The translations under genes were made by a program, and so were the position numbers. A stretch of 64,000 nt of DNA from Apostichopus japonicus. Lineage: Eukaryota > Echinodermata > Holothuroidea > Aspidochirotida > Stichopodidae. Under the pieces are notes generated by a model, which searched no databases, was not told the DNA's origin, and saw nothing but the letters and a program-made list of their open reading frames with translations. Where the stretch lies: positions 16,816,013 to 16,880,012 of the forward strand of contig NC_092577.1 in the NCBI RefSeq assembly GCF_037975245.1, read 5' to 3'. Positions 1 to 64,000 of this stretch are shown here, one piece after another (positions within the stretch are counted from its first letter, which is position 1; each line of letters starts with the position of its first letter).

Positions 1-280
1 TAGAAATTTGTGTAAGGGTAGCCAACCCTAAACACATCACGAGTCTTGATTTATTCCCTAGCAAGTCCCTACATCTTTCTTATTATTACCCCTGAACTGG
101 AAACAACATAAACATACCTGATTAAAAAGATATGGGCGGAGAAAGTACACGACAGTTGTTGTTGTTATATGCAATGGCTTGATAAGAAAGCATGGGTGGT
201 ACATGAATAACTCAACCCATCGGCAAAGAAACCAGAAAAAAAGGGGGCGCCGAATAACGACGGTTTGTGGCCCCTGCACA
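1..280 (-). repeat. Probable LTR (partial) of the gypsy element
   Basis: Read on the minus strand, a purine-rich tract GGGAGGGGAG (281-290) lies 240 bases past the end of the pol reading frame and is followed at once by TGTGCAGGGGCC. That is the order polypurine tract, then LTR starting with TG, expected downstream of a Ty3/gypsy pol gene. The other end of the LTR lies outside the window, so neither the terminal CA nor a partner LTR can be seen. This is inference from context. Confidence 0.35.
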
Positions 281-531
281 CTCCCCTCCCGAAGAGAATG
301 TTGTCCCCAACATTTCCCCTAAAATAAAAATTCAAACAATAAGACATAATGAACAACTGTAACAAATGAATCAAGTTGTGGTTTAATACAAAAACAATGC
401 CTCAATCCACCGTAATCAAACCAAGCAAGACCAACTACTCTCACCTCAAATCAACACTGAATACTACAAGGGCGGGTACTCTAAAAGTAGGAAAGCTATC
501 CCTGAAACATGGTATCCCTGACTTTCAGAAT

Positions 532-1610
532 TTATCCCTGAAATGTTGGTGTTTCGACGAACGAAATTTGGTGAACCCAATCTATCATACTCCACATCCC
601 ATGGGGGTGCCGTGTCCTCTGCCGAACAGGATACCTATGCTCATTTTCGCTGTTACTACTCATGGTGGGCGAAGGGACCCCAGACCCCTGATCAGACTGG
701 ATGGGACAGTGTCCTGGACATCCAGAAGTGGTATTGGGTGGTATACACGTCAGTTCCTCCTGGTTGTTCTCATCGTTCTCATCCTGCTGATCAAGTTGTC
801 TTGGGCAATCTTCCCCTGGCACATCTGGCTGCTCCAGATCCACGTTCTCATCTAAAGTCATTGGGACTTCTGGTTGAATTTCTTCATTCAGAACCTCAGT
901 GATAGGGACAAGAACAGCGTCTTCATCACTGCTGTAACTATCCTCACTCTTACTCTGGTCAGGGTGGTCATCTAGTAAATGTGGACCTGCTGCTTCCACA
1001 ATTACAGACTCACGTCGTTAACCCAAGGGTAAGATCTCATCTCTTGCAAGATAGTCGCATGGGAGTAGCAGGGTTCTATGGACTACTGTTGACTTTCCAG
1101 AGTTGTTCTTCTCTCTGGATCTGGTAACTCGCCCTTCCTCTCTATCACAATATATGGTTGCTCCTTCCAATAGGGCCTGAGCTTGCCTGGGCCTTCATGT
1201 GCTCCCATATTCCGTAACAGTACTCTGTCTCCTGGTTGCAGGACAGTGGCCCTGTCATATTGTTTCTTACTTGAGGCAGCTGCCTTCTCCACATTATGTG
1301 ATGCCAATGAGTAAGCTTCAGTCATCTGTTCCTGCCATTGCTTGACAAACTCTGGGTAGCTTGAGGGAACTCCTTGAGTTAATGAATTCAGGGAAAACGC
1401 CAAATCAATCGGCAGTCTTGGGGATCGTCCAAAGAGAAGGAGAAAAGGTGAATATCCCGTTCACTCATGTTTCGTGCAGTTATAAGCATGGACTACTTTT
1501 TCAGTGAGTCTTTCCATCTCGACTTTTGTTCCTCAGGAAGTGATCGCAACATCTGGAGGAGGGTTCGGTTAAATCTCTTTACTTAACCATTACCCTAGGG
1601 ATGATAAGGT
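532..1610 (-). pseudogene. Ty3/gypsy pol remnant: integrase C-terminal half and tail
   Basis: Minus-strand translation from about 1600 gives the end of a gypsy integrase core (LPEEQKSRWKDSLKKVVHAYN, then a stop at about 1463, then SPFLLLFGRSPRLPIDLAFSL). The C-terminal integrase region with QPGDRVLLRNMG follows to 1083. A second frame continues from about 1085 through a stop near 1019 to 532, where the tail typical of gypsy pol polyproteins (YPVRQRTRHPHG) is seen. The catalytic triad, RT and gag are absent because the copy is cut at about 1610, close to where a Tx1-like LINE starts. At least one stop and one frameshift make it non-functional. Confidence 0.8.
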
Positions 1611-1683
1611 GTTGTGCGGGAGGATGCCATGCTGGACAGCTGTTGGAGTCGTGCAAAGAACTTATTTACTGACTGTTTGACTT

Positions 1684-3443
1684 TCGTGGAGTGCGGACGT
1701 GTTTTCGGCTGCTCTCCACTTTTCGTTGCCCACACACTTTGTGTTTTTTTACGTTGGCCTTTCAATAGTTTGTGGTTTGTTTATTGTAGTTTTGGCTGTG
1801 TTTCGTGGTTTTTGTTCTTCGTAGGTGCGTGGCTTGCCACACCTCTAGCTGTCATGGCGGCTCGCCGTGACAGCAAAATCGTCTTCTTGAGTTTTTCGGG
1901 GGAGGCTAAGGTCGTACCCGGACAAGTTTTTTCAGCCTTGCGTTTAAAGGTCCCTGGAGAGGTTGACGCGCTTCAGCGTAAACCTCTCCGGGGTATGAAT
2001 GTTTTTGATGTTCGGTTCACCTCGGAGGCTGCCCGCGTCCGAGGCGTCCATGTGTTGGATGGAGTTGAGGGACTGAGGGTCACACCGTATGACAGTTCGG
2101 TGTGGGTGACAGTCCTCCATCTCCCTCTGGACATGTCTCAACAGGTTGTTGTGCGGACACTGGGGCGTTTTGGGAAAGTGACCGGCTACGAGGTGCCGGA
2201 ATTCCTTTAATGTAAGGGTGTCAAGTCTGATATCCCTCTACCTTGTGGGCTAATGGGCACAGGGCCCACATTGCATACCCGGGCCAGCCTCGCACTTGTT
2301 GGAGGTGTGGGCTGGAAGGGCATGAGGCCAGGTTGTGCCCGAACAATCGGTGTAGCCGCTGTTTATAGGTTGGGCATACCCTGGCCGAGTGTAAAGGGGA
2401 TAGATATTGTATGCAACTCGTGTGGGAAAACGGGCCATCTCGCACGTCTATGCCCAGACCGCTCATACGCCGCGAGAGTGGCTACAAGCGTGGTTGAAGC
2501 GGTCCCCGTCCCGACCACATGATGCTCCTTTCATCGTCCCAGTGTCCGACACTAGCGCCCCGGTGGAGGTTTTGTTCCCCCCTTTCGTGTCCCACCTCGT
2601 CCCTGATCGAAGTTGCCGAGACTGCCAGCCTGCCCACTGAGGCGGAGCTGGACAAAACGGCGGAGAAGGTACTAGCGGTGTGGCATGCAGAGCAGGATGC
2701 CGCCTGTACTGTATCGGTGATACTAGTCGGGCCCCGAGTCAACTGGCCCAAGAGACATTAAGTGGCCCAGATTCTGACTCGCCAATGGAGGACTGCACTA
2801 CAAGCCTTATTAGTTGTGGCTAAGGAGTCCTCCGATTGGTTTGATGAGACAAAACAGGCCACTGATCTCATTGACTCGAGTGGCCCTTCCACCCTACCCG
2901 CAGCCGCTTCCGCTATACCGGACACGATGGTCGCTAGTGGACCTCCTGTTCCTGACAGGGAGGTCCACTCGATCAAGGTTGACGAGGAGTTAAGAACTCT
3001 GCTCCCTCGTAAGAAAAGGGGGAATACTGTTAGGGGCTTGAAAAGACCCGTATTGGGAAAATTTCGCAGGTAATGCGCAAGCCTGTCGTCTGCTATCGGG
3101 ACGGCGTACCCCGGATGAATTTTGGAGTTAGTTAGTTGTTATGTGTGGGGTGGGGGGTTTGTGTGGTCCTTACATAATATGGGTTGGGGGTTTTCTGTTT
3201 GTGGTTTGGTGTTGGCTTTTTGGGGCTGGTTTGTGGAGCTTTATTGTTTTGGTTCTGTTAGCCTTTGGGTCCGTGTCCTTTTCACGTCACGTTAAACGCT
3301 ATATTTTATACATTTGTGGGTTAGTGAGAGATTTCTATTTGTGGGTTTTCAGTTGGGTTTTTGGTGGTTGTTAAACAGACGGATTGTTTTTGGTTTTGTT
3401 GACCTTTGGTCCGTGTCCGTTTCTTTGCACGTAAAAAGCACAC
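1684..3443 (+). mobile_element. Tx1-like LINE, internally deleted (ORF1 plus 3'UTR only)
   Basis: The 5' end begins with TCGTGGAGTGCGGACGTGTT, the same start seen on the minus strand at 17693 and, slightly varied, at 18242. A 5'UTR of about 170 bases leads to the ORF1 start at 1854. ORF1 ends near 3072, and within a few bases the sequence continues as the last ORF2 codons (3074-3125, same as minus-strand 13500-13435). A 3'UTR then ends in the family tail CGTAAAAAGCACAC. About 3.3 kb of ORF2 (endonuclease and RT) is therefore missing in a clean deletion. This is the arrangement known from half-LINE (HAL1) derivatives of L1. Several frameshifts show it is old. Confidence 0.75.
1854..3073 (+). 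pseudogene. Tx1-like LINE ORF1 (gag-like, CCHC zinc knuckles), frameshifted
   Basis: The frame from the ATG at 1854 encodes MAARRDSKIVFLSFSGEA and runs about 119 codons to a stop at 2208. It matches the N-terminal ORF1 fragments at 17500 and 18024 on the minus strand. After a frame change, three CCHC-type knuckles follow at 2290-2460: CWRCGLEGHEARLCP, CSRCL with a stop before VGHTLAEC, and CNSCGKTGHLARLCP. The last part (2700-3072) ends in GLKRPVLGKFRR, like the ORF1 end at 16731-16790. Such ORF1 proteins bind the element RNA. At least three frame breaks make this copy inactive. Confidence 0.65.
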
Positions 3444-4580
3444 ACTAGTTAAATGTTGTTACAAATAATGTCGAACACCGGGAACACTACTTGTATAAAG
3501 GCATCTGTAAAGCCGCTTTGAAAGTTCATTCATGCAATCAATGAACAGTGGGCCATTTGGACCAATCATTAGCCCATGCACCTTCGTTTGAAAGTAGGCA
3601 ATTATGTTGGGACATGATTTTGTTTCTTTCCCATTAGTTGTCAGCAATTTTATGAATTTCGTGTGACAACTTGAAAAAAGGGTCTTTCATTTACGATTTT
3701 ACTAGACATCTACGATAAAATATAAACAGCGAGGAAGGGAGTTAAACGGTGTATCACATATAATAAACAGTCCGTAGTCTTGATAGGCCTATTGATGGTG
3801 TGAAAAAGTTGGCAAGAATGGTACTGTCGTTGTGGCAACGTACGTATATTCACTAAATCATGGCATGACAAGCGACACGGGCTGAGCGACAGTTGATTCG
3901 AACAGATGTGAAGCAATTAATTTGACTCATTGTTCCATACTTAAAATTTGGATAAGAAATTAACACCTGGTGTAAATATTGTTTGAGAAATCAGAGAATG
4001 GGGTTACGTCTAGCTAGGCTTATCTCGGCAAATAACGTACTGTGGCACTAGTACGAGTAATGTAGGTCTTGGCTAAAGGCAGTAGTTAGGCTCGCTATTA
4101 CTGTATTACGCCAGTAGATACGTGCATAGGCTAGGCCTAACGAATAACGGTATACAAACAATTTAAAGTTGATTGGGACCGAGTTCGTTTGTAGACAGGT
4201 TTGACAGAGCTAGGCAAGGGAAATGGATTTAGGGATAAATAGATTCATAGCAACTGGATGGTATTGATTCCTTAAGGCTAAAGTGTTTTCCCTAGTCTTA
4301 CTCTAGTCACTCTTGGCCTAGGCTGTTGTACTAATTATGCCTTGTTGCATTTAGTCTTGGTATTAGAAGGATTTCGGCAAAGGGGGTTTTCCTTTATCAT
4401 TGCTTTCCAATTGGAATTTGGATGAAATATTGCTTATCAAAACAACATTGCATGTAGGGTTTATAGAAGTTTGACTGTAATACTAATAACTGTTGATTAT
4501 GAATTACTGTAGCACTTAGCAGGTTTCATTAACTTAAGTTTAAAGTTCAAATGTTTAAATGTTCAAACTTCAATGGTCAT
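3444..4580. other. No gene seen
   Basis: No coding region, tRNA or clear repeat boundary is supported here. The sequence is AT-rich and has stops in all frames. It lies between the 3' ends of two Tx1-like LINEs in opposite orientation. Confidence 0.5.
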
Positions 4581-6145
4581 TTAAAGGCGAATGTCAGACT
4601 TCACCGCCTCCAGGACTGCCTGCCAACTGGCAAATTTCCCCCTAAAAACCACATTACATGTATTCCGCCAAACATGTTTTTTCACAATAGAGCAAACAAA
4701 AATAATGCGGTGCAACACATCAACCGAACAAACATATAAAATAAAGCCCTGCCCTACCGACCATGAACGGTCTCCCGTAACACGGTCGGTCCAGGTCTGG
4801 AACCACTCCCATAAGTTTACTACAAAGCAACAATGCCAAAAAACATGAGCGGTACTCTCTAAGCTGTCACAGCCGGTCCTTGGGCACAGTCCATCACCCA
4901 ATAGCCAATGATATCTTTTTAGGTGCTTTTTACGTGACCCGCCATGCGGGATACAAAACGTCACGAGCCAAAAAACATACGCCCGCCGACCTGCAGAGAC
5001 AAAACGCTTAACCCCCGAATTAAACAATCCAAAAACTGCAAAAGGACCCGCACGCAGCGAAACGAAAAACCCCTCCCCAGCACACCAGCGTCCAAAAAAG
5101 GCAGCCCCAGATAAACTGCGAAAATCGCCTTCAATTTGAAGGCGAATGTCAGACTTCACCGCCTCCAGGACTGCCTTTTTAGGTTGGTCACCAAGGCACC
5201 GTGTGCAATTCTCCGTGCAAGATCACGGAGCCTGCAACCATTCAGCCTTGAATGCACCGAACGCCATACTTCGGCAGAATAACGTACCTGGACAAAAAGT
5301 GCATTGAAGGCCCTATCCCGCAACGAACTGTGAACGAGGGCCGGCTGTGACAGGTCAACAGGGGGCAACTCAATCAGAGCGGAGCAAATGACACGCACAA
5401 CCCTGTTTGGAGTACTACTATGCGGTTCTCTGTTGCTAAACAGCGCCGGGACCCATCGACGCAGGTGCAAACCGCCCCAATCAAGGAACAAAATAAGAAC
5501 AAGGCAATTTACTTCCCAGATGAACCACCCCTAACACACCCTTCTCCAGTTTTTGGTACATTACCGCCCTTTTGACAAGCTCTGTACCACCCGACCAAAT
5601 AAATGAAAATATCGCTCTCTCCAACCGCACCAGGAATTGGATACACCGCGCCCGGGTACCACAAGATGGGCGAAACAAAACGATTAATTACGGTGACTTT
5701 CCATAGGATCGAAAGCCAGCGGGTGCCAAAGGTTTCGAGCCTGCTCTCAAGTTCCTCAGCCCTCTCGTTCCAGGTTACATCATAAGGTGCATCGCAGCCG
5801 AACCATATACCATTCATTTTGATATTTTGATCCGACCACGGTGCACCGAATGGCTAGTCTCTGTATCTCCAGCTACCAAGGCGAAGGCCCTTTGTGTTTT
5901 CCGGATCCAACTTCGCCCCGGTAGCTCTCTCAAAGATAGATAAATCCTGCGAGAGGGCACGAAAGGAGCCCAGACTCGAAACACAACACACGTGACGTCA
6001 TCTGCATATTGAACGCATTTCACTTTGGCACCCCCTGGCACAACGAATGGAACAAGCCTTGAGTCCCTTTCCAAAAGACGAGAGAGGGACTCGCTAAACA
6101 AAACAAAAAGTAATGGAGACAGAGGGCACCCCTTGGCGGGTTGCC
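4581..6145 (-). pseudogene. Tx1-like LINE ORF2 3' half, rearranged
   Basis: The minus strand from 6145 starts inside reverse transcriptase at RQ-GCPLSPLLFVLFSESLS, followed by the catalytic box QYADDVT (about 6010). The thumb region (MNGIWFGCDAPYDVTWNERA, 5817-5700) and the C-terminal part with SAEVWRSVHSRL and DLARRIAHGALVTN (5491-5180) follow. At 5175 the order breaks: the ORF2 end (AVLEAVKSDIRL) and a 3'UTR ending in CACGTAAAAAGCACCT (4926) come next. ORF2 sequence then resumes (LLGDGLCPRTGC, HVFWHCC) and reaches AVLEAVKSDIRL again at 4581. A 37-base block is repeated at 4586-4622 and 5139-5175. The 5' boundary is the minisatellite at 6146. Confidence 0.7.
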
Positions 6146-6470
6146 GGACAAATACCCCCCAGACAAATACCCCCCGGACTCATACCCCGGGACAAGTACC
6201 CCCGGACAATCACCCCCCCCCGGACAAAAACCCCCGACGACGAATACCTACGAGGACAAATACCCCCCGGACATACACCACCGAGGACAAATACCCCCGA
6301 GGATAAGTACCCCCTAGACAACTACCCCCGGACATACACCCACGAGGACAATTACACCCACGAGGACAATTTACCCCACCCCCCCAGCAATTATCCCCGG
6401 AAAAACTCTACCCGCACAAATACACCGGCACAGGTACCTCACCCAGGTTACTACCCGAACTAAACCAGAA
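6146..6470. repeat. C-rich minisatellite
   Basis: Imperfect tandem units of about 12-18 bases built on CCCCGGACAAATAC (variants with GAGGACAA and CATACACC) fill this stretch. They start exactly where the Tx1-like RT sequence is cut. Open frames here on both strands are repeat translations and not genes. A poly-C run follows at 6480-6496. Confidence 0.8.
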
Positions 6471-6497
6471 TACGCCCCAGCCCCCCCCCCCCCCCCA

Positions 6498-7293
6498 CGA
6501 GCCCGTTAACCAAGCGGACCTTTGTGTAGTACGAAAGCCCATTAGGGCCATGAAAGAAAATTTTCTTAATCTGGTATATCAGATTACTATTCTGATATAT
6601 CAGATTATTATTCTGATATGAAACGTTTATGCATCTGACAATCCAAAAATTCATGTAGTAATTAGAAATTGGCCGGATTTTCCACGTCTTCTATAACCAA
6701 ATTTCAAAGTAAAATAACGTAGCTGACAAAAGCTTCTTATCCACAAAATCACCAAGGTTGAAGAATAAGATGTATGAAGTCGGCCTGACGTTTCGACTGT
6801 TTTCTACAGTCGAAATGTCAGGCCGATTTCTTCCACTTTATTTAAAAGTATCATAGTTAATAACAATAATACTACTGGATATCATCGTCGTGGATATCCA
6901 ATGATATCGAATGATATCCAATGGATTAAATATATATGAGAATTCCTCTTGGTAGTTATTGCAGCTGATAAAACATAACGTAGTGCAGACGAGTTGTAAT
7001 ATACAGTTGCATTTGTCGAGCAGAAAAATCTTGCTTCCAGGGTGAAGTCCTACTAAAATGGCTGCACATGGTATGTATCCACAAAATTGAGTCATGTGTT
7101 TTTTTCCAGACTGTCTCTTGATTGGCCAGTTGTTGCCATGATACAAAAACATCTTCTAGGGTACGGTAGTGAAGATATTTCAACAACAGGTGACTTGCCT
7201 GATTTATTCTGTTGAGTCACAATGTTGAATAGGCTGACCAGCGGTGAACAAAACAGATGATTTCAAAAGGAATTGCTGGTCTGTTGATGGTGA
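6498..7293. other. No gene; short inverted repeats
   Basis: No gene seen. Between 6570 and 6622 there are repeated CTGATATATCAGATTA palindromes. A strong hairpin at 6781-6825 is listed separately. Confidence 0.5.
6781..6825. repeat. 20-bp inverted repeat with 5-base loop
   Basis: The arm CGGCCTGACGTTTCGACTGT (6781-6800) is followed by TTTCT and then the reverse complement with one mismatch (6806-6825). This near-perfect hairpin could be the core of a foldback element or a terminator-like RNA stem. No further structure identifies it. Confidence 0.75.
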
Positions 7294-7308
7294 AAGGCAA
7301 TTGATGGT

Positions 7309-7494
7309 ACTTTTTAAGAAAAAGTCACCCAGGAAAGAACCTGGGCACGAAAACCAAACTACCAAACGACTGATCCGCTCTCAGCCTCAGTCCCCTTGCA
7401 TCGGGACTGTGACTGTGTGATCATCGTCGGGTGTGCATCACATTCCCCTCGAAAGGGAACAGATACTACACATGATCTTAGCCAAAAGGCCGAG
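7309..7494 (-). mobile_element. U2 snRNA-headed retroposon with target duplication
   Basis: On the minus strand the element begins CTTCTCGGCCTTTTGGCTAA and continues GATCATGTGTAGTATCTGTTC, the strongly conserved 5' end of U2 spliceosomal RNA (branch-point recognition region included). After about 43 bases it leaves U2: a TTCCC/GGGAA hairpin and a CCCAGG-TTCTTT-CCTGGG stem-loop follow. It ends ACTTTTTCTTAAAAAGT. A perfect 15-base direct repeat, AAGGCAATTGATGGT, flanks it at 7294-7308 and 7495-7509, which is the mark of target-primed retroposition. The 186-base length is close to that of U2 itself. It could be a U2-derived SINE family member or a chimeric U2 retropseudogene. It is not a functional U2 gene, because the regions after stem IIa do not match. 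Confidence 0.75.
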
Positions 7495-7654
7495 AAGGCA
7501 ATTGATGGTTGTGTAGTAAAATCAACTGACAATTGTAAACAAACTGTGATGAAGTGCAAATGTTTTTAGAATTGATGATAAAATTTCGCTACAGTTCCGA
7601 CAACCTCTTTACATTTGTCGTTTAGTTGTACTCCCCCCCCCCCCCTTTCTCTCC

Positions 7655-7900
7655 GACCGACTACATGGTCACGTGGTTAGAGCATCCGACTTGCAGCCGG
7701 TAAGTTAGGGGTTCGACTGTTGGCTGGGTCATACCGAAGACTGGAACCTACTGCTATTGTGCTTGGTGCTCAAGCAATGGAGTAGGGAAAACAAGCCAGT
7801 GCGCCACAACTGAAAAAAAGGCCGTCGTAGGCGCAACTTAAACCCATAACAAATCAACAAAACAACTCTCTCTGTACCGATCAGGGTACTGCGAAAGGGA
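7655..7900 (+). repeat. tRNA-derived SINE
   Basis: After a poly-C run (7632-7645) comes a tRNA-like head with an A-box-like TGGTCACGTGGTTAGAGCAT, an anticodon-arm-like CCGACTTGCAGCCGG and a B-box GGTTCGACTGTTGGC (about 7710). A non-tRNA body (GAAGACTGGAACCTACTGC onward) follows. The acceptor stem does not close, so this is not a working tRNA gene. The 3' limit is not visible. Confidence 0.55.
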
Positions 7901-7930
7901 CCACTGGCGTAGCAAGCGGGGGACAGAGGA

Positions 7931-10100
7931 AATAATACCATCAGAAATGTTGGGATCGCAAAAGCGATTGTGAAAAGAACGAGCGATCAAAAACTATTTT
8001 AGTACATGGATGTGTAACTGATTGCTCCGATTTGCATCCAAGGGTATTTCGAAAAATGAGATATATGCAGGCCAATACGCTGGGGGGGGGGGGAGGTCGA
8101 ATGGTTCGGACGACCATCATATAAATAAATATTGAAAATTAAGGGGCCACCCCTCCCCTAAGACTCCTCCCACAGGATACAGATCAGTATCGTGAATTCG
8201 AAAAAAAGTACACATGACAAATTTCTCCTATCCCCAGTCTCTTTTCGGTCTAACAACAGCGAATAATTGTCGAACAGTGGCACTCCGTGCTTCTGTGAAT
8301 ATTTAGTTTAATTGAGAGTTAAAGATTGAAATAGAAAGTAAGAATGTATATGATGTCATGCATGTATTACAAGTTGCAAGTCTGATTTAATCATTTTTTC
8401 TTCAACTCTTTTCATTTATGACAACTGATGTCTCTAACTTTGCTTGTTTAGCCTACCTTCTGTTTGTTTTTCGGCATGACGTCATATGACCGTAAGATCG
8501 GACACGATAATACGGCTGAAAAAAAATTTGCGTTTCGTGCGCAATCGAGTTTGTGCCGCAGTCGTAATTTATGGGCTTTAAAGACTAACCCTAGTCGATT
8601 TTTTTTTTAACCCTACAACCCCAATCCTAGTCCTAGGTACGTCCCTGCCTATAAGCTGATCAGTATTGTTTAGCAACTATTAGATAAAAAATATAACATT
8701 GTTAATAACATAACATATTACATAGGAAGATTTATTGCACATGCCTAAATTTTTTGTTCTATTGGTGCGTCCAGGGAACTGCTACTCAGAGTAGCAGTTC
8801 CATGGAGAGTCGTCGCGCAAGTAATTTTGTGTGTATACCGAATTTGCATATACCAGACTTGCGTGTATACTAATCTTGTCTTTATATACCGGGGCCCCTT
8901 GTCGACTTGTCTCGTTTGTGATTTAATCTTCCTTGTAGTTTCGCACAGTGCTCAGAGTACAAGAGAGGCAGGTTTGTAACTATTACAATCTGATCCTGTT
9001 CCCGGGGTCGTCATTTAATGTCCCAATCCAACAGACGTGAGTCAATTCTCAGCCTTTAGCCACTTTCCGGAATGCTGAGAGAGTAGGTAGCAACCTGTCC
9101 GTCGCCACTGCAGGAGAGCCTTGTCGAATCTAACTAATGAACACAGTTAACCCGAATCACAGTTAATCCACTACAATGGAATCAACAACAACTGCTGTAC
9201 GGCTATTGGACTGCACCGGAAATTGAAAAAAAATAACATTTCAGCTTTTCACAGCCATACTCGAGATGGGAATTGAACCTGAACCAGCGTCACAAACACA
9301 CAAAATGGAGGCGTGAAGAAGCGAAGATATTAGGAGACATTTTTGTAGGGGTGGGGACCTTGAGGTGTAGTTTTTTGATACCTCAAAATAAAAACACACG
9401 CTCAATGCTGATTGTGTATATGTGACATCACCATGAATTTGGATGCCCCAAATCCCCCAAATTTACCCGAAACTCCTGGCGGCGCCAATTATGTTAGTAT
9501 AGTCTTGCCTTACAAGGGCAACATATTACACCATTTGGCATCTAAGCACACTTTCGTACAGTAGAAAATCTCTTAAAGGTGATGGGACACCCCATGAAAA
9601 ATCCCGGGTAAGCGCCAGACGCTACCGGCCTTTGTAATAATGATTCTTTGGCTTATGGGTGGCAATTTGTGGGCAATGTAGCAATCACTAATCTGTTTAT
9701 AGTTGGAATGTAGAATTATTATAACTAGGGAAAATTAAATTGATATCTTAGATTATCATCATTCTTTTTGCAAACAGAATAACCAGAGAATAGGTTTTTT
9801 TCAAATGGTAGTGTCGTCGTGGTCTCAAGCCTCTTTCTTTCATACAATCGTACATACTATTATGAAACCTTACAGCCAATTCTGCTGGTATAACAGGCTA
9901 AACCGTAACCAGGTTTGACTATGATAGCCCAGTGGTCCATGAAACAATGCATGGGGTATGGATGATGATCATGCACACCAAACTAGAGGGGTGGACCCTG
10001 GTTGTGCTTGCCCCGCCCCTCCCTTCTGCTCCTCCCATCCTAAATTGGCGTGCACTCACAGCAAAAAATAGCTTAGAATAAGCAAAGCAAGAGGAGCGTG
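7931..10100. other. No gene; scattered low-complexity and small repeats
   Basis: No coding region is supported. Visible features are a poly-G run (8082-8092), a CRE-like TGACGTCA near 8477, a 27-base palindrome (8775-8801) and a possible reversed B-box near 9270. The rest is unassigned. Confidence 0.5.
8775..8801. repeat. 27-bp palindrome
   Basis: GGAACTGCTACTC, one A, then the exact reverse complement GAGTAGCAGTTCC. A cruciform-forming site of unknown role. Confidence 0.8.
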
Positions 10101-10104
10101 GAGG

Positions 10105-10290
10105 CCGAGTAGCTAATGCTGTTGTTTTATATATAATCCTGTTATGTTGTGTCCTTGGGCAAGGCACTTTTTTCTCGACTGCCCCTCTCCATCCAGGTCC
10201 ATCCAGGTGAATAAATGGGTACCTGTGATGTAACTAAGGTGTGTGCGCTGGATTCTCAGCAGCCAGCCAGATGACCAGGGATTCAAAGTG
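10105..10290 (+). repeat. SINE-like repeat
   Basis: Contains TCCTTGGGCAAGGCACTT, then CTGCCCCTCTCCATCCAGGT and AATAAATGGGTACCTG. This body is characteristic of SINEs widespread in deuterostome invertebrates, as I recall. The head GAGGCCGAGTAGCTAATGC may be a worn A-box. Limits are approximate. Confidence 0.45.
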
Positions 10291-10702
10291 CTATCATCAA
10301 GTAAAATTACTCAGAAGGAAACTTGAAAATGGTAAGTTGCAATAAGCCGGAATTGTTTGGAGATTAATAACACAGAATAGTGTCACTATAACAAATAGTA
10401 AATTAATAGTTACTACCAGCAGTGAGCAATTCCCAACCCCCGGGCCTCGGTTCATTGTCAAACACTATCCATGAGTTTTGGGGGCTTATATATGAAAAGC
10501 TCGAATCTTTTTAAAAGTCGGGAGGAGGTTATAACTCGAAAAAAGACGGGCGTATCCGTCGCTGCATCCGTCTCCTATAGTTAGCGGCATATGTCCAGGG
10601 GTATAATCGTCCAGGGGTAGTTGTCCGGGTGGGTAAGTAAGTAACTAAAACTTTATTGATCCAATATGGAAATTCGTGTACTCGCACGTACTATAAAAAT
10701 TC

Positions 10703-11686
10703 TCAAATGATAGAAAAAAATATGACTGTACAGATAATATGGTAAGAGGGGTAACAAATTAACGTTGAAGATTGCTGTTGAAAAGTTGAATTGCGGTGTC
10801 TGTTGGTTTTCAAGCATGGGAGTCTCAGTCTCCCACTGCCCCTACTCATGCAACTATCATGGAGATGGTCATGGAGTGGGTGGGCACTGTCCCCCCACAC
10901 AGTGTCAAGTTTACTCTGGAGTAAGCATTGATAAACTTCGTCTACCGTAGGCTGGGAAGTACCGATCACCTCTTCCGCTTTCTTTCTAATTCCATCGATA
11001 CGATCTCTTTCCGAATTAACTACATTTCCACCCCAGCATATAAGACAATAACGCCAGACCCCACAAAATGTAGCATTATAAAACATTTCCAAAATTTCAG
11101 AGCGAACAATATGTTCCCCCCATAATAAATCATTGTTCAAAGTCACGCCAAGGTATACATTTGACACGACACGTTTGACTGGAGTTCCCTTAATAATGGC
11201 TGGTGGTGGGGGATTAGCATTCCGCCGGAAGTCGATCACCATTTCTTTCGTCTTGGTAACGTTCAGTTCCAGGACATTCGAGTCGCAGTATTGAACGAAA
11301 GACTGTATTTGGTTGTGGTAGGCACTGTCCACAGACCCGTTGATTAATCCCACCAAGGCAGTGTCATCAGCAAATTTAATAAGTGAGCACCCTTTCTCCG
11401 AGGATCTGGCATCATACGTATATAGCGTGAATAGAAACGGTGCCAGAACTGTACCTTGGGGCGCCCCAGTATTAGAAGAGGTTATCCTGGAGCGGCAGGT
11501 TGGGCTGAGGTTAACGGATTGCGAACGGTTTGTGAGGTAGCTCATTATCCATTGAACAAGGCCGATCGGGACTTTCATTTCAATGAGCTTATTGGCAAGT
11601 ATATGTGGTTGAATAGTGTTGAAGGCGGATGAAAAGTCGAAGAACATTACACGAGCATTATTTCCACGGCAAGAACTTTGTGACAT
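10703..11686 (-). pseudogene. Reverse transcriptase C-terminal half (Rex1/CR1-type)
   Basis: This open frame of about 327 codons covers RT palm and thumb: FFDFSSAFNTIQPHILANKL, then GAPQGTVLAPFLFTLYTYDA, then KFADDTALVGL with the catalytic aspartates, and DFRRNANPPPPAIIKG with VSNVYLGVTLNN. The last 80 residues depart from the family pattern and contain a frame change near 11110. The upstream part of the same protein lies at 11881-12690 beyond an insertion. Confidence 0.75.
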
Positions 11687-11689
11687 CTA

Positions 11690-11905
11690 ATTATTATTGG
11701 CTTAACTATACTTCTACTCCATGCACCTGTTTCCGTTGGCATTTATGCAAATGTGTTTTACTTCAGTTTTATTGTTATAAATTATTACGTAACTGTTTGA
11801 TGTTGAACACGTATATAAAGGTTGCACGTGGAAATATACAAGAGTTGGATCTACGTTACTGCTGTGTTCGGTATACTTATTTATCCCCCCCCCCCCTGAC
11901 TACAC
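11690..11905. mobile_element. Small insertion inside the RT gene
   Basis: The RT reading frame is continuous at ILEQVYSHLES (to about 11910) and resumes at RGNNARVMFFDF (from about 11665). The 215 bases between carry a poly-C run (11885-11896) and no coding sequence. Both edges have a related AAAGTTTGTCGTG / AAAGTTCTTGCCGTG pair, a possible worn target duplication. Type unknown. Confidence 0.5.
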
Positions 11906-12690
11906 GACAAACTTTCAAGATGGGAGTATACCTGTTCAAGGATTACAAGGATGGCGTCCTCGCAGCTACGACCCGGTTGATATGCAAATTGTAAAGGATC
12001 TAAAAATGGTGCTACAAATGTTTTAAAGTGTTTCAAAAATATACGTTCGCAGACTTTCATTGGCACGGCAGTGAGGGCGATGGGGCGGAGGTCATTGAGG
12101 CAAGATATGGTTGATGCTTTCGGAACGGGGATAATACCGGATGTTTCCATAAATTAGGAACAGTACGAGTTTCAAAAGATTGGTTGAAAATCACGGTAAA
12201 AATATTGGCCAATTCAATTGCACACAGTTTGAGAATACGAGGTGGAAACTTGTCAGGACCCGCAGACTTCGATGGCTTGAGTCGGACGAAATGTTGGCGG
12301 ACTTCAGCTTCGTTTACAGTCAGATTACATTCCGCATGTGAAAACATTTGTTGTAAGTTGTCGCGTTCGACATTAAAATCATGCTGTTGGTCAAACCTGC
12401 TATAAATGTCATTCAATTCATTGGCATAGGCTAAGTCTGATTTCGGCAATTGGCAAGATTTGGATTTATTAAGGTATCCTGACATGAGTCTAACACCTTC
12501 CCAGGCTCGTTTCATGTTATTATCCGTGAAGTGGCCCTCGATTTTTTCCCGGTATAGTGCTTTCTCTTCCCTTATAACTCTTTTGAGGTCTGCCTGGACA
12601 CGTTTTAATCCCTCCCGATCTCCTTTCCCGAACATACCCTTCTTTCTGTTGATAATGTCTTTCACTCGTTTGGTAATCCAAGGTTTATTG

Positions 12691-13152
12691 TTGGGGTTGT
12701 TGTTGTTTGTTGTCGGGTTCCCACCCGGTTCCCCCTCCTTGCGTGGAGCTTCCTCCGAGGCAGTAGGTGCGCCAGAACTTGGCGCCTTTGCTTGACCCCC
12801 ACTCTTTGTCATAAAGACATAAGAGGGACAAGCGCGAAAGACATGTCCCTCCTTCCCACAGAGTGAGCACACAACGTCGCTTGGGCAAGCAGAGGTATCA
12901 CGCCCAAGACGAAGGCAGCGCCCACACTCTTTGTTCGGGCAGCCCTTGGCTTCTTGCCCGGTCTCCCCACACCTGAAACAGGTACGGGGCTGACCGGGGT
13001 AACGCACGTGAGCTTTATGCCCGGCAATAAAAAGGAAGGAGGGAATGTCCTGCTTGAGGTCGATCCGAAGTTGTCGGTGCCCGTTCAACACCCCAGGGGC
13101 CTGTGCGTAGGAGCACATTTTGATAGCCTTGACAGCCCCAAACCGACCTAAA
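12691..13152 (-). pseudogene. Tx1-like LINE A, ORF1 middle part with zinc knuckles
   Basis: Minus strand from 13152 reads LGRFGAVKAIKMCSYAQAPG, then an IPSFLFIAGHKAHVRYPGQP segment. Three CCHC-like knuckles follow: CFRCGETGQEAKGCP (His replaced by Gln), CGRCLRLGRDTSACP (His replaced by Arg) and CSLCGKEGHVFRACP (intact). It continues the ORF1 that starts at 18024 and is interrupted by LINE B (13153-17693). At about 12690, in a GTT/AAC-rich tract, it runs without a frame break into the Rex1/CR1 linker. Confidence 0.7.
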
Positions 13153-13434
13153 GTGTGCTTTTTACGTGCTAAGAAACGGACACGGACCAAAGGTCAACAA
13201 AACCAAAAACAAACCCAGTCTGTAAAGCAACAACTGAAACCCATCAATCTCTCACTAACGCAGCGTTTAACGTGACGCGAAAAGGGCACGGACCCAAAGG
13301 CCAACAGAAGCAAAACAAATAAAACACTACAAACAGGCCCCAAAAAGCCAACCCCAAACCAGAAAGAGAAAAATTAAACTAACCTATAATATGTAACGAC
13401 CACACAGCCCCCCACACCTACCAACTAACTCACT

Positions 13435-16400
13435 CCAAATTTCATCCGGGGAACGCCGTCCCGATAGTAGACGACGGGCTTGCGCCAGCGTCTACGAAAG
13501 GCAGTGTCGGGAAGCCGTGCATGGTCCGCCTCCATGCGCAAACCTGATGTCACTCTGCACGAGGGGGACAACATCCTCTGCCCTCCAGACGTCCCCGTCG
13601 AAAACTAGGCGGCATCTGCTGTTCCAGATGTGTCTCCTGATGACAGCGGCAAACAACAACAGCAGATCCCTAACCCAGGTTGGGCACACAGGGGGCAACA
13701 AACCATACAAAACAAAATCACTACTAATGGCCCACTGTGTGCAACCAATAACACCAATAACGAAGGCGTGAAACCAATCCCACACCAACCGGACAAAGGG
13801 ACACTCCAGCAAAAGGTGTTGCATAGTCTCGATGGCTTTACAGCCCACACGGGGACAAATCCCATCACCTAATCGCCACCTGACTAGGCGAAAATGGTTA
13901 GTGATGAGGACCCCATGTGCAATCCTCCACGCCAAGTCCCTGAGACGGCTATCTAGTGACTTGCAACACACAGACCGCCACACATCTGGAGAGATGGCGG
14001 TCCGGCAAGCCGACGGGCACACAGGCGCGAGCATTGAACGAAACAATGGTGGGTATAACACAGAGGGGGCCACGTTCAGCAGAACATGTGGCCCACCCTC
14101 TTCTTTGATTCTACGAAGAGAGTCACCAATCTGAGTATAGACCCCAGAAGGGCGTGTCGCCTTTGGCCGGTTATTGGAAAAGGATCCGGGCCAGTGGTGT
14201 CGAAAAAGAAACCCACCCCAGTACCTAACAAAAAAAGCAAAGGGAAACGAAGGATTTTCAAAAGCAACAAAAACACCTTTCAAGAGGAGAAAGCGCAGTT
14301 TAGATGGTAGGTGGACCAAACCAAGTCCACCGCCCGAGGGGGTCTTATACAGAACGGTCCTTTTGACAAGGTTTGGTTTGCGCTTTCCCCAAATGAAATC
14401 AAAAATGATCCTCTCCAGTCGCACCAAGGCATGATCCGGTGCGGCGATCACCGTACCAGGATACCAAAGGAGAGGAACAATAAACCTATTTACAACTGTA
14501 ACCTTCCCAGGGAGGGAGAGCCACCTGTGACTGAATGTGTCGAGCCTTGCCTCCACCTGATCAGCCTTCTCGGCCCAAGTGGTGGCCTCCGGGGCACCAT
14601 AACCTAGCCAGATGCCATTTACCTTGATCATGACATCTGACCAAGTAGCATCGAACGGGAGGGATTGGCCACGCCAACCTCCCAATCGCAGCCCTTTGGT
14701 CTTGGACTTGTTCAGTCTGGCACCAGTAGCCTCTTGGAAGGTGGTCAAAACCTTCGATAAAGGCTTGAAGGAGGCGAGGTCCGACACAATACAAGTGACG
14801 TCATCGGCATACTGCACGCATTTAACTCTAGCCTCACCCGGTACGTTGAAGGGTCGAAATCCAAAGCATCTGTCCAAGAAGGTACTGAGCGTTTCGCTGA
14901 AGAGAACATACAACAACGGGGAGAGGGGACAACCCTGACGGACTCCTCTTCGAACCGGGAAGGGACCAGAAGTTAATCCGTTAACAGTGACGAGACCCAA
15001 CGAATATATACGGAGTTCAATCCGAAGGACTCTAAGGTTCTGAACAGGAAGTCGTGATCTACCATGTCAAAGGCCTTTTCCTGGTCCAGTGAGACCAGTG
15101 CACATGGCAAATCACGAACTTTAACAAACTCGATCAAGTCTCTCATCAACCAGAGAGACTTGTTGAATACACTTGCCTCGCACAGCACAAGTCTGGAGAG
15201 GACCTACAATATCCGGCATCACGTCCGATAAGCGATTTCCTAATGCTTTGGCCAGGATTTTGTAGTCCACATTTAACAGCGTTATTGGACGCCTATTTGT
15301 AGGGTCCAAAGGGTCTCCTGACTTTGGGAGGAGAACAATATTTCCAACCCGCTGTGCTTGGCTCATGTAATTCAACTGGAAAGCGGTAGCGAACACATCT
15401 CTCAAGTCCCCACCGAGGACCTCCCAGAAGGTCCTATAGAACTCTGCCGGGAGGCCATCGGGACCGGGGGACTTTCCCTTCTTCATCGCTGCTACCGCTG
15501 TCCAGAGCTCACCAACGGAGAGATTCGAGCCCAAGCTATCATTTTTACTCTCAGGGGGAGTAAAGGACTGCCTAGGACTGCCTGCGGGCTCTCCACGACG
15601 ACCCCACCAGGATGACACACTGCCCTTATTCTGCGGTCAACCACAGACTTGGTGTCGTCCCGGTAAAAACGAATAGTGGGCTTCTCGTCCGCCTCAACAA
15701 ACTGGATTCTGGCACGCACTCGGGCTCCGTGCAGTTTCTCATCGAGAAACACTCCAAGTGCATGCAGATCAGACGATGAAGAACCATCCCTTGCTCTGCT
15801 GCACAAGGAATGGAACTTGAATCTCCGTTGGTGAGCTCTCTCAACACAATACCTGATTGCGAACTGCTTGATGAGGGACTTGACCTCGTCCCACCAGACT
15901 AACGCATTGGGAAAAGCAGGCTTGAGGGACTGCCATCCTCTGTACTTCTCGACAAATTGCTCCTTGAAGTTTTGCTCTTTAGCCGCCAAAGTCCCTTCTC
16001 CACATGAAAGGACTCCGGCAGCTGCAAGCGCAAAACAACAGCGTCATGATCAGATAAAGGACATGAAATAATCGAGCACCGAGATCGAGGAAACTTGCGC
16101 GGGGCATAAAACCTGTCGAGTCTGGATGAAACTGTTCCATCTGGTTTATGCCACGTACAAGCAACCACCTGGGGATTTTGGGACCTCCAAACATCCACAA
16201 GATCTCGGTGCTTGACAAACAAGCCTAGCTCAATCATGCCGGTGGTACAATTGGGGGACTCTTTCCTCGAACGTCTATCTAACGCAGAGTGAGGGACACA
16301 GTTAAAGTCCCCCCCCCAAGGATACAATTTGCCTTACCCGGTACAAAGGATGGCAAGACCGTGAAGAAATTTTTCGCTGGCTGGTTGGGGGCATACACAT

Positions 16401-16734
16401 TGCAAACCACCAACTCACCCCGCGTGAGCCTTAAGTGTATGCACACCACCCGACCTTCATGGTCTTTCTCCACTTTTCCCACAAAATGACACAGTTTTGG
16501 GGACACCAAAATTACAGTCCCGCAAGATGCCCCTGATCCAAAGGAGGCATAAAGGCCTCCTCCCCACTCCAAGGACCAAAGATGAACATCACTCTCACAA
16601 GATATGTGGGTCTGTTGCAAAAGGACCACATCCACGTGGAGCAACTTGCAGAACTGTAAAATCCGTCGCCTTTTTGGGGTACCCCTCATCCCATTCACAT
16701 TAAGGGTGACGAGGGATAAGGTGTCTGGTGTCAT
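13435..16734 (-). pseudogene. Tx1-like ORF2: APE endonuclease and reverse transcriptase
   Basis: The start MTPDTLSLVTLNVNGMRG (16734) opens an APE-type endonuclease, with QQTHISCESD, VCNVYAPNQ, GGDFNCVPHSALDRRSR and PLSDHDAVVL. RT follows, with KKGKSPGPDGLPAEFYRTFW, NRRPITLLNVDYKILAKALG, ALVSLDQEKAFDMVDHDFL, GVRQGCPLSPLLYVLFSET and the catalytic QYADDVTCIV. The C-terminal region has DLAWRIAHGVLITNHF and GDGICPRVGC. The closest known relative is the Xenopus Tx1 ORF2 (149 kDa). The frame is broken at a poly-C run (16309-16317), near 15985, near 15620 and near 15190, so it cannot make active protein. Confidence 0.85.
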
Positions 16735-17514
16735 AACCTGCGATGTTTTCCCAATACGGCTCTTTTCAGGCCCTTAGCGGTGTTTCCCCTTTTCCTACGA
16801 CCTAGCAGACCTCTTAGCTCCTCGTCACAAGGAACAGGAGGTCCACTAGCGACCATCGTGTCCGGTATAGTGGAAGCGACTGCGGGCAGGGTGGAAGGGC
16901 CGCTCGAGTCAGTGAGATCAGTGGCGTGTTTTGTCTCATCAAACCAATCGGAGGACTCCTTAGCCACAACTACTAAGGCGGAAGCACAGTCCTCCATTGG
17001 CGAGTCCGAATCTGGGCCACTTAATGTCTCTTGGGCCGGTTGACTCGAGGGCCGACTAGTGTCACCGATAGCGGGCGAACCTGTCGGTGCCCGTTGAACA
17101 CCCCAGGGGCCTGTGCGTAGGAGCACATTTTAATAGCCTTCACAGCCCCAAACCGACCTAAAACAGTTGCGACAAGTTCCCGACGCACCTCTAATCCTAC
17201 GTGGATGACAGTTACCCATACGGAACGTTCGTACAGCATCACACCGAACAGCATCACACCGAACTGTCGTACGGTGTGACCTTCAGTCCCTCGACTCCCT
17301 CCAACACATGGACGCCTCAGACGCGGGCAGCCTCCGAGGTAAAACGAACATCAAAATAATTCATACCCCGGAGAGGTTTACGCTGAAGCGCGTCAACCTC
17401 TCCAGGGACTTTTAAACCAACAGAACGCAAAACTGAAAAAAAATTGTCCGGGGACGACCTTAGCCTCCCCCGAAAAACTCAACAATACGATTTTGCTGTC
17501 ACGGCGAGCCGCCA
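16731..17514 (-). pseudogene. Tx1-like LINE B ORF1, mosaic, knuckles lost
   Basis: MAARRDSKIV starts at 17514, and several frame changes follow in the N-terminal part. Between 17270 and 17230 the piece GTGATGCTGTTCGGT is duplicated and the sequence becomes LINE A-like. At GHRQ/VRPLSV (about 17080) it jumps to the ORF1 C-terminal part (VTLVGPRVNRPKRH, then ALVVVAKESSDWFDETKHAT and GLKRAVLGKHRR), skipping the CCHC region. ORF1 and ORF2 overlap by a few bases at 16731-16734. Confidence 0.65.
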
Positions 17515-17693
17515 TGACAGCTAGGGGTGTGGCAAAGCCACGCACCTATACAAAAACCAAAACGAAGCAAACCCAAAACACACAAACTACACTAACACAA
17601 ACTGCAAACTAAGGAAAGGCCAACGTAAAAACACAAAAAGGTGTGGTCAACGAAAAGTGGAGAGCAGCCGAAAACACGTCCGCACTCCACGAG

Positions 17694-18242
17694 AACTGAA
17701 CTGAAACCGACCTAAAACTGAAACCGACCTAAAACAGTTGCGACAAGTTCCTGACGCACCTCTAGTCCTACCCATACGGAACGTTCGTATGGAGTAATTG
17801 TCAAACCATCAACCCCACTCAGCAACGTGACACCCTTCTGCCGGGTCACGTCACTGGTAAAACGTAGATCATACGTATTACGACCCTGGAGAGCTTGCAA
17901 AGCATCAACCTCTCCAGGCGGAACAACACCCTTACTCTTTAAAATACTAAAAAATTGCACCGGTGGAACCGCTTGTTCACCGGTGAAGGTTAACTTAACA
18001 ATTTTGGAATCACGGCGCGATGCCATGATACCGAAGGTGGCTAGGCCACAGAGGAGTAACAAAAACAAACTAAGGACAGGTTGGATAAAGTACGATATAC
18101 GATAACTATGTATATACGATAACGATATACGAACTGGCGCGCACACCCGCCTGGCGGGAAGTATAGGGCAGTACAGTACAGTGAAATAATAGCTGTTATC
18201 AGATGGAGAGCGAGAGCGAAACACGTCTGCACTCCACGAAAG
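17694..18242 (-). mobile_element. Tx1-like LINE A, 5'UTR and ORF1 N-terminus
   Basis: It begins TCGTGGAGTGCAGACGTGTT (18242). A 5'UTR of about 215 bases precedes MASRRDSKIVKLTFTGEQAV at 18024, and ORF1 runs to GLEVRQELVATVLGRF (17712), where LINE B is inserted. The ORF1 continuation is at 13152-12691. Compared with LINE B, a subfamily difference is clear in the 5'UTR. Residues TVIHV are missing after SVWV, a short internal deletion. Confidence 0.75.
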
Positions 18243-18516
18243 CCAACTACAAAGTCATTTATTGCTCAATCTTCCTCATGTCAAAATATATATTGTAGTA
18301 ATGAATTAAAACGTATTGACATTTAATAATAGATTGTGTGTATACTAATGTCGCGGAATAAACATTGCTTCGAAATATGAGAAGAAAATATCTCTCATGG
18401 TAGTAAAGCTGCATGTCATTGACATGACAGTTAAAATACAATTAACAATTCTGAGGCTCTCTAGAATAAAAACCGAAATGAAGAAAAAACCCAACCATTG
18501 AAACTTTGTCTAAACC
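18243..18516. other. No gene seen
   Basis: AT-rich, with no coding signal. Confidence 0.5.
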
Positions 18517-19000
18517 TTAAATTTGTGCAGCCTTTATGCATTTACCATTAACAGCATCACGCAATTTCTTCTGCTCCTCAGCCCTTGATAAACAGTTTGG
18601 GTATTCACGGTTGGCCTGATATAGAATGGCCTTAAATGGAAGAAAATTTCTAAGTTGGTATTTGTTAACCCATGTTTGGCCATTAAATACCAGTCCTCCG
18701 AAGAAATTACTAGTGGCCATCGTCTTTTTACTTAGTACCTCCGACATTAATTTCAATACTAAGTCTCTCCCAGAATTTGACTTTTCCCAGATGTTGTGGT
18801 ACCTCAGCTGTACACCCTTGACCCACGTCACCTATTACTGCACTAGTTTCATCTACAATGCAAGAAGGCTTAGGAAACTTGAACTGTGTGGTTTGGGTGC
18901 TTTCTAGATGTGACAGCCTATCCTCTAAATTGTTCAGTGAAGATTTTGTCTTCTTGAGTTCATTTTCCAATGACAAAATGTAGGCTGTAACATGCTGTGG
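18517..19000 (-). pseudogene. BEN-domain protein fragment
   Basis: The minus strand first gives a short coiled-coil-like stretch (SLENELKKTKSSLNNLEDRL, from 18976). After a frame change near 18826 it gives about 100 residues with the BEN pattern: LVLKLMSEVLSKKTMATSNFFGG, a long middle, and LRDAVNGKCIKA at the end. BEN domains bind DNA or chromatin proteins and occur in chromatin factors and in mobile-element proteins. No upstream exons or promoter are recognised. The frame break suggests a pseudogene, though an unseen splice is possible. Confidence 0.5.
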
Positions 19001-19521
19001 AATACCATGAAGCCCTAACTACTGCTCATCAATTACAGGAGTTGTCTCAAGATTCATGACAATCTGCTCTGATTCCGTAGTGGGAATGTCATCGAATATT
19101 TCAGAAGAGTACCATGACGACAGAATGGGTGGGGATGGCCGCGGTTCATGGTTCGTGGTTGGTGTCGCGAATGGTGGTAGAGTAGCCCGCTTTAGGGCGA
19201 TGGAAGCTCTGGGGTTTTACAAGCTCTCTGGTGCAATCTAAGCCGTATATGGAACATTTCGTGTTGATTTTATCGACTGAGAATTGGGGACTTTGGTCCG
19301 CTTTGTCTGTCATACATGAAAAAATGTATTGCAAAGCTAGAATACATCAAGAGATTGAAAGGACAATAAGACCAAATGACCAATGTCCAATTAACGTAAA
19401 CATGTATATTTCCACCCGTGGCGTAACTCCTGTGGACAAATGGTATCCAAGTTCCCGAGAACTTGGAAAGGCTAGAGCTTGAATTTACTGAGCCTGGCCT
19501 TCTTGTCAGCAAACATATCGA
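19001..19521. other. No gene seen
   Basis: No supported coding region. Open frames are short and lack family features. Confidence 0.4.
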
Positions 19522-20080
19522 TTAGTCAATCTTTATCAGTGACCATGCCTCCTCGCTCTCGATGGAAAGGATAGCCAGCGAATCCAGCCGGTCTTGAGAA
19601 ATGGTTGAACGTAGGTAAGTCTTGATTAGCTTCAACTTGGAGAATGATCTTTCTGCGGTCGCCACTGTGACTGGAAGTGTAATAAATAGGACCACAGCCA
19701 ATAACAGCTTTGATCGAGTAGGTACTAAGGTCACAGTCATTCAGAAGCTGCAGCACTTCAGAAACGTGTGACGTGTCTCTCACGTTATCACCATATAGCA
19801 CCAACGGAACGACTCAATCTCATTAACAAGGTCAGTTGTGTAGTCTGTTACATCCACGCCGTCTGTGCATGTCTCCTTTGTATTTGTCTGCATACACTCT
19901 GACAGTCTTACGTACCTCAATAATGTCAAGGGACAGAAGATTCTTGGGGTGAACGAAGTTGAAGGTATCAGCGACTAACTGCTGGCCTCTGAAGCGTTCT
20001 TCCAATTGGATGGTAGTGCTGTCAATCACTCGATAGAACGTTTCGGCTGTGAATCTCTCCTCCGGGTCCATTCCGTCTTT
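19522..20080 (-). pseudogene. hAT transposase C-terminus (ZMYM1/DUF4371-like)
   Basis: Minus strand 20071-19832 reads MDPEERFTAETFYRVIDSTT and LEERFRGQQLVADTFNFVHP, a pattern of ZMYM1-like hAT-derived proteins. After a frame change the 19740-19522 part gives the dimerisation region LPVTVATAERSFSKLKLIKT followed by YLRSTISQDRLDSLAILSIE. The catalytic region upstream is missing, as similarity stops at about 20080. At least two frameshifts. A dead fragment. Confidence 0.75.
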
Positions 20081-21294
20081 CCAGGCGCGAAATCCGTGAA
20101 TTCGAGCAGACCGTGCTCTGCGATGTTTCCACTTGAACTCGCCGACGCGAGTTTTTTACCGGCCAAATTTTCGCAAAATATCAGCAAAACGTTGGAAAAT
20201 ATGCCAAATTCGATTAACTGTCTGATACGGAAACATGCAAATCCACACACAAATCTTAGGCATCGGCGATTTGGCCGATAGCTGAGGAAAGCATCAGCCA
20301 AAGGGGTTAAAAATATGCCAAATTTGTGGCATTTGGCCAGTTATCGGCCAATGTCATGTGGCAACCCTGACCGAGAGCGAATTCATTGAAATTCCAGTGT
20401 GTACCTCAGGCACTTGAGTCAGTCGTGCGGAAAGAAGGATACGAGATTTGCAGTAACTGGGGCATATGATTTATGACGAACGTATTCACGCACAAAAAAA
20501 TATGTCCATTCGTTGATAGTTTGTTTTCCAACGAACTAAGTTCTGTACATCAGTGCAGCGGGGCCCCGTCCGAGCCCATAGGCGTTACGCCGCTGATTTC
20601 TACGTGAGCATTAAAACAAAGAAGAAATAAAATGACGGAACAAAGTTAGTATAAATAAAACAAATCTTTCATCGAAAATGAGTTAACAAGCATAACAAAT
20701 GTTATGGCGAACAACAAATGCAAACCAGTTAGTTAAACAATTAAAGGGAAAGAAACGTTCTTGTTTTCGAAAAGGATCGACCAGAATCTGGTGGGCAAAT
20801 TTGGCTGTGGACATTGTTAGCACTTTCGGGATTTCGGTACGGTAGTATTTGTTATACTGCATTAAGGCTATATTCGAAACATGTAAAAGGCTGTATCGAA
20901 ACAAATACCATATGTAGGCTATTCAGTAATAAAAACATAACGTTAGTAATTTGTCGAAAGTTCCAATGACCGTACAAACATCGTTATCAAAACTGGTAAA
21001 TGTCATTCGTAATTGAAGTGCTAGTAGCGTTGGGAAATTTGGCTGGAAAATTGTAAGCTCTTTCGGGATTTCGGTAGTGAATGTTTGTTTTACTGCACTG
21101 ATAATAACATTAAAGTGGCCATGACACGAAAATGTCAACTTCCAGTCTTTTTGGGATCCATCTAAGCATGCTCTCTAGAACATATATCAACCATTCTGCC
21201 AGTTAAAAATTTGATTTTTCCCTTCGAAAATTGAGATTTAATTACCCTCTTGGGGCTTGAAAAGTTCGTTCGGCTGAAAATTTTCCTAATCTCA
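20081..21294. other. No gene; diverged direct repeat
   Basis: No coding region is supported. Two related blocks of about 95 bases (20786-20880 and 21027-21120) share GGCAAATTTGGCTG and CTTTCGGGATTTCGGTA. The stretch 20160-20360 is rich in GGCCAAAT/ATTTGGCC. Confidence 0.45.
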
Positions 21295-21312
21295 TGACGT
21301 CATTTGACGTCA
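21295..21312. promoter_or_regulatory. Two CRE/ATF-type palindromes
   Basis: TGACGTCA occurs at 21295-21302 and 21305-21312, one helical turn apart and about 135 bases upstream of the ATG at 21445. Full CREs bind CREB/ATF dimers. The position suggests a promoter of the downstream exon. Inference only. Confidence 0.45.
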
Positions 21313-21611
21313 TGTTATGAACACGATTCGGCTCTCGCTGATTCCTCCGAACACATATCATACTTACAGTACGACAAGTGTACATAAATACACAAAACAA
21401 TCGATAACAAGTCGGCGCGAAATCAGATCGAAATTTCCCGTGGAATGTCAGATTTAGAACCAAATGCGGCAACCGAAGTTCAAAGTGATAGTGGTTCTTC
21501 ACCAGGCAGTGAAATTGGGCTATAATTAGAGTGCCCTTTCTCATATTCGAAGCAGAGAGTGAAGGCGATGATCATGCCAATATTGAACCGAACGTTGAGG
21601 GTGGACCTGAG

Positions 21612-22874
21612 GCATGGGCGGGATTACGGGGGGGGGGGCCATGAGGGGGCATCTGCCCCCACTTTTTCCCAGACCATAGTTCCCTTTTTTGTCGTTTTTG
21701 CAGACAAATGTGCACAACCCTAATCGAAATTATTCCCCCACAACAGCTCTATCAAATAGGCCTATTTGTTTCGAATCTAAGTCGAATTTGTTTTTAACAT
21801 CGTAACATGTAGCATGCAGAATAACTGGAGCTGGAGCTAGCACATGGTTCGCAGCACAGGTTACGAATCCTGGAGCTAACACACTAGTTATTCAATTCTA
21901 CATCCGCGGCATGTGCTACAGTGCTAGCTTCAGGATTTTCAATGTTGCTGCTCTACTGAATGCGTTGAATAACTAAATCCAGAGAAACGATTTACGAAAG
22001 CCAGATTTGCATATTGGGTATATCAATAATTAAATTCAATACACTGACACATGACACCCCCCCCCCCGTGTCATTCACCAGTATGCAATGGCAATGCCGA
22101 TGTAATTTCTTTACTGCTCGAAATCCTGGAATGAAGGTATGTTCAGTCCCCAATATTTGCCAAGTGCTCCAAGAAGTGGGGACCGAGAGGAGAATTTCGA
22201 AGTGGGTGCTGAACATATTCTTGATCGATCCAATGCACAATAAACTAATAATTTTAGGGGGAAAGAACTGTCTAGATGCGATTTATTGTTACCAGAGGTG
22301 TAATTTTTGCTGATCTAGGATTTCCTTTTTGATTAAATTTCGACGCGACGCGCCAACTGATGGTGGTGCACCGCCTAAATAGTGACGTATAAGCTTCAGT
22401 TGTACATCACCATATAAGTTCTTCTTCCATCCTCCCTAAATTTACACACGTTCATTAATTGTTTAGATGCAATTTAAAGCCTATATGGGTGTTAATTTTA
22501 CCGATATAAGGGTACCTTTCATCGGAAATTTCGACGCTCCTTGCCAACCGATGATGGCGCTCCGCTTAGATAGTGGCGTATACCAAAAGTTGTACATCAC
22601 CATTTGACCATATGTTCTACTATCAATCCTCTTCAAATTTTTCAACGATATTTAACTATCTAGATACAATTGCAGAAATGAGATCCATATTTCAAGGATG
22701 GGTACATGCAGCTTAGAGCACTCGGGAAGTGCCGTTTCCGGCTATCTGGAGGGTTTGTAAAGCCAAAAAAATTATTGTACGCTTCGTGCCCAACCGATGG
22801 TGGCGCTCCGCTTAGATAGTCTTCCTGGCAGGTTTGCCCCCCCCCCCCACTTTCACAACTAAAATCCCGCCCCT
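21612..22874. mobile_element. Non-autonomous hAT-like element
   Basis: Flanked by the 8-base direct repeat GACCTGAG (21604-21611 and 22875-22882). It starts GCATGGGCGGGATTAC and ends with the reverse complement of AGGGGCGGGATTTTAG. An 8-base duplication and short termini of CAGGGGC type are typical of hAT. Poly-G (21628-21638) and poly-C (22838-22850) lie just inside the ends. There is no transposase. The right half holds three related repeats starting near 22338, 22527 and 22778. Confidence 0.75.
22338..22830. repeat. Three related repeats inside the hAT-like element
   Basis: Each unit contains GCCAACCGATGGTGGCGCTC (variants), then CGCTTAGATAGTGGCGTATA. The first two also share AGTTGTACATCACCAT. 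Spacing is about 190 and 250 bases. They may be subterminal transposase-binding repeats. Confidence 0.6.
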
Positions 22875-23229
22875 GACCTGAGGTGTTAGAACCGTATCAG
22901 TTCGAGCCTGTTAAACGAGCCGAAATTGAAGCTCCACAACATATCGAAGAACAACCCCGTTCGGAACTATTGCAAGGAACATACAACGTGGTAAGAATTT
23001 ATTAACGAAGCATTTAAAAACAAAATCCAGTCCATTTTGTGCATGTGTTGTTGGAATTCGCGGAACTCCCTAAACCGTATTGTGTGTTGTGTTACGGTGA
23101 CTTACAACCCATATGTACAGTGTGTTGGCTATGTATTCATATACATGTACAAGGATCGCCACTTGCCCATTAGAGGTTTCCTGTTCTCCAATCTGGTCTT
23201 CGGAGTTTTGGTCATAATGTTTTTTTCCG

Positions 23230-23306
23230 TCCTTCGGCCATCGATGAAGGCTAATTGCATGGGTTATGACATTTGTGCAGCCCCCAACAACACAACGGAC
23301 TGGCAT
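23230..23306 (-). pseudogene. THAP-type zinc finger, N-terminal part
   Basis: The minus strand from 23306 begins MPVRCVVGGCTNVITHAISL followed by HRWPKD. This matches the start of THAP domains (Cys-x4-Cys, then SLHxFPKD), which are DNA-binding domains of P-element-like transposases and host factors. The distal Cys-His pair is not seen, and the frame continues as unrelated sequence. It may be a first exon or a fragment. Confidence 0.45.
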
Positions 23307-23901
23307 TTCTCTCGGATATTGTAAAACAAACTTGAAATTTCTAGCGATATAGCGTAATACAGTGTTTGTTCTCTCAGTGTAAATGTGTGTGTATGTGTGA
23401 CGGTAAGATCGTCGCGCATCCGGTACGTGCCCGGGCTTGGCACTTGTGTTCCTTACATGACGTCATCATTGTCTTGTTTTGAAATCGCATTTTCAGATAT
23501 CTATTTTCGGATGCGAATATTAAAACGTAAATTTCTAATTAGTCCTTGAGGTTTTCAAGGTGATGAGGATAGTTTTGTACATAGATTTTCTCATAGATTC
23601 AGAGGAAGTTACTCTTGATTAGTTGGATTTTTTCGTGTCGTGGCCTCTTTAATACATGTAAAAGGCTGAAACAATCTCATCGAATATCACATGTATGCAG
23701 AAGTGGAAACCTAACATTAATATTTTGTTCGTAGTTACACTGCACGTTAAAACATCGCTTTCGATATACGTGGAGAGAAGCCTACTTTTTCACTTGTCAT
23801 TCAAAATCGACGTCCTGATCATGTGTGCCCGCCGCGGTCGGATAAACCTTTGCTCCTTCATTTAAAACGGATTACAAGGTAACATGAAAGGATCATCGTC
23901 C
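23307..23901. other. No gene seen
   Basis: No coding region. It contains a CRE-like TGACGTCA near 23459. A 14-base inverted repeat, CCGCCGCGGTCGGA at 23829-23842 with its complement at 23899-23912, lies at the right edge. Confidence 0.5.
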
Positions 23902-24236
23902 GACCGCGGCGGATAAAGCACTCGACCATTGTTCACCCAGTTAGGCCATCAGCTGAAGGTCGAAATTCGCTTGTTTCGTTCCAGCAACTGCGGGTCTAAA
24001 ATTTCTCTACAGCATTGAATACATAAATTAACTAAGATTAATGATCCAAAAGTTCTCCATGTACTTTCCTGCAGTTTTTTTGCAATTCCGCTTGAAAGAT
24101 CGAACTATTGCGTATGTTAAGAAACCTGCCGTTTTACGTTCAAAAGTTGTGCGCCAATGAGATATCTGTACCATGTGATATGAATTGTCCAATGAGCCAT
24201 GAGTTTTGTGTGCAATCTTTGTAGAAAACAACAAAC

Positions 24237-26185
24237 ATGGCGGCTCCCACGGGCGCTAGTCAGTCTCCGACACACGGAAATCTACAGCGCTCAGTGCACA
24301 TTGAATCTGTAAAATTTGAAGCATTCAAGGCACTGACGAATAAACGATGGAATAAAGTTACTTCCTGCCCTAAAGATTGGCTTAATCTCAGCGGCGGAGA
24401 CAGTGATATCGCCGTACTACTGATTACTCCATGGCCTACTACGATCAAGCGTGTGTTCAACAGCATAGTATGATGGGGTTCCACGATAAGTGTTACAGGC
24501 GGTTCATTGATAGCAAGCACATTGCTGCAAGAAAACGGACAGTTGCAGAGGAGACCCCATATGATTTTAAACGAAGAATTGACGGAAAAGATCGAGGAAA
24601 CCAAGCAGAAGCTCTGGTGTATTGCCTGTTCAATTTATTATATGTGGGAAAAGAAACAATACATTACTAGGCGTTGCAAACGGGACAAGCTGCAGCAGGC
24701 AGAGACTTTCGATGGAGGTAAGCCTAAGCATACTACACGACTCTACTTGTACTTCTGTGGCATAGTTGAAGTGTTAAGAGAAGTTGCATAATGCAAGATC
24801 AGTAGCTCTTAAGGGATAGAATCCAAGTCAAAGGGCACAGTGTTGGACCTGAACATAATATGATTACTTAGTGGCATGGTCATCTGATTTGTTTTGTTAT
24901 AAGGTGGTAGGAACGGAAATTTGTTTCAAATTCTCCATCTGGGGCACTAGCCTAAGTGTTAAATACAGGCTTCATAGTTTTCTTACTGTGGCCCTTTATT
25001 TGAATGATAGAGATATTATATTAGTTAGAAAAATAAGTGTAACAAAGGTGCAATAAGGAGGTTTGCAAGGTCTTATGGTCAGCCTGTCTAGCTTTACCAA
25101 AATGAACAAGTATCTGTCTCCTTTATTATTAGTAACAGATATAATCTACCATTGTATAATTTAAACCATAACATTAAGAGATAATGTACTGTACTCTCAA
25201 AAAAAGCCTGTTTTAATTCATTTTTGCATGACACTGGTTTGCAAAATTTGAATGTGTCTTTGTTTGTCCATAGAAGATGAGCAGATCACATGGTATATAA
25301 ATAAAATTGTCTTAGTTCTTATTTGTTCAAACTTACATTTTGATCAACAGAAAATGCAAAACAATTTGCTTTTTTTATTTCATTTTATTAAGGTATTGCT
25401 TCGACAAGCAGCAGAGCGGAAAAAAGATGAGCCAAGATTTTATGAATATTAGAGGAAAAGACCGTGTTGCCATTGAAGTGAGGTACCACTCTCTATGTTG
25501 AAGAAACTAGATACAATTGTTGACAAGGAAGACATACAGATCTTGAAAGGTAAAGTACTCTCTTCAATGTGTGGTTCATTGAGTGTTCAGGGGTGGATCT
25601 AGGACTTTTGGAATATGGGGGTCCTCCCACAAGGAAAATTAAAAAATTCTCTAAACGCTTTGAGATGCAATATCAGGTTAATCTTTCCATTGAAATTATT
25701 AAAGAAATTTGCAACATATTTCTAGCTGAATTGTAATTATATTTGGTACCCCATCATAAAATGTGAGACTCAAAAATATCCAATTTCATGGTACAAGGTG
25801 TTCTGTTCATCTCCTCCTCAGAGCAGAGTTTACCACCAACAAAAGATGCTCTGATCCAGCATGTTAAGCGCTGCACCAACCAGGCTGCTATTCACAGTAG
25901 GGCATTGCAGCCAAGGATTGATGCACTCTCACCAGAGGGACATGGATGTAAACTTGAAAATGATGACCTTATAATCACTTGGATGACGAAGCCACCTGAC
26001 CCAGATGTTTTGCTTCAGTGTGTCAGCAGTAGCTGTAGAGTCGGCAAATGTCTTAAGGAAGATGTTCCTGAATGAATGCACAACTACCGTGTACAGACCT
26101 ATGTAAATATAGAAATTGCAGCAACTTCCAAGAAGATGTTGAGATTGTTGATGCAGGGGAAGATGATTTGGAGGATGAACTGTGA
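24237..26185 (+). pseudogene. Cysteine-rich multi-copy family protein, multi-exon, frameshifted
   Basis: The ATG at 24237 (ACAAACATGGCGG, good context) opens MAAPTGASQSPTHGNLQRSV, then FEAFKALTNKRWNKVTSCPK. After a frame change comes GFHDKCYRRFIDSKHIAARK, then (another change) CIACSIYYMWEKKQY, with a donor at 24717 (GAG|GTAAGC). A second exon near 25393-25550 gives IRGKDRVAIEVRYHSLC. The last exon from 25822 gives LPPTKDALIQHVKRC, HGCKLENDDLIITWM and CVSSSCRVGKC. After one more frameshift it ends LPCTDLCKYRNCSNF and a stop at 26185. This order is that of an uncharacterised family common in cnidarians and echinoderms. Four frame breaks indicate a pseudogene. Confidence 0.6.
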
Positions 26186-27960
26186 TGGTGTTAAATCTCG
26201 ATATCTTAGTCTGAAATTTTAATCAAGTTTGAAGTTTGTGAAGAGGGTTAACTTTTTCAAAGTCATGTTGTCATTATTTTGTTCCCCAGAGTTTAAAGGA
26301 ACCAGTAAACATGATCTTATTCATATATTCATTTTAGCTATTAGTAGTTTTACGTAGATTACCCTACCTACCAGACACCTTTGATAAATATCCACATTTT
26401 CTTCAAATCACACTTTTTTTTTAGAGGGGATGGGAGGGGGGAGGAGGGTGTTATGGGCATGCTTTACCTCTTGCATATTCACAACTACATTTACTGATGA
26501 CGATGACGCAAATACCGCGTCCTGAAACCAGTCAAAGGTTTATATACTGTTGTTGGGGAACCATCGCCCCTGACCCTGTTCCAATATCACGGTTCTTTAT
26601 TGTTTGCCGTAACATTTCGTTACCTGTTTTATTCATATTGTTAATATGTTCTGTGCATCTGTTCAAGTTTTGACTGAAGGATATTCAAGTCTTTAGTGAC
26701 TTTTATTTCATCTAATTATCTTCACCTCTACTACGGAATAGACTTTCCCTTTTCCATACCATATCTGACTTCCATGCAGTGAATTGAAGTGGATACTGTT
26801 AAGACTAGTACAACTGTCCTTGGATGAACTTTTAATCACTTATTAATTCCGCGCCGCGCCTTTTGATGAAGAACCTGTATCTTGAATCATCGCAAAGGCC
26901 CAGCTCTACTACACCATTGAGTGTATCGACCCAGTCTTAATAGATACATTATTTCTTTATATCTGGGGCTTAAGTTAACTGTCTTCGTTATTCACTTATT
27001 TGTACCATTCACCTTTATTATTCATATTATTTGTAGAATATAGAACTATTATTATTCAAAATACCATTCGAAACCTTGTCGATCTTTTCTTTTATGCAGG
27101 AATACGAATTATAAACATGTCGTTTCAGTAACAAGGAGAAAGTACCTAGTTTTGCAGGAGACTGTAGAAAGAGTACTAAGGTAACGGATATATACCGACT
27201 ATAACTTTATTTCACATCTACGATATGCCATGACGTCTTAGTGTGCCAACTTATATATTGATTTATACAAAAGAAATAGCTCACTGGTCTTGGGGCATTG
27301 GTACATCTCATTGTAACTAGGGATTTAGCTACATGTAAAGTAGAGGGGGAGGGGGTCGCATTTGTAAAACAGTTTGGATGGGGAGTGTAACAATTATGGA
27401 GAGGAACTTTTCATTATATGTGTATATTTACGCATACATGCACAGACGAAATGCATTCATAACATAGGGGAAAATCTAAAAATATTTGATTTATTACAAA
27501 GCATTATATCTGAGTTTATTAAAAGTTGTACATTTTTATAATTAAAACCCTTAAGTTATAATGTGCAAAAATTGTATTTCATATTTCAAAGTTGAAAATG
27601 TGATTTTTTACCATTTTGGCGAAAATGGAGGGGGGGGGGGCACAACTTGTAATGCCTGAAAACAACCCTCACTGACCCTTAGACCAGAATCCTCTTCCAC
27701 CATTCTTGTAACCCTGACCCAACTATTATACAAAAAAAAATATATCAGTCGTAATTTAACATATAAGAAAAGAGTGGTATGTATGCACCACTGTACCAAA
27801 TCTAACGTTAGCACATGTGTTCCTAATACATAGCATCGTAGCACGTAATGTCTACATAACATACCCAATTTCAAGGGTTTCTTACAAAAATACTGCAGGA
27901 AATTTTTTGGAGAACTTTTGATATAATGTTTGTGATGCATTAAACTACCCAAAAATGCAT
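26186..27960. other. No gene seen
   Basis: AT-rich sequence with poly-G tracts (26425-26450, 27628-27640) and no supported coding region. Confidence 0.5.
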
Positions 27961-28141
27961 TAAAAATCTAGACCCGGTGTTGCTGGAACGAAACTGATTT
28001 TACAGCCACATTTTGAGCTTCAGCTGATGGCCTAAGTGCCTTCCGACCAACAATAGCGCTATTCATGGCAGTTTACCGCGGTCGAATTCCGCATAGCTGA
28101 TTTTGTATATGGTGCTCTTTTTGCGTTCCATAGCACGCACA

Positions 28142-28502
28142 TATGGAAAGCCATTTTAACATTTAATCGGGAATTTCGGATATCTCGAAATAATTTCAGA
28201 TATCTCAAATTAAATTACAGATATCTCCAATTTATTTAAGATATCTACAAATAATTGCAGATATCTTAAAATAAAATTCAGATATCTCGAAATACCAGAG
28301 AATTTCAGATATCTGAAATTGAATTCGAGATATCTGAAATTCAATTCGAGATATCTCGAATTCAATTCGAGATATCTGAAATTCAATTCGAGATATCTGC
28401 AATTCTTTTTCAGATATCTCGAATTCAATTTCAGATATCTGAAATAGAATTTCAGATATCTCGAATTCAATTTCAGATATCTCGAATTCAATTTCAGATA
28501 TC
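28142..28502. repeat. Left terminal repeat and palindrome array
   Basis: 35-base terminal repeat, then about 17 AGATATCT (or GGATATCT) palindromes spaced mostly 21-22 bases apart and separated by GAATTCAATT-like spacers. The inner copies are the most regular, the outer ones more diverged. Long open frames here are repeat translations. Confidence 0.9.
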
Positions 28503-28636
28503 TCAACTAGTTAATTATGTGCATATTATGTAGATAAGACCTAAGTTTAGCATAACTGTAGTACAGCTATGTTCGACAACAAGATATACCTGTATGATAC
28601 AGTATGCCTATACAGTACAGCTAGAGTTAATGCGAG

Positions 28637-31600
28637 ATGGAGGTTAGTAATACTTTGAGAGGAATTTCACGACATCTTCGAACCGTTTCACGTACATTGT
28701 CCGACACTGGAGACATCGTAAACGCAAAACGAACGTTGGATTTGTGCAAAGCAAATCTTTTAAGGCTCCATGGTACTATTGACAACACGAACTTCAACAA
28801 CATTATGTCTTTTGTTGATGCCCTATTGCAAGCCGTGGAATCGACAGATTCACCTCCTTTGAACGATTCACATCACTATTTTGCAGAACGCTTAAAAACA
28901 GGTGGGTCATCGTATTTTATTGCTTGACTAGGCCTAAAGTAAGGCACTCGATCTTGGCTGTTAGGCATTTAGAAGGAGCATTATTATGTTCATTTCTATA
29001 CAGGTACTGTATATGCTCCTATCATGTGCTAACCATCCATGAAGCCTTTTAAATACCACTAAAAATTGTCCTCTGCAATCACACAAACCCAGGTCATCAA
29101 TTCATCATGACTGAAGTAATATCCTTCAATTAGTGTCAACAGATCACTGAGTAATATCATTTTGACTTCTAAGATTTCATCTTTGTTTTTAGGTGGCAAG
29201 GGTCGTCCAAAGTTAGATGTGTCAAGGCAACAACTGGAACTACTTGTTGAGAAAGGATTTTCCACAAAGATGATTGCCAGTGCTCTCAAGTGTTCAAAAT
29301 CATGGGTTTACAAGATCCTAAAGAAGGAAGGATTAAATGCAAGATCCAGATATACCAACATGACAGATATTTCTCTACGAGAACATGTTGCAAACTTGCA
29401 CAGAGAATTTCCTAATAGTGGAGAGAAGGTAAGCTTGTATAGTTAGATAATACTGCATTTATCCCTGCACTGTCTGCAAAATGAATTAAAGTGTATATGG
29501 CTTTTGCACTTAAAATGCTGGAAAATGAGAGAAAAGCAAATCACAACTTGTGAAACAGTAATAATTTATCTCTTTTCTCATTATAAACCTACAGTATTTC
29601 CAAAATATCAGCTCATGGAAGTATTTCAATTGTATGACAAATGTATCAGTACATATGCTATGGTTAAGCATTGCAGTCAGGACTACTGTAGTCTACAGTT
29701 TCAATACTGTACATGTATTAATTTCATTTTGGTTTAAATGACAAGAGAAACCTACTGTATGCATTTGTGCAATTGCACATAAAACCAGTGGTTCAGGACA
29801 TTTATCACAGCCATGTCCATACTGAGTCTTGTGCAATGAAGTCATCGAAACTTACTGCATTTTTACATTCTGGTTTAAAGGTTAACTGAGAACACACCAC
29901 CTACATATTAAATACTGTCATTCACTTCTCTTTGCTGTGATAAATATACAACAGTATTGTGCAAAGGTGCCACTATGGCTCTCAATGACATACATGATTG
30001 TTTTTAGAATGTTTTTGGAACACATGAATAAACTCTGATGGCCCTTTGAGAGTCCACCCTTTTAATGCCAATGTACATCTCTTTTCTACAGATGATGAGA
30101 AGCTACTTGAGAGCAGATGGTATTAGAGTTCAACGAAGGAGAGTTAGGTCTGCTCTGGAACTAGCTGACCCTGTGGGTACGGCTGGTAGATGGGGATCAT
30201 CAGTTTCAAGGCGTAGCTATTCTGTGCCAGGTCCTAACAGTCTATGGCACATTGATGGCCACATGAAGCTCATCAGGTCTGTTTTGATTTTCTACTGGGA
30301 AATATTGAGTACATTGGAGCTATCGCTGAGACCAACCAATAGGCAACACAGATTAAAAAGAGAAAGTGCATTCAAATTTAGAAATTCATTGAGGAAGGTT
30401 TTTACTTTCTCTTGCAAATGTAAACTTCTTGAGAAGTCACACTTAGAGGTCATCAGTATTGCCTTCAAATATGCTGCAAAAGTAAAAAATTTTGTTTGCT
30501 CAAGAATGCTCAAATTATCATGCTCAAGAGGTGTGACATGACCAGTATCCAGATGTAGAAGATCTCTGAGCAAAAAGCTCTCTATTTGTTTGTATGTGTT
30601 ATCGATGCTTTGGTCTGTTACTTCTGCAAATTTTTCAAATTGAAATTGCTGGGAAAAGTTTCTTCATACCAGCTAGGAAGATTCCCCAATCATGATATGA
30701 GCTTGCATCTTCCGGATGTTTGTAATGAAAGGTACCATGTCAGAGGTCAAAGGACACATAAAGTAGAAATGAACATTTTGCAATAACTTAATGGGGAATT
30801 ATTTTCAACCCAGAAATCATAAAGCTTAGTTAAAAAAATCTCAATATATTTAACAAAGTAATAGAGGGCAAAGCTTTTAATACTTTTTTTCATATTTAGC
30901 AGGAAGGTCCTTCTTGATAGGATATTGCATTTCACTTATCTGCAGAACAGAAGGTGAAAGGCCAGATGGCAAATTAAATAAGTTCTTCTTGATGTCAATG
31001 TTATTGTGACCTGTGCAACCATGCTGGTGTGGATTTGAGTGCATGTGTCAGTTTTATTTGACCTGTCTTGCCCAATGTAACTGCATTGGCATTGATAAAC
31101 TAGTAAATGACTCGATCACATTCATCTTGACTCCACATAAGGTTGACAGACCTGCATACACATAATTCATATTGATACATTGCTAGGAAATCCTAAGAAA
31201 GTTTTATTAAGTCCATTATCCTTCAGTCAACATCAATTTGATTGTTTCTCCACCTCTGTTTTGTTCCTTAGATGGGGTTTAGTGACACATGCAGGCATTG
31301 ATGGTTTCTCCAGACTGATACCATACCTGAGCTGTTCATCTACAAACAAAGCCACTGCTGTAGTAGATCTTTTCATGGTTGGAGCCAGGAAGTTTGGACT
31401 TCCTTCTCGAGTACGTTCAGATTACGGAGGAGAAAATGTCCTTGTTGCACTCCTAATGAACCTTATTCGTGGCACAGAGAGAGGAAGTCATATTACTGGT
31501 CGATCGGTACACAATTGCAGGATTGAGCGCCTCTGGTATGATGTGTTTAAGCAAGTCATTCAGTTCTTTTACCACAAATTTTACGAAATGGAAGATAATG

Positions 31601-32019
31601 GACATTTAGATGTTGAAAATGACATTCACATATATGCTTTGCATTTTGTGTATTTAGATCTGATCAATGAAAAGCTAGGAAAATTTCAAAAAGCTTGGAA
31701 CTCACATGAATTGAGGACGGCACATAGCAAGACTCCGGAGCAGATGTGGCTAGCTGGAATGCTTAATAACTATGGTTCAAACAAAACATTTTCAAATGAA
31801 ATTTTCCATGAAACTCGTTCCATAGAAATGAGACTTCAAGCAGAACTACAAAACAACTTATTAACTCCAGATGGTTCCGTAGGCAGAACTGAAAGAGACG
31901 GTATCTGCATTAGTGAAATACAACGTGTTGAGCTACTGCAGATTCTTGAAGGATTGCCAGATCCATTGGACAAGTATCTTAAGTGCATAGAAAAAGTAGC
32001 ACAGTATTTGTCACCATAG
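28637..32019 (+). CDS. DDE integrase/transposase, 4 exons, 477 aa, apparently intact
   Basis: Exons: 28637-28901, 29193-29428, 30092-30276, 31272-32019 (265, 236, 185 and 748 bases; sum 1434, exactly 478 codons). All three introns are GT-AG and codons join cleanly (ACA-G|GT, GAG-AAG|ATG, AG|A). Domains: N-terminal helical region (1-88); a helix-turn-helix-like segment QLELLVEKGFSTKMIASALK (about 100-130); GIRVQRRRVR (177-186). The retroviral-type integrase core has Asp222 (SLWHIDGHMK), Asp279 (SRVRSDYGGENV) and Glu314 (NCRIERLW), spacing D-56-D-34-E. It should cut and join transposon ends. Related integrases are abundant in fish and invertebrate genomes as unnamed proteins. The start is the first ATG after the left array. 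Confidence 0.85.
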
Positions 32020-33313
32020 AGTACTTCATTATGGTTGGGCCATTCTCTGGAAAATGAAACTGGCATGAAAAACCTTAAGTGTTCATCAGGACCAAATGTT
32101 ATATTTTTTGTTTAGAGGGATACTTAACAGTTTTCAGAGGGAAGTTTTCAGTTTCATATTTTTTGCATTAAAATTAAAACCATGGCATACTAATTTGCAT
32201 AAATTAGCATTATTGTAAGTTTTAGCAAAAATTTGTACTTTTTAATTTTAAATTATTTTTTCTACATGAGTTTCTAGAATATTTCAGTATCAACTATCAC
32301 ATGGAGGCAGTTGTATATTGGTTAATTCATTCATTCCTTAAGCAGAGGTTCCTGATCTTCAATTATGCATTAATAATGGAAGCTAATTAGCATAATTTGA
32401 ATGTCACACATGTGACCAAAATGCACCTCTTCAAAATTTGTATATATGCATGCATGGCATGCAAGCTATGAACAGTGACCTGCATTTGGTTTCAAAAGTT
32501 CAGGTAATAGAGGTGGAAGGGGAGGGGGAGTCATTGGGGGGGTGGATAGTAAGAGAAGAAAATTCTAAAATTGTTGACTGATAACACAGGTGGGTGAACC
32601 TTTTTAGGTTGTCTCAGGCCTAGGGAGTGGTTTCATTTAACCCTGTTTCCAAAATGCATTTAAAAAAAACAGGTGAGGTACAGTTGTTCAAATGGTAAAA
32701 TTATTTGTGTAATATCCAAAGTATAAAGCATAAAAGTAGATTTAAAGTATAAAAGATATGAAGGAATGTTAAGTAATACCAATAACACAAACGCTTACTG
32801 AAGGTATAAATTAAGAGTTGATATATCATAGGACCTAACGGCTAAAAGCATTCATATTCAGGTGGCAGTAACGAAACATCTATTCTGGGCTCAAGGTAGA
32901 TACTTATGGAAATGTTATTACCTTTTACTGTTACAACTGTTATTACAAGCTTATTCTTTTCCTGTTAGTCCTATGCTGAGCATTCTTACGAATGTGCAGA
33001 GGGAATACTCTAGTTGAAACAATGGCAGTTGAGTCAAGCTAATAAGAGTTTCATTAAATTCATAACCTTTGTCACCTTTAATGTTTCCCTGTTGTATGAA
33101 TGGCAAATATATATTCTGAACTATTCACAAGAAAATACAAACAAAATAAAACCAAAAATGAATAATAACTATTCAAGAAAACTGAGCTATAAGCCAAAAC
33201 AATAAAATAACTGTATTAAAAGCAAGGGAGGAAACATAGTGCATAATTACTTGGTGTTTTTCACAGCAGCAATAGAAGTAATTCATGGTAAAAATGCTTG
33301 TTTCACTGTTCTT
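32020..33313. other. No gene; spacer of the giant element
   Basis: AT-rich stretch downstream of the integrase gene without coding signal. It includes the integrase 3'UTR. Confidence 0.5.
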
Positions 33314-34021
33314 AATAATGAAGAGCAACCCACAGGTTTACTCCCTACAGTAAGTCTATTATAATGACTGCAGTACACAAGAAGAACATTGAAGTAAATT
33401 TAGAACATAAAGATGATATTTCCATATTAATAAGCAAGAAACTGTACTTCTAAATACAGATCATGGAAAAAAATCTCGTTAAATATTAGATAAAGCAGTG
33501 TGTGAAGCAAAGTTGATGTATCGCTTTACATATTGTAAAAGAATATTTGATAAAGCCTTTCAACAATCAAAAAAATTAACACATTAAAGGAAGTGTTGCA
33601 ACCAAATACGAATGAATATATATGGACGGAATATGAAAATCTCTCTCCTTAGTACTTGAAAGTCCCAGAATAATGAAGAGCAACCCACAGGTTTACTCCC
33701 TACAGTAAGTCTATTATAATGACTGCAGTACACAAGAAGAACATTGAAGTAAATTTAGAACATAAAGATGATATTTCCATATTAATAAGCAAGAGACTGT
33801 ACTTCTAAATACAGATCATGGAAAAAAATCTCGTTAAATATTAGATAAAGCAGTGTGTGAAGCAAAGTTGATGTATCGCTTTACATATTGTAAAAGAATG
33901 TTTGATAAAGCCACCAACAATAAAAACATGAAAACATTAAAGGAAGTGTTGCAACCAAATACGAATGAATATATATGGACGGAATATGAAAATCTCTCTC
34001 CTTAGTACTTGAAAGTCCCAG
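33314..34021. repeat. Tandem duplication, 2 x about 355 bases
   Basis: 33314-33668 and 33669-34021 are nearly identical copies, each starting AATAATGAAGAGCAACCCAC and ending CTTGAAAGTCCCAG. A few substitutions and a short difference after GATAAAGCC separate them. Non-coding. Lies between the two convergent genes. Confidence 0.85.
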
Positions 34022-34826
34022 ACACAAAGACAAGGGGAGAGGCATTAGAAATGGAATGATCCTGGCAAGGTGGATAATGCAGTTTCTTGATTAAAACAGT
34101 TGATAAAAAGTGAACTTCTATATAAATATAAATATGTACCAAGGATGGAAATCACAAAAGTTTTCTTAAAAAGATACAAAGGAAGATCATGAAACAAGGC
34201 AATTTCAGGTGGCAAGCAAAGATGATTCCAATTCTAGTTGGTAGAATCTTTGGAAGTTCACAGATCAATTTCAAAGCAAAATAAACAATGCAAGAAGTAT
34301 GTACCCGTATTTTACATTACATGAGCTGCACCTTTAAGTAAGAAACAAAGATTAGGAAAACCAAGTGGTATTCAATAATCAATACACATTGAATAAAGCT
34401 AAAATTTCAAGAAATAATCGAAAATACAAATGAACAATAAGTTTCAACATAGAGATAAGAGCACACTAAAGTCAACAATGGAGTTCAGTAAAATGCCCTC
34501 AATTGAGCCTGCATGTAGGAAGCTGTCAGACTTTGCCTTAAACTGAACAAGTGACCATCATCAAAACAGCAAGCACTTTTTCTACCCAATAATACAATTT
34601 GAAATGTGAGTAAAGATATATCATATTTGAGTTAATGTACAGTATACAAACTAAACTACCTGGCAATTTTGCCTTGCACAAATTTTAGTTGCAGTTTTCA
34701 GAGGGCATGTAGCAGAAAATGAAACACGATGTATGGATGACTAATGTTCTTAAGGGATTAGTTGTACAACTGTATACAGCTACACAACGCTATCATGATG
34801 TTATCAACTCACTCCCTATTCAATAA
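34022..34826. other. No gene; HECT 3' flank
   Basis: No coding region. This is the 3' side of the HECT gene on the minus strand and likely contains its 3'UTR. Confidence 0.5.
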
Positions 34827-37800
34827 TTAGGCAATTGTATACTCGTAGGAATGGTCGTCTGAAAGAAAAGCAGTCATCTCACGCTTAAACTCCTGGAAAC
34901 TGTGGTAGCTTGTGCTCACTTCCAAAAGATTAGAACAAGTGTGGGCAACAGGTCGGCGCATTATTCCAAAGGTCCCAACGTAGGATACACTTATCCCATC
35001 TACTGGCAAATTTACTGAGGCAGTGACAAATATTAAAAAGTTAAGTAACTCATCATTATTCAGTCCACGTAGGTACTCCTTTAAAAAATAAAATGCTCTT
35101 TCTTCTTCGGGACGCAAATCTTCAGCAGTCTTCAATGAAGAAATAACTTTTGTCACTGTGGGTCTTTGAGCATCCATTATGTATTGAATATGATCCAAAG
35201 TAAGCTGTCTCCAAAATGTTTCAAAATGGGTCATGGGTATCCCCTTTTTCATGAGGGCATAGAATCTTGATGGAGACTTGACAAGGATTTCTTCAGCAAG
35301 AGTTAAAATTTGATCATTTATCTCTTCCTTCTTTGGCAACTCTAACAAGCCATTGACTGAAAAGAATGAAGAAAGTCTGTCTTTCTGAGTTGTAGTTAAA
35401 GTAGAAAAATCAAGCATTGCTTGTTTGAGCAAGAGCCTTTCAGCTGGGCTGACAAAGAGGAGAAAGTCCTTCAGCAAATAGTCTGGATTAATATCACCTT
35501 CAAAAACCTTGGCAACAACAGCAGACTTAGCAATTTGACAAGGAATTGTCTCAGTCAAAGCTGCAGTGTGTGCCAAAATTCTTCCAATCGTTGTATACTT
35601 AGTACCTTCCTTTCGGAAGCGGTAGAGTGGAATGGATGGCACAGTAACATTTTCACCATGAAAAAAATTCTGTGAGGCTTTAATCCAAAACAATGTCAAC
35701 ATCTCTTTTGTCAATCCTCCAAAGTCATCACCGCTTTCTCCTTCAAAGGTAACTTTAAGTTTATGAAGGCACAAGTTTTCATCACTATATGCAGCCATCA
35801 CATCCTCCATTAAGTGTGCCCTTCTAATTTTGATTTCTCTTTCTTCCAAGAGGCTCATGTGCAGGGTTGAAACAGCTGTAGGAAGGAATAGGAAAACAAA
35901 TCGTTAGTAAAGCTTAAGGGGTCTGACCCCAAATAATTTTTCACCTCCAATAAAATCGATGGGTTCTTCCCCTCAATAAAAACATGTTTAAAATCAAGTT
36001 TAAACAGTATCCAGGCTACCAATTTTGAGATATCGTGCGTATCATGTTTTCAGTGTTTGACTCTTTGGTGACCTTTGAACCATAAACAACAAACTTCTCC
36101 CTCTCCAAAAAATACACCTATACACTAAACATGACAAGTGTCCATCATTGCAGTCTTGATATATCGTGTTGTCAAGCTGGGTGTCACACACACACATTCA
36201 TGCACGCAATCATAATGGTTTAAAAGTCTACCTTCTTTTACTTCTCCCGGTACATCATTGAGAGCTGAAATCGTGGTGTTGTCTTCAACTGTAAAATAGA
36301 AAAGAATATGCATGAGAAGTCCCTATCAATCACCAGCTTTAAATGACACACTCCATCACTCTAATCTAAAAGATGTAATTACTGCACAATAAATTTTTAC
36401 AATTTCCTTGATGATGCCATGATATTGACATCCAGGTAGAGAACAATCTGGCAGAATCAAGTGAATTTCAAAATGGTATTTTTATTCTCCAAGTTCCTCA
36501 AAACTACTTGATTAACAAATATGATTACTAGTGAAAACATTCTTGCTGCAATAACACAAACTTTGCAAAGTTTGTGCAACTCTATGAATATAATAATGTG
36601 CAACATGGAATCAGTGACATGATCGAACTACAACATTGGTGTAAAGGCTCTATGATTGGAGTAAAGGCAATTACTCGTTGTTTGGTTTGATTGTTCAACA
36701 CCAATTGTTACCCTTTTAATAATGACATGCCACCTTTATAAATCAATTGTGTTCTTAACCTTGACCCTAAGGTTCCTTTCTCATAATTGCCTCATGCAAT
36801 CCCTTTTAACTTGGATCTTATGTTCTGAAAATTGCGAGTCTTTTACTTTACTTGCATGAACAGAACGGCTGATTTCATAGTTTTCTCGTTAGGAAATACA
36901 CATGAGTGCTCAGAAGACACTGCAGTTAACTAGTTAGCAGCACATAAAGCACACCAAGATGTGCGGTCTATTAGTACCTTCAAATCTTTAAAAAGCCTGA
37001 AAATCCAAAGCAATCTGTTATTCTTTTCCAGCAATATCAACAACTTCACAACACTGCAAGTTCTAACCCCTATACAGGGTCAGAACCTCCACCCGTGATC
37101 AATCAACAGGACACTGCGTATTGCACATGATGTCAACAGGTCACTTTTTGGTCTTAGAAGTGCAGCGTACATATTGATAATTGGTATCTGATTGGAATGT
37201 AGTATTGCAAGTTAAGTAATTACTTACTCTGACTGCAAGTCAGATGTGTTCTTATTTGTTTTTCTGATCTCTTGTGCTGAGTCTGATCCCCAGTGTGGGA
37301 ACACACTCTATGAGATCAATGTTGTTAACTATTACATCGAATGTACATTTATCTCCTCAAAGTAAATAGAATATACTATTTTCCTTTGCATAATGCTGAC
37401 TTATTACAGACAGTTTGGTGCCAGAGTATAATTTTTGGTTTAACTTGCATTTGGGTTTTGAAGCCAGTTATGTAGAAAATATTCAGGACTTTTGCCAAAT
37501 TCTCCAAATTAAATTTAAGGACAAACAAAACCCAAAACTACAATATCCTTCATACTTCATAGTATATACATACTCTACCACTCCCTGGTGTTAAAATTGA
37601 AGGTTTGCAAGGACAACTGAATTTTAATGACTTTCCAATACCTAAACACTTTTTCAAGGAATTTAGGAACATTCAATCACTTTTCAAGGACTAGGAAAAT
37701 TTGAGGACTTTCAAGGTTTTCAATAACTGCTATGAACTTTGTAAGTGGAACATGCTCACCAAATAAAAATCTCTGAAAAACAGGAGTTCATATTGAGAAA

Positions 37801-40800
37801 TTGGGTAAACATGAATGAAGAACATCTACTGTCCAGATCCTTTCTGATGCTGTATAGTACATTGTGCAAAATTAAATCATGAAAGTGAAGTTACAAAACA
37901 ATTTTACACAGACTACAACACAGCCTTCAGCTGGAGCAATTCAATTAGACAGCAGAAAGCCATAGTATTTGGAATATTTTCACACAGTGACCTATAGGAA
38001 GTGTCCTTTCATTAAATTGCATTCACATTCTCAGTATCTTTTAAGTTCTTCAAATTGCTATGCTTTTGAATGTAACAAGTTACCAATGTAATCCGACACC
38101 TCATGAAGGCATCATTAAAGATGGCAAAATCTTACCATCAAAATCCAAATCAATCAAAGGAGGTTCACCATTTTCAATGGTATCTATGAGAGAAACTGAG
38201 AAGGATAGGAGGAAGGGGGAAGGAGAGAGAGGAAATGTATGAAATGCAATAAATTTATATAAGAATCCAATTTAAATTTCCTGAAAAAGAAGTAAAGAAA
38301 AATCTCAAATTCAATCAGGCACACTTCATTGTATTAAGGTCCCTCTGCTTTGTTCATAGACCATCAGAGGGATGATCTAGGTATTGAAATTGTCTTAATG
38401 GATTTATAAACCATTTGAATTCTCATATTGCAAAATTTCTACTGGCTTTTTTGGTCTTCCATTGTGCCCCACCTACCCATAAAATACATCAAGACTCCAG
38501 TAAGAAACTATATGGTATATCAACAACACTGGTCAGTTACCAACTCAAATTGACCAACGATCAGCTGAGACTCTACTCCAGGAGCTTATTTTAGCAACAT
38601 CTCATTACACCCTCTAAAACCCAAATGGCACTGACAACTGTACTGTAGTCTACCAACAAATTCAGTTATTGAATATTTCCTTTTTTTTCTAACTCTTTCC
38701 TTACACCCATTAATCCATTATATGTGTGTGTGATCTACAAAAAAAGGTACAGACCATCTCTAAATCAATATCATTGTACCAATCACGGACCAACTTCATT
38801 AACCAGCAACTTTTTAGCTTTTGAATGGTGAGGTTACAGTAAATACATTTTGAGCAAGGACCATACCAATGGTATAGTAATTTATCTACAAATTCCCATG
38901 TACCTTCTTTATCACAACAGCCAAACATTTTAAAAAGGCTCTTCAACATACAATGTACTGCACACAGCATGCATGTGGCACTATTTTGCAAACGAAATTG
39001 ATTGATTGTACTCTACCACAGTGGTACTTCTTATAAAAGAGCAGGCAAGTTACCTGATGAAAGAGTAGCAGAGGATGATGATGGTACTGCTGGTAATGTC
39101 AAATTCACACCTGAAGCTGTAGTGTCATCGGTTCTAGATGGTGTAACATCAATAGAGGTTGAATCATGAACACCACTTGTGTGTGGTGTTGAAGCACTGT
39201 CTGTAACAGAAATAAACTGGGCTACTCCATTTTCATATATATACTTTTGTTATTTAACAACAGTGTAAGAGGTGGACTTCACATAAACTTGGACTATGGT
39301 TTGTGTACCGCCATGAATTTCTGATCAGTATACTGTACTCTTCAGACACTGACCATTAATCACACACTTAAACATACAGTAATACTGTTTATATTGTTTG
39401 AGACATCAATTCTAACATTTACATAATGTTGGTATTTAAGAGATATGACACTATGATTATTTGCCATAGGTTTTTTGACAGTCAGATGTAAATTAATAAA
39501 CATTTGGTTCAAATATGTAAATCAAGAACAGGTTGTTACTTGTAAGTATAGATATTAGATTCGTTCCCACATATTTTAATAAAACAGTTAAACCCACCTG
39601 TAATTAGTCAAAAATGTATTTCATTTGCTAAATAAAGATTTAAAGATTGATTGTTCTGCAATTGTTATCAACACTTTGACTTCAGTTGTATTCACTATTT
39701 AACAACACATAGAACATATTGACAAAGGAAACAATTAGTGCCATACCTTGCTGGTTACCTCTTTGTGGATTGAAGCTTACAGTTGGAGTGCCAGAGGCAA
39801 GACCCTGTTAAGGTGAAGATAGAAAAAGATTGAGAAATGATCATTGTCAATTACAGTGCAACACTTACTGTATGGTGTCATAAGTAAGTTTGTCAATCAA
39901 TATGACTATTTTCCTTGATTCCTCAGCAATTAATGATGACTGATTTCCTTCCAGAATGGGTCAATCTCAGTGTTCTATGTTGTTGTGACTTTAGACCGAA
40001 AAGACTCTGCCTTGTTTTCTAACAAGTGTCTGTTTTTCATGAATTAAACTAGCTGATATTCATCATACAATTGCCTAATAATTAATTTTTCATTTACAGC
40101 AAATTGGAGGATACAACATGCCTAATAAGAACCATTCCTTGCGAATATTCTGACATAAGACATTCTTCATCAGTACATGATTATACTATTCACACTAACA
40201 AAGCTAGCTTAACAAGCTCACATTTGGATATGCATGGGTTTACTAAGTATAGTTTTGAATGCTTTTGTATTCAAGACAGTATACACAAATATGAAATGTT
40301 TTTAGAGACGCATAATCTAATTTACACATTATTGCAATATGCAAATTCCCATGTTTGGCCAAAACATACCTCAGAATGTACTGAGACTCCAGGCAGGTCT
40401 CTCCGTGGGATTATTAGAACTTTTCCTTTGCCCACCTTCCCTTCCAGTTCTTTTATTGTCTGGAATTCAATCTTCTTTACAACTCTGGCCTTATCACAAT
40501 GTCCAAGGTCAAAACCAACCAGGCCAAGTGGTGCATTGGGAAAACAGGCATGAATATACTCCTCCAGTTGAGGTTTTGCCCATGTTCGTATAATTTTTGC
40601 TGCCTCTTTAGTAAAGCCTGCAAGAAACAGAAAATCATCACTTGAGGTTCACAGACTTCCTTTTAACATGCTTCTCTGCATCTATGATATACTATACAGT
40701 GCCGATAATACAGACAAAGTCAAACTCACAACACTAATTAACAATACTTTAATCTCTTCTTTTTTTCACGGCTCTTGAAGATTCAATTAGTTCAAAATCT

Positions 40801-43800
40801 TAAGGAATTAGACACAAAGGTCATGTCATCTACTACATCATGAAGAGCACATCAGGGAATTATGCCCATTACTTTAGCATTGCCAGTTGCTTAAGTCAAA
40901 AACAGGTTTCCTATTTTGTCGCTTAAAACACAATGTCACTTTAATCCATGTAACATGTTGAGTGTGGATACATGTAGCTGAGAATATAATGTATAAAATG
41001 TATGAAATGAAATGTATAAAATGTGTAAAAAGGAATGTATAAAATTCATCTGTAGCTTTAAGTTATTATGTACGTAGGATACAGATATTGATCTCTGATT
41101 ATCTCAGATGATGTTTGTCCTGTTCAACATCAATGGAAAAGATTTTATTTATACCACATTTCTAAATATTTTATGAAAATTTGTACTTGTATGTACTCAG
41201 TTAACAACTTCACAAACATTCTTTTAAATAATAGAACATTTTAGAAATAATTGTAAGTTATATCAGGGTCAATCCATGCCAAATCAACAGTGGCCTCCAC
41301 GTCGACCCTCTCAGAATCGCCTGAAATTGATATGGTGTCTTGCCATATGTCTCAAAGGATGAAATTGGGCAAAAAAAAAAATTAAAAATATTTCGTTGCT
41401 AGGATACGGCCCCGCCTAGCAACCAAATCCAGATTGCATTTTAAGCGCCCTTAATTTGTGTCAAGTTTGGAGTCATTTTTTGCATAAATGTAAAGTATTT
41501 TATGCCTGATATTGCAGATATTGTGGAAGACATGTGGCCAGTCTTTGAATTTAGCTAATTTTGAGGAAAATTTACGGTCTCAATTTTTCGTAACAAGTAA
41601 TTAAAATGGCAGAAAATGAGATAGGGGTCTTTTCTGGCCCTACTTTGAGTGTGCTCTATATTCACAAGCAGAGGCATGTTTGAGTTTTAATTTCCATAGG
41701 ATCCTTGTCCAGTGGTAGTTGTACGGGAAAAGTGCAAAAAAAAAGTCAAGCGGGTCGTACGTTTTACGAACAGCGCCCTCAAACTTAAGAAATCTCACTT
41801 CTGGCCCTAATTGGGGGTCCATTTTGGGCCTGTGGGTATTTTTTTTTTTTTTTTTAAATAGCATTTTTCAGGAGCGTATTGACCCTATTTTTAAAAACTC
41901 AAGTCAAAAAGTTGTGTATTTTGTGTTATCTACTCAAATTTACAACTCGAAAATTGCGAAAATCACTTCGTTCATATGTATGAAAATGCTTGCACAAGCC
42001 GATTTGAGTAATTCAAATGACAACAACTTCATAGCATTAGCAAACAGGTGCTTAACAATTAAGAGGGTGGTCCACTAGCATAAGGGCTACAAATAAACTG
42101 CATTTTCAGGGTCATATGCCCAACGATGCCTGTGAACAGCGCCCTCAAACATCACATTTTACCAATATTTTGGGCTATTTTGGGCATTTCAAGGTCAAAT
42201 TTGGTCGCAATTAAAAGTTTTATTTTCGATTTTTAATACAAAACTAGTAAGATATGTATAGTTATGATGCAAAGAATGAGCTAAAACATCTTTTATATTA
42301 GTTATTCATGCTCTGATGAGCAGCTTAAAGTGGCGTATATGAGAGTTACATCAGCTCTACAGAAACATGCTTGCGAGGGCAAACAGTGGTAAACATTGTA
42401 TCTTCATTCAAGGAGATGTTAAACAACATTAGAAACTATTGAAATGTATTTATTAAAAGTGTTCTGTCTAATACTCTTTGACTCCCTGTCACCCCCCCCC
42501 CCCCCAGCACCCTCCCCATAGTGCACTATGCAGATTTGTATACATACAGTATGTGACTGACTTTTACTGCATAGAGACTGCATAAACATGCATTCAAGGT
42601 ATACTGAATGTTTTGGTATGGTAATCTTCTGCTTCAAATTGTCTGTATGCATGTAACCCACCCCTCCCACACACATCCTCTACCCAACCCCTATATCAGA
42701 ATAGAAAATGAATGTGAACCAGTGCGTACAGTGTGCAATATATATGTGTGTACATGTTCTGTATAGTGTTATTTTACACCAAGTACTATTAAATACACAC
42801 TGTCCAAAATCATGTACAGTATACACACTGTACATGTATGTACTGGTTAAAAATTCCTTTTGAAATATTAAGTCTTTTAATTTAGTGAATTAGCAAATGC
42901 ATACACTTCATTGCAAATATTTAAAAAGACATTGAAATATGCACAGTATGCACTATGCAGTGTGCACTATATATGTGTGTACATGTTCAGTACAGTGTTA
43001 TTTTTCACCAAGCACTTTTAAATAAACACTGTCCAAAATCATGTACAGTATACACACTGCACATTTATGTACTGGTTAAACATTCCTTTTAAATTATTGA
43101 AAGTCTTTTAATTTATTGAATTAGCAAAAGCATACACTACATTTCAAATATTTAAAATGACATTGAAATATGCACAGTATTGAATGGAATGACCAGTACA
43201 CAGTGTGTACTGTACATGATTGTGGACAGTGTGTATTTATTTGCTTGGTGTAATATAACACTGTACTGAACATGTACACACATATATAGTGCACACTGTA
43301 CGCACTGGTTCACAATTTTCTATTCTGATATAGGGTTGGGTAGAGGATGTGGGTGGGAGGGGTGGGTTACATGCATACAGAAAATTTGAAGCAGAAGATT
43401 ACCATACCAAAACATTCAGTATACCTTGAATGCATGTTTATGCAGTCTCTATGCAGTAAAAGTCAGTCACATACTGTATGTATACAAATCTGCATAGTGC
43501 ACTATGGGGAGGGTGCTGGGGGGGTGGGGGTGACAGGGAGTCAAAGAGTATTAGACAGAACACTTTTAATAAATACATTTCAATAGTTTCTAATGTTGTT
43601 TAACATCTCCTTGAATGAGGATACAATGTTTACCACTGTTTGCCCTCGCAAGCATGTTTCTGTAGAGCTGATGTAACTCTCATATACGCCACTTTAAGCT
43701 GCTCATCAGAGCATTAATAACTAATATAAAAGATGTTTTAGCTCATTCTTTGCATCATAACTATACATATCTTACTAGTTTTGTATTAAAAACCGAAAAT

Positions 43801-46800
43801 AAAACTTTTAATTGCGACCAAATTTGACCTTGAAATGCCCAAAATAGCCCAAAATATTGGTAAAATGTGATGTTTGAGGGCGCTGTTCACAGGCATCGTT
43901 GGGCATATGACCCTGAAAATGCAGTTTATTTGTAGCCCTTATGCTAGTGGACCACCCTCTTAATTGTTAAGCACCTGTTTGCTAATGCTATGAAGTTGTT
44001 GTCATTTGAATTACTCAAATCGGCTTGTGCAAGCATTTTCATACATATGAACGAAGTGATTTTCGCAATTTTCGAGTCGTAAATTTGAGTAGATAACACA
44101 AAATACACAACTTTTTGACTTGAGTTTTCAAAAATAGGGTCAATACGCTCCTGAAAAATGCTATTTAAAAAAAAAATAAAAAATACCCACAGGCCCAAAA
44201 TGGACCCCCAATTAGGGCCAGAAGTGAGATTTCTTAAGTTTGAGGGCGCTGTTCGTAAAACGTACGACCCGCTTGACTTTTTTTTTGCACTTTTCCCGTA
44301 CAACTACCACTGGACAAGGATCCTATGGAAATTAAAACTCAAACATGCCTCTGCTTGTGAATATAGAGCACACTCAAAGTAGGGCCAGAAAAGACCCCTA
44401 TCTCATTTTCTGCCATTTTAATTACTTGTTACGAAAAATTGAGACCGTAAATTTTCCTCAAAATTAGCTAAATTCAAAGACTGGCCACATGTCTTCCACA
44501 ATATCTGCAATATCAGGCATAAAATACTTTACATTTATGCAAAAAATGACTCCAAACTTGACACAAATTAAGGGCGCTTAAAATGCAATCTGGATTTGGT
44601 TGCTAGGCGGGGCCGTATCCTAGCAACGAAATATTTTTAAATTTTTTTTTTGCCCAATTTCATCCTTTGAGACATATGGCAAGACACCATATCAATTTCA
44701 GGCGATTCTGAGAGGGTCGACGTGGAATCGACCCAAAAATCTGTTGATTTGGCATGGATTGACCCATCATGTAAATGTCACTGCAAATTTAACAAGAAGC
44801 AGCTGTAATTGTGCATAACCTATTGTATATTGTATTGACATGCCATGTGATGAAAGGTTGTTGAATAGAACAGTGAGTAAAACAAATAATGTAAGGATTA
44901 AAATGACTTGAATTTTCTGTCTCAAATATGAGGTAATGAATTCAAATGGATGATGTAAAAAGAATACTACACAACAGACTGAAATAAAACAATGATCATG
45001 TGACATATGATTTGTAATCAACCATTACAATACTGGTCCAGGGGTACATGAATATGGCAGTAGAATGAGAACAGAGTATTGAACAAGTGCTTTACATAAT
45101 TGCACAGCTGGTACAGTTATATGCAATGAACAAGATTTTCATTTCTCATTTTGCTTACCATATCCACTTTCTGAAAGATGCTTAACTTCATTGGGTGAGG
45201 GGAAAAAGTCAGGGTTGCATCTTCGGAACAAAAACACTTTCGCTTTCCATGTGACCTCCTTCTTTCTTCCTCGCTTCCTTACTGAATTTAAAACAAATAA
45301 TGTCACATTATTGGTCTTATAAAAGAGCTTGCTTGCCTTTTGCATTCTTGAACCCATTTAAAGTATGTGCCAGAACTATGTGCCACCCATTAACAACTAT
45401 GCTGTGAGAAATGTCTTCAGACCTCCAGTTTACAAGGAACCTTCTCTAACTTAAAGCTTATGGTCCTTTGTCCTTATAACCTGACGGAACCTGAGAAAGT
45501 TATCAAAAGACAGCCTGTCAGAACCATATACAATCTTAATTTTAAAACCTGGATCAATCACCTTGTAACCAGCTGAGTTCAAGGGAGGTGAGATTAACCT
45601 TGCCTAATTTCTCACCGAGTAAGAGTCTTGTTAAAGGACTGATTGACACCAGAGTATGCTTCTAAACTGTCTCAAGCTCTTGTGACAGGCGATGAATTGA
45701 AAATTATTATTATTGCAATATTTGCCAGATGATACAGTATTATGAATTTCCGAAAAGATAATAGTTTCGTGTTGATGTACTGGTTGACATTCAGTTACTT
45801 AATGCCTTCTAATTAAATGGATTAAAACAGAAGGAGAAAGTACATTGCAAATAGTATTTGTTTATATGACATTGCAATCTGCACAGTATTGAGTTGAGTG
45901 ACCTTAAAGTACAATACCCAGGCTCAAAAACATGTGGAACATCAAAACATGCAAAAAACGTTTTTCTGTAAAAATCCCAAATTTTGAGGATTTATCATTT
46001 CAAAATAAGGCAAAACACCCTCCTGAAATATGTTGTACAAACAGGGTGGTACTATATCTCTTCCAGAAAAACTAATCAGATTTTTTCAACATGACTCATC
46101 TTGAGTTATTGGCTGTCAAAGACGACTGCTTTTGTATATCAGAGAATCTTTACAATCTCAAAAATTAATATTGAGAAATGCTAGAAACCTGAAATTTGGT
46201 AAGGTGTAGGAACTTTATACTTACACTTAAAGCATAAAACTCTCACAGCTCTAACATGGTTACATTGGTAAAAAAGTGACATCAAAACCTTTTCCTCATG
46301 CTGAATCGCAGCAGGAAATATGGCAACTGTAGAGCTGCACAACTTGCAAATATATTATGGGAAAGCATTGTAATCATTATTTTGTATTGTTTGTACCAGA
46401 CATAATAACCTCTGAAAGAATCAAGTACCCTGAAGCAACGTTTAGGAGCAATTCATCACTACAAATAGCATACTTTCTAGCGAAATATACAAAAATTAAA
46501 TATTTTTGCACCAGTTGTTAAGTTGAGGTAACTCACAAGACAATGATTTTATAGCCTCATTTATAATTTTCTATTTCTATGGGATAGACTTTACAGGCAT
46601 CTTAAGGTAGTAGGATGTTTAATTGCTAAGAAATGAGACATGAAATGCCAATTGCCACGGTGGCGTCAAATTGCAGAATTTCAAAGTGTGTTAGATTGGC
46701 CAATATTGAAGCAAAGTAACTGAAATTTTTGTTAAGCTAATGGTGTTCCAAGCCTACAATAAATTTGGGAACTTTTGGAGAGGGTCCAGCAACATATGTA

Positions 46801-48285
46801 TATGGAGTTGTCTGATGATCGCTTAAAGCGTGAAACTCTGAGTAACAACTACTAGTACTGTACTAGTGTTCCACTAGTCTCAACCTTAATATCCTGGGCA
46901 GGCTAGGCTAAGTACAGTAGGCTGCCGCAGTGCCACTAATATGTCTTAATGCTGTGTGTGGCTTAGCATCTTTTATCCTGTCATTCCAATAGTTAATGCC
47001 AATAAATCATCTCCGAGCAACATTTTAGGAGTTGACTACCTGGACGTCAAATATCTAGGCCTTACTGTATATGCTAACCTACAATAATGTGGTGGGCTCA
47101 TAATTGACACACTTCGGGATTTGATTAACAATGTCTATCAATGCAAAGCCAAAATCACTCAATTGTATTCGTTTTTCATGTGTAGTTCCTCAGAAACTAA
47201 ATGATCTCAAAATATTTATTATTCTGTACCTACGCATTTAATTGAGCAACATTTGACCACAAAATGTCAACCGTGTCAAGTTCTTTCATACCCTAAATTG
47301 ACATATTCGTGGATAAGCTTACTGTTGTGTAGGCCTAAGTATACATCCATTGACTTTGGATGCTGGTTGCTATGCTCTGAGCTTCAGTCTTTAGCAGACA
47401 GGTCGTTCCTTGAAAGTGGTGGTATCATACAGAGGGAATTTTGGTTATTTTTAAGGGGTAATATTTCCAAATGCCAAAAGAATGTTCAAAACTTGGAGGG
47501 GGGGGGGAGGGGGAGGTGTTAAAAGCTTTAAAAAAAATTGATCAGCATAGGTATATACCTGAAATGGATTAATACTCATCAAATATTTTGCAACTCAGTA
47601 TGGCTGCAAAAGTTAAGCGTGCCTGCTATATATTGTTGCTATGAATATTTGAAGGTGCGTCAATTACAAAGGTGTGTCAATTATGAACCTTTACTAATAC
47701 GTATAGGCCTACTCTACAATTATGCACACATAAGAACCCAAATAAATATTAAAACATCAACATGTGGGCATCAGGTCCCTTTTTCTTCTGCCAAACAGTA
47801 TGTAGGCTATATGCTACTTGCTAGGCCTAGTAGTAATACTTGTGTGCAAACATCTGTTATGTGATGTTACTGTATGTGTATTGTGAACAATCTAACCTAG
47901 GCCTAGGCTATCCTATGCCATTAAAATATTTTCACTATTTTAACTTTCTAGCGTAACACACAACCTAGGTCCAATCTGGGATATACCTGTAACTTAAGCC
48001 TAACGTTATACTTATAGGCCCATGGCTATAGGCTACTGTAGCCTGTAGGTTATGCTGCTTATGGCCCCTACCTCGATTGCCACTAGAACTTGGCAGGTTC
48101 GGACTCGATGATCGCCTCCTTCTAAACGATTGCCTTGTTTGCTCAATCAAACTCGGCATTGAGCTAAGGTTTGGCCTGTCATTTTCTACAGGGTCAGGAA
48201 GTTGGAAGTCATCATCATCGTCTAATGTCTGCCGAATGGCTGCTTGAGCGTTATTTACCAGATTGTGCAAGTGATTGACATCCAT
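34827..48285 (-). CDS. HECT-domain E3 ubiquitin ligase, 8 exons, 647 aa, apparently intact
   Basis: Exons (5' to 3'): 48285-48072, 45281-45159, 40617-40370, 39804-39747, 39200-39054, 38183-38136, 36288-36232, 35875-34827. All introns are GT-AG. The sum is 1944 bases, exactly 648 codons, so every junction keeps frame. Residues 1-71 have an acidic run (DDDDD) and a basic run (FRRRRSSS). RKRGRKKEVTWKAK follows (possible nuclear signal), then a family-specific region with WAKPQLEEYIHACFPNAPLG and a Ser/Thr-rich acidic linker. The HECT domain (about 310-647) has FEGESGDDFGGLTKEML and ends with the catalytic Cys612 in RPVAHTCSNLLEVS. It should transfer ubiquitin to a target. Similar HECT proteins are named G2E3-like in animals. 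It starts 240 bases inside the right array and converges on the integrase gene. Intron 2 holds a foldback element. Confidence 0.85.
41266..44765. mobile_element. 3500-base foldback (giant palindrome) element
   Basis: Starts GGGTCAATCCATGCCAAATC and ends with the reverse complement. The direct repeat ATCA flanks it (41262-41265, 44766-44769). The two halves are inverted copies almost end to end: bases 41266-42841 pair with 44765-43183, and short open frames recur in mirror positions (41719-42078 and 44303-43944, three differences in 119 residues). The middle (42842-43182) has a further direct copy of the inner arm. No transposase. It sits in intron 2 of the HECT gene. High arm identity implies recent formation or gene conversion. 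Confidence 0.85.
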
Positions 48286-48527
48286 TTTACCTAGTCTTGT
48301 TATGTACCGACTCTAACTCGTACGTGAGCCGAGAGCTAGGTATACTTTCGTCGGTCTCATTTATGCTACATGTATGTACTAGGCCTTACGTTAGCCAGCA
48401 AGCACGCTAGATTCAATCCCCCATACGTCGACGCGACGACGATGGCAGCCCCCTGTATACGTACTCACTGTCACTTTCTGTAGCTTAATTTTTCGCGCCT
48501 TTTTATGAACTTATGCATATGCATTTC

Positions 48528-49932
48528 AGATATCTCGAATTCAATTTCGGATATCTCGAATTAGAATTTCAGATATCTCGAATTAGAATTTCAGATATCT
48601 CGAATTCAATTTCAGATATCTCAAATTCAATTTCAGATATCTCGAATTCAATTTCAGATATCCCGAATTCAATTTCAGATATCTCGAATTCAATTTCAGA
48701 TATCTGAAATAGAATTTCAGGTATCTCGAATTCAATTTTGGATATCTCGAATTCAATTTCAGATATCTGAATTAGAATTTCAGATATATATTTAAGTATG
48801 CTTTTTGGCACACCAACCATGATGAAGAGAGCTGACCCTCTCATTCTCCATTATGACTCACATGATATAGAACAGGTTCATGTTTTTAGGTACCTTGGGG
48901 TGCTTTTGGACAGTACCTTAACTTTCAAAGACCATTTATCTATGATTTGCAAGAAAATATCCTGCCGTCTTGGGATACTTGGGAGGGTTAAGAAGTATCT
49001 TCCACACAAATACAGGATTATGGTGTACAATAGTTTGATAAGCCCCCACTTTGATTATGCTAGTTGTACCTGGTCTAACACCTGTGCCAAGTATAAAAAA
49101 TGTCTGGTATCTCTGCAAGGAAGAGCTGGTCGGATTATTCTAGATCTTCCTAGGACTGCACCTACAGCTGATGTTCTCTCAGCTCTATCCTGGATCCCTA
49201 TAGAGCAAAGATGGAATTATCACCGTCAGGTTTTTATGCATAAAATCCACATAGCAGCTGCTCCTGACTATCTCTGTGACAAGTATGCCCATGTCTCCTC
49301 GAGTGAATCTGCCACAAGAGCCTCTACCTCTGGTGGTTTCTGCCTTTCACATTCCAACACTATTTGGGGGAGACGTCGTCAAACTTGCCATGGGGTTAAT
49401 CAATGGAATGCACTGCCTCGGCATATTCGTATGTGCAATAACACTGATACCTTTAAAAATAAACTAAAATGTGCAATTAGAAATGGCCTGGCTTTCTGGA
49501 ATCTTTGAAATCGAATTAGATTTTTATTTTTATATATATATATTTTTTTATTTTTTATTTTTTTATTTTTATTTTTTTTATATTTTTTATATTTTTATAT
49601 CTATATTCTGTATTTATTTATGTGTTCTGTTTGTTATATTTTGTATGTTTTATATGTGCAGGGATCCTGGGGAGAACACTGGTTTACCAGTGACAGGACC
49701 CCTGGTTACGAATAAAGTTAATAAAAAAATAAAAAAAAATATCTCGAAATCTATTTTAGATATCTCGAATTCAATTTCAGATATCTCGAATTCAATTTCA
49801 GATATCTGAATTAGAATTTCAGATATCTCGAAATCTATTTTAGATATCTCGAATTCAATTTCAGATATCTGAAATAAGAAATAATTTCAGATATCTAAAA
49901 TTCCCGATTAAATGTTAAAATGGCTTTCCATA
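48528..49932. repeat. Right terminal repeat and palindrome array, split by a LINE
   Basis: 48528-48790 holds about 13 AGATATCT palindromes at 21-22 base spacing with GAATTCAATT spacers. 49741-49897 holds about six more, followed by the 35-base terminal repeat (49898-49932). A LINE fragment separates the two parts. Compared with the left array, spacer and core are the same. Confidence 0.9.
48795..49741 (+). mobile_element. 5'-truncated LINE (CR1/L2-like RT C-terminus and 3'UTR)
   Basis: An open frame from 48798 to 49508 (236 codons) encodes the C-terminal region after RT: MLFGTPTMMKR, VHVFRYLGVLLDSTLTFKDH, SLISPHFDYASCTWSNTC, GVNQWNALPRHIRM and FKNKLKCAI. An AT-rich 3'UTR follows, with AATAAAGTTAATAAAAAAAT at the end. 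The frame has no stop, so the insertion looks young. It landed inside the right array. A clear target duplication is not visible in the repeated flanks. Confidence 0.8.
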
Positions 49933-49938
49933 CGCACA

Positions 49939-50829
49939 CTCATCCATTATCTTCGAAACCAAAAAGCAAGTCATATTCTGAAACGGAAGTGACGTTGAGG
50001 TCGACTAGGTTGTCGAAACACTGAAACGAGAGGAGAGCCCTAGCCGTCCAATTACAGTGACAGCAAGGGTCTCATTTTTTTACCTGGTGTACCTAGGGTA
50101 CCGTGCTGTGGGAGAAACTTGTAATTTGTAATAACAAATAATTGACAGAGGTAGTGCATCGATGTTGCCGAAAACGTGAGTATAATCATAAGCTAAGTAT
50201 AGGCTAAGACTTTTCGAAGAATACGCATATACTAGTCTAGTAAGTAAAACTTCACGTATCATCCTTAGACCTTAGCTTAGGCGTATATAGCGTTCGTCTT
50301 ACACGACTTACTGACAGGTGTATCGGCCTATGTTAGGATAGAAATTTATGGAAACCTGTCACAGTAGTCTAAGATTAGAACCTACTCGCCAAAGCGTAAA
50401 CTTCTTGTTCCACTATGATTGCTGTTCAAGTGTCCATAGTACAGATCAACAATATTAAACTAAGGTTAGGCAGATACGATGGTTGACTCATTCACGGTGG
50501 AAAGATGAAAATTCCAACAAGAAAATTTGCTTGGTTGCTTGACATTTGTTTTTGAGAGTGGGTTGGGTATCAGTGCTATTTGGCGTGACGTTTTGGTTCA
50601 CATAAGAAGTAAAAGAACAGTAGGATGTATCAGGTTTTTTCAGTTAAGGTGAGTGGTCCACACAAATAAGTTAGCATACATCAACACCCGACTGAAATTT
50701 ATGTTGGTTACTGTACATCCTAAACAAGAATATATGCTCTGAATATCAAGAACGTTAAGAACATATGGAATATAGAATGAAAACCATATCTCTAAATCAC
50801 CGATTTAAGTTCTGCCTCAGTAACTCAGC
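49939..50829. other. No gene seen
   Basis: Flanking host DNA to the right of the giant element with no supported feature. Confidence 0.5.
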
Positions 50830-51200
50830 TACCCACAGTAGACACCCATGATCTGGCTGCTAACTTCTGTAGTTTGGACCTGCTCACAGGTTTAGTAAAT
50901 ATATCAGAAATATTTTGATGGAATATAAACAAGTCGTTTGGCACCTCTGTAGACTTCCAACCTAATATCTATGCGCTTGGTCCTCTGCTGGTGAACAGGT
51001 TTTTAGCTAGAGCAAAGGCCCCTTGGTTATCACAATGCAGCAGAACAGAGTTCACCAATTTAAAATTTGTCATGCTTCTCCATAGCCATACTATAAATTT
51101 AGCTTCCTGTGTAGCAGCTGCTATCACCATATTCATAGGCGTAGGAGACCAATCTGATTTGGGGGGCTGTAACGACTTGCCCAAAAAATATAACCAAAAT
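50830..51200 (-). pseudogene. Ty1/copia RNase H remnant
   Basis: Minus strand from about 51150 reads AATQEAKFIVWLWRSM, then LLHCDNQGAFALAKNLF. After frame changes it gives HQNISDIFTKPVSRSKLQKL and a tail ending WVSTVGS and a stop. These are the copia RNase H motifs (EAE-like, CDNQGA, DIxTKP). Only this end of pol remains, with several frame breaks. Confidence 0.7.
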
Positions 51201-51506
51201 TTTTCACACGCTTCGCGTGTGTTCAACATCTTAATGTGCATATATAGGCATAAATCGGTTGTAACATCGCCTGCCAATAACGTACAATCATTTGCCGTGT
51301 TATTACCCTTCCATATTGGTTAGAATTATTTGGGAAGTCGGTACAATAATAATATAAGTTTAACCATTCAAAAACACATTGCAAATTCTATTCTTTCAGT
51401 AGGTGCCCGAAAAATTCTCAGCATATTGCCCGAAGTTTTTCAAAAATATTTGGTTGGGGGGCTGCAGCATGTGGACAAGACAGCTGTTTAGTACTTTTCC
51501 ACGATA

Positions 51507-54365
51507 GGGCAGGTCCAAGCTATTGTATCCCTACAAGCCAAATTTCAAACTTTACTGAAGCACCCTAAATGTGGTGTCATGTTAAAGCTGAATTATTGAA
51601 GTTTCAGATTTTCATAATTTTTTTTAATTGTTGTGCCTATTCGAACAATTACAGCCGGCTAATTTGCATAAATTCAAATTGCAGTTTGACGTACGGGACA
51701 TTTGGAATCCTATTTCCCTGCCAGCAATATGAACTTATTGAATATAAGTTATGTGGGACATGATACACCCTTCCTTCCAATAAATTTGACATATTATGTT
51801 TGAGGGTTCATCAATTAAATATGCTAATTAGCTAGTGTCCAAATACTGATGTCCTGTACGTCACAATTTTCAGCACTTTTTTTCAAATTTTGATATGGAG
51901 GAACAATTTTTTTTGGTGATATTCTGTAAAGTTCTAATTAAGAACATTGTTCAACAAAATCCATCCAAAAAAATTGATATAATATTCACAGCAAATCTAA
52001 TTATCAAAATTAAAAATGTGACGTACGGGACAAAATGTGACGTACGGGACATAGTGTGGGGGAAACCCTGTATTTATACAGTACATAATATTGGCAGAGA
52101 TGAACGCAGAGACGTGATTCGTAGCCACAAAAACGACTAGTTGACTGAACTTTGTAGCGTTAAAAGAAGTACAATAAGATTCCAGAAGAGATTAAATAGT
52201 CAAACACGTAACTGTAGTTTACTTCAAAAAACAATAAAAGTGTTTATTTAATCACTGCTTCTTATCGGGAGGTTTTCAGCATTGGAACATGTAGATGGAA
52301 ACAAACATGACGAAATATCAATATGATATTTCGCAATCGTACAGTAGCACGTAAACAAAATATCTCCTTATAGGTTAGAGGACTTGCTTACTGTACACTT
52401 ATACATATATATATACAAGTTAAACAGAAAAACAAAGTAGGTACATAAAAGAAAACAATAATAACAGTCCAGGCAAAAGTGGACTTTACCAACACATAAT
52501 AAACTGGCATGGGCTCCAATGGGGACCTCTACTTGAAACCTTCCAATGCTTACAAATTTATTTTGTTGAAAGATGGTAGTTGCAACTTATAATCCCTGCA
52601 TGCCTGAAGAGCACATCATGGCTTCAAATAAACCATTGACCAATGACCACCAACAGCCCAGGTGGTGTTCATTAAACTATCGGGAAGTCAATTGTGTGTG
52701 TGTGTGGGATACAGAATCATCTACAATGCTATTCAACATTGACATTGAATGAGGATGACTTCAAGAATGTTGAGTTTGCATTTCAACATTTCGTAGGCCT
52801 ATTGTGAAGTGTGACTATCATGACTGTGCAACAATGTTCTTGTGTCCTGAACTTAGATAGTAGACATTGATATTTTTAGTTACAAGTGTAGAGTTTGGCT
52901 CGCCCAATTTTTGCAGCGGACAATCACTCATGAGTTTGTTCAATAACCAGTATTAGGTCTATAGAGTTTTCTTTGTTGTACTAGTTTCATAGATGGACAT
53001 TATGTGGACGTTACTTTGGACATTTTGATATGTTTTGAATGGGAAGGATCATATTTCAACTTGAGGGTCAATAGTGGGGGAGTATGATACAGTGCTGTAC
53101 AGTATATACCAAAACAGTTTTGCACCAAAACTTTGCATCTTGAATCATTTGTGGTCTAACAAAGCTAGAATTGATGTTATGAGTATTTGGTCTGGTAACC
53201 AGTATTAGTTTTCTTTGTTGTACTAGTTTCATAGATGGACATTATGTGGACGTTACTGTGGACATTTTGGTACAGTATGTTTTGAATGGGATGGGTCATA
53301 TTTCAACTTGAGGGTCAATAGTGGGGAGTATGATACAGTGTTGTACGGTATATACCGAAACAGTTTTGCATCAAAACTTTGCATCTTGAATCATTTGTGG
53401 TCTAGCAAAGCTAGAATTGATGTTATGAGTATTTGGTCTGGTAACCAGTATTAGGTCTATAAAGTTTTCTTTGTTGTACTAGTTTCATAGATGGACATTA
53501 TGTGGACGTTACTGTGGACATTTTGGTATGTTTTGAATGGGATGGATCATATTTCAACTTGAGGGTCAATAGTGGGGAGTATGATACAGTGTTGTACAGT
53601 ATATACCAAAACAGTTTTGCATCAAAACTTTGCATCTTGGATCATTTGTGGTCTAACAAAGCTAGAATTGATGTTATGAGTATTTGATGAATGTGTAGAG
53701 TAAATTTATACTTTACGCATTCCATGTTTTATGTAGTGGAATGATCTCACAAGTACAGTCACTGCTCTTTTTGATCCCAGAAAGAAGGAAATATGGCATG
53801 AAATTACCAATGACATTGTTCTGGCATATCCAAATTAATGTTTTTATGTAGAAATCAGCTTGTTATGGTATATTCAGGAATAAAAATATGAGTTTTCATA
53901 GTCAATTTTTATTTGGACAAATTGTCCCGTACGTCACATGTCCCGTACGTCACAGGACAATTTTCATTTGTGTACAGTAATCACTGAACTGGAATGGCTT
54001 CATATTTTTTTCTAATATGTTACAGCTTAGCCCTTGGAACCTGGAAGGTTAGGCTATTCACTAGTTATAACAGCTTGATCACTGCCCTCCTAATTTCAGA
54101 GGGATTTCAGCTTTGCTCTTTAGTATAAGTAAAGAAAGCACAAAATTCTCTGGTCCCGTACGTCACACTGTACATTAATTAAGATGGGACCTAATTAAAG
54201 CAAGTGTAGGAAATCTTCATGCGTTTGTACAGTAATAAAGTAGCAGCAATAACAAATATGAAAACCTGAAAAAGTTTCTGGAAAATAGATTTCTCATAAC
54301 TTTTAGACACATTTAAGTCTCTGAAATGCCCCGTGCGTCACAGTGCAAATAGCTTGGACCTGCCC
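51507..54365. mobile_element. Non-autonomous DNA transposon with repeated GTGACGTACGGGACA
   Basis: The ends carry GGGCAGGTCCAAGCTATT as an inverted repeat (51507-51524 and 54348-54365), flanked by the direct repeat GATA (51503-51506, 54366-54369). The left third has the motif GACGTACGGGACA (51680, 52020, 52035 and a variant at 51852). The right third has it inverted, as TGTCCCGTACGTCAC (53930, 53945, 54155, with a variant at 54328). Three tandem repeats fill 52944-53686. No transposase frame was seen. Confidence 0.8.
52944..53686. repeat. Three tandem copies of about 248 bases
   Basis: Copies start at 52944, 53196 and 53442, each with TAACCAGTATTAG and ending GATGTTATGAGTATTTG. Identity is high. 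Non-coding, inside the 51507-54365 element. Confidence 0.9.
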
Positions 54366-54790
54366 GATATCAGTGGACCATTCTCAGTAAATGGGAAACT
54401 TAAACTAACTTTTTCATTTTAAATCTAGTGGCTAAACCCCTTCTGACATCCTCTAGATTATTCCCTATTGGTTGTAATGATGATATCATCACCCAGACAA
54501 GAAATTATGGTAATATTATTTTCTTCATATTTAGTATACATGTACACACTTTTCAATACAATTTTTTTTAATACAATTTTTTTACAATGTAAACTGTAAA
54601 AAACACAGACAAAATTGGTTTCAAAGAGAATGGAGTCTTGTGTAAGGTGACTTTAACACATCAAGGGATCAAAGTTTGCCATTTTCAAGACTGATGTATA
54701 TAGTACTAGATAATTAGGTTTTGGCTGTAAAATTAAAATATTTCAGAGCACTTCAACAAGCAATGTCATGTAATTTTGAATTATTTTCTT
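54366..54790. other. No gene seen
   Basis: AT-rich, nothing recognised. Confidence 0.5.
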
Positions 54791-56271
54791 CAATTTCTTT
54801 ATTCCAGTATAAATTACAAAATTTATAAATAGGACACATAATAATGATACATAAAAGACGTTAAAAAAATGTACAATCATGAAAGCATGAACAAATTAGA
54901 AATAAAATGGAGGATTAGAAGTTTGAAAGATTAAAAGGATTATAACAGATTCTAAGAACCCATTTTGAGTATAAATGGCTGCTCTGTAGATAAATGAGTA
55001 AAAGTTGGCAAGAAAGTAGGATTTCATAGATTGTACTTGTTGGTTCTATTGCACAGAGAGATCAACTCGGAGTGAAGTGGGTGATATTTGGAACTATGTA
55101 TATTCTTAGCTAGTCTTATGAAGTAATTTCTAGCAGCAGTGTTTACTTTACCAGCCACGCTTTCATAGTCGAGATTAAATATATTTGAGCAGTATTTCAA
55201 GAAACTTCTGATTCTTTTCTTGTCCTTTTCAAGTACTGTAGAAGGTGATACCAGACAGGAACTGCATACACTCACAATCACTGGCAGAATTGATGAGTTG
55301 AAAACCTTATCTCTTACATTAGAATGAAAATAAGGAGTAATGTATGCCAACATTGATACTATATAATACGCCTTAGACATCATTTTAGATATATGGTTAC
55401 AGGTAGTAAAGGTTTTGGCATCAATATCAACTCCTTAGTACATAGTATGAGATACCAGCTCAACAATGGAGCTTTGAACATAAGTTTCTGATCCCTGGTC
55501 TGAATGAGACCTTGATGTTTAATGTTAATGTTCTCAAAAATGATTTCTTTAGATTTCTTAGGGTTAAGGAAGCGGTTCTTCTGCTCACACAAATTGACAA
55601 TATTATCAATACATGAGTTATAGTCATTTTGATTTTCAAGGTTTGTCCGCATTGAAATGTTACGGGATATAGCTGTATCATCAGCGTATATACTGTATCA
55701 TCTGTGTATATTGTAAAGAGTAACGCAGATAGAGGACCTCCCTGGGGGACTCCCAATGTAATCTTTGATTCCTCTGAATAACCTATCTGTAGCTTGACTT
55801 GTCAGGACCATCCTTGTAAAAAATGAGCCAACCAATGGATAAGCCATGGCTCATCGATAAAACTACACAAACCTTGGATTAAACGATTTGGTAAAACCGT
55901 ATTAAAAGCACTTGAAAAATCTAAAAATAAAACTTTAGTGCCTGTTGTGTCACTCTGATTTAAACCAGAAACAACACAATGTACGAGCTTGAGTATAGCA
56001 TCTGTGCAGGACACGCCTTTTTTGTAGGCAAACTGATTTTTATCGTGTGATATGATGGCCCGCGTCAAGTATGGAAATAATAATTTTTGGATACAGTTAA
56101 AACCAATACTGGACATGTCAATTGGTCTAAAATCGTTTACAGATGTTGGAATGGAGATTTTAGGCACAGGTGATGTTTTAGCATGCTTCCATAGGGACGG
56201 AATTGAATTCTCATTTAAACTTACATTATATAAATTAGTGAATACGCCAGCTAATTCTTCAGAGCAATACT
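54791..56271 (-). pseudogene. CR1-type LINE, RT half (3' part)
   Basis: Minus strand from 56271: the RT start YKYCSEELAGVFTNLYN, PKISIPTSVNDFRPIDMSS, QFAYKKGVSCTDAILKLVHC, VLFLDFSSAFNTVLPNRLIQ, GVPQGGPLSALLFTIY, then a worn catalytic box region and the C-terminal region to 55024. A 3'UTR runs to about 54791. Frame breaks occur near 55800, 55690 and 55400. The 5' part of the same element is at 61910-63043, beyond a 5.6-kb insertion. Confidence 0.75.
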
Positions 56272-56839
56272 TGTACAGGTAGGGGCCCCTCAGAATGTGC
56301 CCCTCAAAATGTAGGTGAACAAGTATTATTGGCTAGAATAAAAACTGAACCTGTCATGAACTTTCTATTATACTTTTTAGATAGGATACAGTATATGTGT
56401 GATGAATTTAAAATTGCCAACAACTCAAAAATTATTTTATAGTTTTCCCAAAAATATATGGGTACAATCATCTATTTGCTTACCGTGCATCTAAAATTTG
56501 CTATTAATTGAAGTGTACCTTCTTGGCACTGCATCAAAAACGGACAACTAGGGGGTAAGTTACATTTCAAAATTACATGTTTGTAGAATGAGGATCAGTG
56601 ACATATAGCACTTTGTACGTAACTTGATATTTTGAAAACATCATTACTTGATCAGAATCAGCATTTTGAGGGGCATTAAACCAGCGTTTTGAGGGTCAAT
56701 AAAAACAAATATGAAAAATTAATAAATCCATTATAGTGTAATATCAAAACTGTATTTTTACATGAAACATATAATTTTACACTAATAACACCAAAAATAA
56801 ACACTAACCTCACATATTTGGAATTTAACTACGTTAAAT

Positions 56840-59330
56840 AAGTTGCTCTCATTTTTGGTTCCTTGCTAAAAGCAAAGGAACCTATGTATTCAGGTTGGCG
56901 TGTGTGTGTGTGTGTGTGTGTGACGCTTTAGCTTGTATGCACGATAACTCAACAAGGGATTGACTGATCATGATCAAACTTGGTGGGTGGGTGGCCCATA
57001 GTGAGTAGATGAACCCTATTGTTTTTGGTGCCCACAAAGGTCACCAAAGGTCAGTTATGGTCCAAAAACCCAAAATACTAAAACTGCAATAACTCCCAGT
57101 GCCAATGTGCGACAAGGTTGATATTTTGGGACAAGTTGTGAACTGGTTAGGGGAACATTTTGAAACTTAACGGTCATGTGATCTGAGGTCACCAAAGGTC
57201 AATTAATGTTAAAAAACTAGTATTTTTGCGATAACTTGAGAACGAATTGTCCGTTAGGGTTGGGAGTTGCTTCAGTGTAATCCAATTGTCGACCCACATC
57301 TGGGTAACCCTTGACCTCAATTTGACCTCTGGTGACCTTTTCTTTTTTTGGGATTTTTACAGTTTCGATGCTATTTTCAGATGTCAAAGGTACCTTCCGA
57401 TCATAAATATAGATAGGTTGACCCCCCCCGTGTGACCTTTGTGTGCGAACTTATATGGGGTCAAAGTTTTCGGCTGGAGTTAGGATGGCTTGTCGTGTTG
57501 ATTTTTGGAATCAGCAAATCAAACTACATTTGAAACCAAGGTCAAAAGGTCAAAGGTCACATTAGAAAAAATGTGCTTAGTTTGGGAGAAAACAGGCGAA
57601 AAAGAAAATGTTTGGTTTTGATGCTAGATTTGGATATCAAAGGTACCTTCCGATCAAAAATGTCAATGGGTTGACACCCGGGTGACCTTTGTGTGTAAAG
57701 TTATACAAGGTCAAAGTTAATTTTCAGACATTTAATGCAATAACTCCCAGTGCCAAGGTGTAACAAGGTTGATATTTTGGGACAAGTTGCAAATGGTATA
57801 GAGGAATATTTTCAAACTTAACGGTCATGTGATCCGAGGTCATCAAAGGTCAATTAATGTTAAAAAACTAGTATTTTGGGTGAGAAAATGGGCAAAGAAA
57901 AAAATGTTTGAATTTTTACAGTTTTGATGCTATATTCACGTCTCACCAATCAAATGTCAATAGGTTTACCCCAGGTGACCTTTGTGTGTGAAGTTATATG
58001 AGGTCAAAGTAAATTTTCAGACATTTAGTGCAATAATTCCCAGTTCCAAGGTGTGACACGGTTGATATTTTGGGACAAGTTGCAAATGGTATAAGGGAAT
58101 ATTTTCAAACTTAACGGTCATGTGATCCGAGGTCACCAAAGGTCAATTAATGATAAAAAACTAGTATTTTTGCGATAACTTGAGAACAAATTGTCCGTTA
58201 GGGTTGGGAGTTGCTTCAATTTAATCCAATTGTCGACCCGCATCTGGGTGACCCTTGACCTCAATTTGACCTCTGGTGACCTTTTCATGTTTTTGGGATT
58301 TTTACAGTTTCGATGCTATTTTCAGATGTCAAAGGTACCTTCTGATCATAAATGTCAATGTGTTGACCCCCGTGTGACCTTCGTGTGCGGAGTTATACGA
58401 GGTCAAAGTTAATTTTCAGACATTTAATGCAATAACTTTCAGTTCCAAGGTGTGACACGGTTGATATTTTGGGACAAGTTGCAAATGGTATAGGGGAATA
58501 TTTTCAAACTTAACGGTCATGTGATCCGAGGTCACCAAAGGTCAATTAATGATAAAAAAACTAGTATTTTTGTGATAACTTGAGAACGAACTGTCCGTTA
58601 AGCTTGGGAGTTGCTTCAATGTAATCCAGTTGTCGACCCGCATCTGGGTGACCCTTGACCTCAATTTGACCTCTGGTGACCTTTTCGTGTTTTGGGGATT
58701 TTTACAGTTTCGATGCTATTTTCAGATGTCAAAGGTACCTTCTGATCATAAATGTCAATAGGTTGACCCCCGTGTGACCTTCGTGTGCGAAGTTATACGA
58801 GGTCAAAGTTTAAAAATATTAATGAGGTCACGGGTCAAACGTGAAAAACTCCCAAGTTGCAATAACTTGGCTACTATTTATTGGAATTTCGTCAAACTTG
58901 GTATGATGATATTGGTAGATAGTCTCCACACACTGATGTGTGTTGCAATTGATATCATGCATGTTTATAAGGGGGGGGGGCCTAGCATTATTTCGTTATG
59001 AAAAGTTTGTATGCACAATAACTCAACAAGGGAATGACCAATCATTACCATACTTGGTGAGTAGATTAACCCTGTAAGTAGATAAACCCTGTTGATTTTG
59101 GTGCTCATATCATGAATATTAATGAGGTCATGGGGTCAAACGTGAAATACTCCAAATTGCAATTACTTGGCTACTATTACTAGTCGGAATTTCGTCAAAC
59201 TTGGTATGATGATAATGGTAGATAGTCTTCACACACTGATGTGTGTTGCAATTGATATCAGGGCTTAGCATTACTTTGGCAACAAAAGTTTGTGAGCATA
59301 AATTACTGTTGTTGTATTAGGGCTTTGTTA
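56840..59330. repeat. Degenerate tandem repeats rich in AGGTCA
   Basis: Units of roughly 290-650 bases repeat blocks such as CGATAACTTGAGAACGAATT, GATATTTTGGGACAAGTTGC, AACGGTCATGTGATCCGAGG and TTGACCTCAATTTGACCTCT. There is a (GT) run at 56905-56922. AGGTCA-CCAA-AGGTCA occurs at 57038-57053 and 57186-57201 and again near 58130 and 58530. Non-coding. Confidence 0.8.
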
Positions 59331-59877
59331 GAAATTTCCCTATGAATGGAACTAATGAACAGCAGCAAGGAACCATGAAATGTTTTCATTCTGGTTTTTA
59401 AATGTTCTGATAAATATTTACTATTTCCTTCTACAGTATTCCGTCAATTCTATGTCCATTACATTTACTAAGATATGTACAATTCACAACATACTGCCCA
59501 AATGACTACTATATAAATGAAGATCTAATTTGGATGTAAGTTTTGCTACCTTTAAGATTTTTAACATTATGGGTCAGTTCAACTGGGTGGGTGCTTATGG
59601 GTTGGCGCAAAATACAGTACCACACACATATAGTATAAACGAATATTAATTACACTTTAAAGAACCTACATTCACATGTAGCAGTTCCATGTACTGTAGC
59701 TGAAGAAAGAACAATCTGTTTTTAACTGTAATGATTTATATTTAACAGATAATAAACAACTTTCATTAAACAAATAAAGCATCATCAGAAAAGACAAACT
59801 TGTAAAGGGTAATAACTAAACTATAAAATTAATCAACTTTTCATTTCACATACACATGTTTATTGATAAATGTATTT

Positions 59878-61310
59878 CTACATTCTTCCACATTTCACCA
59901 TCCCTGGTTGCACTTCTGCTTCATACACTTCACCATAAAATATGGGAGCAGACTCTTTTTCCATTTCCTGTGGCATCTCGACTTCATCTCCCACCTTTTG
60001 TAGAACTTTACCAATACACACTTCTTCTTCATATTTCACCTTAACCCACATCGACACTTTCACATCCTTCATATCCAACCTTCTTAACCCCATCACATCT
60101 ACACCTTCAACCTCGACAGCATCTACACCTTCAACCTCAACGTCATCTGCACCATCAACCTCAACCTCTTCTGCACCTTCAACCTCAATATCATCTACAG
60201 ACATCTCTTCAACAGATGAGTCATTAACAAGAAGTTGCCGACGCACACGCTTCCCTTGTGTTCAAGCAGGCAAAATCATATCAGGCTTGACTCCATTTTC
60301 ATCTTTACATGCAGCTTTACTGTATATAATTGGGAAGCCAGCACATTCAAGCATTTGGGACACAGTTTCAACTTCTCTGCCTCACACTTGCCATCTGGTT
60401 CAAGCAAACACAATGTGACTTGCACTTCAAAAATGTCTCTAGATTACACTGTTTCTTCAACTTATTGTCTTGTCTGGCTTTGTCCCTTGCTTCGTTCTCT
60501 ATATTCAATAGCTCCACTGACTCTTATATTTGTTGTCCTTCCATGGATCCATAGACTTGAGTTACCCTCATGATACTTGTTACCTTTGGTTTTGGCTTCA
60601 CTTTGTTAATTGTCAGTAGTCCATCAATCTCCTCCAATGGTGTACTCGTGAATGAACCTTCAAGCTTCTGGATGGTTTCTAATGAGTTCTCCAGTTTTTG
60701 CGTATAGTACTGCTTGGTGTACTTCTTGATGCCAACTGGCGACTCAACCATTGATGTGTTGGAAGTTGATGATGAAGGTCCTGCTGTTTCATCAGTTTCA
60801 TCTTGAATAACAGATGATGCTTGAACAAATTTGTCCTTTTGCCTCCATTCAACACTCAGGCCATGGTTAGTTACACCATGGAGCTATAAACCTGGGATTT
60901 ATAGCTCCATGGTTACACTAACACGTTTTGCTGCATTTTTTATTATTTCAAGTTTGTTTGCCCACCGTGGCCAAACATCTGCCAATTTCTTCATGAAACC
61001 ATCCCTATTGACTGTGCATTCTGCTTGCTGTTATGGTATTCACAGTGCAAATTTTGATTGATTTGGTCATGTAATTGTGTGACTCCAGTGGTATCAGGTG
61101 GAGTGATGAAAAGATGCATTTCTTTTGCTCTCAAGAACCTCAACACCTCAATATCAAATCTGGAACTGTGGCCATCAGAAACAATGACAACTAGTCTATC
61201 TTCTGTGCTGCTAAGTGTCGATCTAATCACTTGTACGTTGACAATTCATGTGTTTGAGAACCACGTTCAGTTGTTGATATAAGAAGATTTGGAATGTTCT
61301 TGACAGCAAT
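59878..61310 (-). pseudogene. DDE transposase remnant
   Basis: Minus strand from 61310: PDIAVKNIPNLLISTTERGS, then VVIVSDGHSSRFDIEVLRFL (SDG(H) box with a likely catalytic Asp) and PPDTTGVTQLHDQINQNLH. After frame changes come GFMKKLADVWPRWANKLEII and KYTKQYYTQKLENSLETIQK (60751-60524). The C-terminal frame (60246-59878) has acidic VEVEG repeats and VKVKYEEEVCIGKVLQKVGD. The pattern is that of DDE_1/pogo-like transposases. Multiple frame breaks and a palindromic insert at 60865-60921 make it inactive. Confidence 0.6.
60875..60913. repeat. 16-bp inverted repeat, 7-base loop
   Basis: ACCATGGAGCTATAAA (60875-60890), CCTGGGA, then the exact reverse complement (60898-60913). Pairing extends outward with one gap (GTTAGT/ACTAAC). 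It interrupts the transposase frame. Confidence 0.8.
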
Positions 61311-61909
61311 GTCAGGAGCCATATGTACAAGTGTAGATAGTTGAGTTAGAAGAAATCCAAATTATTGTTAATTGTCTTTAGGATGTTTGTTGGTTACTTT
61401 TGCTCTTTTATTACTTAAGTGGGGAATATTTTTCCATTTGTTGACTGTCAATATGCCAAGGAATGGGAAAACAAAAAAATTTTGGTTAAAGGAGGTGTCA
61501 TGTTTTGTATTTTTCATTAGGGAAAGTCAGCATTCTGAGGGGCAATACACCAGCATTTTGGGAACCTCAGTGGGAAAAAATACAAGAAACACAATCAATT
61601 TTTAAATAACTCTTGGAGAGTTTAAAATGAGTGAACCAGTCAAAATTTGTTGTTAATTCATCACGTTCCTGGAAAATTATTAGCAAAATTGTTGACCAGC
61701 GTTTTGAGGGGCAAGTGTTTTTTAGTGTGGTTTTTCTCCATGCAAACAAAAAATAATAAAAAAAATATTTTCATGTTTGGACCCAAATGCAATCTAAGTT
61801 AATAGATAATCTTCATAATTATTCATTGTTTTACCCAGTAATGTAAAACTGGTGAGCTGTAGGTGACTTCCAAAAAACACCTACATTCTGAGGGGCCCCT
61901 ACCTGTACA

Positions 61910-63043
61910 CCCACCAGGGAATTTTATCAAAACCAGACGCAATTCCTATCTTAACAAGTCCCAATTGTCTCTTTACATCTTTCTCTTGTATTACTGGTGG
62001 TTCAGCAGTTGATAGGTCGTAGTATAAGTGAAATATCTTTACTCTAAGCATCATTAAAATGTCCGGTGTTGACTTAATTTTTGGCCAAACTCATCATTTC
62101 CCAAGTTTCTATGCTGGTCATCTGGTTTCCGTATTGACTTAAGTAGATCCCAGAGAGACTGTTTGTCTGTTGTTACCTTTTGGAAGTATTCATTCCTCCT
62201 CTTGAACACATATTTATTTATTTGTTTCTGTAGCCTGTTTCATAGAGCAGTGTCACCATCATCAATTGCTTCCTTTTTCTCTTTCTCCAACTGCTTGATC
62301 TTAACTTCTGAGTGTGACAATGCCTTATAAGGGATGCAGATCGGAGTTGTAAAATTGATGTAAGATGATACTACTTGTGTCATTTCATCTAGTGTGTCAC
62401 ATGTATCTGTAAAAACACTCCAGTCTGTTGAATCCAACATCATTTGTCAATTGTCAACATTATTCTTCCTGGTGTCTCTTTCCTTTGGTCTTGGTATCTT
62501 TTGAACTTCTCGATAACGTTCTGTGTATCGTGGCATAATAAGCGATCTTGGCGGAACATGTGGAAATTCTGCATTTGTAGACCCTCATCAGCAACTTGGT
62601 GTTGAATATTCTCACCTTCCCATTTGTTTCCAACCGTTTCGTTGCAAGGCAATAAAACATAGGTTCGGCATATTTCCAACCTTCTGTTCTAGATGTATAA
62701 ATTTCCCCTGAAGACTGTTAATATTTGACGAAAAGCCATAAGGAAAGCTGAAATTTGATCCCTTCGTATGCTTTAGCCTCTCCTGAATACCGGCTTGTGT
62801 GCCTGTACGCCTGCGAACAATGTTAAGTTCCTTTAATCTAATGATTTCCTGTGGCCTTAGTTCGGTCATGTGTGACCTTATACTTTGAGTGTATCTGGGC
62901 TGTAGGTAAGTCTGGTTGTCCATGTGTGTTAGGCTATGTGGGTAAAGGCCTATAGTTAGGCAAACAATCATGATGGTAATGAGTAAAATAATAAACTCAC
63001 AAAAACCTTGCATCCTCATTCTTTTAATAATCCAGAAAAGCAA
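61910..63043 (-). pseudogene. CR1-type LINE, 5' part with deleted endonuclease
   Basis: Minus strand from 63043: ELRPQEIIRLKELNIVRRRT and GFSSNINSLQGKFIHLEQKV (the start of CR1-type ORF2, NIxSLxxKF). A short endonuclease remnant follows (HMFRQDRLLCHDTQNVIEKF) and then, with the core missing, its end (DSTDWSVFTDTCDTLDEMTQ). The linker (YINFTTPICIPYKALSHSEV) and FKRRNEYFQKVTTDKQSLWD come next. It stops at DKIPWWVY, where the 5.6-kb transposon is inserted. RT continues at 56271. Confidence 0.65.
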
Positions 63044-64000
63044 ATTGAAAGTTGTTCGTCCTGATGTTACATTTTACGTTTTACAGCGATGAGTAACGTG
63101 ACAATTTAATTAGTAAAAATGTGAGAGCGAAAATAACTATCGTGTCAGCTCAGTGAGGAGCGCCACCAAAGATGTCATTCTTTGTCATTTGTCATTCTTT
63201 TAACAAAGGGGGTTTGTGGCAGAGCTGATTTGATAGCGCAACTTAGAAAAAGTGTTTCTCATGAACCTACGTACGTATGTGACTGTACATATTCCACATA
63301 CGAAGACATGAATTTCACATACAAAGACATGTATTCCACATACAAGACATTTTTTCTGGACATTGAAATAGTGTTGCATTAAAATTTTATAATGATAATA
63401 TTGTTAAATAAAGTCCTTGATGCCCACAAGAGTATATAATTACAATTTATTTAGTGGTCAAGGGGGTTTGAAATCTCTCATCTCATCTATCCTCATTCCA
63501 CTTAATTTTATTTTATGGCAAGTAATCATCAAACATTGTTGCTCTGGATAATTTTTTGGATCAATCAGATAATGACGAACAGAAAACTAACGTATAGTTA
63601 CATTTTCGATCAATCTCTTCCCTGTCTACGGACACTTACGGACAAAATTGTTCTAATCACTCTAAAAGGCATTAGAAGTCGTGAAAATACCTGCAACTCC
63701 CATCAAAATTCAAAGATTGACCATTTTACAAGTCTTTTCTAGTCAATTCTAGTTTTATTTAAATTGATAAACAGTAGCTAATTATGCACAATTGCACATT
63801 CATGATGTAAAGGGAGTGAGTGACTAAATTTTATGCCATGTTATCCCTTTGCTTTTCACATGGTTTGCACATATTTAATGAGTTTCCCAGTGTTCTCAAA
63901 AATGTGTGTATCTTGATATAGAAAATAGCTTTTCGACAATTTTTTTAGGAGATTCTCCTACAACAAAGGTACTGAATTTGTGGCAAATTAGCTAGGTGTG
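63044..64000. other. No gene seen
   Basis: AT-rich sequence with a small (TACAAAGACATG) repeat at 63300-63350. No coding region or element end is recognised. Confidence 0.5.

Follow-up and report, generated by a model that had tools for sequence, protein, structure and literature searches.

IS3EU/GingerRoot transposons, listed in Repbase as IS3EU since 2013, are described in the accessible parts of two reports as having TA..TA ends, a 6-bp target-site duplication (TSD) and a DDE integrase without an HHCC domain, and rust-fungus representatives carry terminal inverted repeats (TIRs) of over 30 bp with the ends TAYGG..CCRTA (PMC10045372, PMC12730594). In TET+ fungal IS3EU elements, the accessible sections of one of these reports identify the oppositely oriented gene as an alpha-kinase, with a TET/JBP gene lying between (PMC12730594). 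Styx of Zymoseptoria, as characterised in the available part of its description, is related to IS3EU and combines four coding sequences with a 36-bp TIR and a 6-bp TSD setting (PMC10853768). Here we analyse a 64,000-nucleotide stretch of the genome of the sea cucumber Apostichopus japonicus (the window), in which positions 28142–49932 form a 21,791-bp transposon with an integrase gene and a HECT gene that are both open. We consider this locus very probably a full-length IS3EU/GingerRoot-type DNA transposon whose co-inherited second gene encodes a HECT E3 ubiquitin ligase.

Ends, integrase and classification of the element

The element is bounded by a 35-bp TIR, the left copy of which (28142–28176, plus strand, beginning TATGGAAAGCC) is the reverse complement of the right copy (49898–49932, minus strand) with 0 mismatches, and the 6-bp TSD CGCACA lies on either flank (28136–28141 and 49933–49938). 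Arrays of GATATC-centred palindromes occupy both ends, with 16 centres on the left (28172–28506, period about 21 bp) and 18 on the right (inner part 48523–48787, outer part 49739–49895). Spacings of 20–22 bases, about two helical turns, account for 28 of 32, and GATATC density elsewhere in the window is 0.38 per kb. The integrase and HECT genes each begin beside their own terminal array and converge. These ends, flanks, arrays and in-frame convergent genes confirm the original prediction of a real transposon. The right array is interrupted by a 951-bp insert (48788–49738, plus strand), absent in a second copy of the element, that contains most of a 245-aa open reading frame; its sequence suggests that it probably derives from the 3′ part of a non-LTR retrotransposon, and Pfam returned for this reading frame YidD alone (E 0.013, below cut-off). 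A nested 3.5-kb foldback insert with 1.4-kb inverted arms, overlooked originally, occupies 41266–44765; it does not belong to the element proper and is also missing from the second copy.

The integrase gene consists of four plus-strand exons (28637–28901, 29193–29428, 30092–30276 and 31272–32019) separated by GT..AG introns, and its 477-aa product matches a public A. japonicus protein (P0001) exactly. Exon 2 encodes a helix-turn-helix region (Pfam HTH matches below cut-offs), exon 3 reaches the start of the DDE core with its first Asp, and exon 4 supplies, by Pfam and predicted fold, the rva_4 DDE core, the C terminus and the stop. Pfam searches of the integrase at E up to 1 gave no zinc-domain match, and an HHCC domain upstream of the DDE core is absent. 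The integrase model matches the RSV and MMTV intasomes, IstA and TnsB (E from 1.8e-5, TMq 0.23–0.32).

Judged by ends, TSD, TIR and integrase domains against the published descriptions, the element fits IS3EU/GingerRoot, and every feature tested is present: TA..TA termini, a 6-bp TSD, a TIR of over 30 bp with TAYGG..CCRTA and a DDE integrase without HHCC. The original prediction had proposed a distinct superfamily, a claim that we withdraw because TA..TA termini, a 6-bp TSD, a long TAYGG..CCRTA TIR and an integrase pairing a helix-turn-helix with an rva_4 DDE core fit IS3EU/GingerRoot as set out in the accessible parts of its descriptions (PMC10045372, PMC12730594). We ruled out both a new superfamily and a Maverick derivative as highly improbable. 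Maverick/Polinton elements share with this one a large size, an integrase and a 6-bp TSD, the last being shared and not diagnostic, and the rve profile narrowly passes its 32.6-bit cut-off in two relatives (P0003, 32.9 bits; P0050, 33.1 bits). Against such an origin stand the IS3EU-like termini and TIR and the integrase itself, which scores 293 bits for rva_4 and 22.8 bits, below cut-off, for rve. The longest open reading frames inside the element, of 358, 290, 245 and 163 aa, include none of polymerase size, and a Pfam scan of nine reading frames returned only rva_4 and HECT above cut-off, with none of the polymerase B, ATPase, protease and capsid genes of Mavericks. The view that the element is not a Maverick is supported.

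The HECT gene, further copies and sister families

The HECT gene, on the minus strand, extends from 48285 to 34827 in eight exons, all in frame, and encodes 643 aa. Exons 1 to 7 lie at 48072–48285, 45159–45281, 40370–40617, 39759–39804, 39054–39200, 38136–38183 and 36232–36288, exon 2 being present in protein P0121 and conserved in a sister family (F2), and exon 8 (34827–35875) encodes the catalytic HECT domain with its active-site Cys (PVAHTCSN) and the stop. The HECT domain is recognised by Pfam (E 3.6e-10), its profile aligns with HUWE1 through the Cys region (E 1.6e-14), and Foldseek with a model of the F2 protein retrieves the HECT domains of Tom1, HUWE1, Rsp5 and NEDD4 (E 1.2e-13 to 4.2e-13). 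By sequence and model, the second gene encodes a HECT-type E3 ubiquitin ligase with predicted ubiquitin transfer. It shares the catalytic domain and active Cys with host ligases such as HUWE1, Tom1 and NEDD4, but the transposon protein is short and has its own N-terminal domain.

The 35-bp end occurs 586 times in the genome (282 + 304, up to 3 mismatches allowed), compared with 0 occurrences of the 35-mer read backwards, placing the ends above chance. A second copy of the window family (F1) at C17:21132537–21151772 spans 19,236 bp between TSDs CGCACG and has both genes, its integrase core being broken into overlapping matches with stop codons. A third F1 locus (C22:24.257–24.260 Mb) preserves its left end together with the first exons of the integrase gene and gave no integrase-core or HECT match. 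An empty site at C17:24.315 Mb contains a single CGCACA and is 277/284 identical without a gap, so that both the further copies and the empty site sought on the strength of the original prediction exist. Identical 6-bp flanks occur in 22 of 41 pairs of left and right ends 200–3000 bases apart, compared with 25/1486 (1.7%) comparisons of unrelated ends, and 0 of the 41 pairs have identical 7-bp flanks. These 22 short copies count as 20 independent ones because three belong to one tandemly repeated locus. The duplicated target is CG-rich, with consensus CGNNCG, which is matched by the TSD in 13 of the 20 and by 0.13% of window positions outside the element. Short copies with the same ends were probably moved by the integrase and HECT proteins of full-length elements. 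In all, a 6-bp TSD is supported by the window element, the second copy, three F2 insertions, the 20 independent short copies and the empty site.

Family F2 comprises four full elements of 20.4–26.0 kb, representing three independent insertions (TSDs CGCCCG, CTCCCG and AGTACG), with both genes between perfect ends in the same plan as F1; shorter F2 derivatives of 3.1 kb and 9 kb also occur. Both families have TATGG..CCATA ends and a 35-bp perfect TIR, and at the protein level any resemblance between F1 and the compared parts of F2 is confined to the exons of the integrase and HECT genes. Two F2 copies that occupy separate sites, and are flanked by 6-bp TSDs of their own, are 99.7–99.9% identical over the 3.7-kb and 1.6-kb stretches compared; this near identity makes recent movement likely and agrees with the suggestion that the element is possibly still active. 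The left ends of three further families, F3, F4 and F5, read TATGG, on the basis of a two-copy comparison for F5 and of the motif in one copy for F3 and F4; the right end of F5 was not found within the 10 kb examined.

Pairing and co-inheritance of integrase and ligase

A HECT gene lies within 20 kb of 43 of 83 integrase loci and is downstream and convergent in all 43 (random expectation 0.28). The expected adjacency of the two genes holds in part: neighbours are constant at the 43 paired loci, but no HECT gene was detected within 20 kb of the other 40, where the ligase may be unnecessary, may have been lost or may have diverged beyond detection. Among the 25 clusters whose core is stop-free over at least 150 of 194 positions, 19 are paired with HECT and 6 have no HECT detected. 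The two are not ordinary single-copy host genes. Across five families, HECT distances follow integrase distances (Mantel r 0.88, exact p 3/120, the first two families being close), and the catalytic TC motif is kept in 5/5 families whose HECT domains are 24–56% identical. Pairing at 43 loci, agreement of distances and retention of TC in all five families together indicate, at the level of sequence, that the HECT gene is an old, co-inherited transposon gene. It is unlikely to be passive cargo, that is, a host E3 gene that was captured, possibly more than once, and plays no part in transposition. Loci without detectable HECT would suit that explanation, and capture has a precedent in fungal IS3EU, where the accessible parts of one report describe TET/JBP genes moving between superfamilies (PMC12730594). 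Set against it are the one order and orientation of every pair, the concordant distances, a catalytic Cys that persists despite such divergence and the absence of any other protein-level likeness between F1 and the compared F2 parts. Recurrence of the pairing in many related but very different elements of the genome suggests instead that the ligase aids the movement or survival of the element.

Both protein families occur in ants, beetles and sturgeon, from which we infer that the pairing may exist in other animals. A first search for HECT homologues gave 5 matches, probably because it was swamped by low-complexity words, and a search with the domain alignment gave 39. Scans of viral contigs, using the integrase sequence and alignments of both proteins as queries, yielded no relative. 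A scan of bacterial genomes found five contigs, three in a sponge-symbiont metagenome-assembled genome (MAG), which are probably host sponge DNA, and two weak bacterial relatives; none of 40 HECT proteins matched these contigs, which are only 3.0–4.2 kb long.

Proposed role of the ligase and relation to known systems

We propose that the integrase would bind the GATATC arrays and TIRs, excise the element and reinsert it, and that the HECT protein would act in trans as a helper of transposition, a role we regard as probable. Its N-terminal domain, separate from the catalytic part and also found in the F2 protein of A. japonicus and in one from a fire ant, may select the ubiquitin target. The leading candidate route, offered tentatively, is that the ligase clears away host factors responsible for silencing or blocking the element. 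Ranked next, and somewhat doubtful, is that it turns over the transposition machinery, ubiquitylating the integrase or strand-transfer complex for removal and gap repair or to cap copy number. RAG1, which carries E3 (RING) activity, and the remodelling of MuA by ClpX offer analogues of such a step, although the RAG-like transposase is unrelated and its ligase is RING rather than HECT and resides within the same protein. The fixed convergent plan with a transposase and the conserved catalytic motif are consistent with action on the machinery, as is the two-convergent-gene layout shared with RAG-like (ProtoRAG) transposons in the accessible part of their description (PMC7204232); Pfam, on the other hand, gave for the N-terminal part of the ligase no match above cut-off to hint at a partner. 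More broadly, but short of an even chance in our judgement, the element may represent a major animal IS3EU branch that supplies its own ubiquitin ligase as a second, indispensable transposition protein, passed on together with the integrase since before the animal phyla split. Mobility would then include a built-in ubiquitin step, serving either to disarm host silencing or to dismantle the transpososome, and a share of the lineage-specific HECT genes annotated in animals would belong to transposons.

These results give DNA transposition a directly testable connection with the ubiquitin system, for which the CGNNCG target preference and two-turn GATATC arrays provide ready substrates. Some animal HECT annotations may be transposon genes, such as fire-ant hecw-1 (P0127), the N-terminal region of which resembles the transposon protein. 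No description of a HECT gene in IS3EU was found in the literature searched, a scope with most subscription papers, bioRxiv and Repbase outside it; HECT is absent from the accessible text of PMC4255032. Alpha-kinase was rejected as an alternative partner in A. japonicus, where it was found at a single locus (C19:15.91 Mb), 0.4 Mb away from the closest integrase cluster. Compared with Maverick/Polinton elements, the sea cucumber element has TA..TA ends and rva_4 rather than rve, and it differs from Styx, a fungal element whose description mentions neither HECT nor ubiquitin anywhere in the available main text (PMC10853768). The transposon kind is already known and the HECT gene is what is new: IS3EU, defined mainly by its ends and transposase, gains in an animal genome a second old and conserved gene, and a HECT ligase as the convergent second gene is the feature that distinguishes the sea cucumber element within IS3EU/GingerRoot.

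A transposon with 6-bp target-site duplications

The element at window positions 28142-49932 is a transposon. The perfect 35-bp terminal inverted repeat (TIR), CGCACA target-site duplication (TSD) and palindrome arrays at both ends claimed in the original prediction were all seen, the arrays being built on GATATC, and the empty site that it called for is present as an element-free duplicate of the flanking DNA, with a single CGCACA, at 24.315 Mb of the same contig (C17; the window lies at G000:C17:16816013-16880012 in the 671.6-Mb assembly). In an ungapped alignment of 284 bases (102 left of the junction, 182 right of it), the joined flanks and this site agree at 277; the bases at the far left edge of the flank query are part of a dispersed repeat and are unmatched there. 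Searching with the 35-bp end recovered 586 occurrences genome-wide at up to three mismatches (control, 0). A second copy of this family, F1, at C17:21132537-21151772 (19,236 bp) is flanked by the TSD CGCACG, its right TIR carries a single mismatch, and it is free of two inserts that the window copy acquired later, at 41266-44765 and 48788-49738. The former is a nested 3.5-kb foldback insert whose 1.4-kb inverted arms are 98-99% complementary; the latter, inside the right array, holds most of a 245-aa ORF resembling, by reading, the C-terminus of a non-LTR retrotransposon. A third F1 locus (C22:24.257-24.260 Mb) retains the left end and first three integrase exons, with neither integrase core nor HECT among the matches listed there in genome searches. 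Tandem repeats with units of 251 bp and 400 bp lie near the element at window positions 52944-53686 and 57952-58810.

Integration leaves 6-bp duplications. With the window copy and copy 2 set aside, 36 of 38 loci examined around F1 ends yield 41 left/right end pairs separated by 200-3000 bases, and 6-bp flanks are identical in 22 of them, compared with 25 of 1486 (1.7%) unrelated flanks; identical 7-bp flanks occur in 0 of 41. Two-base matches are also frequent (27/41) because the target starts and finishes with CG. The remaining 19 pairs, internal and composite ends among them, match at three of six positions in 13 cases, two in 3, five in 2 and four in 1. After one tandem triplet is collapsed, CGNNCG accounts for 13 of 20 TSDs, or 15 of 25 including five full-length insertions; this motif starts at 0.13% of window positions outside the element. 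On C1, three 935-bp copies (G000:C1:12112220, 12117512 and 12122778) sharing one TSD at ~5.3-kb spacing are a single insertion amplified within a tandem array.

An integrase and a HECT ligase in fixed arrangement

The four-exon integrase gene, once spliced, is identical across all 477 residues to a public A. japonicus protein, and encodes an HTH-like region, with Pfam matches under their cut-offs, and an rva_4 core (Pfam, E 1.4e-87). Residues D222, D279 and E314, invariant in a 20-protein alignment, are our candidates for the DDE triad. The nearest PDB structures to the AlphaFold model (mean pLDDT 78.9) are retroviral intasomes, and IstA and TnsB likewise rank in the top matches (E from 1.8e-5, modest TM-scores). 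The best 120 of 1309 matches come from ants, beetles, fishes including sturgeon, molluscs, corals, a fungus and others. L073, a contig of a sponge-symbiont MAG that is probably sponge DNA, has an rva_4 integrase followed downstream by ORFs that read like a Gypsy-type retroelement. The HECT gene is split into eight exons, and the C-terminal profile of its protein matches HUWE1 (E 1.6e-14) with the active-site Cys stretch present. An N-terminal domain is predicted at residues 111-180 of the protein from the sister family F2 (pLDDT 58-81 in blocks of ten), to which the Pfam scan assigned no name. Related HECT proteins (39 matches) occur in ants, beetles, sturgeon and an acorn worm; one from a fire ant aligns to residues 63-646 of 648 of the F2 protein, including the N-terminal domain, at 32% identity.

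The HECT gene belongs to the transposon. A whole-genome rva_4 search gave at least 143 matches in at least 83 clusters, and searches with the HECT protein and profile gave at least 49 and at least 96 matches in at least 80 clusters; these counts are lower bounds because the searches return best candidates only. When each integrase cluster was assigned its closest HECT cluster, up to 20 kb away, constant adjacency of the two genes held in part: 43 of 83 integrase clusters are paired and the rest have no HECT detected within that distance. In all 43 pairs HECT lies downstream on the opposite strand, the other three arrangements being absent. Random placement, using approximate lengths for some contigs and ignoring local crowding on C17, yields a mean of 0.28 pairs and at most 3 in 1000 trials; the single orientation is independent of both simplifications. 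The pairs use 42 of 80 HECT clusters because two C11 integrase clusters share one; among the unused clusters are fragments as well as ordinary genes of the host. Among 25 integrase clusters with a stop-free rva_4 match over at least 150 of 194 positions, 19 are paired and 6 unpaired. C17:15-26 Mb, with the window at 16.8 Mb, holds 32 of 83 integrase clusters in 11 Mb (~1.6% of the assembly), and is either a hot spot or a stretch in which copies escape removal.

Related families and the proposed role of HECT

F2 has a perfect 35-bp TIR (TATGGCAAGCCGTTTTAC...) and arrays of 27 and 22 GATATC centres, spaced 20-21 bases apart in 42 of 47 cases. A genome-wide count of its ends gives 179 (control, 0), and both genes are present in each of four full copies. 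Those at C16:29793053-29813839 (TSD CGCCCG) and C17:6325041-6345475 (TSD CTCCCG) share 99.7% identity across 3.7 kb and 99.9% across 1.6 kb, a closeness pointing to recent movement. The two on C12 share TSD AGTACG and identical flanks, and thus represent one insertion duplicated along with its surroundings. Between the F1 and F2 parts compared, which leave out 1.5 kb of F2 between stretches L077 and L042, translated ORFs are alike in integrase and HECT exons only, setting aside opposite-strand shadows of these exons and a single array match. F2 ends also enclose derivatives of ~3.1 kb and 8.9-9.5 kb (C1, C2, C3, C4, C15); five 9-kb derivatives have no integrase or HECT inside among the matches listed in genome searches, and so may carry something else.

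Across F1 and F2 and three further families (F3-F5), identity is 24-56% among HECT domains and 34-50% among integrase cores. The HECT and integrase matrices are correlated (r 0.88, a fit reached by 3 of 120 permutations), and the active-site TC is kept in all five HECT domains. The left ends of F3, F4 and F5 are TATGG, those of F3 and F4 being placed by motif in one copy each; the F5 right end was not found within the 10 kb examined. Judging from its family, the integrase would cut and join both element ends, and the GATATC palindrome arrays, two helical turns apart, are its probable loading sites. That the HECT catalytic motif has been kept throughout the divergence of the integrase speaks for a required function in trans. 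We tentatively favour removal of host restraints as that putative role; turnover of the transposition complex ranks second and is more doubtful, and passive cargo, the reading in which HECT would serve no such function, ranks third and seems unlikely.

Relationship to IS3EU transposons

In the literature, IS3EU elements are described as having TA..TA ends, TSDs usually of 6 bp and no HHCC motif (PMC10045372), and those of rusts as having TIRs >30 bp ending TAYGG..CCRTA (PMC12730594). The original prediction proposed a distinct superfamily; the window element instead bears every IS3EU mark that could be compared with these descriptions. No paper found in the literature searched reports IS3EU together with HECT. 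PMC12730594 also describes TET+ IS3EU families in which an alpha-kinase gene lies opposite to the transposase.
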